Below are positions 1 through 64,000 of a stretch of 64,000 nucleotides of DNA, in pieces; the first letter of the stretch is position 1; each line of letters opens with the position of its first letter. The stretch is from an uncultured Nitrosospira sp. (GTDB lineage Bacteria; Nitrospirota; Nitrospiria; Nitrospirales; Nitrospiraceae). The stretch is from NCBI GenBank assembly GCA_900696515.1, contig CAADGK010000039.1, forward strand, positions 1-64,000. Direction: 5' to 3'. Position numbers and translations under genes: made by a program. The notes beneath the pieces are model-generated. The model saw nothing but the letters and a program-made list of their open reading frames with translations. It was not told where the DNA came from and made no database searches.

Positions 1-495
1 GAATTCTGGAAGCCGCTGCAAGACCCGCTGTTCGCGGACTTCGCCTTCAACAAGCAGAAAACCATTCGCAAACAATCCGGCCTCGGCGTCTTCGTGACGC
101 AATCGCCCTCAGACGTGCTGCGACACCCGATCGGCAAAACGATGGTCGAACAGAGCGTGACCCAGATCTTCTTACCCAATCCTCGCGCCGATCATGATGA
201 CTATGTCCAGGGATTTAAAGTGACGGAGGCAGAATTTCACATCATCAAGAACCTCGGGGAAGCAAGCCGCCTGTTCCTCGTGAAGCAGGGGCACAGCTCG
301 GCAATCGTGCAATTCGACCTGGGTGGGATGACGGATCTCCTAAACGTCCTCTCCGGCACGACGGACAACGTCACGTTGCTGGATCAGATCCGAGCCGACG
401 TGGGCGATGATCCCACCGACTGGCTGCCGCTGTTTCATGAGCGCATCGCGGCGCGGAAACGTCTCCGGCAGGAGATCGGAAGAGGAGTTGCGTAG
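1..495 (+). CDS. virB4: VirB4/TrbE conjugation ATPase, C-terminal end (partial)
   Basis: The reading frame is open from base 1, so only the last 164 residues are here. VirB4 is the cytoplasmic hexameric ATPase that powers assembly of the conjugative T4SS and pilus. The fragment starts EFWKPLQDP, the stretch that follows the Walker B DE of the family, and continues with TIRKQSG and FVTQSP, both typical of VirB4/CagE C-terminal domains. The Walker A region lies upstream of the window. It is followed 9 bases later by virB6 in the same orientation, as the first visible gene of a T4SS operon. An in-frame GTG at 94 is internal and should not be taken as the start. Confidence 0.85.
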   Translation, partial: EFWKPLQDPLFADFAFNKQKTIRKQSGLGVFVTQSPSDVLRHPIGKTMVEQSVTQIFLPNPRADHDDYVQGFKVTEAEFHIIKNLGEASRLFLVKQGHSSAIVQFDLGGMTDLLNVLSGTTDNVTLLDQIRADVGDDPTDWLPLFHERIAARKRLRQEIGRGVA

Positions 496-504
496 AGAAA
501 CCCT

Positions 505-1548
505 ATGGGCATGGCGACCTACATCGAGCAGTCCGTGAACAACGCATTGGACCACTATGTCGTGACCTCTAGCGATGCCGTCATCGGAGTGCTCACACCG
601 GTCGCCGTCACCGCTATGACGCTCTATGTCATGTGGACCGGCTTTCAAGTCATGCGCGGCGACGTGCAGGAACCGGTCACGGCACTCATGTGGCGGTGGT
701 TCCGCGTGGCGCTGATCACCGGCCTGACGTTGAATGGGCCGCAGTATCGGAGTCTCGTGAAGGAAGGGTTGGACGGGATTCAAGAAGCCTTCGCGTCTGC
801 CTTCGGGGGAGTCCTCTCGATGGGAGGGACGATCGACCAGATGGCCGACCCCTTCACGACGCTCATGGAAACCCTGTTCACCGAAGCGAGTTCTGGACTG
901 GTGCCGCAATTCTCACTCTTCATCGCGGGAGGAATCTGCGCCACGGCGTCGATCGTGATGGCCTTCGTCGCAATGGGGCTCTTTCTTGTCGCAAAAGTGA
1001 GTCTCGCCCTGCTGCTCGCGGTCGGGCCGGCCTTCATCTTCTGCGCAATGTTTCCCGTGACACAGCGCTATGCGGAAAATTGGCTGTCCAGCGCGCTGGT
1101 CGCCGTCTTCACCAATGTCCTCATCATGGCGGTGATCACGTTTCTCGCGAGTCTCCTGCGAAATGCCTGTCTGCATGTGCTGAGTGCCTATTCCGCAGCA
1201 TCGATCCTGGCAGATGTCGTCGGCCTACTGTTTCTCTCCATCACCGCCGCCTATGTCTTGCTCCATGTTGCGTCGCTAGGCGCGAGTTTGGCCGGAGGCC
1301 TCTCGTTGGGGAACCCCGGTGGGGATGCCACCAGGAGTGGGATGATGCTTTTGCACAGCGTCACTTCCGGTCTGAGTCGGTTAGTCCCGTTGGCCCTGTC
1401 CTCCACCGGCGGGTCCTTGAGTGGACCGCGAACCGGGGCGGCCCGCCTGCTGAGCGCGCTGCCTTCCGGGAAGCCCCAGCCAGGGAGCGACCTCTATCAA
1501 CGGGCCTCATTGGAGCGGTTACGCAACAGCGTCTCGCGAAAGGAGTAA
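505..1548 (+). CDS. virB6: VirB6/TrbL-type inner-membrane T4SS protein
   Basis: A 347-residue polytopic membrane protein with at least five hydrophobic segments, around residues 22-50, 65-80, 135-185, 195-215 and 230-260, and a Gly/Ser-rich polar tail. VirB6/TrbL proteins form part of the inner-membrane core that passes substrate DNA. Position between virB4 and virB5/virB8, size and topology agree with this family, whose sequence is poorly conserved. The start is ATG 505, with an in-frame ATG at 511 as alternative. The stop lies inside the ribosome-binding site of the next gene (AAAGGAG), which suggests coupled translation. Confidence 0.8.
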   Translation: MGMATYIEQSVNNALDHYVVTSSDAVIGVLTPVAVTAMTLYVMWTGFQVMRGDVQEPVTALMWRWFRVALITGLTLNGPQYRSLVKEGLDGIQEAFASAFGGVLSMGGTIDQMADPFTTLMETLFTEASSGLVPQFSLFIAGGICATASIVMAFVAMGLFLVAKVSLALLLAVGPAFIFCAMFPVTQRYAENWLSSALVAVFTNVLIMAVITFLASLLRNACLHVLSAYSAASILADVVGLLFLSITAAYVLLHVASLGASLAGGLSLGNPGGDATRSGMMLLHSVTSGLSRLVPLALSSTGGSLSGPRTGAARLLSALPSGKPQPGSDLYQRASLERLRNSVSRKE

Positions 1549-1551
1549 ATC

Positions 1552-2277
1552 ATGTCCCGCATGAAACGCACAGTGATCGCGATCAGCTTGGCCCTGGTGG
1601 TCGTCGTTGGTCCAGAGTCGAAACCCCAAGCCGGAGGGATTCCCGTGATCGACACGGCCAATCTCGTGCAATCCATTGTGCAGGCTCTGGCCTGGATCCA
1701 ACAGTTCCAGCAGATGCAGCAACAGATCCTCCAAGCCGACCAGCAGATTCACGCGATCATGGGTTCTCGCAATATGGGGAGTCTCATGAACAACCTCACC
1801 CTCGCCGGGGTCGTCCCCTCCGACGTGAATGCCGTGTACCACGCCATTCGGTCCGGCGGGGTCCAGGGCTTGACTGCGGCGGCCCAGATCATCCGTCACA
1901 ACCGGATGATCTACAACTGCGAGGGCAAAACCGGTGATGCGCTGCGCATCTGCCAGAACATGCTGAACCAGACGCCGCAAAGTCAGGCCTACTACGCGAA
2001 CACCTATCAAATGTTGCTCGGACGGATGCAACAGATCAGGGCGTTGACGACCCGCATTAATCAAACCGAGGACGAAAAAGGAATTCTGGAACTCAATGGC
2101 CGGATCGCCGCGGAGCAAGCGCAGGTGAGCAACGACACGAATCGCATTCTGACGATGAAATCGATGATCGAGGCGGAAGAAAAGGCCGCGCAACAGGAAC
2201 AGCAGGAACGCGTCCTGAAGATGTTGGCCCCTGGCACGTCTCGAACCTTCGACCACATGACTCCCTGGACGCCATAG
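1552..2277 (+). CDS. trbJ: TrbJ/VirB5-type secreted T4SS protein
   Basis: A 241-residue protein with an N-terminal signal peptide (hydrophobic stretch at residues 7-18, then GPESKPQAGG) and a Gln-rich helical region (QFQQMQQQILQADQQI). It continues with long alpha-helical coiled-coil-like segments to the C terminus. TrbJ/VirB5 proteins are periplasmic minor pilus or adhesion components. The phrase IPVIDTANLVQSI after the signal peptide is characteristic of TrbJ. A good ribosome-binding site, AAAGGAG, precedes ATG 1552. The C terminus is rich in Glu and Gln. Confidence 0.8.
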   Translation: MSRMKRTVIAISLALVVVVGPESKPQAGGIPVIDTANLVQSIVQALAWIQQFQQMQQQILQADQQIHAIMGSRNMGSLMNNLTLAGVVPSDVNAVYHAIRSGGVQGLTAAAQIIRHNRMIYNCEGKTGDALRICQNMLNQTPQSQAYYANTYQMLLGRMQQIRALTTRINQTEDEKGILELNGRIAAEQAQVSNDTNRILTMKSMIEAEEKAAQQEQQERVLKMLAPGTSRTFDHMTPWTP

Positions 2278-2334
2278 TCCTGCCCACAGGCAGGAGACTG
2301 AAGGCGTAAGGCAAAGGGCAAAAGGATAGACACG

Positions 2335-3093
2335 ATGACAGAGAAGCAGACGGACCCTTCACTCGTGAGCGCAACGGGCGAACCGCAATTCTACGATCAA
2401 GGCCGTGACTGGGATACCGACTGGCGGTTGCGATTGGAAGCGTCGGAGCGAAAGGCCTGGTGGGTCGCGGGCACTGCCTGCGCCCTGGCGGTGATCTTGG
2501 GGATAGGCATCGCCTGTCTGGCTCCGTTCAAGACCACCGTGCCCTATGTCTTCGCAATCGATCGGGCCACCGGCAACGTGGAGCTGGTGAGCGCGGCGGA
2601 TGATCGGACCGTGCTGGGCTATCAGGAACTGCTCGATAAACATTGGACACAAAAATACGTGATCGCGCGGGAGTCCTACTCGTACCGGCTGCTCCAAGCC
2701 GACTACGACCAGGTCTTGGCGATGAGTACGGATGAGATCGGTCGCGACTACGCGAACCTCTTTGACGGAGTGCACGCCCGCGATAAGCAGCTGGGCAGCG
2801 GCATCGAATGGCGCGTGAACGTCTTGAGCGTGACGGTTCACAACGATGCGATCGGACCGAAAGCCACGGTACGGTTCGAAAAGCAGGTGAAACGGACCGA
2901 CGCGCACAGCCTTGAGCCGCCGCAGTATTTCATCGCGACGGTTTCCTACGAGTACCACCACACGATGAGGGGGCAGGAAAAGGATCTGATCCAGAACCCG
3001 CTCGGCTACAAAGTGACGGGCTATCGGGTGGACGCGGAAATCGGGACGATCACCCCCCCGACGTCGGTCCTGTCGATGGTCGAGAAGAAATAG
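2335..3093 (+). CDS. virB8: VirB8/TrbF-type T4SS inner-membrane protein
   Basis: A 252-residue bitopic protein with a cytoplasmic N terminus, one membrane helix around residues 42-62 (AGTACALAVILGIGIACLAP) and a periplasmic NTF2-like domain. VirB8 is a dimeric nucleation factor linking the inner-membrane complex to the core channel. Family marks are PYVFAIDRATG just after the helix, the WTQKYVIARESY segment and the YRVDAEIG strand near the end. AAGGA lies about 10 bases before ATG 2335. It precedes virB9 in the usual order. Confidence 0.88.
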   Translation: MTEKQTDPSLVSATGEPQFYDQGRDWDTDWRLRLEASERKAWWVAGTACALAVILGIGIACLAPFKTTVPYVFAIDRATGNVELVSAADDRTVLGYQELLDKHWTQKYVIARESYSYRLLQADYDQVLAMSTDEIGRDYANLFDGVHARDKQLGSGIEWRVNVLSVTVHNDAIGPKATVRFEKQVKRTDAHSLEPPQYFIATVSYEYHHTMRGQEKDLIQNPLGYKVTGYRVDAEIGTITPPTSVLSMVEKK

Positions 3094-3105
3094 GGAGGGA
3101 TGGTC

Positions 3106-4032
3106 ATGCAGGCCATGAAGCAACACACAGGGTCAATCACGGCATGGCTCACCATCGCCCTCCTCTGTACAGGCGCCCCATCGAATGCGGCGGAGGTCCC
3201 GGAGCCGGGCGCCGGAGATCAACGAGTCCGGTACGTGACCTATCAGAAAGACGAAGTGACCAAAGTCACAGTCCGCCGTGGCGTCGTCACACGCATTGTG
3301 CTGGGAGATGACGAACGCATCGTCATCGCCGGTAGCGGCTTTCTCGCGGACTGTGCGAAGCCGGAAGCGGAATGGTGCATCAGGGCCGATGTGGGGACCA
3401 ATCAAGTCTGGGTGAAGCCCAAGGACCATGCGACGCATAACAATCTTGAAATTCGCACGGACAAGCGGGACTACAGTCTGGAGTTCACCGTCGTGGGAGA
3501 CCATCGCATCGGACGGAAGCAGCACGCCGGACAGGGACCACGCGGAAACAATGAGCCGATGTACCGCGTGATCTTCCGACATCCATTGGTCCCGTCAAAC
3601 CCTGCCACCATGACGGCGATACAAGCCTCGGCCCATCGCGCAAGGCACGCTCGCGAGAAGGCCGACCTCCTCACTGAGCGGCTGAATTCGTTTGTCCCCG
3701 AACCGCGCAATTGGTCCTATTCGATGGAGGTGCTTCAGGGAGGAGACGATATCGCACCCGCCCTCGTGTTCGATGACGGCCGCTTCACCTATTTTCTCTT
3801 CCCTCCCAATCGCGAGATCCCCGCCATCTTCTACTTCTCGCCATTGGGTGAAGAAACCCGCATCAATTTCCACATGGAGAAGGACCTCGCCGTCGTGCAG
3901 CGGATGGGGCGGAGGTTTGTGTTGCGCTTGGGCAATGCCGTGGTCGGCATTTGGAATGATTCCTACGACAAGACCGGAGTGCCTGCCATCGAGGGAACCA
4001 CCGTCTCGGGCATCACCAGAACACTGCGCTGA
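3106..4032 (+). CDS. virB9: VirB9/TrbG-type T4SS outer-core protein
   Basis: A 308-residue exported protein with a signal peptide ending near the SNAAE site. The N-terminal VirB9 domain includes RYVTYQKDEVTKV and a NLEIRTDKRDYSLEF strand, the classic block before the linker. The C-terminal beta domain (PRNWSYSM, IPAIFYFSPLGEE, VQRMGRRFVLRLGN) binds the lipoprotein and VirB10 in known complexes. I chose ATG 3106 rather than ATG 3100 because GGGAGG at 3093-3098 is one base from the first and seven from the second. Confidence 0.88.
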   Translation: MQAMKQHTGSITAWLTIALLCTGAPSNAAEVPEPGAGDQRVRYVTYQKDEVTKVTVRRGVVTRIVLGDDERIVIAGSGFLADCAKPEAEWCIRADVGTNQVWVKPKDHATHNNLEIRTDKRDYSLEFTVVGDHRIGRKQHAGQGPRGNNEPMYRVIFRHPLVPSNPATMTAIQASAHRARHAREKADLLTERLNSFVPEPRNWSYSMEVLQGGDDIAPALVFDDGRFTYFLFPPNREIPAIFYFSPLGEETRINFHMEKDLAVVQRMGRRFVLRLGNAVVGIWNDSYDKTGVPAIEGTTVSGITRTLR

Positions 4033-4041
4033 GAAACACAA

Positions 4042-5445
4042 ATGGAACAATCACAAGAATCAAACAATCGAACTGAGCAGAAGCCTCCCATCATCGATGG
4101 GATTGTGTCGGTCAACCATCAGGCCAGTGGCAGGAACGAAACAGCGGCGCGCGTGGCGTTTCTGGTCGTGATGGCCATCGTGCTCGTGGTGGGACTCGTC
4201 TTCGCAGCGAACACCTATAGTGCGAAACGGAAAGCGGAAGCCACCAACGAGGAACGGGCGGCCAAGGTGGAGAACAAACCGGCCCAGGTCGGACTGAAGC
4301 GGGTCTTCGAAACCGATCCCCTTCCACCGCAACAGACCACCGCACTCGTGCGGTCGGCCAGCCAGTCGCCTATCACCTCCGCTGACCATGTGATGAGGTC
4401 GCCCCTCGACAGAGGAATCTATGATGGAAGCCAACCAATAGTACTTGGTCCTGACCAGACACAAGGCCACCCATCGGTCAGCAGACGCTCTGCCAGTCGG
4501 TTCGGTGGGGAGGTCCTTGTGTCGAACTCCCCTGCTTCGGACAGTCCGCGGACTCCACAAATGGGAACCGGACCAGACGCGGCCCTCTCCTTGGTCCGCG
4601 AGCTCCTCAACGGCGCGAGACAGCCGGAGACAGGGTCCGGAAGCATACTGGGCGGACCAGCGATGCCGGTCAGCACGGCGACAGACACAGGAAGCTCGAC
4701 GCCAGCGTCGACTGGGTACATGGGCGGATCCAGCGGCCCCTCGATTGGAGTGACGAGCGTCGGTCTCGCGGCGCCGCCCGGTCCTCCGGCCAGCGGAGCC
4801 GGTCCCATCGGAGGACTCCTGACGCCATCGGACACGCCGAAAGTCCAAGCCGGTCTCTTGGGTGATCGCAATCTCATTTTGCCGAAAGGCAGAACGATCG
4901 ACTGTGCCTTGACCGTGCGGGTGATCAACGAAGTCGCCGGCATGGCGACCTGCGTGCTGAACAGCGATGTGTACAGCGACAACGGTCGCGTCGTCCTCTT
5001 GGAACGGGGCTCGGAAGCGGTCGGCGAATATGCGGCAACGATGGCGCAGGGCCAACGCCGCCTCTTTCTCCTCTGGACCAGAGTGAAGACTCCGATGGGA
5101 GTTGTGATCAACCTCAATTCACCGGCCGCAGACGCGCTCGGTACATCAGGCTTGGTGGGGGTCGTCGATAACCATTGGTGGGATCGGTTGGGTGCGGCCT
5201 TTCTCCTCTCCCTCGTGCAAGACGGCATCGGCTTGGCCACCGCGACGCAGGCCGGTGGCGGGGGTGCGCAGAGCCTGGGGATCTATCAACATTCCGCCAC
5301 GACCGGGAACCGTATGGCGGAACTCATCCTGCAATCAACCATCAACATCAAACCCACGCTCTACAAGAATCAGGGCGACCGCGGAACGATCATTGTCGCG
5401 CGGGATTTGGATTTCAGCACTGTCTATGAACTGCATCCCCACTGA
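4042..5445 (+). CDS. virB10: VirB10/TrbI-type T4SS channel protein
   Basis: A 467-residue protein with a short cytoplasmic N terminus, a membrane helix at about residues 34-56 and a long Pro/Gly/Ser-rich periplasmic linker (about 90-270). The C-terminal TrbI/VirB10 beta-barrel domain starts near LPKGRTIDCALTVRVINE. Known VirB10 proteins span both membranes and sense ATP use by VirB11/VirD4. The block GRVVLLERGSEAVGEY and the terminal RDLDFSTVYEL are family hallmarks. The 3' end overlaps the proposed virB11 start by 20 bases. Confidence 0.9.
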   Translation: MEQSQESNNRTEQKPPIIDGIVSVNHQASGRNETAARVAFLVVMAIVLVVGLVFAANTYSAKRKAEATNEERAAKVENKPAQVGLKRVFETDPLPPQQTTALVRSASQSPITSADHVMRSPLDRGIYDGSQPIVLGPDQTQGHPSVSRRSASRFGGEVLVSNSPASDSPRTPQMGTGPDAALSLVRELLNGARQPETGSGSILGGPAMPVSTATDTGSSTPASTGYMGGSSGPSIGVTSVGLAAPPGPPASGAGPIGGLLTPSDTPKVQAGLLGDRNLILPKGRTIDCALTVRVINEVAGMATCVLNSDVYSDNGRVVLLERGSEAVGEYAATMAQGQRRLFLLWTRVKTPMGVVINLNSPAADALGTSGLVGVVDNHWWDRLGAAFLLSLVQDGIGLATATQAGGGGAQSLGIYQHSATTGNRMAELILQSTINIKPTLYKNQGDRGTIIVARDLDFSTVYELHPH

Positions 5446-6535
5446 CCTGCTTGCGCACGACACGATGGTGCGCGAGTTGTTGCGGCCCTTGCTGCGGTAC
5501 CTCGCACTCCCCGGCGCGACCGAGATCGTCGTCAATCGGCCACAGGAAGTCTATATCGAGGTCGGCGCAGCCTGGCAGCATCACCGCTCACCGGACTTGA
5601 CCCTCGATCGACTCACCGCGCTCGCCACAGCCATCGCGACGGCGACAGAACAAGAGATCGGACCGCACCACCCGATTCTTTCGGCCATGTTGCCGGATGG
5701 GGAACGGGTGCAAATCGTGCTGCCACCGGCAGTGGAACTGGAAACCATCTCCATCTCGATCCGCCGGCCCAGCGCCTGGATCAAGACACTGAATGAATAT
5801 GAAACAGAAGGAGCCTTCAGCCGCTACGTCTGGGCCAAGGCGGCGACGCTGGATCGTCGCGCCGCCGAGCTCGATTCTATCGAGCGGCAGCTCGTGCAGT
5901 ATCTGACTCATCGTCAATTGGGGATGTTCATTCGGGCAGCGGTGCTGGCGAAGAAGAATATTGCCGTCGTGGGAGATACAGGCTCAGGAAAAACCACCCT
6001 GATGAAATCGATCTGTCAGGCGGTCCCGGAGCAGGAACGGCTCATCACGATCGAAGATGTGCGCGAATTGTTGCTCCCCCAGCACGGCAACCGCGTACAT
6101 CTCTTGTACGCCAAGGGAGGACAGGGAGCGGCAACCATCACACCCTCGGAGTTGATTGCCTCCACGCTCCGCATGAAGCCGGACCGGGTGCTCCTCGCCG
6201 AGTTGCGCGGCGGAGAAGCGTTCGACTTCCTCAAGCTCCTCACCACCGGCCACAGTGGATCGATTACCTCCTACCACGCAGAGTCCTGTGCCCTCGCGGC
6301 CGAACGCTATGTCTTTATGTGCAAGGAGCACGCACAGGCGGCGACCTACGATGTGCCGACCCTGAAGCGCCTGGTGGCCTTGACTATCGACGTGATCCTC
6401 CATGTGGTCGCGCAGAATATCGACGACGAGGAAGGACGACCGATCAGAAAAGACCGCTACGTGGCGGAAGTCCATTATGACCCGATTGCGAAACTCGTGG
6501 CGCGATTCGGAGAAGCCACCCTGGTGAGGGCGTAG
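5426..6535 (+). CDS. virB11: VirB11/TrbB T4SS secretion ATPase
   Basis: A hexameric traffic ATPase that works with VirB4 and VirD4 at the inner face of the T4SS. Visible motifs are VVNRPQEVYIEVG (N-terminal domain), Walker A GDTGSGKTT near residue 183, an Asp/Glu box (TIEDVREL), Walker B-like LLAELRGGEAFDFL and the His box GHSGSITSYHAES. The frame stays open far upstream inside virB10, but homology begins only near MNCIPTDLL. ATG 5426 is my choice and ATG 5465 is the alternative; neither has a strong ribosome-binding site. Length (369 residues) is normal. Confidence 0.9.
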   Translation: MNCIPTDLLAHDTMVRELLRPLLRYLALPGATEIVVNRPQEVYIEVGAAWQHHRSPDLTLDRLTALATAIATATEQEIGPHHPILSAMLPDGERVQIVLPPAVELETISISIRRPSAWIKTLNEYETEGAFSRYVWAKAATLDRRAAELDSIERQLVQYLTHRQLGMFIRAAVLAKKNIAVVGDTGSGKTTLMKSICQAVPEQERLITIEDVRELLLPQHGNRVHLLYAKGGQGAATITPSELIASTLRMKPDRVLLAELRGGEAFDFLKLLTTGHSGSITSYHAESCALAAERYVFMCKEHAQAATYDVPTLKRLVALTIDVILHVVAQNIDDEEGRPIRKDRYVAEVHYDPIAKLVARFGEATLVRA

Positions 6536-6543
6536 AGGAACCG

Positions 6544-8607
6544 ATGTCACGCAAAAGCATGCAGATCGCAGTGGCCCTGTTGCTCTATCTTCCGCTTGGG
6601 CTCTGCGGAGCCGATGCCCTCGCGGGCGCAGTCTTCACCCTCGCCAACAAACAGATGCCCGTAGACCTCTCCCTGACCAGCTGGCCCGCCTCCTGGCGAA
6701 TCTATAGTGAGGATCCGGTGCAACGTAAGCGACTGCAATTCTCCGCCGCAGTCGGAGGATTCATCGGATTTGGTCTCCCGGTGCTGCTGGTGTTGTCCCT
6801 GACCAACCAGAAGAAACCGCTCCATGGTGAGGCGCGGTTTGCGTCTCATGATGAAATTCAACAGGCCGGACTCTATGGAGAGCGTGGCGTGATCGTGGGA
6901 AAGGTCGGGCGGCGGTATTTGGTCTATGGGGGCCAGGAATTCGTGTTGCTGGCGGCGCCGACTCGATCGGGCAAAGGCGTGAGCATCGTGGTTCCGAACC
7001 TGCTCCACTACGCTGAGTCGGTTGTCGTACTGGACATCAAAATGGAGAATTTCGCCTACACGTCGAAGTTCCGACAGGCGCACGGCCATCACGTCTACCT
7101 GTTCAATCCCTTTGGCGCAGACGGCCAGACCCATCGTTGGAATCCACTGGACGCGGTCGATCGCGACCCGAATCGCCGTGTAGGTGAGATCCAAGCCATC
7201 GGGCAGGTGCTCTATCCGACGGAACAGATCAAAGATGCCTTCTGGAACGAGTCCGCCCGCAACCTCTTTCTCGGCCTGACCCTCTCTATCATGGAGACTC
7301 CGTCGTTACCTTCTAGTCTCGGGGAAGTGCTCCGCCAGGCCTCCGGCAAGGGGCAACCCATCAAGGACTACCTGCAAGACCTCATCAGCACCAGGGCCAA
7401 GAGTACCGCCCCGCTGAGCGACGACTGTACAGCGGCCCTGCACCGGTTCTGCGCCACAAGCGAGAATACCATGGCTAGTATTCTCGCGACACTGACGGCG
7501 CCCCTCACCATCTTCAGCAATCCCATCGTCGATGCGGCGACGAGTGCGACGGATTTCGACCTGAAACAGGTGCGCGCCCAACGGATGTCGATTTATGTCG
7601 GCATTCCGGCTAATCGGCTCAGCGATGCGGCGTTGCTCGTCAACCTGTTCTTCTCACAATTGATCCAGTACAACACCGTCGACTTACCCGCGACGAATCC
7701 CCGCTTGAAGCACCAGTGCCTCGTGATCCTGGATGAGTTCCCTGCCCTCGGACGGGTCAACATTCTGGCCAAGGCTGTCGGCTTCATGGCCGGCTACAAT
7801 CTGCGTCTGCTCCCGGTCATTCAGAGCCTCTCGCAGCTCGAATCGGTCTATGGTGAAAAAGACGCCCGCACCTTCGTCACGAACCACGCCTGCCAGATCC
7901 TGTTTGCGCCTCGCGAACAACGAGATGCGCAATATTATTCCCAGATGCTGGGCACCTATACGGCCGACGCGATCTCGACCGGCACGAGCCGCCCGCTCGC
8001 CTGGGGCCACGGTAAACAGGCCTCATCTAGTTCTACCCGCTCGGAACAGGCGCGGCCTCTCCTGCTGCCACAGGAAGTGAAGGAACTGGGAGACCAGCGG
8101 GCGATCATCAACCTGATGCATACGAAGCCGATTCTCTGCGACAAGGCCCGGTTCTATGCCGAGCCGATCTTCACCGATCGGTTGAAGCGCATCAGTCCCT
8201 CCTTGGCATCAGTAGGGAAGCGGATACCGACCCAAGCTGAACTAGAAGAGGCAGCGTTCGTGCGCCGGGAGTTGTCCGTGGAGATTCCCCGGCTCGACCT
8301 GGAACTCCATCGCGCCGTGGTCGAACGACGGGTGCGTCCAGTACAACCGGATGAGGCAATCGACCTGTCGAAGTTGGCGATGGATCTGAGCACACTGCCA
8401 CCAGTTCTCCCGCGCGACCCACCGACGCTCGAAGAGGTGAATGGGTTGGTCGATGCCTTTGTGGCACAGCTGCAATGGGCCGACAAGGTCGATGACGACA
8501 TCTCAGAGAAGATGAGTCCTGTGAGTGAAGAAGGAAGAGCCCAGAGAACGAAGAGGAACGTTGGTCAGTTCTTGGTAGATCGAGAGAGAGAAGAGAGGGA
8601 CGTATGA
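6544..8607 (+). CDS. virD4: VirD4/TraG-type coupling protein
   Basis: A 687-residue type IV coupling protein that recruits the relaxase-DNA complex and pumps DNA into the channel. Two N-terminal hydrophobic segments (about residues 7-35 and 63-82) anchor it. GEARFASHDEIQQAGLYG is the typical block after the membrane region. Walker A reads PTRSGKGVS at about residue 138 and Walker B CLVILDEFPALG at about residue 392. AGAGGAA precedes ATG 6544. The last bases overlap the next gene as ATGA. Confidence 0.92.
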   Translation: MSRKSMQIAVALLLYLPLGLCGADALAGAVFTLANKQMPVDLSLTSWPASWRIYSEDPVQRKRLQFSAAVGGFIGFGLPVLLVLSLTNQKKPLHGEARFASHDEIQQAGLYGERGVIVGKVGRRYLVYGGQEFVLLAAPTRSGKGVSIVVPNLLHYAESVVVLDIKMENFAYTSKFRQAHGHHVYLFNPFGADGQTHRWNPLDAVDRDPNRRVGEIQAIGQVLYPTEQIKDAFWNESARNLFLGLTLSIMETPSLPSSLGEVLRQASGKGQPIKDYLQDLISTRAKSTAPLSDDCTAALHRFCATSENTMASILATLTAPLTIFSNPIVDAATSATDFDLKQVRAQRMSIYVGIPANRLSDAALLVNLFFSQLIQYNTVDLPATNPRLKHQCLVILDEFPALGRVNILAKAVGFMAGYNLRLLPVIQSLSQLESVYGEKDARTFVTNHACQILFAPREQRDAQYYSQMLGTYTADAISTGTSRPLAWGHGKQASSSSTRSEQARPLLLPQEVKELGDQRAIINLMHTKPILCDKARFYAEPIFTDRLKRISPSLASVGKRIPTQAELEEAAFVRRELSVEIPRLDLELHRAVVERRVRPVQPDEAIDLSKLAMDLSTLPPVLPRDPPTLEEVNGLVDAFVAQLQWADKVDDDISEKMSPVSEEGRAQRTKRNVGQFLVDREREERDV

Positions 8608-9581
8608 CGACATCTATGAAACGACAGACAGGACTTCAAGCGCTTGTGATTCTGATCGCCTGTACCGCGACGCTGGCTTGTGTGCAGAAACCAGTCGTGC
8701 CATCCGGTGCGGCTCGCCTGCCGATCAACAGCGATGAGATGATCCAGCAGTATCGTGAACGGGTGAAGAACGACCAGCGTGAGAAGCAAGAGCGGAGTCT
8801 CCTCACCCGGCAGATGGACAGTCTCACGCAACAGGTCCAAGAGTTGAGTACTGCGCTGTCGCTCGTGCAACTGCAACAGCAAGAACTGGCCAAAGGTAAA
8901 TCTCGGTACAGCCCCACGATCACAAAGACAGCGCTCACGATCCCCCCTGTTTCACCAGAATCGAAAGGTCCACCGACGAACGTGGCTCTATCACCTGAGG
9001 GTAATACATCTCCAACTGTGTCTGATCAGAGCCTGTCACGGAACGACACGGCGCAAAGCGAAGAAGAGCGATCAACCTCGGTGGGGCCGGCTTGCAGTGC
9101 TGCACCTTCAGCAGCGACATCCCCCTCCCCTCCGTCTCCGATAGAAAAAGAGCAGATCAATTCATGGAGACCGCGTGTCATTGAATTGAGTGAACGGGAA
9201 CAGGTTGAACTACACCGCCACAGTATTATCTTCCGGGTGTCGGAACGGACAGGTCGGTCTGAGTTTCGTCCCAGCAAGCCTCTGCAATCCCACCTGAAAC
9301 AAATCATGAGCCGTGGTCCTTGCCTGCATGTGCGTGGGTACACGGACGGAGACAAGGATCTCTGGATCGAACGTGAGACAGCCAAGCAGCGGGCGTACAA
9401 GGCCCGCGCCTATCTCATCGCGCAGGGCTATGACCCAAACCACATCGAGATCACCATTATCCCCATCGGGCAACATGTGGCCGATAATGCGACGAAGAAC
9501 GGTCGGGCGAAGAACCGACGGGTAGAGATCGAAGTGAAGGAACAGAACCCAGCTTCTGTCTGGCCACAGTGGTACGGATAG
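8604..9581 (+). CDS. OmpA-like C-terminal domain lipoprotein of the conjugation operon
   Basis: A 325-residue predicted lipoprotein. Hydrophobic residues 12-25 end in a lipobox-like TLACVQ, so Cys26 would be acylated. A coiled-coil-like Gln-rich stretch (about 45-98) and a Ser/Pro-rich linker follow. The C-terminal OmpA-like domain (about 215-315) has HVRGYTDGDKD and NRRVEIEV, the motif pair that binds peptidoglycan in this family. Its start overlaps the virD4 stop as ATGA. Inference: it anchors or aligns the conjugation channel at the cell wall, perhaps standing in for VirB7, which is otherwise absent from the visible operon. Confidence 0.75.
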   Translation: MTTSMKRQTGLQALVILIACTATLACVQKPVVPSGAARLPINSDEMIQQYRERVKNDQREKQERSLLTRQMDSLTQQVQELSTALSLVQLQQQELAKGKSRYSPTITKTALTIPPVSPESKGPPTNVALSPEGNTSPTVSDQSLSRNDTAQSEEERSTSVGPACSAAPSAATSPSPPSPIEKEQINSWRPRVIELSEREQVELHRHSIIFRVSERTGRSEFRPSKPLQSHLKQIMSRGPCLHVRGYTDGDKDLWIERETAKQRAYKARAYLIAQGYDPNHIEITIIPIGQHVADNATKNGRAKNRRVEIEVKEQNPASVWPQWYG

Positions 9582-9599
9582 GAGAGAGGAAGAGACACC

Positions 9600-10697
9600 A
9601 TGAATGAAATAGGTGTGGACGAGCAGCAAGCAACCAAGCAGACGAACGAGCCGAAGCCTGCGGAAGGAAGTCAGGACGAGAACACGGATCAACCGCGACT
9701 GAATCAACGTCGTGATGCCGCCGAATCCTTGCGAAAACGGTTCATCGAAGCCGGTGAGCAATTCTATTACCGCACGGCGCCGGGTGAACCATCGAAGATC
9801 GCGTTTACCGACCACGGGAAGCGGCTGGTTACGGAACATGACGACCCAAGTGTCATTCAAGGGATGGTCCTCCGGGCAAAGGCCAAGGGCTGGACCACCG
9901 TGCGGGTGAACGGCACGCCTGAGTTCAAAACGGAAGCCTGGGTGCAAGCGACGATCGCCGGTCTCGATGTGGAGGGCTATACCCCGCGTGGGATCGACTT
10001 GGCGCGAGCGCAAGACCGCAGGGATCACCGCCCAGTTCCTGGTAAGTCGGCACAACAACCTATCGATCGCGGGGCATCACACAATCGCACGACAGATGAT
10101 CCTATCAGAAAACCAGAACAGTCCATGAGCTCTGGCCAACAAGTCGCAGTGGCCACACTTGAAGCCATTCTGAAGGCGCGGGGGGATTCGCCCACGATGA
10201 TCACGGCGGCTGTCGAAGAAGCAAAGGCGCGCCTGCAGGGCGAACGAGCCGTGGTCGGCACCGTCGTGGATCACGGCATCGACCATTACAACCACGATGT
10301 CCAGAATACCAAGAGCTATTTCGTGAAGCTGGCGACAGACCGTGGTGAACGAGAGATCTGGGGCATCGACCTGGGCCGCGAATTTGAACAGAGAAAGGTT
10401 CAGCGGGGTGATGCAGTGGCCCTCGTGCAACAGGTGCATGAGCCCGTGACGGTTCCGGTACGGGGTAGTTCGGGCGCCTCGGTTGGCACAGCACCACAAC
10501 CAGCGACTCGCAATCGCTGGGAGGTCATCAAGCTGGATACGCTCGGGGTCCGCGAGCAGCACCAGTTGAAGGAGGCGGCACATACCAGCACCCGGGAACC
10601 GGTCGTGCCACGGTTCGATCACACAGCCGCGCGAGCTGATCGAACGCCGAATGCCACCAGGAGCCCTGTCTTAGAGCGGACCAGAGGTGGTCGATGA
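9600..10697 (+). CDS. LPD7-domain conjugation protein (relaxase-like C-terminal module)
   Basis: A 365-residue protein with two modules known from the C-terminal parts of large relaxases and primases of conjugative elements. Residues about 40-135 (YYRTAPGEPSKIAFTDHGK, VRAKAKGWTTVRVNG-like text, then EAWVQATIAGLDVEGY) fit the large polyvalent protein-associated domain LPD7. Residues about 215-285 (GTVVDHGIDHYNHD, SYFVKLATDRGEREIWGIDL) match the module that often follows it. No relaxase His triad or catalytic Tyr motif is visible, and the real relaxase lies at 38156-39139. It may help process or protect DNA during transfer. Confidence 0.7.
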   Translation: MNEIGVDEQQATKQTNEPKPAEGSQDENTDQPRLNQRRDAAESLRKRFIEAGEQFYYRTAPGEPSKIAFTDHGKRLVTEHDDPSVIQGMVLRAKAKGWTTVRVNGTPEFKTEAWVQATIAGLDVEGYTPRGIDLARAQDRRDHRPVPGKSAQQPIDRGASHNRTTDDPIRKPEQSMSSGQQVAVATLEAILKARGDSPTMITAAVEEAKARLQGERAVVGTVVDHGIDHYNHDVQNTKSYFVKLATDRGEREIWGIDLGREFEQRKVQRGDAVALVQQVHEPVTVPVRGSSGASVGTAPQPATRNRWEVIKLDTLGVREQHQLKEAAHTSTREPVVPRFDHTAARADRTPNATRSPVLERTRGGR

Positions 10698-10743
10698 CTC
10701 CTGTCGTTAACAACATGTCCACGGATCGTACGGAGGTGAACCC

Positions 10744-11022
10744 ATGAAGTGGCTGAAGAGACGCGACTGGATCATGGTCCTGGCGGGAGTCAGCCTCCTT
10801 GTCATGTCCCAGGATGCTGCGGCACAAACGGCGCCTAAGCCATCCTTCTTGGAAGGCGACGCCAGGCTGGCCTGTGAGTGTCTGCTATGCTTAGCAGCAG
10901 GCCCACAGGCGCCGAAAGAATGCCAAGCCGCGCTCACAAAGTATTACATGATCCAGGCAGGGAGCCCCTTCAAAACCATGGTCATGCGAAGAAACTTCCT
11001 CCAGCTCTGCCCCAAGCAATAG
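10744..11022 (+). CDS. trbM: TrbM/KikA/MpfK-type conjugal transfer protein
   Basis: A 92-residue exported protein with a signal peptide (residues 10-27, ending AAAQ) and a compact mature part. FLEGDARLACECLLCLAAG matches the conserved core of TrbM/KikA proteins, which carry paired cysteines and are thought to be periplasmic accessory factors of mating-pair formation. A perfect ribosome-binding site GGAGGTGA lies six bases before ATG 10744. It is the last gene of the visible T4SS operon. Confidence 0.75.
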   Translation: MKWLKRRDWIMVLAGVSLLVMSQDAAAQTAPKPSFLEGDARLACECLLCLAAGPQAPKECQAALTKYYMIQAGSPFKTMVMRRNFLQLCPKQ

Positions 11023-11396
11023 TCCGTTCAACAGGACTCTTAGACATAACACGGCGCCTGCGGCCACGATGCCGCGAAGTAGCTCTGGCCAAGGCCAAGC
11101 TTATCTCTCCCCATGGCCATTATTGTACGCCAGGACTACTGATGCAGTATGTCCTAGTGAACAGTATTGCATTATTTATACCTCATTAGTACTACACACA
11201 TCATCTTTCCCCTCTTGCGAATAACTTCTCCTACCTCAAGGGAATAGTCTCAAAACCTGACCTTCTTCATAACAACCACGGCGCCACGCGCCTCCTGCGT
11301 CTCCTGTTTGGGCAACCGCAGGGCGAAGAGGGGCGCTCGTGTGGCGCGAGGATTTGCGAGTCAACACGTATCAGAGAAAAGGGGGGACGCAGTATT
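11023..11396 (+). other. Intergenic region after the T4SS operon
   Basis: About 370 bases without a convincing gene. The middle (about 11150-11240) is much richer in A+T than the flanks. I see no clear hairpin terminator or operator. It may hold the promoter of the gene starting at 11397. Confidence 0.4.
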
Positions 11397-12029
11397 ATGC
11401 AGAAAGATCGATTGGCGACGCTCACGATGGACATTGTTGTCAACCATCCAACTAAGCGCACGGCCCTCGACGCAGCCTATAGTCGGCTCAGTCCATGGGC
11501 ACAGTCCGAGTGGGACAGCGCAAGTGATGGCGTGTCCATCACCGAACGAGCCGAGCGCCTTGGTCACTCAATCCGGGAACAGCGTCGCTGCGATGAGAGT
11601 CTGATTGAGCACATCTTCGCTGCCCTTAATGGACGAAGCTTCGTGGTCCTCGATGCCACCTATTGCTTCATGACGCAACGAATGCTGGACCGGAAGACAG
11701 GACGCCGCATTCCCCCTGACGCAGTGCGACGCTTTGCCGCGCAGCCCATTGGGAGTCTGCTCCTCAGCGCCCGTGCGCATAAGGATCTGAAACAGCGTGG
11801 AGTTCACACGATCGGCGATCTCCTCCCCCATGCCTATGAATGGTTATCGCCGAAGCGCCTAGCGCCAGGCAAACCGGTGATGAATGTGCGGCTCTCGGTC
11901 CGACGTTGTCTACGGATTCTGGGTGTCGAGATTGTCTTTCCTGAGATCAGACAGCGGGCAATCTATTGCCCGTGTTGTGCGCACACCGAGACGGATGTCA
12001 TGAAGATCGTCGCGTTGGCTGGCGTGTGA
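11397..12029 (+). CDS. Unknown protein with RNA polymerase alpha-CTD-like helical region
   Basis: A 210-residue protein without an assigned family. Residues about 118-178 (LLLSARAHKDLKQRGVHTIG, then APGKPVMNVRLSVRRCLRILG) resemble the helix-hairpin-helix fold of the RNA polymerase alpha C-terminal domain, including the L(S/N)...L...GI.TIGDL pattern. The N-terminal half has an HTH-like helical region with SPWAQSEWDSASDG and ITERAERLGHSI. A CPCC motif follows at about 191-194. Inference: a DNA-binding or transcription-related regulator of the element. The abrupt C terminus could mean truncation. Confidence 0.5.
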   Translation: MQKDRLATLTMDIVVNHPTKRTALDAAYSRLSPWAQSEWDSASDGVSITERAERLGHSIREQRRCDESLIEHIFAALNGRSFVVLDATYCFMTQRMLDRKTGRRIPPDAVRRFAAQPIGSLLLSARAHKDLKQRGVHTIGDLLPHAYEWLSPKRLAPGKPVMNVRLSVRRCLRILGVEIVFPEIRQRAIYCPCCAHTETDVMKIVALAGV

Positions 12030-12502
12030 CGCACGTTTGTAATGACAGGCTCCCGTCGATGTCCTATGAAGCGGTGAAGACAGGAGCGGAGCCGTAGACG
12101 AAGATTGTGGAAGAGCTTCCAGGATGCGGCGAGACTAGGTAGAACTGCTGAGGAAGGCGGTGTGAATGAAGCGAACGGCATATGTCTTAGTCAACAACCG
12201 TAGCCAAGGGATCTCACACCCTGACGAGCCAAGCCCACCGGATTGCGCCCTAAGTAGGGCAGACATGAGCATTGTCTGTTTTAGCTTGTTTTGCGAAGAG
12301 TAATTGGAGCTTGCTCTCACAAGCGAGTTTCGAATGGCAACTTCCGTTCGCTTCGAACAGCTAGCCCCATACTCGCCAGTGGGTAGTGTACGTACAAATC
12401 CATTTCTTAAACGGACTTTCCTTAGCGAGGCGACACTTGGTCTAGGGAAGCTTCATTATCGTCTCAAAAAGACAATAGCGGTTTATATCAGCGCATGAAA
12501 AC
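12030..12502 (+). other. Intergenic region at the border of the A+T-rich cargo
   Basis: About 470 bases with no gene I can support. Short open frames (for example around 12304-12498) lack codon character and a ribosome-binding site. The change to A+T-rich sequence of the cargo operon begins around 12250, so a module junction probably lies here. No terminal inverted repeats were recognised. Confidence 0.4.
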
Positions 12503-13531
12503 TTATTGCACTGGGGGAGCAGAAAGGAACGATTTCTGAAGCCCTCTCAGAACTTTCAAATCATCGCTGTCAGATTGCAATTTGGTCTTTTCCACCGCCT
12601 GAATTTTGTGGTTCAACGCTTCTTTGATTGTGACCCACTGTGCAGCATCAAGCTTGCCATCTGCTTGGGTGCTAATGGCGAATCCCTTTAAAGTGCTAGC
12701 ATATACTTCCGTTGGCAATTGAGGGTCAGCAATCACGGAAAAAGCATAAGAACTAAATTTCGGGTCGTAACTACTCAAGACATTTGCAGCAGCTGAACGG
12801 AGCTTAGGCTCCGCGGAAGAGTTCAGGAAAATCTTGTTTCTTATCATGGAGCGCTCGGAAGGCATGGAACCCAAAACACTGATCGCGGCAGTCTTACCCT
12901 CAAGCGAGCCACTGTTCAAGAAATCCATGACACAGGCTTTTCCAAAATTGCTTGCTGCCTGGGCACAAATTCGTACAGCCTCTGGCTGAGAAATCTCTGA
13001 TCCGATTGCAGCCTTGCGCAACGAATCAATTGCATCTTGGTCAGATATTCTTACTAATGATTTCAATGCCGGCAACCGGACTTGGCTTCTTGCATCAACG
13101 GAAGCAGCTTGGAGGGCGGCTATGGCTGCCTTGAATCGTTTCCTACTATAAGTAAGTGAACTCGAATTTCCGATCTCAGTTGTTGACATGTGTTGGGCTG
13201 AAGTTAATACAATCTCATTAGACAGAACAGCTACTGCCTCTTGTGCTATCTCTAGGGAGTCATCATGAACAAGGTCGCCTGCAACCCTGAGAGCTGATTC
13301 ATCTGATATCATTGTTAATTCAAGAAATGCTTTTTTCCGTTCCTGGACTTCCGCATCCTTGCTTGCAATCGTCGCTTCAAGTTGACTAATCTTCTCCCTC
13401 TGTCCCTCAAGGTAGGATTGGACTCGAGAGTCAGGGTTTTGAAGCTGAACTCCATCCTGCACAGCAATTGAGAGTCCAAATGGCAATAACCAACCAAACA
13501 CGGTGAAAGCAAAACTTGCAGGACGAATCAT
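12503..13531 (-). CDS. Secreted HEAT-like repeat protein, last gene of the cytochrome/tyrosinase operon
   Basis: A 342-residue protein. The N terminus is a signal peptide or membrane anchor (SFAFTVFGWLLPFGLSIAV), followed by a coiled coil (about 38-70). The rest consists of repeated helical pairs with Ala/Leu/Ser, such as ARSQVRLPALKSLVRIS, AVRICAQAASNFGKACVM and KLRSAAANVLSSY, typical of HEAT/Armadillo-like solenoids. It starts seven bases after the tyrosinase stop. Inference: a periplasmic scaffold for the redox proteins encoded upstream. No catalytic motif is visible. Confidence 0.6.
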   Translation of the reverse strand: MIRPASFAFTVFGWLLPFGLSIAVQDGVQLQNPDSRVQSYLEGQREKISQLEATIASKDAEVQERKKAFLELTMISDESALRVAGDLVHDDSLEIAQEAVAVLSNEIVLTSAQHMSTTEIGNSSSLTYSRKRFKAAIAALQAASVDARSQVRLPALKSLVRISDQDAIDSLRKAAIGSEISQPEAVRICAQAASNFGKACVMDFLNSGSLEGKTAAISVLGSMPSERSMIRNKIFLNSSAEPKLRSAAANVLSSYDPKFSSYAFSVIADPQLPTEVYASTLKGFAISTQADGKLDAAQWVTIKEALNHKIQAVEKTKLQSDSDDLKVLRGLQKSFLSAPPVQ

Positions 13532-13538
13532 ACAGATA

Positions 13539-14930
13539 TCACTCTAAGGTGTGCTTTCCAAAGTAATCAATGTCATCGTAGCAATATCCAAGAAAGAAAC
13601 CCTTTCCATGTGTGTCTAGGTAGTCAATCAAGCCACCCGTTGTTACTTTATGACTTTGAGGAGAAGGTTTGCCATGGGGGGAGAGAGGGCGAACCAGGTC
13701 GGGCCAGGGAGGGGATGAAGACCCCTGAAGCCATGGCCAAGTCTCATCCCTTTCGTACACGCTGGGAGGGTATTGCCCTGCATCGTGAGACACGCCCGGA
13801 TACCTACCTTGCGCTGAGTAGGCCAATTCATTCTGTGAACTGAACCTATCATTCGCTGCTTGCCAGTGTGCCCAAACTCGGTCAACGTTAGCATGGATTA
13901 GAAAAAAAATAGGGTCTGCTGGTGCCGCTGGACCTCCGAGCCATCCCCCTAACTTATTGTGCACGGCGGCATGAAAACTTCTCTCAATTTGGGAACGCAT
14001 AATCACATATGCATTATTGAGTAGAGAGGGGATGGAGGGGTTCAAAAGACCATTCTGGGGGTCATCGCTTGGGTCACGGATCAGCCCACCTAGTCGCGGG
14101 TCTATCCATCTTCCTAGCCCTTCCCCCGGATAGAAACCTTCGCCTGGTTCTGTGATACCCATAAAATCTCTTGTGAAGATTCTCTTGCTGGGTAGATCAT
14201 ACCTCCAATAAGGAATTGTAACTCTCGGGTCTATGGCTTGCAACCTACGTTCTAGATCAAGCAGGAATGCCCGATGCCAAGGCAGAAAGAGTGGTGACCC
14301 ATGAATTGGCAGCCCATCCGCTGCTTCGTGTAATTGCACAAGAGGGGTGTACTGTGAATTGACCGATTCATTCGCAACATCGTGAAGTCTGACAAGCGCA
14401 TCTAAAAACAGGCTGGACTCAAATGAAGTTAGATTCTCGGCATTCTTGCGAACACGAACCATTACGGGGAGACTGCCAACAACTCTTCCATCTTCAAGCT
14501 GTGCGACAATCGTTGTGTCCTTGGTGCCTTCCGAAGGTCTACGTCCTGCAACCCAAAAATAAACCCAACCATCAATGCTTTCTGGCACCTTTACTTGGAT
14601 TGCCGATTTGGGAGTGAACGTGGTTCGATGTGGCCGTAAGCCACTATCGGTTTGAAATTGGATTGCGCCTCCGTGATCTGTAGTTTGACTCGAGATATTG
14701 AGCACGCTCCCTTTACTGAGGGTGGGAGGTCTTTCGTCTACCACAATCCGAGCGCGAAACTTTGTTGGTGTCCAGCATATGTATTCGCCATGCGCGGCCA
14801 TCTCATCATAACTTTCAATAAGAACGGAGTCACTAAATGCACTATCAGAACCCTGAAACGTGAAAAGGACAGATCCAATAATGAAGCAGATAAGTCTGCT
14901 GAGCACATGACTGGCTGGATTGTCGTTCAT
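13539..14930 (-). CDS. Secreted tyrosinase-family type 3 copper protein
   Basis: A 463-residue protein with an N-terminal hydrophobic export signal (about residues 10-26). A beta-rich domain of about 140 residues comes next, then a tyrosinase domain (about 175-365). All six copper ligands are identifiable: CuA His201, His210 and His219 (IHGSPLFLPWHRAFL) and CuB His320, His324 and His346 (RSFHAAVHNKLGG, FFLIHANVDRVWAHWQ). Tyrosinases use O2 to hydroxylate phenols or oxidise catechols, and the class also includes peptide-modifying members. It lies 17 bases after the upstream operon gene. Secretion and coupling to a cytochrome c gene are unusual. The substrate is unknown. Confidence 0.88.
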   Translation of the reverse strand: MNDNPASHVLSRLICFIIGSVLFTFQGSDSAFSDSVLIESYDEMAAHGEYICWTPTKFRARIVVDERPPTLSKGSVLNISSQTTDHGGAIQFQTDSGLRPHRTTFTPKSAIQVKVPESIDGWVYFWVAGRRPSEGTKDTTIVAQLEDGRVVGSLPVMVRVRKNAENLTSFESSLFLDALVRLHDVANESVNSQYTPLVQLHEAADGLPIHGSPLFLPWHRAFLLDLERRLQAIDPRVTIPYWRYDLPSKRIFTRDFMGITEPGEGFYPGEGLGRWIDPRLGGLIRDPSDDPQNGLLNPSIPSLLNNAYVIMRSQIERSFHAAVHNKLGGWLGGPAAPADPIFFLIHANVDRVWAHWQAANDRFSSQNELAYSAQGRYPGVSHDAGQYPPSVYERDETWPWLQGSSSPPWPDLVRPLSPHGKPSPQSHKVTTGGLIDYLDTHGKGFFLGYCYDDIDYFGKHTLE

Positions 14931-14947
14931 GAAAGCCTATGCATTTT

Positions 14948-16150
14948 CTATCGGCCTGGCACAACCGCTCTAGTCACAGCACCTGCATTGCTACCGGCTG
15001 GTTTAAAGTGAGAAATGGTTACATCTCCCTGTACGGGAGGCGCATCGGAAATAAACCAGAAATTATATGTCGAGCCCCATCGAATGGCATTTGCCTTTGA
15101 ATTGTCTTCAAATCTCTCGGTGCTCCACGTAATCAATCCTCCATTAACTTTATGCTCCCATGGTCTATTTGACCATATCTCTCCATGTGCAGGGGCTGAC
15201 CTGAAACCAATACTACTCTCATCGATAACTGGAGCAGGAACCTTAAGAGATTGAATTGCGAGATCACTATTCATGTTGTATACCACATAGTCATAGCGAT
15301 ACTTGCCTCCACCCACTGGGTTTGCTTTAGAACCAATTATGATGTAGGACTTTGCCCTGCCTTCAAGAGTCTCAATTTCTGACAACTGAGCCCCATCTTC
15401 TTTCCATGCAGCAACTGCAGGTTGCCGCCTTACTTCAGCCGCCTCCCTTCTAAGAACCCAAGCTCCTGTTCTAAGAATAGGCTTGACTTCTCTATAAGTT
15501 ACGTTGTTCCGAGCATTGCCAGCCAACGCATCATCAGCAGTAATGTAATGTGCTTCCACAAAGTATCTTGCGTTAGAGGAACGCAAGTCTGCTTCCTCTA
15601 CCAGCATGATTCGTTCAGCTGGTCCACTCTCTGGGTAGCCAGTCAAATCTTGTGCAGTGCTTCCGTTAAACTCGCCTGTGGCTGGATTCTCAATCCGACT
15701 GCGTGGTCCAAGGTGACTTGTGTCTGCATTGAGGTCTTCCCCGTAATAGTCTGAACATCCTGGACGGAGTAGATTTCCCCCCGGGCCATCTTGGCATGGA
15801 CGTGTTACTTCTGGAATACCCTGGCACTCAAATCGATTTGTAGCGTAAAACGCATGCTTAACCCAAGACTGAGCTAGTTGTTCAATACGACCATTCATCA
15901 ATCTATAAAAATTCATGCTGATCGCTGGGTGTTTATTACTTGGAAGGCGGTGCCAATCTAGTGGCGCATCTCCGGCGTTGCAGGAGTTTGTCGAGGCTGT
16001 AAGGCCAATCTTCGTGCCCTTTCTACTATCTTCTCTCCCGTCATCGATAAAACCCACGATCACATCTGGACCTGCGGCTACGCCGATTGAAGTTAGGAGA
16101 CAAGCCTTGACAAACAGTGCAGATAATAGTCCTACCAGCATCTTGTGCAT
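14948..16150 (-). CDS. Secreted protein of unknown function in the tyrosinase operon
   Basis: A 400-residue exported protein with a signal peptide (residues 4-26, GLLSALFVKACLLTSIGVAAG). The early mature part reads DVIVGFIDDGREDSR. Several cysteines fall in the first 140 mature residues (SCNAG, FECQG, RPCQDG, GCSDYYG), which suggests disulfides. The C-terminal third (YDYVVYNMNSDLAIQSLKVP, then AIRWGSTYNFWFISDAPP) looks like a beta-sandwich. Similar C-terminal text is known to me from uncharacterised secreted proteins, but I cannot name a family. It begins 18 bases after the cytochrome gene, so it is cotranscribed with it. Confidence 0.65.
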   Translation of the reverse strand: MHKMLVGLLSALFVKACLLTSIGVAAGPDVIVGFIDDGREDSRKGTKIGLTASTNSCNAGDAPLDWHRLPSNKHPAISMNFYRLMNGRIEQLAQSWVKHAFYATNRFECQGIPEVTRPCQDGPGGNLLRPGCSDYYGEDLNADTSHLGPRSRIENPATGEFNGSTAQDLTGYPESGPAERIMLVEEADLRSSNARYFVEAHYITADDALAGNARNNVTYREVKPILRTGAWVLRREAAEVRRQPAVAAWKEDGAQLSEIETLEGRAKSYIIIGSKANPVGGGKYRYDYVVYNMNSDLAIQSLKVPAPVIDESSIGFRSAPAHGEIWSNRPWEHKVNGGLITWSTERFEDNSKANAIRWGSTYNFWFISDAPPVQGDVTISHFKPAGSNAGAVTRAVVPGR

Positions 16151-16168
16151 GTACCACCTCCATAGTTT

Positions 16169-18235
16169 TCAATGAACGTCCACAAGCAAGACATGATCCA
16201 CGCTGCTGTGCTTGTCCACGCTCTGATCGAATGAGTACCTCTTGGCAACAATTCTAATCAAGTATCTCTTGCCCTGAGATGCAGGAAAGTCAATACGATA
16301 GGAGCGAGGTGACGATGCCGGGGCTGGATCGGTCCATTTTTGATGCCCAGCAAAAGAGATGTCTTTGAGAATTAGCAAACGTCCGTCCGTATATACTCCC
16401 GGGGATATTTCGATAGCAGCGAGCCCTTTCGTTTCTTCAATGGTCGGGTATTCCTCAGGTCTCGGTCGTGCGCCATCAGAAGAAACGTCAGATTCCAAGA
16501 TGGCCATATTAAATCGCACGTCATCTCTCTCAGGAACACCACCCAGAGAATTTAAATATTGCCACTTGACACTAACTTCTTTAGGCATCTCTCCAATAGA
16601 TCCTTCTCTATTGTCAACAACGGCAAAAGTTAGACTTTCTGGTCCGGCAGAATCAGCGAGGCGCGTTTCGTCTGTCTCGCCTGATTCTGGGGCAGGGGCC
16701 CCAGTATAAAGCTTCAGTGATCTAGGATCAGATTCTGCATTGAGAAGAGCATTGCTAAGCTTGGCCCAATCGTCATCGCTCATAATCGGTGGGGGAGGTT
16801 CGCCAGAAATGTCGTTACCAGTTGGCGCTAGACTCATCCATGGATGAATCTTTCCATTTCCACTCCGCAGCGCCCAATCTGTCCTGAAATTATTCTCAAT
16901 CGCCGCATCAGATCCTAATGAGCCAAGCCTGCCTACTGCATCGGAAGCAAATCTTGCCGTGTTCCCATTGGTAAGACCGTGGCATGTGCTGCAATTTCTT
17001 GTTGGATCAATAACTATCCGTAGTGTGTCAATTGTCGTCTTGTGCACCTCAGTATATGCGGAGCCAATTACTCTGTAAGGGGCTTTATGCCCACGTGTCA
17101 GCTCTGGCAATAGGCTACCGAGACTGAAAGCCTCCGCAACTTCTCGTTTACGATACCCTACTCTAGCCTGCTTGATATACGGTGTTATGATACGCGGCTC
17201 TTTGTTGTCATGACATTCGGCACAATTGATCCTAAATGTCGAATCGTAAGTTTTCGATGCGAGTTTTCTCCCAGCTTCATCCTGGTAACCAGCACCTCCG
17301 GGCGGTACGATCGGAGAGTCCCACGTGAATTTCATCCCTTCATAAGTTCCGTCAAAAAAGGCAACCTCGCCAGAGATGCGGTTAAAGCCAATATAGCCAA
17401 CAAGCTCAAAAGAAGGATTTGAATGAGTCCAATACTCATCGACCTCCAATGGAGTAACCCCTTTAGCTTTCCGGGCTAGTGCTATCCACTCAACATTTCC
17501 TTTGACTATTCGAGAAATTCTAGAAGCCGTTCCGCACGGGGTAACACCACCTGCGAGGGAGGGTTTGTCACAACGTTCAATGCGGGTGGTCCATTTTACA
17601 AAATTCCCCTGCATATCACGATGCTCAAATTCCAATGGTCTTCCAGGCTTTGACGTATTCGGCTTCAACTCGACTCGATTTCCTTCCACCTCAACAAACA
17701 GTTCCCCTGTTTCGATGATGGAACCATCCGTTCTAGTGAATCTCCCTAACTTGGTCACGTCGAAAGGAGGAATTGGACCGAAAACCGAGCGAACCTCATC
17801 TGCAAACTTCAAATTGATGTCAGATTCTTTAGCGGCAGGTGCCCAAAAAATATTTCCATTCCATCTCGAAATGTTCTGAGCCATATTTTCAAAATGAGGC
17901 GTCCGTGGATTTCTGCTCAGAATTTGTAGCCGAAATGCTTCCTCGTTGAGATGGCTAATCTCATCCGCTAGCTGCTTTAGTTGACCTTTCTTTTTTTGGA
18001 TTTCCGATTGTCTTTGCAGATACTCTGATACCCCTTGCGCATCTCTTTGGAAACCCTCTGTAACAGGCATAGGCTTCTTACTAGCAAACGCACCTGACAG
18101 GGCATGCTCATGCTTCGTAAGGTGTTTATCGGGGGCAGAACGGTCGGGGTTTATTGGCAAGCCAGTATTGTGAGTGTTTCTTGATGCACCAAGGCTCAGG
18201 ACACAGCACACCACTACCGGTATTAATCGTTTCAT
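16169..18235 (-). CDS. Periplasmic diheme cytochrome c-like protein
   Basis: A 688-residue exported protein, first gene of the four-gene operon. A signal peptide (LIPVVVCCVLSLGAS) precedes a coiled coil (about residues 75-105). Two CXXCH heme-binding motifs are present: CAECH near residue 338 and CSTCH near residue 414. The large region before the hemes holds a beta-rich domain and the C terminus another. Most small cytochromes are far shorter, so the hemes sit inside a larger enzyme or binding protein. Inference: an electron-transfer partner of the neighbouring tyrosinase or of the divergent diiron protein. A different role is possible. Confidence 0.75.
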   Translation of the reverse strand: MKRLIPVVVCCVLSLGASRNTHNTGLPINPDRSAPDKHLTKHEHALSGAFASKKPMPVTEGFQRDAQGVSEYLQRQSEIQKKKGQLKQLADEISHLNEEAFRLQILSRNPRTPHFENMAQNISRWNGNIFWAPAAKESDINLKFADEVRSVFGPIPPFDVTKLGRFTRTDGSIIETGELFVEVEGNRVELKPNTSKPGRPLEFEHRDMQGNFVKWTTRIERCDKPSLAGGVTPCGTASRISRIVKGNVEWIALARKAKGVTPLEVDEYWTHSNPSFELVGYIGFNRISGEVAFFDGTYEGMKFTWDSPIVPPGGAGYQDEAGRKLASKTYDSTFRINCAECHDNKEPRIITPYIKQARVGYRKREVAEAFSLGSLLPELTRGHKAPYRVIGSAYTEVHKTTIDTLRIVIDPTRNCSTCHGLTNGNTARFASDAVGRLGSLGSDAAIENNFRTDWALRSGNGKIHPWMSLAPTGNDISGEPPPPIMSDDDWAKLSNALLNAESDPRSLKLYTGAPAPESGETDETRLADSAGPESLTFAVVDNREGSIGEMPKEVSVKWQYLNSLGGVPERDDVRFNMAILESDVSSDGARPRPEEYPTIEETKGLAAIEISPGVYTDGRLLILKDISFAGHQKWTDPAPASSPRSYRIDFPASQGKRYLIRIVAKRYSFDQSVDKHSSVDHVLLVDVH

Positions 18236-18665
18236 CTAATAAAGCCTCCATTGCAAGATGGCCAGCTTGACAAGCGCCTACTCATGTTTCAAGAAACTAA
18301 GAAACGAATAAAATTTAGTATCGGTTCTTATGTCTGAGGTGGCAAGGTACAAAAACCTCGGGCATTATTCAATATGTACCGAGAAGAAAATGATCTACCC
18401 GGACTAAATGCTTCAGTGAGTACAGCATGCTGACCCATCATTGGACTCTACTCCGTCAATATCTGAAAAATGGCCACGACCTTTGGGCGACATATGTTTG
18501 GATCACATATGGTCATACCGAACTACGTCCTTTTGACAAAGTTCTATCTTTAGGGCAAAAATGCTTACCCTGATATGACATCATGGTGTCCGCAATGTGT
18601 GAAACGGGATCACACATTCCACTTTTTACTATGTTGCCGAGCAATACCCCAAAAAGGAGGGTTTC
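18236..18665 (+). promoter_or_regulatory. Divergent control region of the cytochrome and peptide/diiron units
   Basis: This 430-base A+T-rich region separates two divergent transcription units, so it must hold both promoters. Two CATATG palindromes lie at 18491-18496 and 18506-18511, 15 bases apart. A TTGACA hexamer is at 18533-18538 without a convincing -10 box. A long inverted repeat at 18594-18618 is listed separately. I see no other gene in it. Confidence 0.5.
18594..18618 (+). promoter_or_regulatory. Perfect inverted repeat, candidate operator
   Basis: AATGTGTGA (18594-18602) and TCACACATT (18610-18618) form a perfect 9-base inverted repeat separated by seven bases. It lies 47 bases before the start of the 66-residue gene, a typical place for a dimeric repressor or activator site, though an mRNA hairpin is also possible. 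TGTGA/TCACA half-sites resemble those of the CRP/FNR superfamily, but the seven-base spacing differs slightly from the usual six. Confidence 0.5.
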
Positions 18666-18866
18666 ATGAAGGAATCGAAGTGCGTAAAGACAGAAGTTAT
18701 TTTCACCCACAAGGATAGTGGAGGCCAAGAGGTTCGTCTGACCGGTATATCCCCTGACTTCTTGACTCGCCCAGAACAGATTAGAAAGGTGATGGAGTTA
18801 CTGAACCTCCCTCAGGGGACAGTCGCGAGATTTTTACACACAACCGAGGATGTCATAGTTCGTTAA
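18666..18866 (+). CDS. 66-residue peptide upstream of a heme-oxygenase-like diiron protein
   Basis: A small protein with an excellent ribosome-binding site (AAGGAGG six to seven bases before ATG 18666), which supports that it is real. It is charged and has a predicted C-terminal helical half (PEQIRKVMELLNLPQGTVARFL). It holds a single Cys at residue 6 and has no signal peptide. The gene sits 11 bases before the 530-residue gene, so the two are almost certainly cotranscribed. Possible roles are substrate or leader peptide for the enzyme, a small subunit, or a regulator. I recognise no family. Confidence 0.65.
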   Translation: MKESKCVKTEVIFTHKDSGGQEVRLTGISPDFLTRPEQIRKVMELLNLPQGTVARFLHTTEDVIVR

Positions 18867-18877
18867 GGAATGTCTCG

Positions 18878-20470
18878 ATGCTCCCCATCAATGGGTATCT
18901 ACGCGACTCCGTTTCAGTGGAGTGGGTTCCATCTGGCGTGGAATTGAGATTTTCGGTGTGGAGCATCGAACTTCCATCAAGTGTTCTTGAAGACAATCCA
19001 AACCTTGTAAGATTTTTCCAAAGACAACTTTCATCATCTGACTTGGTAGGCCTACCGGAGCAGGCTCAGAACTTGATTGCCCTTTTGGGATACCAAGGAT
19101 GCCTTATCCCTAAAATTACGAAATCACAGTATGAACTACGTGAAGTCAAGCTCCAGAATGTGTCTTTTTGCAATGAAATGTATGGGATCTATTACGCGCA
19201 TCCATTATGGAAAGTAATGAGAGGAGACAGCATTCCCAGAACAATAATCACGCAGTGGATATCTCGGACGCATTTTTTATCGAGATTCGCAGGGGTGACC
19301 GCATCTGCCGCTAGTGCCAATAGCAGTTTGGTCAAAGTAAAGGCGGCATTTCTGAAGAGTTCGATAGAAGAATACTCACATTTCCAAGACTATTATGCCC
19401 TGCCGAGAACACTCTTTCCTCTAACCAACGGATTCACTGCTGGAGTTGCCCCGTTGGCTAGCTTTGTTGCTTTTGACTACCAGATGCTTCGAATCGCAAA
19501 GAAGGATTGGCTAGCACACACATGTGTCGCCCTGTTTCAGGAGCGAACTGCCAGTTTCTCGGAGAGTGCTAATAAACTGTATTCTCGGGTGGAGAGCCAA
19601 CTTGGAATGCCGGGGCTCTTAGATGGTTGGCGTACTCACATCTCTTTTGATGAAAGTAATTCACACGAACGAGATCTTGAAGTTCTATTTGACCAGGATC
19701 TTTCTCTCTCACTTGAACAAATCCAGGAGTCTTTCAATGAGGCTGCGCTGACGATTCACTTGTTGATGGACGGTCTTGACGATGTGCTGAAACTTGGGAA
19801 GCAGGGGATAGATCCGAGAGCGAATGCCTTTTCCTTGACGCTTGAGAGACCCAATATGCAAGGAATTGAGAGCCTGTCAGCGGTTTCTCGCCATCAACTC
19901 AAGTCGCGAACTAGCAGCGAAGTTTCAGCTGAGTTGTCTGAATTGATTGCAAGCACTCCGCCGGGATGTGAATTCCTTATGAATGCCTCGGGCTTCTTGC
20001 TTTCTCAGTTCGCGAAATCTTTCGTAGGCCTCGCCCTTGAATGCCTCGCGAACTGTGATACACGAGTAGAGATCACTTGTATTGGCAAAGTGCTTCATGC
20101 CGCTTCAGTGTTTGAAGTACAGTTATCTGGAGACAAGAGACGTAAAAACATTGGGGGCCGAGTTATCCAAAATCATCTATTTCGTCATGCCAAATCGCCA
20201 AAAAGGTTTGCATCATCTGCATTGCTCTATATTCGTCTCATTCAGGTAGGCTTTCGACTCCTAGGACACCCTGTTCCACTTGCAGGGTTTCCCCCTCTCC
20301 TCGAAGCTCTCGAGTCAGCCGTAAGAGATCTCGAAGCTCAAGAGGCCATTGTTGAGAAGGTCAATGATGCCATTGGCACTATTGAATTAATGGAATACGC
20401 ATTTCAAAAGAGTAAGACCGAATGGCCCTGTTTTCGAATCGCGGTCGGTCAAAACGCGCTAATCGACTGA
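18878..20470 (+). CDS. Heme-oxygenase-like (TenA/PqqC-fold) putative diiron oxidase with extra domains
   Basis: A 530-residue cytosolic protein with three regions. Residues 1-95 look like a winged-helix or RRE-like domain (LIALLGYQGCLI). Residues about 100-275 fit the heme-oxygenase-like fold of TenA, PqqC and the HDO diiron oxidases: HPLWKVMRGDSIPRTIITQW, then EEYSH (Glu165, His168), FQERT (Glu222) and HISFD (His254, Asp258), plus His263. These residues match the ligand pattern of HDO enzymes such as UndA. Residues 280-530 match nothing I know. Inference: it oxidises a small molecule or the neighbouring peptide. Start ATG 18878 has GGAATG-like spacing only. Confidence 0.6.
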   Translation: MLPINGYLRDSVSVEWVPSGVELRFSVWSIELPSSVLEDNPNLVRFFQRQLSSSDLVGLPEQAQNLIALLGYQGCLIPKITKSQYELREVKLQNVSFCNEMYGIYYAHPLWKVMRGDSIPRTIITQWISRTHFLSRFAGVTASAASANSSLVKVKAAFLKSSIEEYSHFQDYYALPRTLFPLTNGFTAGVAPLASFVAFDYQMLRIAKKDWLAHTCVALFQERTASFSESANKLYSRVESQLGMPGLLDGWRTHISFDESNSHERDLEVLFDQDLSLSLEQIQESFNEAALTIHLLMDGLDDVLKLGKQGIDPRANAFSLTLERPNMQGIESLSAVSRHQLKSRTSSEVSAELSELIASTPPGCEFLMNASGFLLSQFAKSFVGLALECLANCDTRVEITCIGKVLHAASVFEVQLSGDKRRKNIGGRVIQNHLFRHAKSPKRFASSALLYIRLIQVGFRLLGHPVPLAGFPPLLEALESAVRDLEAQEAIVEKVNDAIGTIELMEYAFQKSKTEWPCFRIAVGQNALID

Positions 20471-20820
20471 TATTGTGTATCTTAACCTCCTTGTGAATGC
20501 AACCACTGATGAGGCCAGTTCTCGAAAGATTTTGGCAACATAAAGAATCTATGATTCTCAATTTGTCTCTTCACAGGCTAACGAAGATGTGGCTCCGCAA
20601 GTTTGGACAATTTCTGCCAGTTCATAAGCGGTGCCTGGCGGATGAGGCCTATGCGACCGTAGGCCGTCAAGCGCGATGCGGCCTGATTTGAGATAGCGTA
20701 CGACACCCTCGCGCGCGGGGCTGACGGTCTCGGATGCCTGGAGATGGACCTCATCGATAGGCTCCGCGTCGGACTTCCCACCTTAGTTGCCCGTTTCCCA
20801 AGGTCTCCGGGCTGACACAA
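20471..20820 (-). other. Region without a supported gene; possible decayed coding sequence
   Basis: From about 20600 base composition switches back to high G+C. A minus-strand frame (20578-20820) has some coding character (SYAISNQAASRLTAYGRIGL) but no proper start or known family. It may be a remnant left by an insertion or deletion at the cargo border. Confidence 0.3.
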
Positions 20821-21099
20821 TTATTTGGTGTTAAAAGGAAGCCCCGGGGGGCCGGATGCTTCCCAAGAAACCGCCCAGTGCTTCACCGTGCACACATTTA
20901 TCCAGTCCTTCATCTCACCGGCCACTGCGACGGGTGTCTCCAAGTCATAAGACCGAATGAGTTGCCGTTTTGTCAGGCACCAGAATAATCTTTGAACGGT
21001 TGGGATAAGGTCGTTGCAAAGCACGGCCCCCTCTCGCTGACATTCTGCCAAGTGGTCGGTTAGATGTTGCCGCATTGCAGCGTCGTCGCCGGTCGCCAT
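20821..21099 (-). CDS. Hypothetical 92-residue protein
   Basis: A small frame with plausible protein composition (HLTDHLAECQREGAVLCNDL, then KDWINVCTVKHWAVSWEASG) and several helices, but no ribosome-binding site before ATG 21099 and no family I know. It ends right at the region of decayed sequence and could be a remnant. It lies 26 bases upstream-side of the next minus-strand gene. Confidence 0.35.
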   Translation of the reverse strand: MATGDDAAMRQHLTDHLAECQREGAVLCNDLIPTVQRLFWCLTKRQLIRSYDLETPVAVAGEMKDWINVCTVKHWAVSWEASGPPGLPFNTK

Positions 21100-21125
21100 G
21101 ACTTATAAATGGGGAAGCGGATTTT

Positions 21126-21554
21126 TTACTGTCCTTCGATTCTCAAGCCGCGGCCATAGGGATTGGTGGGGCTATCGGAGCGATAGGGACTGCCTGCGCC
21201 GTAGGGGTTGTCGAACGAGTCTGGAGAAAACCGCGAACCGTACCGGCCGTAGGGGTTACTGGTTGAATCAGGATCGTACGGATTGGCGCTCAACTTGCCG
21301 CGGTAATTGCCCTGCTGGTCGTAAAGCTTTGGCGCGTCGGTCGCGAAGGGATTCGTCACTGATTGATTGCTGAACGGACTGCCGTAAGGACTGAAGGGAT
21401 TATTGATCCCGCTCGGCGCAAACGGACTCCCCGCCCCGTACGAATTGGCCGTCGAGTTCTGCTGGTAAGGATTGGCGCTCAGCTCGCCGAGATCTTCCGT
21501 CTGGACCGAGAGAGGTAGTTGCAGCAGGGACAACAGGAGTAAAACAACCCACAT
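21126..21554 (-). CDS. Secreted NPYG-repeat protein
   Basis: A 142-residue protein with a signal peptide (VVLLLLSLLQLPLSV) and a mature part built from short imperfect repeats around (N/D)PYG, (N)PF and SANPY, interspersed with GAGSPY-like units (SANPYDPDSTSNPYGRYG, FDNPYGAGSPYRSD). Similar small exported proteins occur in diverse Proteobacteria and Nitrospirota next to unrelated genes. No function is known to me. The repeats are in the protein and only loosely in the DNA. Confidence 0.65.
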   Translation of the reverse strand: MWVVLLLLSLLQLPLSVQTEDLGELSANPYQQNSTANSYGAGSPFAPSGINNPFSPYGSPFSNQSVTNPFATDAPKLYDQQGNYRGKLSANPYDPDSTSNPYGRYGSRFSPDSFDNPYGAGSPYRSDSPTNPYGRGLRIEGQ

Positions 21555-21787
21555 GGCGAGCCCCCCAAAAGCAGGACAACCAAGATGACCCTACTCCTTG
21601 CCTGGAGACCAACACAAGCATCCGTCAGACGTTGCCAGCAAGCAGATAGTTCCCTGTTTCACTCGCACTTTCTCCTCTCTGCAGCATAGTCCAAAAGTCA
21701 TTAGTTAACCCTAACCCCACCTATTTCGCTTCCGGGAAGGGATTCATTCGTAGTCGTTAGAGATATAGCATTCTGGTGATTGCCTTG

Positions 21788-22690
21788 CTATTGCTGAACG
21801 ACGACCATTCGGATTTGCTTGATATATGCTTTGCCGAGATGATTCTCGATGACCTTGAATGCTGACGTGCCCGATAAAGTGTGCATCATCGAGTGATGGA
21901 CTGACAAGACCGCGTCTTGCAGTTTTGGGTCAGTCTCTAACTGCTCAACAACCAACCCCATTTCACGACACTTTTCTGCATTCAAATGGCGAGCGTGGGA
22001 TAGCGTTAGGGCATGATCCCCAAGCTCCTGCCAGATAACAGTAATCTTTTTCTCCGCATTAGGATCCCCCTGTAGCATCCCGGTACGCAGCCAACCCTTC
22101 ACTATTTGTTCCGACCATTGAATGGCCTTCAAGCATTCCCCGATGAGCGTCGGCCGGTAATTTGCGATAATTGGCTGCCACACCGCAGCCTTGGTTGGGT
22201 CATTCTTGACTTCATTGTGAGCCTGCATGAACTCTTCGAGAATGCCGTGAGCAGGAAGCCCGCCGAATTGAGGGTCGATTGGGCCAAGATTTGATTGCTT
22301 CCCCATCAGAATGGACTTGCAAGCGCATGAAATCATCGTCCCTCCTGACATCGCCAACTGGGGAACAATGGCTCGAATATCCGTTCCAAACATCTGTCGG
22401 AGGTAGTCAACGATAGACTCGACAGCCGCAACATCGCCGCCGGGCGTGTGGAGAATGAGGTCGAGCCCTTTGGAGCGGTCAAGGCGGTGGACGGTAGACA
22501 TCAGCCCGTTCTTGTCCTCGTCGTTGATCGCTCCTTCTTTGACCTCCGGCTTTTGCAGCCATCCACTGTAGTAGGCAATCACATTACGTTTCGTGAGATT
22601 AAACAATCGCTTCAAGTACTTGCGTCTGATAGTGTCATGGCCACTTCCTTCCGCCCGGATCTCGTCAAGAAGCTCGTTCCAGTTTGGCAT
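21788..22690 (-). CDS. Clp-fold serine protease (SDH/SppA-like) at the end of the BREX operon
   Basis: A 300-residue soluble protein of the ClpP/crotonase fold. LDLILHTPGGDVAAVESIV, then AMSGGTMISCACKSILMG and SNLGPIDPQFGG, are the blocks of the SDH/SppA-like serine peptidases; Ser115 is the candidate nucleophile and Asp139 and His81 may contribute. Unlike bacterial SppA it has no N-terminal membrane anchor. It starts one base after the 86-residue gene (TAG-G-ATG), which ties it to the BREX operon. Inference: an accessory effector or regulator of the defence system that cleaves an unknown protein. Confidence 0.75.
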   Translation of the reverse strand: MPNWNELLDEIRAEGSGHDTIRRKYLKRLFNLTKRNVIAYYSGWLQKPEVKEGAINDEDKNGLMSTVHRLDRSKGLDLILHTPGGDVAAVESIVDYLRQMFGTDIRAIVPQLAMSGGTMISCACKSILMGKQSNLGPIDPQFGGLPAHGILEEFMQAHNEVKNDPTKAAVWQPIIANYRPTLIGECLKAIQWSEQIVKGWLRTGMLQGDPNAEKKITVIWQELGDHALTLSHARHLNAEKCREMGLVVEQLETDPKLQDAVLSVHHSMMHTLSGTSAFKVIENHLGKAYIKQIRMVVVQQ

Positions 22691-22691
22691 C

Positions 22692-22952
22692 CTACGACTC
22701 CTTGTGGTCTTCGTTGCGAGTTACGCTATCTGCGGAAGTCCAAAGCAGCTGTTCGGCGTGAAAACCAGATGCCAGCACTCGAAGATTGCTAAATGCAGCA
22801 CGCTTACCCTCGTCCGATAGGCCCAGCATCTCGAACGTGTCCTGAATATCTGTATTAGTCAGGGTGTACTTACTCACGCCTTTCACTTGGGCCTGCGAAT
22901 TATGGTCACTTGTTCCACCATCCTGTTGTTGCTCTTGCAAACAGTTTGACAT
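22692..22952 (-). CDS. 86-residue hypothetical protein of the BREX operon
   Basis: A small, acidic protein with a Gln-rich N terminus (CLQEQQQDGG) and a helical C-terminal half (LTNTDIQDTFEMLGLSDEGK, then AAFSNLRVLASGFHAEQLLW). It lies 32 bases after brxL and one base before the Clp-fold protease, so translation of the latter is probably coupled to it. It could be a partner, adaptor or inhibitor of the protease. I recognise no family. Confidence 0.55.
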   Translation of the reverse strand: MSNCLQEQQQDGGTSDHNSQAQVKGVSKYTLTNTDIQDTFEMLGLSDEGKRAAFSNLRVLASGFHAEQLLWTSADSVTRNEDHKES

Positions 22953-22984
22953 AGCATTTCCCTTCTACACGGCGTAGTGCGCTA

Positions 22985-25012
22985 TCAGTTCATCCCCAAC
23001 GCCTTCATCGCTGCGGTCATCGGATCGGAGAAGAACACGGGGTCAACCCGCTCCACGATATCGCCGGAAACGTCTAAAAAGTTCCGCTTGTTTTCCAGCG
23101 GGATGAGTGCTTTGCGTGCGCCGTTGTCCATTGCCACTTGCAGCGGCTCGGCAAGGGACCGCATCGGCTTGATATTCCCCTGAATGCTCAGGTCGCCGAG
23201 TATGACAAGGCCGGCCTGGACAGGCATTCGCTTCAGCGCTGAGTAGATGGCTACGACTAAGGCGATCCCCGCCTCGCACGAAACCTGATTGCTCAAGAGA
23301 TCAATGGCCTCAACATGAAAGTCCGTCGTGTCAACCTGCTGACCGATCCCCATTTTCACCTTCTGGCCCATTAAATACGCGAAGGCACGGGTGATCGACT
23401 CCCGCATCGGCCCCTCGATTCCCCCGGCGACTTTCAGTTTGCCAGTTCCGGGCGAGCAACCAACTTCCAGCCTGTACAGCCCGACCTTCGCGTGATCGTC
23501 TAGCGACGCCGTGTACAGCGATCCTGGTGCAAGTGGGTCGAGAGAAATCATGTCTCGTCCGCCCTGTTCGGGAACGCCGATGAATCGCTCCTCCCGGGTT
23601 TCGTTGTCGATCAGGGAAAAGGATGTTTGATGGAACTCAAAGGAACCCATTTTCTTCAGCTGTTCCTTCACCCGACGACGACCTTCAAGGGCTAACTCGA
23701 TCAATTCGGCGACCTCATTCTTGGAAAGTTCCCCATTCGGGTAGATCAACTTGATCAACCCCGACACAGTTTTCCGCACCGCTTTGACATCACGGGACTT
23801 GAGATGCGACCCAAGCGAGAAATGGCGGTCCAGAACTTCGGCGAATGTGTGCTTCCGTAGTTCTCGAAGAGCCTCGGCCAGATAGTCGACCACAAAGCCG
23901 TAGTGGTTGGTGAAGAAATCCACCTTCATCTTCGGCATCTCCCAGCCTGGGATGTAGAAGTGTATCCGGTCGAGAAAGGCCATGTCCTCACGGATCACAT
24001 CGGGCATCGGCATGAACAAGTGCGACGAACGCACCATGACCTCGACGGGTTGGTTGGTGTTGCCGAACATGGCGATGGAGGCCATTCCCGATAGCGAGTC
24101 CTTCCCACGAGCAAAGGTGCCTGATTCGCAGTAGGTCTTGAGTGTCGTCACGACTTCCTTCGGCATCTTCTGAAGGTCCGCAACTTCATCGAAGCCGATG
24201 GCATCCCAGATACCGACCAGTCCCATCTTGCCGCTGGCCATATTGAAGAACAAATTGGCGACGGTCGTTGGGCCAGTGAGCAGAATCGTGTACGGCGACA
24301 ACTCCTGATAGCCATAGCTTTTCCCCGTCTCACGCGGCCCAAGTTCCACCAGATTGTAGTTGTTCTCGGCCAGCGGTATCAGCCGCACTAAGTAATGCAA
24401 TTTCTGACGGCGGCTAAAATGCGAAGGTTCAAGGCCGGTGGTACGCAGGAGAAGGTCGATCCATTCATCGGTTGTGAATTGGTTTCGGTGCGTCCGGTAC
24501 TCATCAAGATCGAACTTGGCCAGTTGAATTGGCTTTAGAGCTTCTATCCAGAAGGGGCTTCGCTTTCCGGTGGCTTCTTCGTCGTACTCGTGTTTGATGT
24601 CCACCTGTGCCCAGATGCCACCCATCAGTAAACGATCGAATTGTCGCAGGTAATGCTCCGGGACGTGGACGAACTTGTGGCCGAAGTTCTTGAGTTCGGC
24701 CCAATGCTTGTCGTCATCAGAAACATACCGCACCTGCACCTTGTCGATGAGGGTGTGTTTCCCCTTGTCCTTCGCCATAGACTGGGCCTTGTTTGCCTCA
24801 TCGGGCCGGACAAAGTTCGAGGACAATGTGTTGTTCACCACTTTCAATCCGGCGTCGATGGCCACGGGATCATCGGTGGCGCAATACTTACCCAGCAGGT
24901 ATTCAAGGACGAAGACAGGGACGTTCGCCCCCACCTTGACCTTGCGGACCAAATCCTTGCGGACTACTTTTCCCGCAAACACCGCTGCCGCTTTGCGATC
25001 TAGTTCAGGCAT
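22985..25012 (-). CDS. brxL: BREX protein BrxL (AAA+ with Lon-like C-terminal domain)
   Basis: A 675-residue protein, the last core gene of type 1 BREX. The ATPase region has a P-loop-like GPRETGKS and Walker B-like IGFDEVADL. The N-terminal part (RKDLVRKVKVGANVPVFVLE) matches BrxL. The C-terminal domain aligns with the Lon protease domain (SCEAGIALVVAIYSALKR, LGDLSIQGNIKPMRSL), but the Lon catalytic Ser (GPSAG) reads CEAG and the Lys of GGLKEK reads Ala. Structural work describes BrxL as an MCM-like DNA-binding ring, which agrees with a protease-dead domain. It starts nine bases after pglZ. Confidence 0.92.
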   Translation of the reverse strand: MPELDRKAAAVFAGKVVRKDLVRKVKVGANVPVFVLEYLLGKYCATDDPVAIDAGLKVVNNTLSSNFVRPDEANKAQSMAKDKGKHTLIDKVQVRYVSDDDKHWAELKNFGHKFVHVPEHYLRQFDRLLMGGIWAQVDIKHEYDEEATGKRSPFWIEALKPIQLAKFDLDEYRTHRNQFTTDEWIDLLLRTTGLEPSHFSRRQKLHYLVRLIPLAENNYNLVELGPRETGKSYGYQELSPYTILLTGPTTVANLFFNMASGKMGLVGIWDAIGFDEVADLQKMPKEVVTTLKTYCESGTFARGKDSLSGMASIAMFGNTNQPVEVMVRSSHLFMPMPDVIREDMAFLDRIHFYIPGWEMPKMKVDFFTNHYGFVVDYLAEALRELRKHTFAEVLDRHFSLGSHLKSRDVKAVRKTVSGLIKLIYPNGELSKNEVAELIELALEGRRRVKEQLKKMGSFEFHQTSFSLIDNETREERFIGVPEQGGRDMISLDPLAPGSLYTASLDDHAKVGLYRLEVGCSPGTGKLKVAGGIEGPMRESITRAFAYLMGQKVKMGIGQQVDTTDFHVEAIDLLSNQVSCEAGIALVVAIYSALKRMPVQAGLVILGDLSIQGNIKPMRSLAEPLQVAMDNGARKALIPLENKRNFLDVSGDIVERVDPVFFSDPMTAAMKALGMN

Positions 25013-25021
25013 GGCTCATCC

Positions 25022-27613
25022 TCACATCGAAATGGCGACATCGACCGCCAGGGGAGTCGTCAGTTCTGCTCCCGTAATGGCATCAAGCAGGTAGACCCCA
25101 ACCGTCTTCTGGGAAATCTCCTCGGACAGCATCACAGTGACGGTGTTCGGTTCGATTCGCTTGTTATCGCTTTCAGAAATCTTCAGCTTCACTTCCCCGG
25201 TCGCATCCTCAAAGCCATAGGAGGCGCTTACCGGCATCGACACGCACTTCTTGTTCGCCCGCAGTTCAATCCGCACCTTCGGCGGTTCAAATCCGAACAA
25301 GTTCGACTCGCTCTGGGTCCCAGCAATCTGCACGGAAAAGAACCTCGTGGTTAGTTTCGCCGTGCCGGGGGTCAACATCCATTGGATAGAGGTCGTCGGG
25401 GCAGAGATCTTCGCCGTCGACTGCATCACCACCACAGGCACGATCAGTTCTTGAGGAGATAGTCCCCCGTGGAAATAGGCTCGCCCGCCGCCTTTCGATT
25501 TAAAGACGGCAAACGTCCACGGAGTCGCGATGTCGAATTGGCTGTCCACGCCCAGTGATGCCAACGAGGTCCGCAGGTACGACGGCTCCGAGGTTCCGCC
25601 AACGCCTACCCATACCCGGCGATGGAGGTCTTCGACCTTTCCACCGGGGGATTCGATTTTCATGTCTTCCCCGATCTCATCGGCAAACAAGTGCCCGTGA
25701 TCGGCCACCAGCACGATGGTCTTGATACCATGGTCGGACAACACCCGCACTCCCCGCCGTAAATGGCTCAGCACGCCGTCGATCTGCAATCGGGCTTGGG
25801 CCAGGTTGTCGGCCTCGCCCAGTTCATCGATTTCCTGTGAGGTAATCAGGATCAACTGGTTGGCTTGAATACCGTCTTTCACCTTCTTGCCGGGCTTGGG
25901 GAGCAAGTCATCTAGCTTGGCGTCGAAAACCGGCACGCCCGCATGTTCTTTCAGGAAGGCCACTCGGTCCTTGCGATCCTTGATGATCTTCCCAGCGACC
26001 TCCAACGCCAGCTTACCACCGCCGACACCGACCACCTTAGCCGATTCGTAGGCCCTCGGCAGCAGGGCCGCCATGCCGATCTCTGTGATCGTCGGCATCG
26101 TGCCGATGGCGGACTGGACTTCCAGCGTGAAGTCATCGGTGAGCAGCCGGGACAACTCACGAGCCATTTCGTACCGCAGGGCATCTACCCAGACGTAAGC
26201 CACCTTCCCTTGGCCCAAGTGCGGCTTCACCTGCTGCTCGAAGAAATCCCGCTGCCGCAGCAGCCCCTTGATCGGATGCTTGGCCTTGGCGAAATGGGTG
26301 ACGAAGTGCTTGGCCAGTTCGCTTCCTACCTCGGTGTAGCGCTGCTCGGCTTTGGTGATGAGCTTCTCCACCCCCTGATGCCCGTCGCCAGCGGCGAACT
26401 CGAAGTTGTACTTCCGACTCTCCATGTGTCGGTGGTGCGTGTCTAGCAGGCACCACGGCTCGTCGTCATCGGCGTAGGCTTTGACCAGAGCTGGAACCGT
26501 GGTCGGCGCGTTCTTAATTTCCTTGCCCACCCGATCCGCTTCCAGCAAGACCTCGGCGGCGGACAAAATCAGCGCCCATCGGGCCTGAATCTTCGGCTCG
26601 ATATCGGCCCAGAAGCGGGAGAGTCGTCGCCGTGCCAATTCCAGCAGGTCGGCTGTCGCCTTCTTGAGAAGCTCGGCTTCGACATGCTCCAGCAATGTTC
26701 GCTCAACACACAAGAAAGTTTCGTTCTCCTTGAGCGGTTCGACGGGCAAATCAAGCTGACCGAGGGCAAGCTCCTGCTCGGTCGTATTGGCGACGGCAAC
26801 GTAACTGTATCGATGTTCCCGGCTGTTTCTCCACATTCGGGCAAGCCGCATACAGGCATCGACGCCGCCCGTGCTGTGGGCGACGGAAACTGACGACAGC
26901 GACGACGGCCCCTGCTTCTTGAGAGCTACGAACAGATCGGTGGCGAGAACGTGACGCCCCAGCTTTACTCGCCAGTTGGACAACGCTCCGGCGGCGGGCA
27001 GTTCGATGTCGAAGCCCAATTGCAGCAGGTGCCGCAGTTCCTTCCCTGCCTCCTTCTTTTCAATTTCGTCGTCGTAATGGTCATCGTGCAAAAAGGCCAA
27101 GCCAACTTCCTGCGGATTGGCCGTGCCGAAGATCAGCGTCAGCACGCCGGTGGAAATGTCCTTGCCCTTGTCGGCCAGTGAATTGAGGTCCGCCAGCGAC
27201 AACTTGCCAGCTTCCACCTGCCGTTCAATCTCGCCCACCTGATCCTCGCCCAAAATCGGTTTGAGGGCGTTGCGGGCCACGACGGAGAGGCGGGTGTTGC
27301 AGGCCGGGGGTTGTTGCCGGGGCTGCATAACGACCCCGGCAGCGTCGAGTTCGATCAAAGCGCTGTGGGTCTTCTCTCGCTCGATGGGGACGTAAACGAC
27401 CAGCCGGGGCGGTTGCCCGTCGTCCATCAGGTGGTCGATCTCTTTACGCAACTTGAGGAAGCTGCCGTCGAATCGGGCCACAGTGGTCTTGGGGAGCGTG
27501 AGTTCCGCCGCTGCCGAGCCGTAGGCTTGCTCCGGGTCGTACCAGACGACCAGCCCCTTGTCATCGACCTGCTTGGCGATGAGTTGAGCGAGATGTTCGG
27601 TGACGACGGCCAT
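25022..27613 (-). CDS. pglZ: BREX alkaline-phosphatase-like protein PglZ
   Basis: An 863-residue protein with a PglZ domain of the alkaline phosphatase superfamily in its centre: VAYVWVDALRYEMARELSRLL (metal-ligand Asp) and IVLVADHGHLFADE (metal-binding Asp-His). PglZ is essential for BREX defence and forms a complex with PglX and BrxB. ATG 27613 overlaps the pglX stop by one base (TAATG), so I reject the upstream GTG at 27661 within pglX. The N terminus (LIAKQVDDKGLVVWYDPEQ) matches the usual PglZ start. Confidence 0.93.
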   Translation of the reverse strand: MAVVTEHLAQLIAKQVDDKGLVVWYDPEQAYGSAAAELTLPKTTVARFDGSFLKLRKEIDHLMDDGQPPRLVVYVPIEREKTHSALIELDAAGVVMQPRQQPPACNTRLSVVARNALKPILGEDQVGEIERQVEAGKLSLADLNSLADKGKDISTGVLTLIFGTANPQEVGLAFLHDDHYDDEIEKKEAGKELRHLLQLGFDIELPAAGALSNWRVKLGRHVLATDLFVALKKQGPSSLSSVSVAHSTGGVDACMRLARMWRNSREHRYSYVAVANTTEQELALGQLDLPVEPLKENETFLCVERTLLEHVEAELLKKATADLLELARRRLSRFWADIEPKIQARWALILSAAEVLLEADRVGKEIKNAPTTVPALVKAYADDDEPWCLLDTHHRHMESRKYNFEFAAGDGHQGVEKLITKAEQRYTEVGSELAKHFVTHFAKAKHPIKGLLRQRDFFEQQVKPHLGQGKVAYVWVDALRYEMARELSRLLTDDFTLEVQSAIGTMPTITEIGMAALLPRAYESAKVVGVGGGKLALEVAGKIIKDRKDRVAFLKEHAGVPVFDAKLDDLLPKPGKKVKDGIQANQLILITSQEIDELGEADNLAQARLQIDGVLSHLRRGVRVLSDHGIKTIVLVADHGHLFADEIGEDMKIESPGGKVEDLHRRVWVGVGGTSEPSYLRTSLASLGVDSQFDIATPWTFAVFKSKGGGRAYFHGGLSPQELIVPVVVMQSTAKISAPTTSIQWMLTPGTAKLTTRFFSVQIAGTQSESNLFGFEPPKVRIELRANKKCVSMPVSASYGFEDATGEVKLKISESDNKRIEPNTVTVMLSEEISQKTVGVYLLDAITGAELTTPLAVDVAISM

Positions 27614-30600
27614 TACTTCACCAATCCTTTCTGGCGAAGCTGCTTGCCGATCGAGGACCACTCGTATTGGCCTTCCATTAATTCATCCCAGTATTTCTTG
27701 GCTTCATTCCACGGAACCAGTTCCCAGAGCGGGGCGATGTTCAGGACGACACCATCGTTGAGGTCGGGTTCGAGATGCAGGTTCGCCGCCCGCCGCAGCT
27801 TGTCCTCGAAGTCCCGCAGTTCGGAGAGAAACTCTTCCTGCCGTTCCACCTTCTTGGCGAGCCCTTTGGCCTCTTTGCCGCTTTCCCCCGCTGCGGCCTT
27901 CTGGGTGCGAAGCGAATCGAGGCTGCTGGTTTCCAAGCGAATCTTCGGCTCAACGTAATTCATCAGCGCCTTGAAGAGCAGGTCTTTGTCGAGCCGGTGG
28001 TAGTAAAGCCAAATGGCGTAATTCTTCTTCGAGGATTGCAGCAGCCAATAGATCGGAGCCTTGCGCCGGCTCTTCGAGTAGCGGGAGATATGATCGTCCC
28101 AAAAACCGCCCTTGCCCGGCTTGCGGAAGTAGTCACGAAGTTCTTTAACGCCGAGAATCTCGCAGGCTTCCTTTTCCACGAAATCGGCTCGTTCCTTCCA
28201 AATGAACTCAAAGACTTGTCGCACCCTATGGATGATGTCATCGGAGTGTTCTGCATCATCAGGTGTGATCGAGTGCCAAGTGGTGGACCGACAATCTGAA
28301 CCGGGTGGAATTGGCGGAATTGGGGAGTCAGGACCCGGTAGGACCACTCCATCGGTTGACTTAGCTTTCTGCTTCTGCCAACGGCCGACGCATACGCCGA
28401 CGGAATACGACAAAATGCGTGCCCCGACATCTCGCAGCATTCCAGTCGGAAGTAATTGTGAAGTGCGGCGAGCCGAAATGATAGACTTTGGATGCACTTT
28501 GAAGCGACTGGCGAGCAACTCAAGTCGTCGATCTGCGATGTATGTCTTCTTCGTCAACGACCGACTCGCCCCGGACGCCTGTACCTCTTCATCAATGATG
28601 TGCTCAATTGGCTGTTCGTAAATAGCATTAAGATCTGCGATCTCTTCGTGAGTTAGCGCCCTTTGGGGGAACTTATCGGGGTGTTCCCCGCATTCACCGC
28701 AAAGTTCTCGGTAGTCCTTCTCGCTGAGTCCATAATTATGCAGCACTCGATCCTCAGCAGTTCGATGGCATCGAATGACTTCTTCAACTCGTGCTTCCCA
28801 TTCGGCAATTTCCGCTTCAGCAAGTTCCTTCAATGAAGGTAATACACCCGTACAAGCGAAGGGACTGATAAAATATCGGTCTGGCTCTTGCGTCGCACAA
28901 AACCCACGAATCCTATCCCAAATCAACTCAGTCGCTTTGGAAACCAACTCCCTGTCATCATCGCTGGCCTCGACTGTTGGAATTCCAGCAACGATTCGTG
29001 GCCCATAGTGCCTTGCAGCGCTGCCACTATGAACGGCGTCGCCACTGCCAACGCACATTTCAATGAAAAACTGTGCCAGTCGAGTGTTTAGAATGAAGGC
29101 GCATTCGAGAAGGCGGTGCTTAGGCGGGGTAATTGTCACGCCGTTGGGACTAAAGACACAGCCGGGAGGCAATACCCGTGCCGACAGGTTGCTCGTCGTT
29201 CTCTCCGTGTATGTTACTCCCCACTGAAAATACGCCGCAGAATTCGATTGACGGCGAGCACGGTCCTTCATCGACCAATCAACTACCAAGTGATAGTCGC
29301 CGTAGAATGGTGAATACTCACCACCTTTTGCGAACGAAACCCATCTGGGGGAGTCTCCGCTCAATTCCGACTCTGGGATTTCCCATTGAAGTCGCAGAAA
29401 AAAGTCGTCATCGCCGGTCTGAAGTCCTACAAAGGGGAACCCATAAACGGTTCGCACGTTCGTTGGCATTCTGAAGAGTTTACGCCAGCGGGGAGATACC
29501 CAATATGCAGTTCGATTGGCGGGGATGTCGAGAAATGATGCAAGCTCAGCTACGAATGCAACTTGACTCGTGCCTTGGCTGTGGAGCAAATGGCACACTT
29601 CTGCGAGAGATGATCCTTTATCTTCACGGGCCAACAAACTGATAAACAGAGAGCTACCACGGCTGGTTGCTCGTTTCTGTGCTGTATAAGCTGCAGCCTC
29701 GACGAGCGCATCGTCCAGCACGCCGTATCCAAGATCGGCCATGACATTGAGCGAAGCGGACACCCCTAGCAGCTTTTCCCTCCATCCTTCAAGCAATTCC
29801 AAAAAGAATCCGAGCCGAGATGTTAGAGCACCGAGCAATCCATCTTGCTCAAGAAGAATAACGCCTCGATCTACGAAGGCGGAAAACACATCTTGACTGG
29901 CGTTGTCGTAGGCTCTGTACAAATAGCTCCGAGAGGGAACCGAAACCTCGCCAAATGGAGGATTCATCAGAATCACATCATACCGCTTCTGGCAAACGTC
30001 CACGAAGGCGAAGCCCCGCACTGCGTCCTCTGTAAACAGCCGCCGTTGCAGCCGCTTGCCATTGTGGGCTTTCTCCGCATAGGAGCGCAGCGTCTCGACA
30101 ACCCGTGATTCGGCTTCCTCAAAGAATTGGTGGTCCGTAATGTCCGAGAGATCAAAGTGAGATGGCTGTTCGGGCTTCCCGGCGAGGCGATCCATCGCCG
30201 CCTGAGTGAACAAGAGCGGCTGGCCCTCGCGATCCGTGGCTTGGGTCGTCTCACGAATATACTGCTTCTTGGCAGCGGCCACGGCATCCCGGATCTCTTC
30301 CTCGATCTTGAGCAGCGAACCGGCTTCGCCAGCCAGCTTCATCTTGTCGAAGACGACCTCCACCACTTGACCGAGGACTTTCGGCTCAAGCTGGCCGACG
30401 AACTCCTTGAGCATCTGCTCTTCGCCCGGCATCGGCTCGGCACAGACGAAGTTAGAGCGGGTGATCATGGGCCGATCCTTCTTCAGTCCCATCTCCTGAT
30501 ACGCCCGCTGGCAACGCAGCCACAGAGCAAGGGCCGCAATCTGGCTGGCCCGCAGGTCAATGTCGATGCCGTGCAGGTTATGAGCGAGGATCAGCCGGGG

Positions 30601-31767
30601 GGCATCTCGGTTGAGGGCATCCAGCGTCGGGTAGTCTTTCTTGAGCGCCGGGCAGAGTTCGGGGTCGGCGTGGGCTTCCTTGTAGATCGTGAGAAGCAGG
30701 TCGAAGCAGTACAGAAGGAAATGGCCGCTGCCGCAGGCCGGATCGAGAATCTTGAGCTCCCGTGGGTCCTTCTTTGGGCGGTGCGGAATGTGGACCGGGA
30801 GCTTGAGTAGTTCTTCCTGTGAAAGATCGTCCTGGGTCTCGGCAGCGCCCTTTGCCGGCTGTTCGCCGTCCTTCAAGAAAACCTCGGTGGGGCGGCGGAC
30901 CATGTAGCGGCACTGGTCCTTGATCTTGGTGTCCCCCTTCCGCATCTCGTACCAAATGCGGCCCAGCGTGTTGTCGGTGAGGAACTCGACCACATAGCGG
31001 GGCGTGAAGAACTGGTTGCGGAAGGCCAGTTCGTAGGAGTTGCGGGGAGCTTGGCTTTCCTTGCGAGCCTGATCCCGCAGTTCCTTGGGAGTGAAATACT
31101 GGTAGACCCAGCCGATGGTTTCGTCCTGCGACCAAATCTTTGGCCATTGCTCCCGCAGTTCGGTTTCCTCAGCCTTGATCCCGCCGCCGTTGAGCAGGTC
31201 GAGAACTTCATCGAACGTCTTCTGCCGAGGATAGAGGCGATTGGCCGGATCGTTCGGGTTGAACAGCACGCCGATTTCGGCGGAGAGCGCCCCGCCGAGC
31301 CAGTCCAAGAAATGCCGATAGGCGACATCCTGATGGCCGGTATTGAAGAGCCGCTCGTCCTCCGGGTGTTCGGCCAGATAGAACTTCACCCCGTTGGAGT
31401 TCACGCCCCGGCTGACCGCTTCCCGAAACTTCTGCCCGCCGACGTAGACCTCACGGGCCTCCATCATCTTGTAGGCACAGAGCCGGTTGAGATGCGTGAA
31501 GGCGATTTCCCGGATCAACTGGTCGAGGGCATCCTTCGGCTTGAACCCACGGGCCTTGATGTGGTCGAAGTGATCGAGAATGTCCTTGCGAGCCGCTTGT
31601 TCCTCCTCGCTCAAGTGCGACATCTTGGCGCTGGGATCAGCCGTCACCTGATCCTTCTTGGCGAAGATGGCGTACTTTCCCTCAAGCTCCTGTGAAATGG
31701 AGTCTTCCAGCAATTTGCGACACTGTGTCACGACGTTGCGGAGCTTGTTGCGTATCTCTTGGTTCAT
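27613..31767 (-). CDS. pglX: BREX adenine-specific DNA methyltransferase PglX
   Basis: A 1384-residue N6-adenine methyltransferase. SAM-binding motif I reads DPACGSGHFLLY near residue 341 and catalytic motif IV ILMNPPFGE near residue 600. PglX methylates a non-palindromic site of the host genome and is the specificity factor in BREX. At 1384 residues it is longer than many type 1 PglX proteins (about 1200), with extra sequence in the C-terminal, presumably target-recognition, part. It starts one base after the HEPN gene (TGA-A-ATG). A frame change was not seen. Confidence 0.93.
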   Translation of the reverse strand: MNQEIRNKLRNVVTQCRKLLEDSISQELEGKYAIFAKKDQVTADPSAKMSHLSEEEQAARKDILDHFDHIKARGFKPKDALDQLIREIAFTHLNRLCAYKMMEAREVYVGGQKFREAVSRGVNSNGVKFYLAEHPEDERLFNTGHQDVAYRHFLDWLGGALSAEIGVLFNPNDPANRLYPRQKTFDEVLDLLNGGGIKAEETELREQWPKIWSQDETIGWVYQYFTPKELRDQARKESQAPRNSYELAFRNQFFTPRYVVEFLTDNTLGRIWYEMRKGDTKIKDQCRYMVRRPTEVFLKDGEQPAKGAAETQDDLSQEELLKLPVHIPHRPKKDPRELKILDPACGSGHFLLYCFDLLLTIYKEAHADPELCPALKKDYPTLDALNRDAPRLILAHNLHGIDIDLRASQIAALALWLRCQRAYQEMGLKKDRPMITRSNFVCAEPMPGEEQMLKEFVGQLEPKVLGQVVEVVFDKMKLAGEAGSLLKIEEEIRDAVAAAKKQYIRETTQATDREGQPLLFTQAAMDRLAGKPEQPSHFDLSDITDHQFFEEAESRVVETLRSYAEKAHNGKRLQRRLFTEDAVRGFAFVDVCQKRYDVILMNPPFGEVSVPSRSYLYRAYDNASQDVFSAFVDRGVILLEQDGLLGALTSRLGFFLELLEGWREKLLGVSASLNVMADLGYGVLDDALVEAAAYTAQKRATSRGSSLFISLLAREDKGSSLAEVCHLLHSQGTSQVAFVAELASFLDIPANRTAYWVSPRWRKLFRMPTNVRTVYGFPFVGLQTGDDDFFLRLQWEIPESELSGDSPRWVSFAKGGEYSPFYGDYHLVVDWSMKDRARRQSNSAAYFQWGVTYTERTTSNLSARVLPPGCVFSPNGVTITPPKHRLLECAFILNTRLAQFFIEMCVGSGDAVHSGSAARHYGPRIVAGIPTVEASDDDRELVSKATELIWDRIRGFCATQEPDRYFISPFACTGVLPSLKELAEAEIAEWEARVEEVIRCHRTAEDRVLHNYGLSEKDYRELCGECGEHPDKFPQRALTHEEIADLNAIYEQPIEHIIDEEVQASGASRSLTKKTYIADRRLELLASRFKVHPKSIISARRTSQLLPTGMLRDVGARILSYSVGVCVGRWQKQKAKSTDGVVLPGPDSPIPPIPPGSDCRSTTWHSITPDDAEHSDDIIHRVRQVFEFIWKERADFVEKEACEILGVKELRDYFRKPGKGGFWDDHISRYSKSRRKAPIYWLLQSSKKNYAIWLYYHRLDKDLLFKALMNYVEPKIRLETSSLDSLRTQKAAAGESGKEAKGLAKKVERQEEFLSELRDFEDKLRRAANLHLEPDLNDGVVLNIAPLWELVPWNEAKKYWDELMEGQYEWSSIGKQLRQKGLVK

Positions 31768-31768
31768 T

Positions 31769-32590
31769 TCACGCTGCCCCCTGCGGTTGCGTCGCCGCCG
31801 CTTGCTGTTTCAGTTCCTTAAGTCGGCTCGCCACGAGGTCATCCAACGCAATACAAACCACCCGAATCGTTTCAACGGCCTGCTTCGCCCATGGAAAGCC
31901 AATCTCTTGCGCGAGGCCAGCGGGGTCGTCCTGCGAACGGTCAGCACGATGCACGATATCGTTTCGCCGCTTTACCGTTGCGTCGAGTGTTTTCTTGATT
32001 TCGCCTTCATCCCGGCCTAATTGGTGGGCGATTTGTTCCCAAGGATTATCTAGACCAAGCAATACGCCGGTAATGTGTATGCCTCGTCTGCCATTGAGGT
32101 AGTTGAAATTCAGGCTGGTGATCATCTTATTGGCAACAAACAGCGGGTCGGGATCAACGAGAATGCGGACAGCTTCATCAAGGTCGAATTTCAAGTCCTT
32201 GAATTGGTTCTTGAACGCCTCGTCATTCTTTGGAGCGAAGTCTCGACCTCGTAGGTGGATCACTTGCGGCAGGTTGTTCCGTAGCAAGATCGGGAGATAC
32301 GTTTCTAAGGCGGTGCTGGCCGTGACGACGGACTGACGGAGCAGATTGCAGAGTGCGCTGCGCTTAATGGCTGCGGGAGGTACCTCGGCCCGCTCACGAA
32401 TCAAACCCAAGAAGATTTCGTTATAGATGACCATTAAGCTCTCGCCATCTTCGGCCTTGACGATCTCTCGCAGTGACTTCAAGAGTGCGTCTTCGGTATT
32501 GAGGGCATCGTGCTCCAGTAGACGAAAAACCTTGAGCAGCAGGTCTGCCGGCCGGATGTTGTCTTCGAAAACCTGGCGGGGGCTGAGCAT
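31769..32590 (-). CDS. HEPN-like domain protein inside the BREX operon
   Basis: A 273-residue soluble, mainly helical protein. In the C-terminal half RRNDIVHRAD holds the R-x4-H motif (Arg209, His214) of HEPN ribonucleases and HEPN-fold sensor proteins. Its flanks (long helix before, Asp-Pro-Ala loop after) fit that fold. It begins three bases after the brxC stop, preceded by GGAG, and ends one base before pglX, so it is a fully coupled member of the operon. It is not a core BREX gene. Inference: an RNase effector kept silent until BREX fails, or a scaffold. Confidence 0.65.
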   Translation of the reverse strand: MLSPRQVFEDNIRPADLLLKVFRLLEHDALNTEDALLKSLREIVKAEDGESLMVIYNEIFLGLIRERAEVPPAAIKRSALCNLLRQSVVTASTALETYLPILLRNNLPQVIHLRGRDFAPKNDEAFKNQFKDLKFDLDEAVRILVDPDPLFVANKMITSLNFNYLNGRRGIHITGVLLGLDNPWEQIAHQLGRDEGEIKKTLDATVKRRNDIVHRADRSQDDPAGLAQEIGFPWAKQAVETIRVVCIALDDLVASRLKELKQQAAATQPQGAA

Positions 32591-32593
32591 GAT

Positions 32594-35500
32594 TCACTCC
32601 AAAATAATGACGGCACCTTCATCAATGCATTTTTGAAGTGAATCCCGAATGAGGTCGAGCGCCTTGTCCAGTTCCTCCTGCGTTTGAATGGGCCTATTGA
32701 AGAATTCCGACACTCGCACTTTTCGGACGGGTGCCTTCTTCTCGCTGCCGATTGAGAGTTCCTGCAACTTCACCAGCACCGACGACTTCAACCCAGCGAC
32801 GGCGGCTAGGTCGGACTCCATCTCGGTCAGGCTGGACTTGCCGAGCGACTTACCTTCCGCCACGGCTGTCTTATCCTCATCCGTGCCGACTCGTCCCTGT
32901 AGCGGCGAGAGCAGGGTTGCAGCAATGCTGGGATTGTTGGCCTCTAACGGTGGCCATTCACTACGGTTCTTAATCTCGCCGATGGCCGACTCGTAGGACT
33001 TCTTGCGGCGGTCGAAGAGTTGGCAATACGCGGTGCGATAGGCACCCAGCACTTTCTTCGTGTGGGCGGCGATGTCGTCCCACGAGTCGATGAACTGCTC
33101 GGAGGCCAGCAGCGTTTTCAGTTGGCCAACGGTACTTTCGAGTTCCAGCGAAGGAGCGTGAGCCGACAGACGCTGCCATACCTGATCGGTCGCTTGCCGG
33201 GCCTGCCGCAGCACGCCGATAGCTTCGGCATCGAGCGATTCTCGCAGCTTGCGAACCTTGTCCCGTGTCTCCCCGAAATCTTTTCCATTTTCGGTGAGGA
33301 TGCGAACGCAATCATCAGACGTCGAAGACTGGATGCCCGCCAAGGTTTGCTGGTACTCGGAGAGCATTGTCAGGACCGGCAGGCGATGGGCCTCGACGGT
33401 CGCCTTCAGAGGGTAGAGCTTTTCGAGTTCCTCGGCGGCGACCTTCTTGAATGCCGTTGCAATGGCTCCTTCTTCGACATCGACTTCCTCACCGGTCAGG
33501 TCTTCCAGTTGCTGGACGGCTTGTGTGAGCGTCTTGAGGCCGACCGACTGCCGAGGCGAGAACATCGAAGACCGGAACGCCAGATTGTTGATGAACGGCG
33601 TCCGGGAGGCCGGATCTTGGTGGTTGTGGTAACGATTGCCTTGGTACGTGACTTCGATCTCACCTGCCCTGAACAGGGTGGCGAGAATCAGCCGCAGCAC
33701 GTCACGTTCCCAGCCGTAGGGCGTGCCGCCAAACCGCTTCTCCAAGGTTTTTCCCATGCGGGTTTCTTTGTTGCCATAGCTGTGTTCGCTCTTCAGGTAA
33801 TCCAGCACTTCCTTGGCGACATCGGCGTTGACGTTGACGATATTTTTCGGGCCATCTTTGACGACCAACCCCAACCCGTGATCCCCTACATAGAAGACGT
33901 TGGGGAGAGCCTTTAGGTCAGCGGCTTTCAAGATGTGTTCCGCTTCATCGCCCTTGAGGGGGCGTGAACCCATTTGCAACTTGGGATATAAGTCGGGAAC
34001 AACCTGACTGAAGAGCTTCTTCAGGATTTCACTCAAGCCCTTTCCTAAAGCTGAAGCGTCCTTTTGAACGCCACGGAACATGCCGGTACCACGTTCCATC
34101 GCCTCGGTGAGCTTGTCCCGCAAGCGAGTTTCAAAGCCGTTCTTGGAGTTCTTTTCGTCTTGAAGACAGGTCGCTTCGTCTGGGCTGATCTTCTGCTGGG
34201 CACTTAGCTGGTTGTACTTGTCCACCATCCTTCGTGAGGCATGGAGTTGACCGACCAGTTCATCAATTTCAGGGGTAAGACAGAACAGCCAGTACAGATC
34301 GTTCTCGTGGGACTTCTGTTGGCTCTCTGTGCGGATTTCTTCAATGCGTTTGGTAAGTTCCTCGGCATCATCAGATACGCTCAAAGCCAGCGGCAGTTCC
34401 CCTTCATCCCCAATGCTCGACCCATCGATGCTGATGCCGATGCGGAATGAACGATTCTGGTAGCGGTAGGTCTTGAACTCCGGTTCATCGAAGATTTCTT
34501 GAACCGCGGTGCGAGTGAGTTCGTTCCGCTCACGAGGCTTCGGGTCAAGGTGTCCACTTCGTTCGTTGGTCCAGTTCTTCTCTTGGGCAGTTTGGAGCTT
34601 CCAACCTTCCTCGGTGTTGCGAATGAACTTGGCGGTATCCAGCCGCTTCACTGCAGCTTGGACTTCGCTGAGCGGTGTAGCCTTGCCCACTTCATCCACC
34701 AATACCGCAGCGAGGTTAGCTTCCGTGCGAGGCAGGTCACGAATGAACTCCAACAAGCAAATCGCTTTGGCGACCCGTAACGCCCATCCGTGATCTTCAG
34801 GATCGGTCTTAAATCGCTCGGCAATCTGATGGATGTCGGTACGCTTCTCGTTTGAGAGATTACCTTCGACCAACTCGAACACTTTATCCAACGTCACCAA
34901 CGCCCCGACGGGCTTTTGGGCAAAGGCCGTGCGATCCGACACCAGCATTTCATACGCTTGCTTGATGATCGTGCGGTTGCTGCCGCCGTAATGCCGTGGG
35001 GCACCGGGCTGAAGCCGAATGCCCGACATGATGCCGATGCACAGGTCGATGTAGTGCGGCGGGTAAGGATAAAAGTGGATGAAGTCGCCTTCGCTGAAGT
35101 CGGTGCGGCGGGTGGTGCGTTCCAACCGCAGGGCAGCGTTCAATTGCCCTTCATTCTTTTTGAACAAATCCTTCAGCGGTTTCTGGGCTTCGGTTTTCTT
35201 CGCCAAGACACGCTTTGTGGCAACTTCCCGAATGTCCGACGGTGCAAGGTCCACTCGATAACGGAAGCGGTCTTGCAGCTTGGCCAATTCAACACGCTTG
35301 GAGTCAATGGCGGCGACCACTTCATCGAGCTTCTCTTGCGACGTGACGACAATCCAACATGGGGCTGTGATCTTGCGGGCCTTCAACAAGTTCTTGCCGA
35401 CCTGGCCGAACGCTTCGATCGTGGCCCGAAGGTCTTCAATCTTGTCGCCGCTGCGCGCAACGTGCTGACCCACTTCGTCGATGATGAAGACGAGCGCCTT

Positions 35501-36259
35501 CCCCTTGCGTCGTCGCCCCCAAAGCTCAAAGGTCCGCTCAACGACTTTTTTGACTGAGATAGAGGCCACTTTGTCGCGCAATGATTGGGCCCAGAATTCT
35601 GGGGTCGGATTGTCCTTGGGATTCAGCTTGTGAAGGATTAGGCTTGCACGAGACATCTTCTGTGCCCCGGCCCGAACTGTTTCCCAATCCTTTTGGAGTT
35701 CGGCTTTACACCTAGCAACGAATTCGGGGAGCTTGCCTTCCGCCTCAAGCTCGATTTCCAGTTCGGCCACATCGAAGTCTTCAGCGTAGCCAAGCTCCCG
35801 CAACAAGACCGTGTACATCAACTCGGCTATCCGCTGCGTGACCTTGCGAGTGTCGGCTTCCTTAGCCACTTCAAACAGGATGACCTCGGTGGGCGTCTTG
35901 GCGTTGATGAGGTCCAGCAGGGCGCTGATGCGCTTGTCGCCAATTTGTTCCTTAAAGAGATCAGCGAACTTCTTGCCGAGGACCGTGCGGTTTTGCAGGG
36001 CGTAGCCGAGGTTCTTGGCGAACGAACTTTTACCAGAACCGAAGAAACCTGACACCCAGACACCGACGCTTTCGTGCGGATCAGCAGGAGCCTCGGCCAC
36101 GGCCTTGAGCAAGTGATGGTACTGCTCCCGAATGCTATCCGTAGCCACATACTCAGAAATTTCGTCGTGGACGGATTGCTCGTCCACTTGATCAACTTGA
36201 ATGATCTCTTCAATCTTGCGGCTAAGGTCACGAGTCAGCAGATCGCCAATGGTTTTCAT
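32594..36259 (-). CDS. brxC: BREX P-loop protein BrxC/PglY
   Basis: A 1221-residue AAA+ like ATPase, core BREX component. The start MKTIGDLLTRDLSRKIEEII is followed by QVDQVDE and Walker A GFFGSGKSSFAK at residues 71-82, which is diagnostic for BrxC. VFIIDEVGQHVARSGDK is the Walker B region. I chose ATG 36259 over the frame's earlier start at 36316, as homology begins there, AAGGAAAGGGA precedes it and the overlap with brxB disappears (16-base gap). The central part resembles DUF6079-like BrxC proteins. Confidence 0.93.
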   Translation of the reverse strand: MKTIGDLLTRDLSRKIEEIIQVDQVDEQSVHDEISEYVATDSIREQYHHLLKAVAEAPADPHESVGVWVSGFFGSGKSSFAKNLGYALQNRTVLGKKFADLFKEQIGDKRISALLDLINAKTPTEVILFEVAKEADTRKVTQRIAELMYTVLLRELGYAEDFDVAELEIELEAEGKLPEFVARCKAELQKDWETVRAGAQKMSRASLILHKLNPKDNPTPEFWAQSLRDKVASISVKKVVERTFELWGRRRKGKALVFIIDEVGQHVARSGDKIEDLRATIEAFGQVGKNLLKARKITAPCWIVVTSQEKLDEVVAAIDSKRVELAKLQDRFRYRVDLAPSDIREVATKRVLAKKTEAQKPLKDLFKKNEGQLNAALRLERTTRRTDFSEGDFIHFYPYPPHYIDLCIGIMSGIRLQPGAPRHYGGSNRTIIKQAYEMLVSDRTAFAQKPVGALVTLDKVFELVEGNLSNEKRTDIHQIAERFKTDPEDHGWALRVAKAICLLEFIRDLPRTEANLAAVLVDEVGKATPLSEVQAAVKRLDTAKFIRNTEEGWKLQTAQEKNWTNERSGHLDPKPRERNELTRTAVQEIFDEPEFKTYRYQNRSFRIGISIDGSSIGDEGELPLALSVSDDAEELTKRIEEIRTESQQKSHENDLYWLFCLTPEIDELVGQLHASRRMVDKYNQLSAQQKISPDEATCLQDEKNSKNGFETRLRDKLTEAMERGTGMFRGVQKDASALGKGLSEILKKLFSQVVPDLYPKLQMGSRPLKGDEAEHILKAADLKALPNVFYVGDHGLGLVVKDGPKNIVNVNADVAKEVLDYLKSEHSYGNKETRMGKTLEKRFGGTPYGWERDVLRLILATLFRAGEIEVTYQGNRYHNHQDPASRTPFINNLAFRSSMFSPRQSVGLKTLTQAVQQLEDLTGEEVDVEEGAIATAFKKVAAEELEKLYPLKATVEAHRLPVLTMLSEYQQTLAGIQSSTSDDCVRILTENGKDFGETRDKVRKLRESLDAEAIGVLRQARQATDQVWQRLSAHAPSLELESTVGQLKTLLASEQFIDSWDDIAAHTKKVLGAYRTAYCQLFDRRKKSYESAIGEIKNRSEWPPLEANNPSIAATLLSPLQGRVGTDEDKTAVAEGKSLGKSSLTEMESDLAAVAGLKSSVLVKLQELSIGSEKKAPVRKVRVSEFFNRPIQTQEELDKALDLIRDSLQKCIDEGAVIILE

Positions 36260-36275
36260 GCGAGCGTCCCTTTCC

Positions 36276-36875
36276 TCAGCCGTAGATTTTGACCCGGTAG
36301 TTGCCCAGAGCATCACGGTCTTTCAGTTCCATGAATCGCAGCCCCGTCGTGCCTTCGATGGAGCCGGGATAGAACAAAACCGTGGGCACCTTTGTCTTGC
36401 CGTGCATTTTGTCGAGTAGCATCGACATGTGGAAAATGGCCGGCGACATGGCCGCTACACGGGTGAGAAAGACCACCAAATTCTCCGGGTTGATTGAGGC
36501 CAAACGATCTGTAAGCAGATCCCATAGCGGAATCCAAACCTTACTCGACAGGTACGTGGTTACTTGCTGCTGGGCTTCAACATAGCCTCGCTCCTTTTCC
36601 AATGCGATGACGGCTTCTAAACCTTCGTCATCGTCCTTTTCGTGAACCTTGTCCAACGCCGACCAAAGCAACTCCGACATCGGGATGATCTGAACCTCTT
36701 TGCCAGCAGTTTCCAGGCGAGTGGCCAGCAACTTGATCTCCCGCCGAAGTTCCCATTCATCGGTCGGATCGTACCGCATGATCGCGAAAGGCAGGTCATG
36801 ATAGACACTGATCCTCGGCGGCACCGCCTTCAAGTCGCTTTCGAGAGGAGCGATGCTATCTTTGAGCGAGGGCAT
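36276..36875 (-). CDS. brxB: BREX protein BrxB (DUF1788)
   Basis: A 199-residue protein of the DUF1788 family, an essential BREX component with no known enzyme activity that interacts with PglZ in described systems. The C-terminal VPTVLFYPGSIEG and TGLRFMEL block is characteristic. The start at ATG 36875 has GAGGAG seven bases upstream. ATG 36881 and a TTG at 36890 are less well placed. It overlaps the end of brxA by 20 bases. Confidence 0.9.
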   Translation of the reverse strand: MPSLKDSIAPLESDLKAVPPRISVYHDLPFAIMRYDPTDEWELRREIKLLATRLETAGKEVQIIPMSELLWSALDKVHEKDDDEGLEAVIALEKERGYVEAQQQVTTYLSSKVWIPLWDLLTDRLASINPENLVVFLTRVAAMSPAIFHMSMLLDKMHGKTKVPTVLFYPGSIEGTTGLRFMELKDRDALGNYRVKIYG

Positions 36876-37704
36876 TCGCATACTCCTCAAGAGTGTTGGA
36901 GGGAAATGTCAATCGGATGACACTGCCAGCAACGTGGTATTCCAGCAGGTCACGCTGGTGCGCTTCAAACAGGCACCGCTCCACGCCGTCCCTGTTCAAA
37001 AAGAACAGCTTCCAGTCCGACAACTCAATGAGCTTTGCTCCTGATAGTTGGTGCTGTTTCAGATAAAACACGACGTATGCAAACGACTCGATAGGAAGGT
37101 AGGCAGGAGCGATCTTCTTGTGGACTCCTCCCTGAAGCACACCGAAGTCCCGAAGAGCTGAGAGCAATCCCTGGGCAATGCGGGTGATCGTGGGCTCAGA
37201 CCAATGGCCGGTCGTCTTCCCATCTTCCACCCATGCTGCCAAAGACCTTTCAAAATCCTGAACATTGATGTCAGCCAAGCCCCGTGCCCACCTTGGAGCA
37301 AGAATTTGAGTGACCGCATCATGCAGCAACTGGTCAGCACGAGCGGAGTGGAAATACAACAGTCGTTCCAACACAGCAGTCGGAAGTTTCTTTTGGACGA
37401 GGGTTACCAGTGCCTTCGTGACTGATTCTTCAGAAAGGTAGCGTTGGCGGAAAATTGCCAGAATGTCCCGAACACGAGAACGGGATGCCTTCCCAAAGAC
37501 ATTTTCCCGCTGCACTCGGTTGATGTTCTGTTCTGCCGAAGCATCGACATCCCAGTGAGAGAGTAGCGTTTTCGTGTCTCCGATCAAGGCTCCCGCCTTG
37601 ATGATCTTTGACGAGTACAGAGCCGAAGGCCGAATTTGCTTGGCCAGAGGGATTGCCGGTCTTTGGTGTTTCAATGGATTACTTGTGCAAAGGTGATTAT
37701 TCAT
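36856..37704 (-). CDS. brxA: BREX protein BrxA (DUF1819)
   Basis: A 282-residue protein of the DUF1819 family, first gene of the BREX operon. BrxA is a small helical DNA-binding protein in known structures. Visible blocks are SSKIIKAGALIGDTKTLLSH near residue 30, RVRDILAIFRQRYLSE, and YLPIESFAYVVFYLKQHQLSG. The N-terminal about 25 residues (MNNHLCTSNPLKHQRPAIPL) look unconserved, and a downstream in-frame start is possible, although no better ribosome-binding site was seen. The operon then runs nine genes to 21788. Confidence 0.88.
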   Translation of the reverse strand: MNNHLCTSNPLKHQRPAIPLAKQIRPSALYSSKIIKAGALIGDTKTLLSHWDVDASAEQNINRVQRENVFGKASRSRVRDILAIFRQRYLSEESVTKALVTLVQKKLPTAVLERLLYFHSARADQLLHDAVTQILAPRWARGLADINVQDFERSLAAWVEDGKTTGHWSEPTITRIAQGLLSALRDFGVLQGGVHKKIAPAYLPIESFAYVVFYLKQHQLSGAKLIELSDWKLFFLNRDGVERCLFEAHQRDLLEYHVAGSVIRLTFPSNTLEEYANALAQR

Positions 37705-38155
37705 TCAATCTGGAATGATAGGTAGGTCTTGGGATGATCGATTCCTCATTTATCACGAACTCCTCCATAGTAGTAATCTGTTGAGAGACTACGACTAATT
37801 TGGGGAGAGGTCCACTTAATATGCGGCGAAGGATACCCGTTTCCCTATGATAAATCACCAGCTTCTAGACGGGTCACGGCCGAAACAAGAACGTGGGCTT
37901 TCCCTGATGTGAAGCGAGGCTGCGTTAGATCCATTCGGCCTAGGTCCGAAAGATTCTTAGCTCACGCCGCAAATGTTGCGTCACTTGTGTCTATTTCGTT
38001 CTAAATCTTCCCTTGTGCTTCCTGGTACTCATAACCGTCTCAGCCTTGGATATTGGCCGTTTCCAGATATCTTCCTACTTGCGGCACGACATTCAACCGC
38101 CTGACACAGGCTATCACTGAGGGTAGTGATGGTGAAGAAATAGGGGTTGCGTTCC
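37705..38155 (-). other. Intergenic region between the BREX operon and the mobilisation genes
   Basis: About 450 bases without a gene. The BREX promoter should be within 37705-37850, but no good -35/-10 pair was found. The part near 37800-38050 has mixed composition and no obvious inverted repeat. It also holds the 3' untranslated end of the relaxase gene. No brxR-type regulator gene is present here. Confidence 0.4.
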
Positions 38156-39139
38156 TTACGAAGACCGGTCGCGCTCCGGCGAACGAGTCTTCGACACGTC
38201 CCGCGACCGTTCACTCAAGTACCCGACCAGGTCTGCCGCCAGTTGCCGATCCTCCCCACGATCTGATCGGGCTAACGTCCGCATCACCTGTTCATAATTC
38301 CGCATGACTTCCTGGGTTCGTCCATGTCGGCGCGTGGTGCGTTGCAGCCGCTCCAGCGTCTCCCCTTTCCTTCCCGGTTCCTGCAGATGCCGCACGGTCC
38401 AGCGTTCATGCGTCGTGCGATGAATCCGGCTCGTGGTCGTGGCCTCAATGCCATGTTCGCGTAACGCCTCCGCAAACCCCTCGCGCCAGCGTTGCAGATC
38501 TGCCTTTCTCGGATTCAGCCGCATCCCGTCGAGACCGGCGGCCTTCACCGTCAGATGCACATGTGGGTGCGGGGAGGGGTGTGGGTCCGGATCGGTCTCG
38601 AACGTGTGCAGCACCATGGCGTACTGAAACCCAGAGAACTCCCGCTTGGCGAAATCATGGGCTGCACGCTGGACTGACAGCGGATCGGTCCTGGTCGGCA
38701 TGGAGAGGACGAGATGAAAGGCATCGCGCATGGTCGAATCCGTCGCGATCGGCATCCCGCCGTCGCGCCATTCAGCTTTCAGATCGGCCACGGCATCCTT
38801 CCCGAGAATTACCTGGCCGTCTTGATCCTCGATTTCCAGGAGGCCATCGCGCGAAATGTAGGTGAGGTTGTTCGAGATGCCCTTCATCCCTTTCGGCGCC
38901 CTGACGAGTTTCACTATGACTTGCGGCGCGCGGCGGACCATGGCCTGTAATTTCTGCCGCACATAGGTCGCACGGGCCTGCGACGTGCTGAGCCGTCCGC
39001 CAGTACTCGCGAACTTGGCGGAACTCAGACGAACGTTCCTGCTGCGACGCGGTCGCGGGAGTGTCTCGGTTGAGACATTGAAGAGCCGACTCCCCCACTC
39101 ATCCAATTTGTCGTCGATCTGGCTGATGGTAGGACTCAT
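38156..39139 (-). CDS. MOBP-type relaxase (mobilisation nuclease)
   Basis: A 327-residue relaxase that nicks oriT and pilots the strand into the coupling protein. Motif I reads LTYISRDG (Tyr94 candidate nucleophile) and motif III MVLHTFETDPDPHPSPHPHV followed by HLTV, giving the His cluster (His178, 191, 193, 195). The long upstream part of the frame (to 39613) is only the shadow of mobC. ATG 39139 overlaps the mobC stop as ATGA, so the pair is translationally coupled. It is shorter than TraI of IncP plasmids. The LPD7-bearing protein 28 kb away may supply missing modules. Confidence 0.85.
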   Translation of the reverse strand: MSPTISQIDDKLDEWGSRLFNVSTETLPRPRRSRNVRLSSAKFASTGGRLSTSQARATYVRQKLQAMVRRAPQVIVKLVRAPKGMKGISNNLTYISRDGLLEIEDQDGQVILGKDAVADLKAEWRDGGMPIATDSTMRDAFHLVLSMPTRTDPLSVQRAAHDFAKREFSGFQYAMVLHTFETDPDPHPSPHPHVHLTVKAAGLDGMRLNPRKADLQRWREGFAEALREHGIEATTTSRIHRTTHERWTVRHLQEPGRKGETLERLQRTTRRHGRTQEVMRNYEQVMRTLARSDRGEDRQLAADLVGYLSERSRDVSKTRSPERDRSS

Positions 39140-39687
39140 TGGAGAGACCAGCGCGCCACCGTCCCGCGCAGGACATCGGACACCCTCTTCGTATGGGCCT
39201 GGATGACGCGCGAGAGTTCGGTGATGACCTCGACCCGAAACGCTGTCCGGTTCTGAGGCGCGGTATTCAGGACTTTTGCAATCTGGTTCAAATTCCTGCC
39301 CAACGCAAGCAGGTGTTGATTCGACCGGGCCAATCCTTCCAATTCCGGCTGCCCGATATGGGGCTGTCCGGCCAATTTTGTACGGATCATCGCCACCACC
39401 CATTTTGTCGGCGCGTAGCCTTCGTGCCCGGCCATCCGCTTCAGGGCAGCGAGTTCTGAGGGCGTGAGGTTCACTTCCATGCGGGCGGTCGCTCGTTCTT
39501 GCTTCGGTGTAACGCGCAGCCGAGGCACAGGAGCCTGCGTCGCTCTCCGGTCCATGGCTTGCCGAATGGCGTTCCGGAGGGCATGGCTCGGTGTGATGCC
39601 GTGGGCCTGACACCAGGCCTGCCAGGGCGCTTTCAGTTCACCCAAATCCACCGTGACTGTGGTTGTCCGTTTCGCCCTCTGCCCCAT
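39136..39687 (-). CDS. mobC: MobC-like relaxosome accessory protein
   Basis: A 183-residue protein. MEVNLTPSELAALKRMAGHE and YAPTKWVVAMIRTKL form a ribbon-helix-helix-like DNA-binding module, and LLALGRNLNQIAKVLN is the characteristic mobilisation (MobC) block. Such proteins open oriT DNA near the nic site and recruit the relaxase. AGGTGA lies before ATG 39687. The longer frame to 39915 enters the oriT region and is rejected. It is transcribed away from the candidate oriT, as in many mobilisation loci. Confidence 0.8.
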   Translation of the reverse strand: MGQRAKRTTTVTVDLGELKAPWQAWCQAHGITPSHALRNAIRQAMDRRATQAPVPRLRVTPKQERATARMEVNLTPSELAALKRMAGHEGYAPTKWVVAMIRTKLAGQPHIGQPELEGLARSNQHLLALGRNLNQIAKVLNTAPQNRTAFRVEVITELSRVIQAHTKRVSDVLRGTVARWSLQ

Positions 39688-40119
39688 CAGCTCACCTGCA
39701 CCAAGCCCAGTTGAAACACCCCGCGCCCCTACCGACCGGTGTCTGATTCTGGTCATCGAAGGAGAGTCCGGGGGCGGTGATCGGAGCGTTAAAGAACATG
39801 GACACAACGATACAACAAACCCAGAATGTAAGACAACTGCGGGCAACAGCCATATCCTGCAACATCTTAAAATCTGTCTTACACCATGCCTACGACGATA
39901 CGGATCTAAGACCACCGGTCAACCGTTCGCCCTGGGCTCAGGACGCCAGAAACGAGCCCCGGATCGACCGTTCGGAAGAGCCTCCGGCAAGCTGGGCATG
40001 CCGACACCCTCCGGTCGGCTGGTCCGGTTTCCAGCCATTCGGGGGTCATGATTTGAGGGGGGTTCTCTTCCTGTTATCCTGTGACAGGGAACACCCTGTG
40101 TGTTGTTGAGGTCACAACC
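39688..40119 (+). other. Intergenic region carrying the candidate oriT
   Basis: A 430-base region between divergent mobC and the lipoprotein gene. It has the oriT candidate at 39828-39882. A second TATCCTGT sequence lies at 40075-40082 inside a small inverted repeat (CCTGT 40070-40074, ACAGG 40084-40088). Promoters for the divergent genes should also be here. No further gene was seen. Confidence 0.5.
39828..39882 (+). other. oriT: Candidate origin of transfer (oriT) with IncP-like nic site
   Basis: GTAAGACA (39828-39835) and TGTCTTAC (39875-39882) form a perfect inverted repeat. Between them lies TATCCTGC (39853-39860), identical to the IncP/MOBP nic consensus YATCCTG|Y; the cut would be between 39859 and 39860. 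The site is upstream of mobC and a MOBP-type relaxase, the expected position. Function is inferred from the sequence only. Confidence 0.6.
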
Positions 40120-40935
40120 ATGCGCATGACCTGGACGAACAGTCTTCGATGCCTTCTGGCACTCGGCCTGATGAGTGGGCTCGTTGCTTGTAGCAGCCTG
40201 GCCAATTGCTTCAATAGTGGTTTCGCTCCCGTCGCCTGTGGCGGCGGGTACAGCGCCAGCGACGTGTCTTCTCTGCCTCAGCCCACGCCTACCTCAGCGC
40301 AAGGTCGCTGGACAGGCACGACTTCTACCGGCCGCACCGTCGCTGGACTGGTTCTAGAGGACAGCTCCTATTGGCTGTTCTATTCGGCAAAAAACAATCC
40401 CAGTATCCTGGCTGGACTAGTTCAAGGAACTGGCACGTCACACTCCGGCTCCTTCGGGTCCTCGAATACGAGAGATTTTAATTTGGAAGATGCCGGTATT
40501 CGCTCAGCGACAATGAATGGCAGCTATGTTCCGAACAAGAGCTTCCTCGGGACGATCGCCTACCTCACGGGGGACACCGAGAGCTTTTCGAGTACGTACG
40601 ATGGGGACTCTGAGTCGGCACCAAACCTGACTTTGGTGACCGGGACCTATGTGGGGCTGCGTGCCGACAACCACCAGGTCACACTGATCGTTGATGCAGC
40701 CGGGACACTTTCCGGTCATTCATCAGACGGATGCACTGTTGCTGGACCCTTGTCTCCTCGTGCAACGGGAAATGTGTTTCATACCTCGGTGACATTGGAA
40801 GGTAGAGCCTGTAGCACTGGAAATGAACCGCTCACAGGAGTAACGTTTTTCGATGCCGCGACCAACCAGCTTTATATTGCCGCCCTCAACAGTGCCAGGA
40901 CCACCAGCTATCTCTTTCTCGGCACGAAGCGGTAA
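40120..40935 (+). CDS. Predicted lipoprotein of unknown function
   Basis: A 271-residue lipoprotein. ATG 40120 (or 40126) begins a signal peptide with LMSGLVACSS as lipobox. The mature part holds a Cys/Gly-rich N terminus and a beta-rich domain starting around GRWTGTTSTGRTVAGLVLED, which resembles repeat-like secreted domains of calycin type. No enzymatic motif is visible. It is divergent from mobC and may be a surface protein of the element, for example an exclusion factor, but this is a guess. Confidence 0.6.
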   Translation: MRMTWTNSLRCLLALGLMSGLVACSSLANCFNSGFAPVACGGGYSASDVSSLPQPTPTSAQGRWTGTTSTGRTVAGLVLEDSSYWLFYSAKNNPSILAGLVQGTGTSHSGSFGSSNTRDFNLEDAGIRSATMNGSYVPNKSFLGTIAYLTGDTESFSSTYDGDSESAPNLTLVTGTYVGLRADNHQVTLIVDAAGTLSGHSSDGCTVAGPLSPRATGNVFHTSVTLEGRACSTGNEPLTGVTFFDAATNQLYIAALNSARTTSYLFLGTKR

Positions 40936-40976
40936 GCCTCACCGGTTCGTTGTTCTGTCATGGTTTTCTTTTTGAC

Positions 40977-41004
40977 GGGGCATGACCTGATCAGATCATG
41001 CCCC
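40977..41004 (+). terminator. Hairpin between convergent genes, possible bidirectional terminator
   Basis: GGGGCATGA (40977-40985) pairs perfectly with TCATGCCCC (40996-41004) around a ten-base loop. It lies between convergent genes ending at 40935 and 41024. A T-rich stretch lies on its left side and only TCT on its right, so classic U-run termination is weakly supported. Confidence 0.5.
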
Positions 41005-41023
41005 TCTAAATGGATCGATGCGA

Positions 41024-41452
41024 TTACGGGGATAGGATGTGTCGAACAGCAGTGGGTGCAAAGAATCCCTGATCCTTCAGATTGGCAAACCAGCTCTCGG
41101 CAAACTCCATCAACTCCTGTTTCAGCGTGGGCAGGACATGGGTGCGTCTGCCCGTCTCGTCATACCGATAGACGTCTTGCACGATCCCTAGGTAGTCGTT
41201 CCGGAAAGACACCGGTTCGGCTGCGGCGCCATCGAGGACACTGTGAAACAGAAACACGATGTCGGGATCGCGCATGAGGTCGCCGTTCTGTTCGCCGTAA
41301 TGGCACAAGGACACAAGCCGGTGGCCGTCTCCACTCGATCCAATCTCCTCGACTGAGAGGGGCATGTAGCCGGACACCGCGATGCGGACGGCATGGACGC
41401 CGTCGAGCAGCTGATCGAGATACTTCGCAAATTCCTGATAACTGTTCATCAT
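41024..41452 (-). CDS. DUF6908-like protein of conjugative elements
   Basis: A 142-residue soluble protein resembling the DUF6908 domain often encoded on ICEs and plasmids. Recognisable blocks are YMPLSVEEIG, LVSLCHYGEQNGDLMRDPDI (motif with HY.E.NGD.M.DP), FLFHSVLDGAAAEPVSFRND and the C-terminal LKQELMEFAESWFANLKDQG. Function is unknown. A second small element gene follows on the same strand upstream. Confidence 0.6.
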   Translation of the reverse strand: MMNSYQEFAKYLDQLLDGVHAVRIAVSGYMPLSVEEIGSSGDGHRLVSLCHYGEQNGDLMRDPDIVFLFHSVLDGAAAEPVSFRNDYLGIVQDVYRYDETGRRTHVLPTLKQELMEFAESWFANLKDQGFFAPTAVRHILSP

Positions 41453-41515
41453 CTTGTTTCCTTTCTTCAGATGCAGGAAGCCCCCGGCGCGAGGGCCGGA
41501 GGCTTCCCGTGACGG

Positions 41516-41758
41516 TCAGCGGTCCGACCGCTCCGCGATCCAGCGTGTCGCCTGTTGGGCGACGACGATCAGCGCATCAAGGTCTGCGACTCCGAAGGAT
41601 TCGGAATTCTTCCAGACTCCATCCTGTCCCTTGTACGAGCGGGCCACGGTCACGTTATAGAACGGACCGTTCATGCCCTCGTTCTTCCAGATGCTCGCCT
41701 TGATGCGGCTGCATCGAAGCGTGGTGACCGGCTTAGGTTTCTTATCTTGAGGTGCCAT
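41516..41758 (-). CDS. Small conserved-type element protein
   Basis: An 80-residue basic protein with a beta-rich centre (IKASIWKNEGMNGPFYNVTV, then YKGQDGVWKNSESFG) followed by one helix (VADLDALIVVAQQATRW). Proteins with this pattern accompany DUF6908-like genes in mobile elements. A single-stranded DNA- or RNA-binding fold is imaginable but not shown. It is followed by the DUF6908-like gene on the same strand. Confidence 0.55.
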   Translation of the reverse strand: MAPQDKKPKPVTTLRCSRIKASIWKNEGMNGPFYNVTVARSYKGQDGVWKNSESFGVADLDALIVVAQQATRWIAERSDR

Positions 41759-42320
41759 AGTGTTGTCTCCTTTAGTTAGAGTTGATGTGTTGGCCTCTCA
41801 CGAGACAGTGGAGGCCACACAGCGACGACAAAGGAGACAGAGAGGCCGCCGCCACCTGGCGGGCCGGCGGGCGCGAAGCGGAGGAATGCCCGCGGAAGAC
41901 GACGCAGATGTTCGCGGCGCGCGGGCATGATCGACGCAGCCCGCCGGTGGAAAGCCAGGGCGGAGGCCGGATGCGCACAGGCACCTAACCCGAAACCACA
42001 AGCTGGCACTCGCTCATCACAGCCAGGCATGACAGAGCAGATGCACCAGATGAGGTGAGAAGGTCCTGTTCACAGATCAAAGAGACTAAGCCCGTTCGCC
42101 AAAATTGAAGAGAGTCAACGTGTCGGCTTCGAGACGGTCTTGAGCTTGTTGCAGTTGTCGACCAGCAGGCGACCGACGACGCGTCAGATGGTTGATGAAC
42201 GCAGTGGAAGACCGAACGGCTTTCGAGGCGGCAGGGGAAATAGCACCTTAGTTGTAGTAAAGAAGGGATGAGAGTCCGAGACGAGCGGCGTGCGAAACGA
42301 TCAGACGTTTCCGGCGACTC
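41759..42320 (-). other. G+C-rich region with a possible gene remnant
   Basis: About 560 bases with no supported gene. The part 41772-42000 has open frames in several phases, as expected from high G+C, with no family. On the minus strand, 42086-42237 reads like the end of a protein (AFINHLTRRRSPAGRQLQQA, ending NFGERA and stop) but lacks a start. This may be a transposase or recombinase remnant. Confidence 0.3.
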
Positions 42321-42620
42321 TTAGACCAGACTGAGTTTGAAGGGACGAATGGACTGGATGGCGAGAAAGTCTCGTTGACTCTGCGTCACGACGGTCCCAC
42401 CAATGGCACGGGCTGACAGCGCAATGAGGACCTCGTGGGTGAGTGAATTAGCCTGTCGGAGACGGTATCCATGGACGGCTTGAAGCTGCCGTAAGACGCG
42501 ACCGGCGGCTTCGTAGATTTCCTCAGACGGGACGAGCAGCCGACCCAGTCTCCGAAAGGTTCTAAACAGATCGTGCAAACGCGTCCGATCCTCAGTTGAA
42601 ACCAAAAGGACGGGAGTCAT
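42321..42620 (-). pseudogene. PIN-domain toxin, C-terminal part only
   Basis: A 99-residue frame that matches the C-terminal two thirds of a VapC-like PIN ribonuclease: GRLLVPSEEIYEAAGRVLRQ, SLTHEVLIALSARAIGGTVV and TQSQRDFLAI. The N-terminal strand with the first catalytic Asp (xxDTxxxI) is missing. The start lies beside an IS200-like element, which probably removed it. Without the first acidic residue it should be inactive. Confidence 0.6.
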
Positions 42621-42695
42621 TGTGTGATCGTCAAGACAAAATAAAGGTCGATAGGCCCGCCATGGGAGGCTATGCTCCAGAGGACCAATGAAGCT

Positions 42696-43222
42696 CCCCG
42701 CAGCAAGCTGCGGGGTATCACAGAACTAAAACATGCGGAGCTGTCGGAGATCCTCGCGCGGTTGCCCTTGCCGCTGGACGTACCGTTCCACCGTCTGCCA
42801 GTTCGCACGTTCGCCCACCGTCGCCACATAGTACCCATCTGTCCAAAACTCCCCGCCCCACAGCACCCGCTTGACCGCGGGCTTCCGCCGAAAGATCTCT
42901 CGCGCCGTGATACTCTTGAAAATCTGTACAATCCGCCCCGGAGCCATCTTCGGATGGGCACTGCAAAGCACATGGATATGATTCTTGTCCGTGCCGATCG
43001 CCTCCATCTCAATCGGAAACCGGTCCGCAATCTCTGCCGCTGTTTCCTGGATAATCCCCGCTACTTCTTCATCCAGCAACGCCTTGCGATATTTCACCGG
43101 AAACACAATGTGATAATGGATTTGCCAGGCACAATGCGCCCCTTTTCTGACCTCCTCGTCCCTCTGGTCAACCATGTACTGGAGGGTACCAGAGAAGAGG
43201 ATCCCCGTAGCAAGCTACGGGG
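42696..43222 (-). mobile_element. IS200/IS605-type element with flanking hairpins
   Basis: A Y1-transposase gene lies between two related 20-base palindromes, CCCCGCAGCAAGCTGCGGGG (42696-42715) and CCCCGTAGCAAGCTACGGGG (43203-43222). Subterminal hairpins in place of inverted terminal repeats are typical of IS200/IS605 elements and of REP-associated transposases. The exact ends are not defined here. Two differing bases in the hairpins compensate each other in both stems. Confidence 0.65.
42726..43175 (-). CDS. tnpA: IS200-like Y1 transposase TnpA
   Basis: A 149-residue single-strand-specific HUH transposase. IHYHIVFPVKYRKALL is the N-terminal block, KNHIHVLCSAHPKMAPGRIV holds the His-hydrophobic-His metal site, and WTDGYYVATVGE carries the candidate catalytic Tyr. 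Full family length suggests that the gene is intact. It lies within the IS200-like element between the two hairpins. Confidence 0.88.
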   Translation of the reverse strand: MVDQRDEEVRKGAHCAWQIHYHIVFPVKYRKALLDEEVAGIIQETAAEIADRFPIEMEAIGTDKNHIHVLCSAHPKMAPGRIVQIFKSITAREIFRRKPAVKRVLWGGEFWTDGYYVATVGERANWQTVERYVQRQGQPREDLRQLRMF

Positions 43223-43306
43223 AATCACAAGTTGAAAATCTGAAGCATATGGGAGGTCGTGAGGACTACCCTCAAAGAGGGCAAAGAGGGTGAGTACCGG
43301 ACGTGC

Positions 43307-43639
43307 TTACAGAAACTCGATGTGTCCTTCCATCTCGTCAGCATCGAGGACCTGGTGGAGTAACATCAAACCATGAATGGTCTCTCCGATCGACGTTCCT
43401 TGTGGGGCATACACGATGCCACAATGAAGATGCCCAGCAGCATGGAGACGGAGGAAATCGCTATCTTGCGTAAAAATCACCCGCCGTTCAGCACGGGCTT
43501 GCTGCAGATGCGCTGTATCGGGTGCGCTGAGGAGACCTGCTTCACCCACTGTCTTGATATCAACGCCTCGTTCGCGTAAGCCTTGCACAACGGCTCTGGG
43601 AACGTGTTCGTCGAGATAGAACCTAATTTTTCCCGGCAT
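43307..43639 (-). CDS. DUF5615 PIN-like toxin
   Basis: A 110-residue protein with the DUF5615 (Mut7-C/PIN-like) pattern: RFYLDEHVPRAVVQGLRERG, TVGEAGLLSAPDTAHLQQAR and VIFTQDSDFLRLHAAG, including the acidic residues of the active site. The gene overlaps the DUF433 gene by 17 bases. Together they make a known toxin-antitoxin-type pair, presumed RNase plus neutraliser, which can stabilise the element. ATG 43639 is internal to the end of the first gene. Confidence 0.8.
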   Translation of the reverse strand: MPGKIRFYLDEHVPRAVVQGLRERGVDIKTVGEAGLLSAPDTAHLQQARAERRVIFTQDSDFLRLHAAGHLHCGIVYAPQGTSIGETIHGLMLLHQVLDADEMEGHIEFL

Positions 43640-43934
43640 TCAGCTTGTGCTTGAGCTTAGAGGGCGTGGCGTGGCGTAAGGAGTCAGCAAAGGCCTGGCC
43701 GTCAGCCATGTCTTTATCGATATCGGCGCGATGATCAAAATAGTACGCGAGCGCGGCATGGACATCGGCAAGCGTCAGGCCGTAGTCGTTGGCAATTTCA
43801 TCGACACTTTTCCCCAACCGCTCATGCCACATGACAATATCGCACACGGTAATACGATGGCCTGCAACACGGGGTTTCCCCCCTGCAATATCAAGGCTCG
43901 TTTCAATGTGCTGATCTAATGTTTTCGTGGTCAT
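43623..43934 (-). CDS. DUF433 antitoxin-like protein
   Basis: A 103-residue protein of DUF433 (VapB-type winged HTH). GGKPRVAGHRITVCDIVMWH, GKSVDEIANDYGLTLADVHA and LAYYFDHRADID are the canonical blocks. I chose ATG 43934, as the conserved region begins shortly after and the extension to 43955 adds unconserved residues. It is the first gene of the toxin-antitoxin pair and probably represses the pair's promoter. Confidence 0.82.
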   Translation of the reverse strand: MTTKTLDQHIETSLDIAGGKPRVAGHRITVCDIVMWHERLGKSVDEIANDYGLTLADVHAALAYYFDHRADIDKDMADGQAFADSLRHATPSKLKHKLNAGKN

Positions 43935-44230
43935 GAAGGACCCCCTTACTTGCACTAGCGACAGCCTCTAATGTAGCAGAGTTGTTTCTGATACACCAGA
44001 ACCGCCAGCGAACTGTTGAATAGATCAAAAGGGAGTCTTGGTGGTTAGATGCTTGGAGCACACGCTGAATGGGTTTTGTAATCAAAATGATGTAGTACTC
44101 TATTCGGGGTCCTCTGCTACCACGCTGCTACCAGGACAGGACAAACTAGCCCCATCTTGCCCCCTATCGGAGGAGTCGGCTTTTGTTGTTTCTTGTGGGC
44201 TTAGGTTGTCTGAGGTGGGACTAGAGAGAA
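43935..44230 (+). other. Intergenic region before the attachment repeats
   Basis: No supported gene. An open frame on + (44038-44727) runs through the tRNA-like repeats and hairpins and is not credible. The toxin-antitoxin promoter should lie near 43935-44000 on the minus strand. No integrase C terminus was recognised. Confidence 0.4.
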
Positions 44231-44275
44231 TTTGTAAACCGCAGGTTGGAGGTTCGATTCCTCTCGCCAGCTCCA
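44231..44275 (+). repeat. tRNA-Thr(TGT) 3' end fragment, candidate ICE attachment site
   Basis: These 45 bases fit the 3' half of a tRNA: anticodon loop TTTGTAA (anticodon TGT), stem ACCGC, variable loop AGGTT, T arm GGAGG-TTCGATT-CCTCT, acceptor strand CGCCAGC, discriminator T and CCA. The 5' half is absent. Such 3' fragments are the usual att sites left by tyrosine-recombinase elements that integrate into tRNA genes. The upstream gene content is ICE-like and the downstream content chromosomal. Confidence 0.7.
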
Positions 44276-44369
44276 TACCAAGCTCGCTCGACCCGGAGCA
44301 TTTTCAATCAGTGCGACGGGATACACACCTCCAGTACGATTTCTCGCAACCTCCAACCTCAGGGGTCCC

Positions 44370-44420
44370 GAAGGGGATGCGTCCCCTTCGTGGGGAGTAT
44401 GCGAGGGGGCTGGCCCCCTC
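44370..44420 (+). repeat. Two adjacent perfect hairpins between att-like repeats
   Basis: GAAGGGGATGCGTCCCCTTC (44370-44389) is an 8-base stem with a TGCG loop. GAGGGGGCTGGCCCCCTC (44403-44420) is an 8-base stem with a TG loop. They lie between the two tRNA-like repeats and have no U-run, so they are more likely recombination or protein-binding structures than terminators. Confidence 0.5.
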
Positions 44421-44461
44421 TGCAGGAGCCGTGAGGCCCGGCTGCCGAGCCGAGCGGCGAC

Positions 44462-44494
44462 GGTTGGACGGTTCGATTGCTCACGCCAGCTCCA
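44462..44494 (+). repeat. Second, degenerate tRNA-Thr 3' end copy
   Basis: GGTTGGACGGTTCGATTGCT followed by CACGCCAGCTCCA repeats the variable loop, T arm and acceptor end of the fragment at 44231-44275 with a few changes. It lies about 220 bases downstream. Two tandem att-like ends suggest stacked integrations or a left-over from an earlier element. The inverted text CAACCTCCAACCT at about 44348-44360 nearly matches the complement of the same sequence. Confidence 0.6.
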
Positions 44495-44523
44495 TATTTC
44501 CTGAACTTCCGTGGAAGATACCA

Positions 44524-45711
44524 CTACCCAAACCCCTGCAGAATTTCTTGATAATAGACATCCAGCATGGCTGCGCGAGCCTGCTCCACAATGACGAGTT
44601 GGCGTTGGTCGAAGGTATTCGCGCAGTACAGATAGTGAAACCCCGAAACCCTTCCCCGCTCGACATGCACCTGTCGACCGTCCTGCTCTCGGCGGGTGGT
44701 CTCTACGAGCACATCTCGATTACCTAATTGTTCCCAGGCGGCTTGTGCCGAGGGCCAATGATTTTCATAGAGAGGACGTTCCGGATCGGTCGAGGTCACA
44801 ATTGCTTCAGGAGAAAATGGACGACCGTCATCCGGTTCCGGTGATTCATCCCAGGCGACCGCCTCCTGACCTCTCCGTTGCAACCGATAGTACGGTCCGT
44901 CGTCGACCAACTCTTCAACTGAGTGGTATCGGATTGAAGTGGGAAGTTCGATCAGCCGTAACCCTCTCGCCGCCAGAGCTCGCTGAAAAGACACTCGTCT
45001 GGCCAACGGCCTTGTTTTCTCGACCAGAATCATGTGACCGTCCGGGGACAGCACCTCCATGAGGTTGTCCAACCGACGGCCAAGCCCTGTTCGCTGTTCG
45101 AATAATGCCTGAAGTGTCGAATCGTTCCCCCGTTCAAAGGTTCGCCAACTTCGGCTCGGAAGTCCGGGATCGTGCTCCGCCTGAAGCAGCGCATGGGTGG
45201 CCACCACGAGGTCATAGCACCCGGAAAGCAGCTGTACATCTCCGTCCACACAGTCGAAGTGAAGATTGCGCAAGCCCAACCGGTCGGTCTGTTCCCGTGC
45301 GACGGCAAGGGACACGGGTGAACGGTCGATCCCCATAAACTGCTTGTTCGGAAACAATCGCGCATAAAAGGAAGTCAGAATGCCCGGTCCACAACCGAAA
45401 TCGAGGATCTGCGTCGCATCATCACAATGCACCGCCATCCATGGAGCAATCGCCTCGTAATACTCGTACCGCTGGCTGTACAGCGCCGGAAAGATCTTCG
45501 GATGGGCCGCGAGATCGTAGAAGGCCATCTCATCGTGGCGATCGCCTACGCGCTTCCGTTCAGCAAGCAACGTGAGCTGTTTCAGATCTTCGTGAGAGAG
45601 TTGTTGCTGTTGCCAGGCGAAGTAGTCGCGGTCGGACGTAAACTGCCGGAGTCCCCACCAGGCCAGATGTTCGTGGAGGGCCGCTCGTATCTCATCTGAA
45701 GAGGAGAGCAT
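44524..45711 (-). CDS. Class I SAM-dependent methyltransferase
   Basis: A 395-residue soluble protein with a Rossmann methyltransferase domain in the N-terminal half: motif I ILDFGCGPGILTSFYARLFP (about residue 108), FMGIDRSPVSLAVAREQ and YDLVVATHALLQ. The C-terminal part (about 250-395) has no family I know (RREQDGRQVHVERGRVSGFH). The substrate cannot be predicted. It is the first gene on the chromosomal side of the att repeats and its 3' end is only about 30 bases from the second repeat. Confidence 0.75.
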   Translation of the reverse strand: MLSSSDEIRAALHEHLAWWGLRQFTSDRDYFAWQQQQLSHEDLKQLTLLAERKRVGDRHDEMAFYDLAAHPKIFPALYSQRYEYYEAIAPWMAVHCDDATQILDFGCGPGILTSFYARLFPNKQFMGIDRSPVSLAVAREQTDRLGLRNLHFDCVDGDVQLLSGCYDLVVATHALLQAEHDPGLPSRSWRTFERGNDSTLQALFEQRTGLGRRLDNLMEVLSPDGHMILVEKTRPLARRVSFQRALAARGLRLIELPTSIRYHSVEELVDDGPYYRLQRRGQEAVAWDESPEPDDGRPFSPEAIVTSTDPERPLYENHWPSAQAAWEQLGNRDVLVETTRREQDGRQVHVERGRVSGFHYLYCANTFDQRQLVIVEQARAAMLDVYYQEILQGFG

Positions 45712-45850
45712 ATGGCCGATGGCTTATGGCCGACGACTGGGTGAAAAACCGGCGTATCATCCTTAATGTTCCGTGCTATAGGCCATTCGCTATACGCTCC
45801 TCGCCTCAGCACGACACACTTCACGCTTCACGCCTGACACTTCACGGAAA

Positions 45851-47227
45851 TCACGGCCTCTTCAGCATGATCGCGTCAAAGTACGTCTCCGGCACCGGAT
45901 GGGGCAACCGCAGCTGACCGGAACCGAATGCCACATATTTTTCGCAGGTCAGCTGCTCCGGACCGATCGGGCCCTTCGCATGCAGCTTCCCGACGCTCAG
46001 CCCGATGTCCTGTCCCATCCCGAAGCTCTCCCCGGCATGGAGCCTGGTCGAGGCATTCACCAGCACGGCGCCGGCATCGACTTCTCTCGTGAATCGCATC
46101 GCCGACTCATAGCGGTTGGTGGCGATCACCGCCGTCAGGCATGGGCGATGGGCGGCGATGTGTGCCAACGCCTCATCCAGCCCCTCGACCATCTTAATCG
46201 CCAAGGTCGGTCCGGCAAACTGGGTCCGCCAATCCGCCTCCGTCGCGGGCACGATCGCCGTATGACCCGTCATGGCCATTTGCCCCATCAGTGCGACGGT
46301 CTTCGGACACGCATGCACTTCCACTTTGAATTGATCGAGCAGCCGATTGATCAACGGCGGCAGAAACTGCCGGCCGATGACCTGTTGGACCAGCAGTGTG
46401 TCCAGGGAATTGGAGGCTCCCGGCTGTTGGACCTTCGAGTTGATCACCAGATTTTGCGCCATCGGAATATCGGTGTCGCCGTCGACGTACAGGTGCGTCA
46501 GGCCCCCGTCATCGCACAACACCGGTACTCTCGCCTGCTCCGCGACGGCCTTGCGTAACCCGGCTCCGCCACGCACGATGAGTGCATCCACTCCTTTTGC
46601 CGCTCGCATCAACTCGATCGCCACGTCCTTATCCTGCCGATCGATCAGCACCCAGGCCCCGGACGGAATGCCGCTTTTCGCGGCGGCCTCGCGCAATCCC
46701 GCGTCAATCGCCTGATGCGTATGCCGCCATTCCGGGGCGGTGCGAAGGAGACAGAAATTTCCCGACTTCAGGCCCAACGCAATCGACTCCACAGTGATGA
46801 GCGGACTCCGCTCCGACAACACCCCCAGCACGCCGATCGGCACGCGAACCCGCGAGACTTGTAAGCCGTCGGGACGCTCCTGCCGCGACACCACCAGCCC
46901 GACCGGGTCCGGCAGCTCGGCAATCTGATGAAGTTGCTCGACCATCCGGGAGATTTGCTCGGCCGTCACCCGCACATGAGCCACCGCCGCCTTCATCCGC
47001 TCCTTGGCGGCCCCCTCCCCGAACGACTTCCCGACCGTCTCGACATCTTTCCCGTTCGCGGTTAGAATTGCGTCACGATCCGACGCGACTCGTTCCGCCA
47101 TGGCATGGAGGGCCGCACTCTTGACCGGGCCGGGAAGCAGCGCCAGCGCGTCGGCCATACTCCGTGAGTCTTTGAACAGCTTCTCAACGTATAATTTGGC
47201 AGGAATATCAATCGCCATAAGCCTCAT
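45851..47227 (-). CDS. ProA-like glutamate-5-semialdehyde dehydrogenase with Cys-to-Ser change
   Basis: A 458-residue aldehyde dehydrogenase superfamily protein of the ProA type (RVPIGVLGVL, then VDALIVRGGAGLRKAV and VNASTRLHAGESFGMGQDIG). ProA reduces gamma-glutamyl phosphate in proline synthesis through a catalytic Cys in a (R)P-x-x-CN-x-x-ETLL context. Here the segment reads QPGASNSLDTLLV, so Ser272 replaces the Cys. The nearby VLCDDGGLTHLYVD and LSERSPLITVE also diverge from typical ProA. It may be a repurposed paralog; a genuine proA may exist elsewhere. ATG 47218 is an alternative start. Confidence 0.8.
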   Translation of the reverse strand: MRLMAIDIPAKLYVEKLFKDSRSMADALALLPGPVKSAALHAMAERVASDRDAILTANGKDVETVGKSFGEGAAKERMKAAVAHVRVTAEQISRMVEQLHQIAELPDPVGLVVSRQERPDGLQVSRVRVPIGVLGVLSERSPLITVESIALGLKSGNFCLLRTAPEWRHTHQAIDAGLREAAAKSGIPSGAWVLIDRQDKDVAIELMRAAKGVDALIVRGGAGLRKAVAEQARVPVLCDDGGLTHLYVDGDTDIPMAQNLVINSKVQQPGASNSLDTLLVQQVIGRQFLPPLINRLLDQFKVEVHACPKTVALMGQMAMTGHTAIVPATEADWRTQFAGPTLAIKMVEGLDEALAHIAAHRPCLTAVIATNRYESAMRFTREVDAGAVLVNASTRLHAGESFGMGQDIGLSVGKLHAKGPIGPEQLTCEKYVAFGSGQLRLPHPVPETYFDAIMLKRP

Positions 47228-47441
47228 GGTCCAATAGAGACAGGTTTCACCACATCGTTACCACCGGGATCTCCTCGCGGGAAGAGAACGGATGGGGGAA
47301 CGGCGGACTATAACACGCGTTTTTTCGATCAGCAAACCACGGTCAAGACCCGGGGTATTTCGAGCAAAGCATCAACCTATAAGGATTACGAATAGTAGAC
47401 CGGCTTGACGGCGTCGAGGTGGGCCGGACGAAGGAGGAACA

Positions 47442-48272
47442 ATGCATTCTGGAGTCCCGATGAACACACGCGGATACCGCCTGGCGCTCTCCCTCATGTT
47501 TGCCGCAAGCGTGGGGGGCTGTGCGCAGTTGAAACCATTACCGACGCTGGCGCCGCCCACGCAGGCGACCCCCGAACAGGCCGCCGAACGAGAGCGGGAG
47601 AGCCTGCCGCCGAAGGCCGTGCAAGCGCGTTCGGCTGATAGTCCCCGCCAGCCTTGCCTGGTCACGTTTGACGACGAAGGTGCACTGGGACAGATGTACG
47701 GGCAGGCCAGATCCACCCTGGCCCTCAAAAGCAGCCGGGGATCGAACGGACAACTGCAGATTTGCGACAGTACCAAGCACAATAACTGCTGGACCTATCG
47801 CCAGCACTGTTCGCGCAGCGACGTCAACCTCGATACCATCGGCTCGGCCCATTATCACTTGAGTATGGAAACAGGCATCGAGTGCTACACTCTCCCCGAT
47901 CCAGGAGACGGCCTTGGCCGAGGATTCGGCAGACTCGTGGAATGGAAATGCACCGATGTGGATTGGGTCAAAACCCCGCGCGTTCTGACCTCCCATGACC
48001 AAAGCCAGTGGGTGAAAATATGGGCGAGCACGACCGACACCCATGCGCCCATGTACTTCGACATGGACTCGATTCACGTCCTCCCCGACACCTCGATCCA
48101 GCTCTGGTTCCGAAAGCGGGACGGCACGTGGTGGTACTGGCCGGAACTCCAAGCCGACGCCACATGGACCTTCCGTGACCATGTGCGCGAGGTCTCGGAA
48201 GTGCGGATCAGGGGAGCCCGAGCAGGACGGACCAGATCCTACGTGATCGGCTCGGTCACCATCCGCGACTAA
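47442..48272 (+). CDS. Predicted lipoprotein of unknown function
   Basis: A 276-residue protein with a lipoprotein signal (LALSLMFAASVGGCAQ, acylated Cys near residue 27) and a mature domain with several Cys residues (LQICDSTKHNNCW, QHCSRSD, IECYT, WKCTDV) that may form disulfides. The C-terminal half is rich in Trp (RKRDGTWWYWPEL). A strong ribosome-binding site AAGGAGGA precedes ATG 47442. No family is recognised. Confidence 0.65.
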   Translation: MHSGVPMNTRGYRLALSLMFAASVGGCAQLKPLPTLAPPTQATPEQAAERERESLPPKAVQARSADSPRQPCLVTFDDEGALGQMYGQARSTLALKSSRGSNGQLQICDSTKHNNCWTYRQHCSRSDVNLDTIGSAHYHLSMETGIECYTLPDPGDGLGRGFGRLVEWKCTDVDWVKTPRVLTSHDQSQWVKIWASTTDTHAPMYFDMDSIHVLPDTSIQLWFRKRDGTWWYWPELQADATWTFRDHVREVSEVRIRGARAGRTRSYVIGSVTIRD

Positions 48273-48283
48273 GCGGGGTGCTG

Positions 48284-48520
48284 AAACAGGCCTCCCGCAT
48301 CGTTCTCGCCCTGCCCGCCTCGCAACGCCGGCGAAGCGGGCGCAAAACCAACCACGTGCACCCCAGGCCGGTCGCTCACTGCGGCCCTGGTCGGTGAGAT
48401 GCGCGTTGTGAACTTCGGTGAGCTCAGTCGAGCCGCGTGCGGAGGTGCCGTGCGGAGGTGCATGGGTGAGAGCCAATGCCTTGTTGAACATTCTCCAGCA
48501 GACCCTTCTCATCCAGCCAG
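48284..48520 (-). repeat. Probable interspersed intergenic repeat
   Basis: The minus strand reads GAATGTTCAACAAGG at one end and GGCGAGAACGATGCGGGAGG followed by CCTGTTTCAGCACC at the other, with a direct repeat of TGCGGAGGTGC inside. This resembles intergenic repeats that I remember from Nitrospira genomes (ending in GCGGACTTTTTCAGCA), but I cannot verify that here. No gene is supported. Confidence 0.35.
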
Positions 48521-48548
48521 TGACCGCCCCGAACAAAACACGCGAACG

Positions 48549-49847
48549 TCAAACCGGCTTCGCTGACGAGGGTGACGACCGGTGTTTCTCATGCCGGGCC
48601 AGCACCGTGGCCAACCAGGCCCAGAGAAACATCAACGGCACCAACGCCAAGGCGATCTGAGCCGTCGTGGCGCCCAGGGCCTTCACACCCGTGACCAGCC
48701 ACCCGGTCGAAGCGTCGCCGCCGCGGGAGATGGCCGTATCGATGAAATTCTTGGCCTTGTATTTCTCTTCTCGACTGACGACGGTGAATAATACTTCACG
48801 CGCCGGTTTTGAAAGCGCATACTCCCCCACCCGCCGCAGGACGGAAAAGACAACATAGACTGCAAGGGTCGGCCATACGGCAATGCCCACAAACCCCAGC
48901 ACACTGATCACGGGCAGGAACAGCAAAGGGGCAACCAGGCCGAACCGCCGGATCACGCGCTGCGTGAGAAACACCTGGGTCAACCAGGTCAACAGACTGG
49001 TCGTGAAGTCGAGGGTCGAGAACAGGCGGGTGCGGGCCTCCGGTTGATCAAGATACTCCGAAACCAGACGCGTCTGTTCGAGATAGAGAAAGGTCGCCGT
49101 CATCGTCAGCAACATCAGATACCCGCAAATTCCCATCAAATACGGCGAGGCGAACGTCAGCCGAACGCCCGCCAGAAAACTCCCGTGGAGCGGTTCGCCC
49201 TGTTCCTGCCGATGGTGGCCTGGCCGGGCCCGGCCCCATTGTTCCAATCGATAGACGCATCCCATGCACATCGCGAGACACAAACTCGACGCCAGCATCA
49301 ACACCGGAACCGGACAGATCAAGGTGAGTCCCGTCGTGAGGAGCGGACCCAATAACGCTCCGCTGCTCCCTCCCGCCGCGATCACACCGAAGAGCCGCGC
49401 GCCCTGCTCCGGTGTGAACAAGTCGGCCATGAAACTCCAGAACACCGACACGATGAACAGGTTGAAGACCGAGAGCCACACAAAAAATCCGCGTGCGACC
49501 CACTCCGGAGCGAGATGACTCGTCAGCAACCCGTAGAAGGCCAGCAGATTGACGATGAAAAATCCGTAGACCGTCAGCAGCAAGCGATAGCGCGCATAGC
49601 GTCCCGAGAGCCAACCAAATACGGGTGTGGCCGCCAGCATCGTGATGAACGTCGCGGTCATCATCCAGGGGAGATGCGTGAGTCCTCCTTCAATGGCCAT
49701 TTCGTCGCGCACCGGACGGAGAATCGTGTACCCGCAGAGAAGACAGAAGAAATAGGCGAAGGCCCAGGCCAACGGAACCAGCTCTTCCCGTCTTGCCCCC
49801 AGGCAGTCGGCCCATCGCTGAAATCGGGAATGACGTGGAGCATCCAT
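48549..49847 (-). CDS. MFS-type or ATP:ADP-antiporter-like membrane transporter
   Basis: A 432-residue protein with about 12 hydrophobic segments. [14 protein letters not shown] near residue 38 and the segment [20 protein letters not shown] are marks of the NTP/NDP transporter-like clan of MFS proteins common in free-living bacteria. In these the substrate is generally unknown. The C terminus is cytoplasmic and rich in Ser/Lys. It is divergent from the threonine aldolase gene with a 77-base spacer, so both promoters overlap. Confidence 0.75.
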
Positions 49848-49924
49848 GCGCCCGCAGTGTATCAGGTGTATCGTCGCCTGTAAGTAGAAGATCTGCTACA
49901 ATGCGCCGCGGAGGGGGTAGAGGA

Positions 49925-50956
49925 ATGATCGATCTTCGGAGCGACACCGTCACCAAACCGACCGATGAGATGCGCAAGGCAATGGCCCGCGCCGATGTGG
50001 GCGATGACGTCTATGGCGAAGACCCGACCGTCAACCGCCTGCAAGACATGGCCGGGGCAATGTTGGGCAAACGGTTCTGCCTTTTCGTCCCTTCCGGCAC
50101 CATGGCTAATCAACTGGCGATTCGTGTTCAGACCCAACCGGGGCAAGAAGTCATCGTCGAACGCACCAGCCACATCGTGCGGTACGAGCAGGGTGCGGCC
50201 GGCGCCCTGGCCGGCGTACAGCTTCACTGGGTGCCTGGCGAGCGCGGCGTCGTCACGGCCGAACAGGTGGAGGCCGCGATCCGGCCGACTGATCCGCACA
50301 GCATCACCACCGCGCTGATCTGCCTGGAGAATACGCACAATGCCGGGGGCGGGACCATTTACCCCCTCTCAACGATCGAAAAGATTCGCGCCGTCGCGGT
50401 GAGACGCGGCATCCCGATGCATCTGGACGGCGCCAGGCTGTTCAATGCCGTGGCCGCCACGACGCTTCCTCCGACCGCCTATGCCCAGCATTTTGAGACG
50501 GTCTCCCTGTGCCTCTCGAAGGGACTCGGCGCTCCCGTCGGATCGCTGCTGCTCTCCAATGATCCCAAGCTCATCGAGCGGGCGCGTCGCTTTCGTCGCA
50601 TGTACGGAGGCGCCATGCGGCAGGCCGGCGTCTTGGCCGCCGCCGGCATCTATGCGCTGGAACGACATGTGGCTCGACTCAAGACCGACCACGAGCATGC
50701 GAAAAAACTGGCCCGGCTGCTCCAACATATTCCGTCCGTCCAGATCGCTCCGCAACATGTGGAAACCAATATCGTGATCTTCGATATCCTCGACGAGGGA
50801 CGCTCGCCGAGCGAACTGGTCGCCGCGCTCAAAGAACAGGGCGTGCTCATCAACTCAGTCGGCGGTAAAAGCTATCGCGCCGTGACACATCTGGACATTA
50901 CGGAGCCTCAGATCGAAGCAGCCGCTGCGGCCTTCACACGAGTTCTCCCGCGATGA
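49925..50956 (+). CDS. ltaE: Low-specificity L-threonine aldolase
   Basis: A 343-residue PLP enzyme cleaving L-threonine and allo-threonine to glycine and acetaldehyde. [20 protein letters not shown] is the classic N terminus, which fixes ATG 49925 (preceded by AGAGGA) rather than the earlier frame start. The PLP Lys lies in [26 protein letters not shown] is the conserved Asp-Gly-Ala-Arg block. Length is normal. Confidence 0.92.
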
Positions 50957-51110
50957 TCGTTCGACATTGACAGACTATCCCATGATCCATAGAATGCCGA
51001 AGTACTGTCGTGGCGAGCAGTTCCGGATCTCGCGATCTGTCGCTTCCCGTCCCGAATGTACCTGACAGGCATTATTCATCATCATCGATTCGCCACGGTC
51101 ACGGATACCT

Positions 51111-51896
51111 ATGGACTCCAACAACGTCGCTACCGCCCCCACTCGCGAAGAACTGAACGCCGAGCTGCTCCAAGTGCCGGAACCGCCGGAACAACCGGAG
51201 AGTCCTCCCCCGCCAGGATTTGAAGACGGCATCGAAGTCGCCATCCGGCATGTGAAGGGCCGCAGAGGGGGCGACCTGGTGGGCATCCTCCTTGTCGGAT
51301 CCGGGGCACGACGTACGCTCACACCCCACAGTGACATCGATCTCCTCGCTCTCGTCAAGGGCGAAACAGACGGCCATGAAATCCTCCGGGTCGGCGATCG
51401 GCTTGCCGATATCCGGTACCATGGGTACCGGTCGGTTGAAGAGGACCTGGCCTTTTCTCTCCGCCTCCCCTCACTCCTGAGAAAAAGCCGGATCCTCTAC
51501 GATCACGACGGTGTCTGCGCGAAACTGCTCGACAAAGTCCATCAGCGCTTCCGTCAGGGGCCCCCATCGGTATCCATCAATGAACAGATCCGTCTCAAGG
51601 CCGAGTGCTACCATCTCCTGGGGAAGGCCCAGGATCTCGTGGACAAACCGGGCACCGCCTACTACTTGTTGACGCTCTTTTACGAAGATTGCATTTCCGC
51701 CTTCTTTCGGTTGCGGGGGTTCTGGCTGGTTGCTCCGGTGGATGTCCATCGATTCATGTTTTCCCGTGAACCGGCCCTCGCCGACCGCGCCGGACAGTTC
51801 CTGACCGCCACAACGCTCGCCGACCGGCTCAACTTTGGCCGGCAATTTGCCGATCTCCTCTTTAAGGATGTCCCGAACCCGGCTCGGATCGACTGA
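51111..51896 (+). CDS. Nucleotidyltransferase-fold protein
   Basis: A 261-residue protein with a Pro/Glu-rich N terminus (VPEPPEQPESPPPPG) and a Pol beta-like nucleotidyltransferase core: GSGARRTLTPHSDIDLLAL holds the G-S-x9-D-x-D metal-binding motif. The C-terminal part is helical (YYLLTLFYEDCISAFFRLRG), as in HEPN/KNTase-like C-terminal domains. Substrate and role are unknown. It may adenylylate a protein, RNA or small molecule. It is followed by gnd after about 140 bases. Confidence 0.7.
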   Translation: MDSNNVATAPTREELNAELLQVPEPPEQPESPPPPGFEDGIEVAIRHVKGRRGGDLVGILLVGSGARRTLTPHSDIDLLALVKGETDGHEILRVGDRLADIRYHGYRSVEEDLAFSLRLPSLLRKSRILYDHDGVCAKLLDKVHQRFRQGPPSVSINEQIRLKAECYHLLGKAQDLVDKPGTAYYLLTLFYEDCISAFFRLRGFWLVAPVDVHRFMFSREPALADRAGQFLTATTLADRLNFGRQFADLLFKDVPNPARID

Positions 51897-52033
51897 CCGC
51901 CGGATGGGCCACACCAGCGGCGTCCCTATCACGACGTTGCGTGGCATGCGATGGAAGAAGGGTGCCTCCGGCCGAGAAATCACACGGCAGGCATCGGTTC
52001 GCCGTCACCGACCTTCATACCAAGGAGCCCTCT

Positions 52034-52927
52034 ATGGAACTGGGATTTATCGGATTAGGCAAGATGGGCATGAACATGGTCATCCGTCTGCGACGGGATC
52101 AGCACCGCGTGGTCGCCTATGACCGCTCGAACGACCTCATCCAACAGGCCGAAGGCCATGGTTGTGTCGGCTCCACCTCTCTTGCCGATCTCGTGGGCAA
52201 GCTCACCGCACCACGCGCCGTCTGGATCATGGTCCCCTCCGGCGCTCCGACGGAAGAAACGGTCCAAGCCGTGGCGGCCTTGTTGAAACCGGGGGACACG
52301 ATCATCGACGGCGGCAATACCAGATTTCACGACGACGTGCGGCGTGCCGCTGTCTTGCAGAAACAGGGAATCCACTATGTCGACGCGGGAACCAGCGGGG
52401 GCATCTGGGGGCTGAAAGTCGGCTACTGCCTCATGGTCGGCGGGGAAGAAGCCGCCGTTCAACGACTCGCCCCGTTGTTCAAGACCCTCGCCCCGGACAA
52501 TGGATGGGCCCACGTCGGCGCGGTCGGGGCGGGGCACTATGTCAAGATGGTCCACAACGGAATTGAATACAGCATGATGCAAGGCTATGCGGAAGGCTTT
52601 GAGCTGATGTCGAAAAGCGAGTACAAACTGGATCTGGGACGCGTCGCCGATCTCTGGATGCACGGCAGTGTGGTGCGTTCATGGCTGCTGGAACTCGCCG
52701 TGGGTGCACTCAAGCAGGATCCGAAACTCGAACAGTTGAAGGGCTACGTGCAGGATTCCGGGGAAGGACGCTGGATGATCGCCGATGCCATCGAAAAAGA
52801 CGTCCCGGTCCCCACGTTGACGACCGCACTCTTCACGCGGTTTCGCTCGCGTCAAGACCAATCGTTTGCGGAAAAGATGCTGGCGGCCCTCCGCAACGCC
52901 TTCGGCGGTCACGCGGTCCGTCGATAA
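52034..52927 (+). CDS. gnd: 6-phosphogluconate dehydrogenase (short type)
   Basis: A 297-residue oxidative decarboxylase converting 6-phosphogluconate to ribulose 5-phosphate. ELGFIGLGKMGMNMVIRL is the dinucleotide-binding site, GGNTRFHDDVRRA and VGAGHYVKMVHNGIEY carry the substrate-binding and catalytic Lys residues. About 300 residues is typical of the short, often NAD-linked form. ATG 52034 has AAGGAG upstream. zwf follows 27 bases later, making a compact oxidative pentose phosphate operon. Confidence 0.92.
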   Translation: MELGFIGLGKMGMNMVIRLRRDQHRVVAYDRSNDLIQQAEGHGCVGSTSLADLVGKLTAPRAVWIMVPSGAPTEETVQAVAALLKPGDTIIDGGNTRFHDDVRRAAVLQKQGIHYVDAGTSGGIWGLKVGYCLMVGGEEAAVQRLAPLFKTLAPDNGWAHVGAVGAGHYVKMVHNGIEYSMMQGYAEGFELMSKSEYKLDLGRVADLWMHGSVVRSWLLELAVGALKQDPKLEQLKGYVQDSGEGRWMIADAIEKDVPVPTLTTALFTRFRSRQDQSFAEKMLAALRNAFGGHAVRR

Positions 52928-52954
52928 CGAGACGATCCCACTGAGGAGACTTCT

Positions 52955-54502
52955 ATGGCGCCGACGAATGGTCCACGCATCGACATCAATCCTGCTCAGG
53001 AACCGTTGCCACCGGTCGAACCCTGTACCCTCGTCATCTTCGGCGGTTCGGGAGACTTGGCCCGTCGGCGGCTGATCCCTGCCGTCTACAATCTCTTGCT
53101 CGACGGGTTGCTCCCGTCGAACTATGTCGTGCTCGGTCTCGGCCGCACCCCCATGAGCGACGAGGAGTTCCGTTCGGCGGTCCGTGACGGCGTCGTCAAA
53201 CACTCGCGGCAAGCGCTCATCGAGGATACCTGGAACGCATTCTCCCAGCACCTGTTCTACATGGCCGGAGGCAACGACGACACACAGACCTATGCCCGAT
53301 TGAAAGAACGCGTCGAAGAACTGGAGCAGACATTCAAACTCCCGGGGAACCGCATTTTCTATCTCAGCATTCCTCCGAGTTCATTCACCGATGTCTGTGA
53401 AGGGCTTTCCCGCTCAGGACTCGCCGGCACGCCCGGAGCCCGTGCACCGTATACACGCATCATCGTTGAAAAACCGGTCGGGCGCGATCTGGCCTCCGCG
53501 CAAGCCATCAACCAGGTCACCGGCCGGGTCTTTGATGAATCGCAGATTTTCCGGATCGATCATTATCTGGGCAAAGAAACCGTTCAGAATCTCATGGTCG
53601 TCCGATTTGCCAACAGCATCTTTGAACCGATCTGGAACCACAAGTATGTCGACCACGTCCAGATCACCGTCAGCGAGGCCGAAGGGGTCGGAACGAGAGC
53701 CACCTACTACGAAGAGGCGGGCGCGCTTCGGGACATGATTCAGAATCATCTCCTCCAGCTGCTCTGCCTGGTGGCCATGGAACCGCCCTATTCGCTGGAC
53801 CCCAACGTCGTGCGCAATGCCAAGATGGAAGTCCTCCGCTGCCTGCGACCCATCACAACCAAAGATGTGGACACCTGCACCGTGCGGGCGCAATACACGG
53901 AGGGAAAAGTTCACGGAACCCCAGTGCCGGGCTATCGACGTGAAAAAGGCGTCAAGCCCGACTCCACGACCGAAACCTATGTGGCGATAAAATGTTTCGT
54001 CGAGAACTGGCGCTGGTCGGGAGTCCCTTTCTATCTGCGTACCGGGAAAGCGCTGCCCTTGCGGGCGAGCGAAGTCGCGGTCCAATTCAAAGAAATCCCG
54101 CAAATCCTCTTCAACGCCAACCAGCAGAATCCCCAAGCTCCGAACGTCTTGGCCTTGAAGATTCAGCCGGAAGAAGGGTTATCCCTCCGGATCGTTTCAC
54201 GGGTGCCCGGCACGCGCGCGCAAACCCATCCGGTAGAAATGAACTTCAAGTATGGCGAAGTCTTCGGCCGCCCCTCTCCGGAGGCCTACGAGCGCCTGCT
54301 GCTCGACGTCATGGCGGGGGATGCATCCCGCTTTATGCGACGGGACGCCGTGGAAGCGTCATGGGCCTGGATCACCCAGATCCTCGAAGCCTGGGACAAA
54401 TCGGGACAGCGATGGCTCCCTGAATACCAAGCCGGCACCTGGGGGCCGGTTGAAGCCGATCGCCTGATCCAACACGACGGTCGCACCTGGCGGATCCTGT
54501 AA
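52955..54502 (+). CDS. zwf: Glucose-6-phosphate 1-dehydrogenase
   Basis: A 515-residue enzyme oxidising glucose 6-phosphate to 6-phosphogluconolactone with reduction of NADP or NAD. VIFGGSGDLARRRLIPAVYN is the coenzyme site, IFRIDHYLGKETVQNLM the substrate-binding, active-site block (RIDHYLGKE), and PFYLRTGKALP a further conserved motif. Length is normal. It follows gnd closely on the same strand, but no pgl (lactonase) gene is adjacent in the window. Confidence 0.95.
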   Translation: MAPTNGPRIDINPAQEPLPPVEPCTLVIFGGSGDLARRRLIPAVYNLLLDGLLPSNYVVLGLGRTPMSDEEFRSAVRDGVVKHSRQALIEDTWNAFSQHLFYMAGGNDDTQTYARLKERVEELEQTFKLPGNRIFYLSIPPSSFTDVCEGLSRSGLAGTPGARAPYTRIIVEKPVGRDLASAQAINQVTGRVFDESQIFRIDHYLGKETVQNLMVVRFANSIFEPIWNHKYVDHVQITVSEAEGVGTRATYYEEAGALRDMIQNHLLQLLCLVAMEPPYSLDPNVVRNAKMEVLRCLRPITTKDVDTCTVRAQYTEGKVHGTPVPGYRREKGVKPDSTTETYVAIKCFVENWRWSGVPFYLRTGKALPLRASEVAVQFKEIPQILFNANQQNPQAPNVLALKIQPEEGLSLRIVSRVPGTRAQTHPVEMNFKYGEVFGRPSPEAYERLLLDVMAGDASRFMRRDAVEASWAWITQILEAWDKSGQRWLPEYQAGTWGPVEADRLIQHDGRTWRIL

Positions 54503-54523
54503 ACGGCGCTCGAACTATCACAA

Positions 54524-54856
54524 TCAGCCGGACAACGCGGATTCAATCTCCGTCCGTATGGCTTCTTTCTTCCCCAGCCCTCCGATGAAGCCGGCAAATT
54601 CGCCGTTCCGATAGAGCGCCAGTGCCGGCAGGGATGAGACTTCCAACTCTGCTGGGATCTGAAACTGTTCGTCCACATTCATGGTACAGATCAGGATCTG
54701 CTCACCCAGGTCCCGTTGCAATTGCTCCAACTCTTTCATCAGCGCGCGGCAATGGCCGCAGCCGGGCTTCCAAAATTCCACCAGCACAGGAACGGAGCTG
54801 GCCTCGACGACCCGATCAAACGCTCGATCGGTCACGGATGGGAGCTTGGAACTCAT
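54524..54856 (-). CDS. Thioredoxin-like protein with CGHC active site
   Basis: A 110-residue thioredoxin-fold protein. VLVEFWKPGCGHCRALMKEL holds a CGHC active site, more oxidising in known proteins than CGPC of classic thioredoxin, and SSLPALALYRNGEFAGFIGG contains the cis-Pro. It has no signal peptide from ATG 54856, so it is cytosolic. The start overlaps the stop of the SGNH hydrolase gene as ATGA, which supports this start and an operon. Confidence 0.85.
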   Translation of the reverse strand: MSSKLPSVTDRAFDRVVEASSVPVLVEFWKPGCGHCRALMKELEQLQRDLGEQILICTMNVDEQFQIPAELEVSSLPALALYRNGEFAGFIGGLGKKEAIRTEIESALSG

Positions 54857-55491
54857 GATGGCACATGTCCCGCCAACAACGGCTTCAGAACCTGTGCCAC
54901 TCGCTCGGCAAAGAGCCGGTAGCCCGCCGTGGTCAGATGAATGCCGTCGTTTGAGTAGCACGCCGCGAGATGGCCGCTCTCAGGCTCCGCCGTCGCCGCG
55001 AACAAATCGACGCAGGCAATCCCCTTCGAATCGGCATGGTCCTGAATCAGCCGGTTCAACCGGCGTCGGCGCCCCACATGCTCTTGGACCCATTCTTGTC
55101 CCTCCCGGCTTCCTGCCGCGTCTTCGACGCGTATCGAAGGAACGGTCACCGGAATCGGCACGCTCCCTATTCGCAAGACCTGGTCGTACATGGCGATGAG
55201 ATTGTCGAGGATATCTCGCGGTGAGGCATCCCATCCGAGATCGTTCGTACCGCCGAGAATTGCGACGTAGTTCGGCTGGTGATCAAGGACATCTCGCCGA
55301 AATCGTCCGACCATCTCCCCCGTCAGCTCGCCGCAAATCCCGCTGACACGAATCTCGACGGCATCACCCAGGTGGGACTGCAGAAACTCCCCGTACGGAG
55401 TGTCTCGTCCGCTCGGATTCTCTCTGGTCGGAGACTGGAACCCTGCAGTCAGACTGTCGCCGAAACAGATCATGAGAGGAGATCGACTCAT
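54853..55491 (-). CDS. SGNH/GDSL hydrolase
   Basis: A 212-residue esterase or lipase-like protein: ICFGDSLTAGF (block I, Ser nucleophile), GICGELTGEM, AILGGTNDLGW (block III) and DGIHLTTAGY (Asp-His of block V). It lacks a signal peptide. Members act as acyl esterases, thioesterases or lysophospholipases; which applies here is unknown. ATG 55491 is chosen because GDSL lies nine residues later. It is coupled to the thioredoxin-like gene downstream. Confidence 0.85.
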   Translation of the reverse strand: MSRSPLMICFGDSLTAGFQSPTRENPSGRDTPYGEFLQSHLGDAVEIRVSGICGELTGEMVGRFRRDVLDHQPNYVAILGGTNDLGWDASPRDILDNLIAMYDQVLRIGSVPIPVTVPSIRVEDAAGSREGQEWVQEHVGRRRRLNRLIQDHADSKGIACVDLFAATAEPESGHLAACYSNDGIHLTTAGYRLFAERVAQVLKPLLAGHVPS

Positions 55492-55621
55492 CGTGCAGAT
55501 TGATTCTACCGATGCCGTCGATGTCATACAAGCCGCCCACACCGCCTCGCTTCATGCACATCATCGCGAGGAATGGTGATTTTCTTGACGAATGCCGGAT
55601 CTGTCGGTAGGTCTTACTCAT

Positions 55622-57472
55622 ATGTCCACGAACATCACGTCGGCGCAGGAGATGCTCGCCGCTGCCGTCGCGGCGCGGGGGGCGGAAGATCCCGAGATCG
55701 TCTCAATCAAGCGCGTCCTGAAACTGCTGGATAAGACCGCCAAATCGAATCGCACCTACGGCGCCACGAATCCGGTCGCGCAGAAGTTTTCACATCAGCT
55801 CTTCGAAGAACTGACCGTCCATCTGACGACCTATTCCAAACTCACCTTTCTCGTCCAGCGAACGGCGCTCCTGTGCAAAGAATACGTCGTCTATCAGGCG
55901 GAACAGGACGGCGGAGGAGAAAGTCTTGCATTTAAGCTGTATGCGGATGGAATCCGTGAATTATCGCTGCATCAGGGCCTGACCGAAGAAGATCTGGGAT
56001 TCTTTCTGGACTCGCTGTGGGGTGGACTTGATCCCGGCAAGGACGATGACGACATTGTGACGCGCATCTGGGAGCGGAACCTCTCGAGCCTCTCCATTGT
56101 CACGGCCGAGGAAGTCGCAAAGGCCTCCGTCGGAAATGAGGGGTATTTTCGCCTGGACGGCGGAATGAGTCTGTCCGATTCGACACTCCGGGAACTCTTG
56201 GATCGCGAGCGACGTCGCGGGCGTGATGGCGGCTCGGGGACCGGAGACGGGGACGGGGCGGAACCAGCGTCCTCAACGACGGGCACCCCGTCCGCCGTCA
56301 GCACCGCCCGCAATCGTTTTCAATCGGGACTCGTCGGCTATGAAGTCACCGAAGATGAACTTGCCTCACTCGCAAGAGAGATTGAGATCGAGAGCCGACA
56401 AGATGCCCTCTCGTACATTCTAGACGCGATGACCGCCATTCTGGTCTCCGAGACATCCCCGGCCTTGCTGACGAAACTGTTCGTCCTGTGGGGCAATGTC
56501 ATCGACTCGCTCCTGCGCGAAGGAAAATGGACGGTGTTGGAGCATGTGGTAAGCCTCTTACATGAAACTGACGCCGTGAGACCGGATATCAGCGAGGAAC
56601 ATAAGCAGCAACTCGCTTCCATTATAGATGGGTTGGGCCGCACCGAACGCATCAAAACCATCGAAACCTATCTCAATCGAAACCCGGATGCCAATGTCGA
56701 AGGGTTATCGACCATTTTGCTCCTGATGAAGCCGGATGCCGTGCCCGCTCTCTGCGCGCTTCTGGCAAATCTCTCCTCGCCGGCACACCAAGCCATCGTG
56801 GTCGAAGCCCTTACCCTGTTGGCAAAAGACAAGCCGGATCTGGTGGTGCGGGGCTTAATGGATCGTCGGCCGGTCTATGTTCGAAATCTCATCTCGATCC
56901 TCCTGAACTGGCATAGTCCCAAATTCGTTGAGCCGATTGAAAAGTTAACCCGGTATCCTGACGCACAGGTCCGGCGTGACGTCGTACGCGCAATCAGCCG
57001 GCTTCGGCCCAATGGCTCCGGGATCAAACTCGTGCCTCTGACCAATGATCAGGATGAAAGCGTGCGGTTTGCCGCCCTCAAGCTTCTCATGTCGGGCCAA
57101 TATACCGCGCCGTTCGCACACTGGTCCCCGCTTCTCTCCGATGACGGCTTCATGGACCGGCCAATCACTGAACGCCGCGGCATCTTCCAGGCCATGCGAG
57201 TCTCGTGTGGGGACGAAGCGGCGCCCTACTGGCAGGGACTCATGACGGGCTGGGCTTGGACCAACCGCAGAAAAAAGGACGAGATTGCGATACTCGCGGC
57301 GGAGACACTCGGAAAACTCGGCACACCCGCGGCGATCGCCGCCTTGGAACGAGGCGCGAAGAAGGGAAGAGCGGCTGTTCGGCAAGCGTGCCGCGTGGCG
57401 TTGATGCACGCGTCGAAACCCGACCGGGACGGACGCCCTGGCTCCCCCCCGACGGATGGAGAACCATCATGA
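55622..57472 (+). CDS. HEAT-repeat-like protein coupled to an HD-GYP protein
   Basis: A 616-residue soluble protein. The N-terminal about 200 residues are helical (FEELTVHLTTYSKLTFLVQR), a Gly/Ser-rich linker lies near 195-235, and the C-terminal 300 residues have HEAT-like helical pairs (PDAQVRRDVVRAISRLRPNG, SVRFAALKLLMSGQY, IAALERGAKKGRAAVRQACR). Its stop overlaps the HD-GYP start as ATGA, so the products very likely act together. No catalytic motif is visible. A signalling scaffold is a reasonable inference. Confidence 0.65.
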   Translation: MSTNITSAQEMLAAAVAARGAEDPEIVSIKRVLKLLDKTAKSNRTYGATNPVAQKFSHQLFEELTVHLTTYSKLTFLVQRTALLCKEYVVYQAEQDGGGESLAFKLYADGIRELSLHQGLTEEDLGFFLDSLWGGLDPGKDDDDIVTRIWERNLSSLSIVTAEEVAKASVGNEGYFRLDGGMSLSDSTLRELLDRERRRGRDGGSGTGDGDGAEPASSTTGTPSAVSTARNRFQSGLVGYEVTEDELASLAREIEIESRQDALSYILDAMTAILVSETSPALLTKLFVLWGNVIDSLLREGKWTVLEHVVSLLHETDAVRPDISEEHKQQLASIIDGLGRTERIKTIETYLNRNPDANVEGLSTILLLMKPDAVPALCALLANLSSPAHQAIVVEALTLLAKDKPDLVVRGLMDRRPVYVRNLISILLNWHSPKFVEPIEKLTRYPDAQVRRDVVRAISRLRPNGSGIKLVPLTNDQDESVRFAALKLLMSGQYTAPFAHWSPLLSDDGFMDRPITERRGIFQAMRVSCGDEAAPYWQGLMTGWAWTNRRKKDEIAILAAETLGKLGTPAAIAALERGAKKGRAAVRQACRVALMHASKPDRDGRPGSPPTDGEPS

Positions 57473-59046
57473 CCGTCCCCAACGCCGCGCAACCGAAGTC
57501 CAAGGTGAAGACCCTACAGACCGAACCGCTCCTGACCCATGAAAAATCCCTGTCTCAAAAAATCGGGCAAGGATCCGAAGCCGGCGACATCCTCGACCAG
57601 CAGCTGGCGATGTTGGGCTTCCAGCTCATCACGCAACTGAATACGCTCATCAAAACGTCGCGCATCCATGGCCGAACGAACACCGCTCTCGACAAGCCGG
57701 TCGAAACCATGCTGACCCTGATCCAGACGCTGGCCGCTGATCAGCCCGTGACACTGCGGATTCAAAATGATTTTCTCTTTCTCGGGGAACGCCATCTCAA
57801 GATCAGCGCGCAACAGATGCTCGTCGCCTCAAGTATCATCGATACCATGGCCAAGTGGAAGATCGGAGGGTTGACCTTCACCTCGTCGACGTCCTCGAAG
57901 GATCTTCGTGCGTTTGCCTATCTGTTCGTGACGCTCGACCCGGCGACAAAGTCACTCGACGAACTTCGACAGGAACTCACGGCCAACGAGGTCACCGCCA
58001 TTCAACTTGAAGAGCCGCGCGAGCTTGCCATCCGGGAGAACCATTCTGAACGGGGAGACGGATCAGCGGCCGGCAATGGATCCGTCTCAAAGATCCATCA
58101 GAAGGCTCAATCGAAGGTCGCCTATGGGAAAGCCGCCACCGAAGTCGGACAGCTGACGCAATCGGTACGCGACGGCGGGACGCTGAACTTCAAGCAGGCG
58201 AAACGAGCCATTCAAAACATCGTGGATCTCATGATGCAGGATGAATCCACGCTGCTGGGTCTCACCACGCTCCGTTGTCACGACCAATATACCCATAACC
58301 ATTCCGTCAACGTCTCTCTCCTGTCGATTGCGCTTGCCAACCGCGCCGGATATCCAAAAGTCGAACTGGCCGACCTCGGATTGGCGGCACTGTTTCATGA
58401 CATGGGGAAAGCCACTATTCCACTCGAGGTCCTGAATAAGCCGGGCGAGTTCACGGAAGACGAATGGACGATGATGCGCAATCATCCCACTGAAGGCGTC
58501 ATGAGTCTCACCCAGCTCCGTGGCATCACCAATCTTCCGGCGCGCATGGTCGCGGCGTCGTTCGAGCACCATATGAACCTGGACTATTCCGGCTATCCCA
58601 AATTAAAAGCACCGTGGAAACTCTCTCTGACCGGCCGCATTCTGATGATCGCGGATTGCTATGACGCAATGACCTCGTCACGCGTCTATCGACGGGAACC
58701 GATCGCTCCATCCAAAGTTTTGAGCATCATGTTCTCAAAGTCCGGCAAGAGTTTTGATCCCACTCTCCTCAAACTCTTCGTCAACTGCGTCGGGATCGTC
58801 CCGATCGGAAGCCTGGTCATGCTGGATACCGACGAACTGGCCGTGGTCCTCAAACCGGCCGCCAACAAAGCCAACGCTGAACGACCGCTGGTCAAAGTGA
58901 TTGCCGACCAGCATGGCGTCTCCGTCGACGACGGACCCGAGCTGGACCTCACGGAACAGGACGAGACCGGTACCTACCGCCACAGCATCATCCGATTGGT
59001 CGACACCACCGAATATAAGATCGATACCAGCCGTTACTTTGTCTGA
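57469..59046 (+). CDS. HD-GYP domain signalling protein
   Basis: A 525-residue cytosolic protein with an unassigned N-terminal region (residues 1-240) and a C-terminal HD-GYP domain. His310-Asp311 of LFHDMGKATIPLEVLN and Gly375-Tyr-Pro of MNLDYSGYPKLKAP are present, so cyclic-di-GMP phosphodiesterase activity is plausible. The HDxGK motif is HDMGK. The tail (VMLDTDELAVVL, ITKVIADQHG-like) is typical of HD-GYP proteins. It lacks a receiver domain. Confidence 0.88.
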   Translation: MTVPNAAQPKSKVKTLQTEPLLTHEKSLSQKIGQGSEAGDILDQQLAMLGFQLITQLNTLIKTSRIHGRTNTALDKPVETMLTLIQTLAADQPVTLRIQNDFLFLGERHLKISAQQMLVASSIIDTMAKWKIGGLTFTSSTSSKDLRAFAYLFVTLDPATKSLDELRQELTANEVTAIQLEEPRELAIRENHSERGDGSAAGNGSVSKIHQKAQSKVAYGKAATEVGQLTQSVRDGGTLNFKQAKRAIQNIVDLMMQDESTLLGLTTLRCHDQYTHNHSVNVSLLSIALANRAGYPKVELADLGLAALFHDMGKATIPLEVLNKPGEFTEDEWTMMRNHPTEGVMSLTQLRGITNLPARMVAASFEHHMNLDYSGYPKLKAPWKLSLTGRILMIADCYDAMTSSRVYRREPIAPSKVLSIMFSKSGKSFDPTLLKLFVNCVGIVPIGSLVMLDTDELAVVLKPAANKANAERPLVKVIADQHGVSVDDGPELDLTEQDETGTYRHSIIRLVDTTEYKIDTSRYFV

Positions 59047-59099
59047 CCGGATCGTCGGCTCGCATGCCGTTCACTTTCTCTGGCTTGACAGGGTGAAAG

Positions 59100-60056
59100 G
59101 TGATCTTCGACAATGCCTTCGTGGCGGATCAGATCTGCATCGAGCGATTGGAGTTCCGTGGCCGTTGCGGCGTGACGATCGAGGAACGCGCGCGCCCGCA
59201 ACCCCTCGCCGTTGATCTGGAGCTGGATTGTCGGCTGCATCAGGCGGGAGCCTCTGACGACCTACGCCACACCATCGACTACGCGGCCGTGGCCCGCCGA
59301 GTCATTGAAGTTGGAACCGGCCGTGAGGCTCAACTGCTGGAATCGATCGCCGAAGAACTTGCCGCCGTCATCTTTGCCGAATTTCCCGTTGATCGGCTCA
59401 AGCTTTGGTTACGCAAATTGCATCCGCCGATCGTCCATATCACCTCATCCGTCGGTATCACACTTGAGCGGACCAGACTCGCCCAGCGGTGGCTTCGTGC
59501 TGATCCATGCCCTGCCAGGTTTCTGGTGCAGCAGCTGGATCGCCTCCCCAAGGGAACGATCCTCGACGTCGCTGCGGGAAGAGGACGGCACTCCCTGTTT
59601 CTCTCATCGCTCGGATACCAGGTCGAGGCCGTCGACCGGGATGAACAGGCTCTCGCGCAGCTGTCGGCCGATGCCCGATCGCGACATCTCGCCGGCGTCA
59701 CGACACAAGCACTCGACCTGGAGTCACCGCATCCGCCGGATCTCGGTGAGGAGCGGTATGACGCCATCCTTGTCTTCTTCTATCTGCATCGGCCGATCTT
59801 TCCGCATCTCTTTCGCGCGCTCAAACCCGGTGGACTGTTCGTCTACGAGACCTTTCTCATCGATCACCACCTCCGCTACCAGCATCCACGGCGTCGGGAG
59901 TTCTGCCTGGACCATGGGGAGCTTTTGAGCCTTACCGCCGGGCTTCGTGTCCTTCATTATGATGAAGGGCTCCATGAAGGGGCTCGAGACGGAGATTCGG
60001 CCTACACTGCGCAACTCGTGGCACAAAAACGTTTCGCTCCGGAAACTTCAGCATGA
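59100..60056 (+). CDS. FolB (dihydroneopterin aldolase)-methyltransferase fusion
   Basis: A 318-residue two-domain protein. Residues about 10-125 match FolB: CGVTIEERARPQPLAVDLEL (catalytic Glu), SDDLRHTIDYAAVARRVIE and LLESIAEELAAVIF, then WLRKLHPPI with the catalytic Lys. Residues about 140-318 form a class I SAM methyltransferase (TILDVAAGRGRHSLFLSSLG, VDRDEQALAQL). FolB normally is a standalone enzyme of folate synthesis. The fused methyltransferase resembles TehB-like proteins, with unknown substrate. GTG 59100 is the start, and the stop overlaps the PHP gene as ATGA. Confidence 0.8.
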   Translation: MIFDNAFVADQICIERLEFRGRCGVTIEERARPQPLAVDLELDCRLHQAGASDDLRHTIDYAAVARRVIEVGTGREAQLLESIAEELAAVIFAEFPVDRLKLWLRKLHPPIVHITSSVGITLERTRLAQRWLRADPCPARFLVQQLDRLPKGTILDVAAGRGRHSLFLSSLGYQVEAVDRDEQALAQLSADARSRHLAGVTTQALDLESPHPPDLGEERYDAILVFFYLHRPIFPHLFRALKPGGLFVYETFLIDHHLRYQHPRRREFCLDHGELLSLTAGLRVLHYDEGLHEGARDGDSAYTAQLVAQKRFAPETSA

Positions 60057-60901
60057 ACCGCGTAGATCTGCACCTCCATACTACTCACTCCGATGGAAGC
60101 TGTACGCCGTCGGAGGTCATCGGCCTCGCACATCAGGCCGGTGTGACAGCCCTCGCCATCACGGATCATGACATCATGACAGGGGTCGCCGAGGCGATCA
60201 CCGCAGGGAACGGGTATGGGATTGAAGTGATCCCAGGTGTTGAGATCAGCTCGGTCATTGGCCAATCGGAGTTGCACATCCTCGGATATTTTCTAGACTG
60301 GCAAGATCCTGCCCTGAATGAACGCTTCACAAGCTTACGAGCCAGCCGGCACCGGCGCAATCCCCAAATCATTGAACGGCTCCAAGCACTCGGAATCGAC
60401 ATCAGCTATGAAGAAGTTCGGGCCCTCGCGGGCAGCGACTCGGTGGGCAGACCTCACATCGCCCGTGCCCTGATGGACAAGCGGGTGGTCTCGTCGGCCA
60501 AGGACGCCTTTGATCGTTTTCTCGCCGATGGAAGACCGGCCTACGTGCCTCGCGAGCTTCCAAGTCCCGCTGAAGCCATCCAATGGATCAAAACAGCCGG
60601 AGGGCTCGCCGTCTTGGCCCATCCGACCTGGGTCAAACTCGCTGGTCGCTCGTTAATCGAGCTGGTCCGGGATCTCAAATCTGCGGGACTCGACGGTATC
60701 GAGGTCTACTACAGCACCCATGCAGCCCGGCAAACCCGTGAGTATTTGAGCCTTGCGCAACAGCTCGGCCTGTTGGTCACCGGAGGAAGCGACTTCCATG
60801 GTCTCACAAAACCCGACATCGATGTCGGAATCGGGAAGGGCTCGCTGCATATCCCCGCCGCGTTGCTGACAAACATGAAGGTGGCTGTGGGACGAGGCTA
60901 G
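60053..60901 (+). CDS. PHP-domain phosphatase (RNase AM/YciV-like)
   Basis: A 282-residue metal-dependent phosphoesterase. DLHLHTTHSDGSCTPSEVI, LAITDHDIMTG, VIPGVEISS, AVLAHPTWVK and VTGGSDFHGLTKP give the full set of PHP metal ligands. Characterised relatives hydrolyse 3',5'-nucleoside bisphosphates or short RNA 5' ends. It is coupled to the FolB-fusion gene by an ATGA overlap, which may be functionally meaningful or just compact packing. Confidence 0.9.
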   Translation: MNRVDLHLHTTHSDGSCTPSEVIGLAHQAGVTALAITDHDIMTGVAEAITAGNGYGIEVIPGVEISSVIGQSELHILGYFLDWQDPALNERFTSLRASRHRRNPQIIERLQALGIDISYEEVRALAGSDSVGRPHIARALMDKRVVSSAKDAFDRFLADGRPAYVPRELPSPAEAIQWIKTAGGLAVLAHPTWVKLAGRSLIELVRDLKSAGLDGIEVYYSTHAARQTREYLSLAQQLGLLVTGGSDFHGLTKPDIDVGIGKGSLHIPAALLTNMKVAVGRG

Positions 60902-60986
60902 GTTCCCGTCCGTCGCGTAATTTCTCCAATCCGTTGACTCCCCTCTCAGATCCGCTAGACTCTGCCTGTCTCTTCGACATACCGCC

Positions 60987-62378
60987 ATGAGCAACTCTTC
61001 GCGTTGGGCCCTCCACTATCTGCTCGCCACCTGCGCGGCAATATTTGCTGGTCCCGTATTCAGCAAACTTCCCGTGGTGCAATCCTTTCCGCTGTCCCTC
61101 TTTGGCCTGAATGGTTCCCACAGCGTGCATCTCATCGTAGACGCACTCGCGTTGAGCGTCCTCTGCATCGTTTCAGTTCGCATGGTTCACACGATGCCGG
61201 ACGACGGACGAGGTTCTTCGTTCCTCAAGCGGATGGTCTTCCCTTTCACGACCCTCTGCATCGTGATGGCTGCGGACAAGACCATTCGAGTCCTCGGAGT
61301 CTCCCTCATCAGCGGCCTTGGGGGAGCCCGCTATGCCATCGCGCACGTGACAATTCTAACAGTCACCGGCCTCTGGATTACGACGACGTGGCTGGTAAAT
61401 TTTGATGCGCTCCATCGATTCTTTGCAACCTCATCGACGACGACTCGTCGTACCGCATCCCTCACCGAGACGGAAGAACTCCACCACGAGACATACGAGG
61501 AGCGTCATGTAGACCCGTCGCCCGGTCGTCCCACTCCGCAGGCCGGCTCACCCTCGACCCTCGGTCGCTACAAGATTCTGAAGGAGTTGGGACGAGGGGC
61601 GATGGGGGTGGTCTATCTTGGCAAGGATCCGACGATCCACCGGTTCGTGGCGATTAAAACCATGCGGCTCGACGAAACCGATGATCTTGATACGCTTCAG
61701 GAAGCGAAGACACGATTTTTTCGTGAGGCCGAATCCACGGGACGGCTGTCACATCCCAACATCGTCACGATTTTTGATGCGGGTGAGGAAAGATCGCTTG
61801 GGTACATCGCGATGGAAGTGCTCGAAGGAACGACGCTGAAAGACTGGTCACGGAAGCCGAACTTGCTGCCGTGCAACAAAGTGATTTCCATCGTGGCCAC
61901 CGTGGCCGAAGCAATCGACTACGCCCACCAACAAGGCGTGGTCCATCGCGACATCAAGCCGGCCAACATCATGCTGACCAAGGACGAGATCATCAAGGTC
62001 ATGGACTTCGGTATCGCCAAGATGGCGACATCTTCAAAGACCAAAACGAATATCGTGCTGGGCACGCCGACCTACATGTCCCCGGAACAGATCGCAGGAA
62101 AGAAGGTGGATGGGCGTTCTGATATGTTCTCGCTCGCCGTCGTTCTGTTTGAGCTGCTGACAGGCCGGCCTCCGTTCCTGGCAGACAACGTGTCCGCTCT
62201 CCTGTTTACCATCGCCCAGACGCCCCATCCCAGCCTGAAAGCGCTCAGGTCTGATGCGCCGCCCGCAGTCAAAGCCATCATCGATTGCGCCTTGCAGAAA
62301 GACCCGGCCCAACGGTACCGTCGCGCCAACGAGTTTGCCGCTGCGTTACGCTCCAGTATCGATGGGTTGGCCGCATAG
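60987..62378 (+). CDS. Membrane-anchored Ser/Thr protein kinase
   Basis: A 463-residue protein with four hydrophobic segments in residues 1-150 (LLATCAAIFAGPVF, LIVDALALSVLCIVSVRMV, FPFTTLCIVMAADKTIRVLG, TILTVTGLWITTTWLV) and a C-terminal Hanks-type kinase domain (about 190-455). LGRGAMGVVYLGKD is the Gly loop, VAIKTM the ATP-binding Lys, VVHRDIKPANIML the catalytic loop and VMDFGIAKM the Asp-Phe-Gly site. The order (membrane first, kinase last) differs from common PknB-type kinases. Substrates are unknown. Confidence 0.9.
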   Translation: MSNSSRWALHYLLATCAAIFAGPVFSKLPVVQSFPLSLFGLNGSHSVHLIVDALALSVLCIVSVRMVHTMPDDGRGSSFLKRMVFPFTTLCIVMAADKTIRVLGVSLISGLGGARYAIAHVTILTVTGLWITTTWLVNFDALHRFFATSSTTTRRTASLTETEELHHETYEERHVDPSPGRPTPQAGSPSTLGRYKILKELGRGAMGVVYLGKDPTIHRFVAIKTMRLDETDDLDTLQEAKTRFFREAESTGRLSHPNIVTIFDAGEERSLGYIAMEVLEGTTLKDWSRKPNLLPCNKVISIVATVAEAIDYAHQQGVVHRDIKPANIMLTKDEIIKVMDFGIAKMATSSKTKTNIVLGTPTYMSPEQIAGKKVDGRSDMFSLAVVLFELLTGRPPFLADNVSALLFTIAQTPHPSLKALRSDAPPAVKAIIDCALQKDPAQRYRRANEFAAALRSSIDGLAA

Positions 62379-62449
62379 CGGTGAGACCTCTGACAACTCG
62401 ATATCCAGAAGGTCGCCGATTGGACAGAATAACTCGTAGGCGGGATACT

Positions 62450-63061
62450 TCAGTTCCTAAAGTTCAGTCTCCCCTTCGGCAGGCTTTGATAACAGATCTC
62501 CGTGAGGTCCTGTTCATGTTCTTGTAAGCACGCGAGAATACGTCCCTCCCCGGGCTCCACCGCCGGACACACCCGTTTGACATCCGATGCACAGGCCAGC
62601 CGGTATCCATCGACGGCTTTCCATCGCATCACGCGCTGCCGGGCGATGCCCTGACAGGGCGGATCCAACCCTCGCATGCCCTGCATCATGCAACGCGCTC
62701 TCGCATGCCCTGTGAGTGTATCCGGGCAAACCTCCTGGATTTGTGCATCGCACCGCACTTCCGCAATTTGCCTCGCATGGCTGTCCGGCGGCGCACCCGC
62801 TCTCCCACTGACCGCGCCACGTGGCAATCCTCCGGTGTCAGTCGGGCCATGGATGGCCTGGTCAGACACGCCCGGGATCGTCAAATCGAGCTCATGCGCA
62901 TTGGACGTTTCAACGGGTGACGATACGGACCGAACCGACAGGAGTTCCTCCTTCGAAGGGAAATTCGTCCAGACGATCGCCCAGACGAGGACCAGTCCGC
63001 CTCCCGTGACGAGGCTTGCTGTGGCCTTTGCAGAGTGCTCCATCGGTTTTGGCTGCTTCAT
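62450..63061 (-). CDS. Exported Cys-rich repeat (GLG1-like) protein
   Basis: A 203-residue protein with an N-terminal membrane anchor (SLVTGGGLVLVWAIVW) and a low-complexity middle. The C-terminal Cys-rich repeats have the pattern C-x8-C...C-x(8-12)-C (VRCDAQIQEVCPDTL and ACASDVKRVCPAVEPGEGRI, then CLQEHEQDLTEICY), like the cysteine-rich repeats of Golgi glycoprotein 1. Bacterial copies are periplasmic proteins of unknown function. ATG 63061 is the chosen start; ATG 63043 is possible. Convergent with the kinase gene. Confidence 0.75.
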   Translation of the reverse strand: MKQPKPMEHSAKATASLVTGGGLVLVWAIVWTNFPSKEELLSVRSVSSPVETSNAHELDLTIPGVSDQAIHGPTDTGGLPRGAVSGRAGAPPDSHARQIAEVRCDAQIQEVCPDTLTGHARARCMMQGMRGLDPPCQGIARQRVMRWKAVDGYRLACASDVKRVCPAVEPGEGRILACLQEHEQDLTEICYQSLPKGRLNFRN

Positions 63062-63191
63062 CGAGGTGAGAATAAAATAAAGTCGAGGGAAAATCACCGA
63101 AACAGGCGTTTTTCACAAGACCCTCGCCGGTGACGACACAACATCACGAAAATGAATTTCAGAAGGGAGGGCTGGAAGAGAAGGGGCGGCG

Positions 63192-64000
63192 CTAGTTCTC
63201 GGGAGCTTCTACGATATGATTTTCGAACCTGGTGCAGCCTTCGGCCAAAAGACGGTTGGTCAACATCTCGCCCGGCCATTCAATCGGCAGATCCGCCGTG
63301 AACACCCAGACGTCCGGCGAAGTCCAGACCGGCCCATGTTCATCGGGAAGTTCCGGGTCGAATAGGTCGGTCCACACCGGCATATAGACCCCATTCCCAC
63401 ATTGCGTATGAAGATGCACAATGGTGCGAGACCTGACGAGCGGGTCCAACTCTCGCCACACCGCGGCGGTCTCATCCGCCAGATGATGCAGCCGTACGGC
63501 ATTTTGTGCGTCGAACATCGCATAGGCGGCGTACACCGGCGCTTCGATCATGTCCGGTGCGCAGGCCAGCTCCGGACATTGCTTGACGAGTCCTTCAAGA
63601 ATCTCACGGCGTTGGTGATCTTCCCAGGAATCAGGCAAGCCCGGATCAGGCGCCCCCATCAGCTCAAACAGGAGAAACGCGGTGTTTTCAACAGGCGGAA
63701 GCAACCGGGCTGCGACGGACTGTACGCGTCGTGAATCGGAGACGGTCACCAGATGGTCATGGAACAGTTGGAGATTCAACATCTCCAGGGTCGCATCGGT
63801 GAGCAATCGCGACTCAACACGGACCACCGTTCCTGGGGGAAGCTGCAGATGCTTGTGCAGTAAGTCAGCGGTTGCAATCGGATCGATCTTCAACTTGAGC
63901 GGGGCGGTCAAATTCGCCTGGAGCGGAAGCGCCAGCGCTGCGATCGTGGCATACGTCGGCTTTTCATCATGCGGCCCGTCCAACAGCAGGGTGCAACTCG
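63192..64000 (-). CDS. Hypothetical protein, N terminus beyond the window
   Basis: At least 269 residues, open to the right window edge, so the 5' end is missing (the TTG at 63983 is probably internal). It is soluble and has a mixed alpha/beta composition with motifs LLFELMGAPDPGLPDSWEDH, HLHTQCGNGVYMPVWTDLFD and ENHIVEAPEN at the end. I recognise no family. Confidence 0.55.
   Translation of the reverse strand, partial: SCTLLLDGPHDEKPTYATIAALALPLQANLTAPLKLKIDPIATADLLHKHLQLPPGTVVRVESRLLTDATLEMLNLQLFHDHLVTVSDSRRVQSVAARLLPPVENTAFLLFELMGAPDPGLPDSWEDHQRREILEGLVKQCPELACAPDMIEAPVYAAYAMFDAQNAVRLHHLADETAAVWRELDPLVRSRTIVHLHTQCGNGVYMPVWTDLFDPELPDEHGPVWTSPDVWVFTADLPIEWPGEMLTNRLLAEGCTRFENHIVEAPEN

Follow-up and report, generated by a model that had tools for sequence, protein, structure and literature searches.

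A four-gene set on the minus strand of a 64,000-nucleotide stretch of DNA from an uncultured Nitrosospira sp. (contig CAADGK010000039.1, positions 1 to 64,000; hereafter the window) very probably forms one functional unit, encoding a tyrosinase-family protein (TYR), a diheme c-type cytochrome (CYT), a member of an unnamed protein family (UNK400) and a HEAT-repeat protein (HEAT). The best explanation as a whole, with the roles in assembly, in electron exchange and of UNK400 included, is that this set has moved horizontally and constitutes a self-contained operon serving an exported oxidase of the type-3 copper (tyrosinase) family, and our confidence in it lies slightly below even. The four-gene set is apparently a real, undescribed oxidation machine, and no paper among those searched links a tyrosinase with a HEAT repeat or with a diheme cytochrome. 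Judged from gene neighbourhoods, the divergently transcribed unit beside it is separate from the system of these four genes.

Layout and genetic setting of the cluster

The cluster comprises the following features:
12503..13531, minus strand: HEAT, exported protein with HEAT repeats, immediately downstream of TYR
13539..14930, minus strand: TYR, exported type-3 copper protein; tyrosinase domain at about residues 155-360
14948..16150, minus strand: UNK400, exported 400-residue protein from an unnamed family; contains five Cys
16169..18235, minus strand: CYT, exported 688-residue diheme c-type cytochrome; haem motifs at residues 338-342 and 415-419
18236..18665, no strand: divergent A+T-rich intergenic region with a palindrome inside; putative control region
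18666..18866, plus strand: 66-residue ORF with a good RBS (AAGGAGGG); weakly HTH-like; outside the conserved module
18878..20470, plus strand: OX530, orphan, apparently cytosolic 530-residue protein with HDO-like ligand spacing; outside the conserved module

As originally predicted, the genes form two compact units: all six ORFs are present, with spacers of 18, 17 and 7 nt in the left unit (12503-18235, minus strand) and of 11 nt in the right unit. The predicted contrast in composition also holds, with a GC content of 46-48% in the cluster against 57-61% in the left flank. All four left-unit proteins have a hydrophobic, signal-like N-terminus, judged by eye, in agreement with their predicted export; for CYT this N-terminus is the sole basis of the assignment. 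T4SS genes lie left of the cluster and a relaxase gene lies right of it, and therefore its carriage by a conjugative element, as in the ICE originally proposed, is well supported. As all 58 relatives of the source organism lack CYT, we regard it as horizontally acquired. A DNA search of plasmids with the whole cluster gave no match, and a defence function was dropped since PADLOC gave no match for the cluster. The divergent intergenic region contains the palindrome AATGTGTGA...TCACACATT at 18594-18618; promoter and terminator matches there are only as frequent as chance would give, so the control function proposed for it as a region shared by both units stays conjectural.

A conserved module around an exported tyrosinase

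The gene order CYT-UNK400-TYR-HEAT recurs in Mesorhizobium sp. B2-7-2 and in a Sphingomonas MAG. Identities to L007 and L008, both of which carry the four genes in this order, are 58 and 55% for CYT, 63 and 58% for UNK400, the most conserved member, 47 and 45% for TYR, and 39 and 34% for HEAT. A distant version, in G372, keeps UNK400-TYR-HEAT with the genes touching and carries in front of them a one-haem, class-I-like cytochrome unrelated to CYT. The order UNK400-TYR-HEAT is thus kept across four genomes, which are all that were found. Each time, the gene immediately ahead of it encodes a secreted c-type cytochrome, from one of two unrelated families. Since G372 swaps the cytochrome and keeps the other three genes, the presence of a cytochrome seems to matter more than which one it is. 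Recurrence in unrelated genomes, which the original prediction looked for in the whole cluster, was found for the left unit (intact in two other bacterial families, modified in a third genome) and not for the divergent unit.

The prediction of a tyrosinase with all six copper ligands is borne out. TYR matches PF00264 at 108 bits (curated cutoff 22.6; E 1e-30), tyrosinases and hemocyanins match it in the PDB, and the ligands H201, H210, H219, H320, H324 and H346 do not vary among the four exported homologs and line up in every sequence of the tyrosinase tree alignment. The protein also has an N-terminal domain, and its C-terminal tail (LGYCYDD) is conserved. TYR belongs to a clade of eight tyrosinases (support 100/98), in all eight of which a HEAT-repeat gene adjoins the tyrosinase gene, and the pairing extends beyond the module: four related, signal-less clade members show TYR-HEAT-SCO, with a SCO copper-chaperone gene in place of the cytochrome and UNK400. 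In three plasmid clusters the annotation reads tyrosinase - HEAT/hypothetical - SCO family protein, and L087 has SCO1-SenC at the same place as the SCO gene of the plasmid clusters. The HEAT assignment in the window, likewise predicted, is confirmed by a match to HEAT_2 (PF13646; 5e-7). Profile-profile comparison of the HEAT proteins of the exported module with those of the cytosolic TYR-HEAT-SCO clusters gave E 2.5e-8, better than either shuffles or a generic HEAT control, a modest match open to inflation by repeats. The clade keeps the third CuB ligand His itself and lacks the preceding His, a common second-sphere residue and no ligand, which is replaced by I or L in 8/8 members and is H in 10/10 outgroup rows (two of them identical). 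As read from the alignment, this clade-wide loss hints at non-standard chemistry.

CYT carries the two CXXCH motifs expected of a diheme cytochrome (C338-H342 and C415-H419), and their Cys and His are invariant in 24-28 aligned homologs. An N-terminal beta-rich domain and a C-terminal Ig/fn3-like domain complete its architecture. The AF2 model has a mean pLDDT of 71.9, with low confidence in the core around the haems, and Foldseek returned fn3/Ig domains only, with no specific fold match and none at E<=0.001. Among the described cytochrome c family profiles, the best was PF13442 at 21.7 bits, below its cutoff of 27. A near relative of CYT in L009 (57%) has the other module genes not adjoining, and UNK400 is absent genome-wide there; about 40 rhizobial homologs belong to another exported cluster, together with peptidase, SnoaL-like and cyclase genes. 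Since these homologs in L009 and the rhizobia are found without TYR, CYT may be a general exported cytochrome.

Full-length homologs of UNK400, which has no match in Pfam or NCBIfam, occur in four genomes, all within the module. A profile search of 385 Alphaproteobacteria, 296 own-phylum and 398 phylum-wide genomes returned the full-length protein in module loci only, the other matches being distant domain relatives in larger proteins, and plasmids and viral contigs contained none. The AF2 model (mean pLDDT 47.6) is confident only in a C-terminal beta-sandwich (about residues 250-398), and its Foldseek matches were set aside as generic beta-sandwiches from unrelated proteins. The UNK400 domain is also found in other secreted proteins where a tyrosinase is absent, and in G1107 and G1189 with no cytochrome nearby. 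A secreted neighbour of the UNK400-like genes in G1078 and G851 had been considered copper amine oxidase-like from its HWHHNYWRF motif; Pfam and the PDB gave no support, and the UNK400 domain as a general partner of copper enzymes was therefore dropped.

The divergent unit

The original prediction of an HDO-fold protein with all metal ligands stands in part for OX530. Its candidate ligands are E165-x2-H168, E222, H254-x3-D258 and H263; five of the six in the HDO 3H/3C set are at the usual spacing, and the last His is at D-x4-H. In UndA the last His stands at x2 after the Asp, so that H263, measured against this reference spacing, lies two residues too far. OX530 had no match in Pfam, NCBIfam, PADLOC or the PDB, including for its N-terminus, which no family matched. 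Its candidate ligands E-x2-H, E and H-x3-D recall heme-oxygenase-like dimetal oxidases in their spacing (3H/3C set as in PMC13108848); the position of the last His and the lack of a profile match set it apart from them.

The two divergent units were originally read as one system. On such a reading, a cytosolic HDO would produce or alter a peptide or small molecule for oxidation by the exported unit. Both units share the intergenic region and a low GC content, and the ligand spacing of OX530 is HDO-like, which speaks for such a link. Against it, the left unit occurs elsewhere without the right one: the 66-residue ORF and OX530 are beside none of the module loci in Mesorhizobium, Sphingomonas and G372, and the genomes of L007, L008, L009 and L046 lack OX530, which has no homolog in 79 same-genus genomes (78 others), 296 phylum genomes (295 others), plasmids, viral contigs or the PDB. 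The 66-residue ORF is HTH-like rather than precursor-like, with a weak HTH_IclR match (E 0.1), and a search of the ORF and OX530 for RiPP precursor features (leader/core, recognition element, maturase) found none, leaving the proposed peptide modification system without support. Neither was any antimicrobial feature found for the surface antimicrobial system suggested as another option. We consider the single pathway very improbable; the oxidative pathway of the original prediction is plausible, and the two genes of the divergent unit would be separate cargo.

Candidate mechanism and competing readings

Helper genes for copper transfer are known in tyrosinase operons (PMC2855505, PMC11608171). 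Streptomyces melC1-melC2 (caddie protein and tyrosinase) resembles the left unit in that a single operon encodes both an exported tyrosinase and a helper dedicated to it, whereas the helper here is a HEAT protein, no neighbour matches MelC1 in Pfam, CYT and UNK400 are extra, and TYR scores 94.8 bits against the MelC2 equivalog (cutoff 450). The Marinomonas mediterranea operon ppoB1-ppoB2 likewise joins a tyrosinase to a copper-delivery protein (PMC2855505), a function paralleled by SCO in the cytosolic TYR-HEAT-SCO clusters; PpoB2, however, is COG5486, neither HEAT nor SCO, and no cytochrome or UNK400 is described there. HEAT is, on balance, probably a tyrosinase assembly partner, which would occupy the place of MelC1 or PpoB2 and be dedicated to aiding copper loading, folding or assembly of TYR.

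Outside the cytoplasm, TYR would carry out O2-dependent oxidation of a phenolic or catecholic substrate, either a small molecule or a tyrosyl residue, and the cytochrome would exchange electrons with this chemistry. To our knowledge, tyrosinases are normally thought to require no electron partner. Catechol oxidation requires no electron donor, a point against electron feeding to TYR. The met form of tyrosinase is inactive on monophenols (PMC11608171), and most likely cytochrome electrons would pass to the resting met (Cu(II)2) centre and permit O2 binding and monophenol turnover without a catechol primer. A parallel, by analogy only, is Cellvibrio japonicus Cbp2D/CjX183, in which an LPMO, a secreted bacterial copper oxygenase, is reduced by a c-type cytochrome that is likewise secreted (PMC8981238); LPMOs, however, are mononuclear copper enzymes acting on polysaccharides, and TYR is a type-3 dicopper protein with a presumed electron transfer. 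We hold electron feeding to TYR tentatively, at clearly less than even confidence; alternatively, the cytochrome would accept electrons from product quinols. Substrate binding or anchoring by UNK400 is a possible but doubtful assignment. Still less likely is the most specific version, a cytochrome-driven dicopper oxygenase: a new tyrosinase branch with an altered CuB second sphere and a co-secreted c-type cytochrome as donor, which would hydroxylate phenols or tyrosyl residues extracellularly, with HEAT as a copper-loading partner of a new type and with UNK400 serving as its substrate or as an anchor.

The left unit could instead encode an ordinary exported phenol/catechol oxidase or melanin-type enzyme, whose quinones polymerise or detoxify phenolics while the cytochrome merely relays electrons, taken from quinols or some other donor, to the respiratory chain. 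The complete ligand set of the TYR domain fits this reading, tyrosinases require no reductase for catechols (PMC11608171), and Streptomyces extracellular polyphenol oxidases are reported to alter phenolic sensitivity (PMC2758597). It nevertheless leaves unexplained the strict UNK400-TYR-HEAT unit and the two unrelated cytochromes at the first position, and the second-sphere loss hints at other chemistry, so we judge it rather unlikely. A protein-modifying role, in which TYR oxidises tyrosines of UNK400 (or of the cytochrome) to DOPA/quinone and yields cross-linked or redox-active surface material, would suit the constant position of UNK400 directly before TYR and its high conservation, and tyrosinases can cross-link proteins (PMC11608171). 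UNK400-like domains, however, occur in genomes without a neighbouring tyrosinase, and by eye UNK400 has no Tyr-rich repeat, which makes this role improbable.

With a cytochrome c gene kept in front even across cytochrome families, the exported tyrosinase operon offers a clear case in which external feeding of type-3 copper chemistry can be tested. That TYR pairs with HEAT in two settings points to a tyrosinase assembly partner so far unrecognised, and the missing second-sphere His sets apart a TYR subfamily worth assaying. The exported system here travels on a conjugative element, and the cytosolic version travels on plasmids.

Two divergent units within a probable conjugative element

The six open reading frames lie exactly at the coordinates originally predicted, on one of the 144 contigs of the 4.585-Mb source genome.

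Open reading frames of the two units and the neighbouring BREX cluster
18235-16169, minus: CYT, diheme cytochrome, 688 aa
16150-14948, minus: UNK400, unnamed family
14930-13539, minus: TYR, tyrosinase, 463 aa
13531-12503, minus: HEAT, HEAT-repeat protein, 342 aa
18666-18866, plus: 66-aa ORF, good ribosome-binding site AAGGAGGG
18878-20470, plus: OX530, 530-aa protein
22985-25012, minus: BrxL (BREX)
25022-27661, minus: PglZ (BREX)
27613-31767, minus: PglX-like methylase (BREX)
31769-32590, minus: HEPN protein (BREX)
32594-36316, minus: BrxC-like (BREX)
36856-37704, minus: BrxA (BREX)

Spacers of 18, 17 and 7 nt separate the genes of the left unit from CYT to HEAT, and 11 nt separate the 66-aa ORF from OX530. 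As predicted, the region differs in composition from its left flank (GC 46-48% vs 57-61%). Since T4SS genes (TrbL, VirB8, TraG/VirD4-like) and a TrbM-like gene lie to the left and a relaxase gene to the right, the proposal that both units are carried as cargo by a conjugative element is well supported. A BREX phage-defence cluster adjoins the module (21788-37704, minus strand). The interval separating the T4SS genes from the module contains a 210-aa ORF (11397-12029, plus) that resembles the RNA polymerase alpha C-terminal domain (PF03118, 1.5e-4, just under the cutoff). Upstream of the 66-aa ORF, the palindrome AATGTGTGA-AACGGGA-TCACACATT (18594-18618) might be an operator; similar hairpins occur at chance-level frequency in the region.

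The two units had been read as one redox system. However, OX530 has no homologs in the genomes carrying loci related to the left unit, and the right unit is separate. Nor were OX530 homologs found in plasmids, viral contigs, the PDB, the 296-genome sample of the phylum or 79 genomes of the genus, and profile searches gave no family match. The predicted HDO-type ligands of OX530 hold in part: the spacing is HDO-like (E165/H168, E222, H254/D258/H263), with one departure, and may serve as a lead towards HDO. The 66-aa ORF shows at most weak HTH resemblance.

Recurrence of the four-gene unit

Profile searches identified TYR as a tyrosinase-domain protein (PF00264, 9.9e-31) and matched HEAT to HEAT_2 (5e-7), whereas UNK400 gave no family match. 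Cytochrome c profiles matched CYT only below threshold. Its sequence contains two CXXCH motifs. All four proteins have a signal-like hydrophobic N-terminus, as judged by eye.

Scanning genome contigs with a CYT alignment yielded 43 loci, two of which carry CYT-UNK400-TYR-HEAT in the same order: L007 (the isolate Mesorhizobium sp. B2-7-2) and L008 (a Sphingomonas MAG). Their respective identities to the window proteins are 58/55% (CYT), 63/58% (UNK400), 47/45% (TYR) and 39/34% (HEAT). A UNK400 profile search of 385 Alphaproteobacteria added one full member, G372, in which overlapping or nearly overlapping genes encode a 144-aa one-haem cytochrome, UNK400 (47%), TYR (33%) and a HEAT-like 323-aa protein homologous to the other HEAT proteins (hhalign probability 98.7%); a cytochrome c gene therefore holds the first place despite belonging to a different family. 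The recurrent co-occurrence suggested as a check on a single system is seen for the left unit, and its genes are linked. A Fimbriimonadaceae MAG (L009) has a close CYT relative (57%); UNK400, TYR and HEAT were not found downstream of it, on a contig that begins within the cytochrome gene, and UNK400 was not found anywhere in that genome. UNK400 was also not found in any other genome of the 296-genome phylum sample, nor CYT in 58 closer relatives of the window's organism. As the searched genomes are samples from large collections, these recurrence counts are lower bounds. The window's own genus makes up a large part of the phylum sample, so that its phylum is probably a small one other than Pseudomonadota.

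Distant UNK400 relatives are domains within 600-800-aa secreted proteins of other Pseudomonadota. Such proteins adjoin five-haem cytochromes in two genomes (G1078, G851), and no cytochrome was seen near them in two others (G1107, G1189). At L063 (459-6244) and L065 (6005-13975), in two genomes, UNK400-like secreted proteins lie 3' of five-haem cytochromes, together with a small lipoprotein and a second secreted protein with an HWHHNYWR motif. The predicted structure of UNK400 is poor apart from a C-terminal beta-sandwich.

The cytochromes of the window, L007, L008 and L009 form one clade (support 100/99). Most other family members come from rhizobia and are encoded, frequently on megaplasmids such as pSymA, in a different conserved cluster of peptidase, SnoaL-like protein, diheme cytochrome and adenylate cyclase/AAA protein; metallopeptidase-like, SnoaL-like and cyclase genes occur together in 29 of 47 loci. 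This cluster, of which we know no description, is present in most of 40-odd genomes (L003-L006, L010-L047, L049). Given its place in this second cluster, the CYT-type cytochrome is an exported redox component that can be reused.

A wider tyrosinase-HEAT pairing

A TYR profile search of 240 Alphaproteobacteria retrieved G336, whose TYR lacks a signal and precedes genes for a HEAT-like and then a SCO1/SenC-domain protein. Plasmids of Rhizobium gallicum, Paraburkholderia caribensis and Rhizobium sp. CIAT894 also carry this trio, annotated there as tyrosinase, HEAT/hypothetical and SCO family.

Cytosolic tyrosinase-HEAT-SCO trios
L087 7690-10816: G336
L099 3501-6839: plasmid
L100 3501-7273: plasmid
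L101 3501-6689: plasmid

A tree that included ten outgroup rows, two of which were identical, placed the four exported TYRs (window, L007, L008, G372) and the four cytosolic ones in one clade (100/98), within which the exported four group at 98/94 and the cytosolic four are weakly joined (80/62). The exported and cytosolic HEAT groups match in profile-profile comparison (E 2.5e-8, probability 95%). Against the exported profile, much lower scores were obtained for 160 shuffled decoys and for an unrelated HEAT protein encoded in the window. Since the P. caribensis protein gave no score in a single-sequence search, nor the G372 protein in the reverse search, this homology rests on profile comparison and gene position.

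The six predicted copper ligands (H201, H210, H219, H320, H324, H346) are all present in TYR and invariant across the exported four. The residue preceding H346 is I or L in all eight clade members but His, giving the usual HH motif, in every one of the ten outgroup rows. The exported four keep E316, which we take to align near the water-keeper Glu of the Bacillus megaterium enzyme, and vary after H320 (A, S, N, N).

A proposed role for the cytochrome

Known tyrosinase operons include a copper-transfer helper, MelC1 or PpoB2 (PMC11608171, PMC2855505), whose position is occupied here by HEAT, and likewise by SCO in the cytosolic clusters. Met tyrosinase is inactive on monophenols (PMC11608171). 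A different secreted copper oxygenase can receive electrons from a c-type cytochrome (PMC8981238). By analogy, the likeliest role proposed for the cytochrome would be to keep the dicopper centre of the exported TYR reduced, and UNK400 may bind or anchor the substrate. A search of the accessible literature found no paper on a tyrosinase with HEAT or a diheme cytochrome. To our knowledge, no operon combining cytochrome, UNK400, tyrosinase and HEAT has been described. The left unit is a new variant among tyrosinase operons, and there is a modest chance that it carries new copper chemistry.

Follow-up and report, generated by a model that had tools for sequence, protein, structure and literature searches.

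Within the 64,000-nucleotide stretch of DNA that we analysed (the window), ORF calls gave two adjacent genes on the forward strand, separated by a spacer of 11 bases. The first (18666..18866) encodes a 66-residue peptide, P0002, which may be either a substrate or an N-terminal domain that has become detached; the second (18878..20470) encodes a 530-residue protein, P0001, which homology to relatives places, very probably, among the heme-oxygenase-like dimetal oxidases (HDOs). A preliminary description of this DNA had placed both ORFs at these coordinates, and the calls bore it out. It had also reported a strong ribosome-binding site for the small gene and the 11-base distance to the enzyme gene; we verified this spacing and read the Shine–Dalgarno sequence AAGGAGGG (18654..18661, + strand) directly 5′ of the P0002 start codon. 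As AAGGAGGG precedes the ATG of P0002 and the AAGGA of P0001 overlaps the P0002 stop codon, the two genes are probably translationally coupled. No further clear gene follows P0001 on the same strand of the window, where the next genes are oppositely oriented. A perfect dyad with 9-bp arms, AATGTGTGA-aacggga-TCACACATT (18594..18618, +), lies 5′ of the small gene and between the divergent units, and is a possible operator. A sigma-70-like promoter match (TTGACA-18-AAAAAT; 18533..18562, +) is weak, with about as many matches found in shuffled sequence.

P0001 contains the predicted metal ligands E165-x2-H168 (19370..19381, +), E222 (19541..19543, +) and H254-x3-D258, in agreement with the preliminary description. 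A sixth ligand-like residue, H263, was absent from that description. With it, all six residues of the E-H-E-H-(D/E)-H series are found in order, the last three forming an H254-x3-D258-x4-H263 motif (19637..19666, +) with the spacing of the subfamily described below. This third motif reads HISFDESNSH, with Asn261 at +7 and His263 at +9, and does not follow the canonical H-x3-D/E-x2-H spacing. The five-residue pattern also appeared in 3.2% of composition-preserving shuffles of P0001 when spacing was loose and in 0.9% when only ExxH was accepted, so the ligand motif alone is suggestive and no proof. The pattern together with the sixth residue appeared in 0.2% of such shuffles.

Database searches with P0001 gave no match in Pfam, NCBIfam, PADLOC or PDB sequences, and no relative in 395 genomes of the window's own phylum (matches of 15–18 bits were discarded as weak). 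Direct searches of plasmids, phages, IMG/VR and genome_contigs likewise returned no relative; the sole genome_contigs match (L043) was rejected, being a transposase of the IS type that matches ALFQER by chance. Comparison with generic HDO (Haem_oxygenas_2) profiles from the same phylum stayed at noise level. Among 398 genomes of another phylum, we found one relative, P0003 (626 residues, from genome G461, with a per-genome E of 2e-5), which matched P0001 by BLASTP at E = 3e-8. P0003 comprises two heme-oxygenase-like domains, matching Haem_oxygenas_2 (E = 5.5e-5, under the curated cut-off) and TENA_THI-4 (E = 1.5e-4, at the cut-off). A profile built from P0001 and both P0003 domains led to P0006 in genome G1181, which matches Haem_oxygenas_2 at 34 bits, above the cut-off. 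P0006 in turn led to proteins on Rhizobium etli and Robbsia plasmids, and these to proteins of Tistrella and Rhodococcus. Most of the profile relatives match PF14518, the Pfam family of heme-oxygenase-like iron enzymes.

We then compared P0001 with a profile of eight HDO domains of the family from which P0001 and P0003 were excluded. Residues 89–315 of P0001 (19142..19822, +), also covered by BLASTP, matched this profile in hhalign with a probability of 92.8%, E = 4e-7 and a score of 49.6, compared with a best score of 22.8 for 40 shuffles; the profile members were originally reached through P0001, which introduces a mild bias. Both domains of P0003 scored above P0001. All 13 domains compared share an ExxH followed, about 85–95 residues on, by H-x3-D/N-x4-H, and in none of the 13 is the canonical HxxxD/ExxH found at the third-motif site, the last histidine standing at +9 and not +7. 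P0001 thus very probably belongs to the HDO family, as judged from its sequence. The HDO fold that the preliminary description had proposed is supported by this homology, but not by a structure model: AlphaFold2 (AF2) run on the lone P0001 sequence, without an alignment, gave a pLDDT of 34.6, too low to show a seven-helix heme-oxygenase-like fold and neither showing nor contradicting it.

The homologous domain and the E-H-E-H-D-H ligand order are shared with the known HDOs UndA, SznF, BesC, AetD, CADD and FlcD. AetD, with ligands D76, H79, E140, H172, E176 and H179, resembles P0001 in its E/D-x2-H motif and in its E-to-H spacing, and has its last histidine at +7 (PMC10654658). P0001 differs from known HDOs in placing this histidine nine residues beyond the histidine that opens the third motif (+9), in the absence of a direct Pfam match, and in its additional N- and C-terminal parts. 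Because the last three ligands vary in spacing among HDO groups (PMC11363339), the +9 histidine is compatible with membership. The shifted histidine also offers a small test case of how far a dimetal site tolerates change.

The two flanking parts of P0001 are less readily placed. The preliminary description had proposed an N-terminal domain resembling the RRE peptide-recognition domains. Residues 1–88 (18878..19141, +) show, by eye, strands and then helices, a pattern that fits a possible RRE-like winged helix; the relatives also start with a winged-helix-like pattern of strands and helices, and winged helix-turn-helix models (HTH_47, MarR_2) weakly match P0008 of R. etli as well as one protein of Rhodococcus. 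By contrast, the hhalign score of the P0001 N terminus (15.5) was borderline, at the edge of the shuffle maximum of 15.3, and the PqqD/RRE Pfam models gave no match to the domain. We regard an RRE-like winged helix at this position as plausible. For the C-terminal 215 residues (316–530; 19823..20467, +), we saw no relative that shares them. The idea that they are a second, decayed HDO domain was unsupported, the family profile scoring only 13.1 there, which is no match.

A small gene with a Shine–Dalgarno sequence was found upstream of the HDO gene in the relatives as well. A 52-residue ORF ends 20 nt before P0003, and in R. etli an annotated 67-residue CDS, ending in LMCG, precedes the HDO gene by 29 nt. 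In G1181, a 21-residue ORF ending in ATCG lies 60 nt before the HDO gene, with a terminator-like hairpin between them. The Robbsia gene is preceded at 80 nt by a 27-residue ORF ending in PVLIPVHL (L053:4429-4512) and the Rhodococcus gene at 84 nt by a 17-residue ORF ending in IVAVAVHL (L056:3853-3906), both with a strong stem in between. The 55-residue ORF of Tistrella (L057:1883-2050) ends in PVLIAVHL and is separated from the HDO gene by a gene for a TPP enzyme. The peptides thus share C termini, VHL in Robbsia, Tistrella and Rhodococcus and CG in R. etli and G1181, and the VHL endings suggest a defined core. The spacers of Robbsia, Rhodococcus and G1181 fold strongly, as expected of a layout in which a precursor is followed by an attenuator. 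The relatives lacked neither the small upstream gene, the conservation of which the preliminary description had proposed as a check, nor the ligands.

To set this arrangement against background, we applied one rule (an ATG start, a strong Shine–Dalgarno sequence, 15–110 residues and an end at most 100 nt upstream) to ORFs of at least 250 residues. Six of 120 ORFs had such a gene, and four of the six were the family members from the window, G461, R. etli and Robbsia. The rule therefore held for 4/4 family genes and 2/116 others (exact probability about 2e-6), in a control that was run after family members had already been inspected and that left G1181 and Rhodococcus out of the count, as they fail on Shine–Dalgarno distance and a GTG enzyme start. 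With these two scored as misses, the frequency was still far higher in the family (4/6) than among the others (about 2/114). It is likely that the relatives with VHL- and CG-ending peptides form a peptide-modifying subfamily. The VHL clusters of Robbsia, Tistrella and Rhodococcus each contain two or three HDO-type proteins, together with a varying set of aminotransferase, TPP-enzyme, transporter and GNAT genes. These clusters resemble those of ribosomally synthesized and post-translationally modified peptides (RiPPs), and we found no description of them.

We propose that the two genes form a stand-alone member of this little-described HDO subfamily, in which an RRE-like/oxidase fusion would oxidize the adjacent peptide, a reading to which we give an even chance. 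A small ribosomal peptide would be made first and P0001 immediately afterwards; the winged-helix-like N-terminal domain of the enzyme would hold the peptide in an RRE-like role, and a predicted metal centre, probably diiron, would use O2 to oxidize it. In the window, the peptide substrate would be P0002. The P0002–P0001 pair probably represents a type of peptide-modifying system that has not been described before. More tentatively, and with somewhat less than even confidence, RRE-like/HDO fusions that carry the shifted ligand motif and are each paired with a single tiny precursor may constitute a new RiPP class, spread across alpha- and betaproteobacteria, actinobacteria and the phylum of the window, with the VHL- and CG-ending peptides and P0002 as precursors. 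A precursor-type gene does adjoin the putative maturation enzyme, by position only. No protease or exporter was recognized beside the pair, which is flanked by a tyrosinase/cytochrome cassette and by BREX genes, with a ClpP-like protease gene also present on the BREX side; as many RiPP units lack such local genes, this weakens the RiPP reading without excluding it.

The proposed system has parallels among known ones. RRE-dependent RiPP enzymes share with it the small gene directly 5′ of an enzyme with a winged-helix-like N terminus. In the PQQ pathway, the tiny peptide PqqA occurs with PqqC, a cofactorless enzyme of the heme-oxygenase fold, and with PqqD, a winged-helix peptide-binding domain. 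The window pair likewise brings together a tiny peptide, such a fold and such a domain, but P0001 unites the recognition-like domain and the enzyme in one chain and carries predicted metal ligands. No PqqE-like radical-SAM gene was recognized near the pair. VarO, from thiovarsolin biosynthesis, is heme-oxygenase-like and works in a RiPP pathway, as proposed here for P0001; it belongs to a YcaO/TfuA cluster, and we found no account of an RRE-like domain fused to it (PMC6511847). The Pfam-tested neighbours of the window pair (11.4–37.7 kb) included no YcaO or TfuA gene. In a literature search confined to freely available papers without supplements, VarO was the only heme-oxygenase-like protein found in a RiPP pathway (PMC6511847), and HDO fusions go unmentioned in the main texts of two RRE surveys (PMC7470986, PMC12710340). 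Functions are known for only about a dozen HDOs, almost all of which act on small molecules, with VarO tied to ribosomal peptides; the review that lists them cites the same VarO work for ribosomal peptide modification (PMC13108848). HDOs that bring along both a recognition-like domain and a tiny peptide gene would provide ready enzyme–substrate pairs.

The role of P0002 bears directly on this proposal. P0002 has no sequence in common with the small upstream peptides of the relatives and lacks the VHL or CG ending. We saw no recognizable core and no leader/core boundary in it, and the preliminary description, too, had noted no obvious core or leader cleavage site. The peptide-modifying arrangement suggested there is matched by the relatives, which follow tiny genes with conserved C termini, but P0002 itself lacks a recognizable core and bears some similarity to the P0003 N terminus. 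It aligned to residues 20–67 of P0003 with a score of 48, compared with a shuffle mean of 23, a score reached in 2–4 of 10,000 shuffles; about 20–30 such comparisons were made, which brings the corrected probability of this likeness to about 0.01. This resemblance suggests that P0002 may be an accessory domain and not a substrate. P0002 would then be a separately encoded partner or activator subunit, fused to the N terminus of the enzyme in G461, and the enzyme would act on another peptide or a small molecule. Consistent with this alternative, AF2 on the single P0002 sequence predicted a plausible small fold of two strands and a helix (pLDDT 70), and the fused form in G461 also has its separate 52-residue upstream ORF, as expected if the peptide is a different one. 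Against it, the likeness is seen in a single relative at the corrected probability given above, and other upstream peptides (17–27 residues) are too short for domains. We consider this alternative rather unlikely. A Foldseek search with the P0002 model gave no significant match. Since the position and size of P0002 match those of the small genes of the relatives, we rank the substrate reading modestly ahead, and the chance that P0002 is the substrate of P0001 is about even. Action of the neighbouring tyrosinase on P0002 is unlikely, because P0002 contains no tyrosine.

A second alternative is that P0001 is a conventional HDO whose substrate is a free small molecule (a fatty acid, an amine or an amino acid, as for SznF, BesC and UndA), with the small gene a regulator or unrelated. 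Characterized HDOs mostly use small molecules (PMC13108848), the related enzymes of Robbsia are grouped with aminotransferases, a transporter and GNAT, and residues 38–59 of P0002 are weakly helix-turn-helix-like (IclR, E = 0.1); this last match was the sole support for P0002 as a truncated helix-turn-helix regulator, a candidate that we rejected. The small-molecule alternative is improbable, given that tiny genes with conserved C termini precede relatives across classes and phyla and that the relatives carry a winged-helix-like domain.

The GC content falls to 46–50% at about 12–21 kb of the window, below both flanks, and GC3 is 45% for P0001, 39–44% for the tyrosinase/cytochrome cassette and 61–71% for BREX or chromosome-like genes. 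The cassette is a divergent low-GC unit (12503–18235) encoding a HEAT-repeat protein, a tyrosinase, a 400-residue protein of unknown family and a 688-residue protein. On the other side lies a BREX set (21788–37704) of BrxL, PglZ, an Eco57I-type methylase, a RiboL-PSP HEPN protein, BrxC, BrxB and BrxA, in which the HEPN protein sits between the methylase and BrxC; the ClpP-like (SDH-type) protease gene is beyond BrxL. By eye, the first 10 kb of the window resemble a conjugative type IV secretion set. Owing to this cassette-like low-GC composition, the BREX neighbours and the conjugative-looking first 10 kb, the pair is likely to be mobile cargo. That the pair is instead a defence-island module, such as an oxidizing effector with a small partner, is very improbable: the pair adjoins the BREX locus, and that of R. 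etli p42f (L052:5750-10279) adjoins AIPR, DUF4420 PD-(D/E)XK, Z1 and DEAD-box helicase genes, but these are two cases only, both in mobile regions that collect unrelated cargo, PADLOC gave no match, and the composition of the pair is like that of the tyrosinase cassette and unlike that of BREX.

Two neighbourhoods gave further observations. The 688-residue cassette protein contains two CxxCH haem sites and was absent from the 78 further genomes of the genus that we searched; relatives of about 41–43% identity occur on Rhizobium and Sinorhizobium plasmids, and one annotated relative has another gene context. In G461, two radical-SAM genes, one with a SPASM domain, lie on the strand opposite P0003 and about 3 kb away from it (L046:2485-5464), and transposase genes flank the region. 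A 311-residue ORF without a Pfam match overlaps the end of P0003 (L045:2139-3071) and is aldehyde-dehydrogenase-like by eye.
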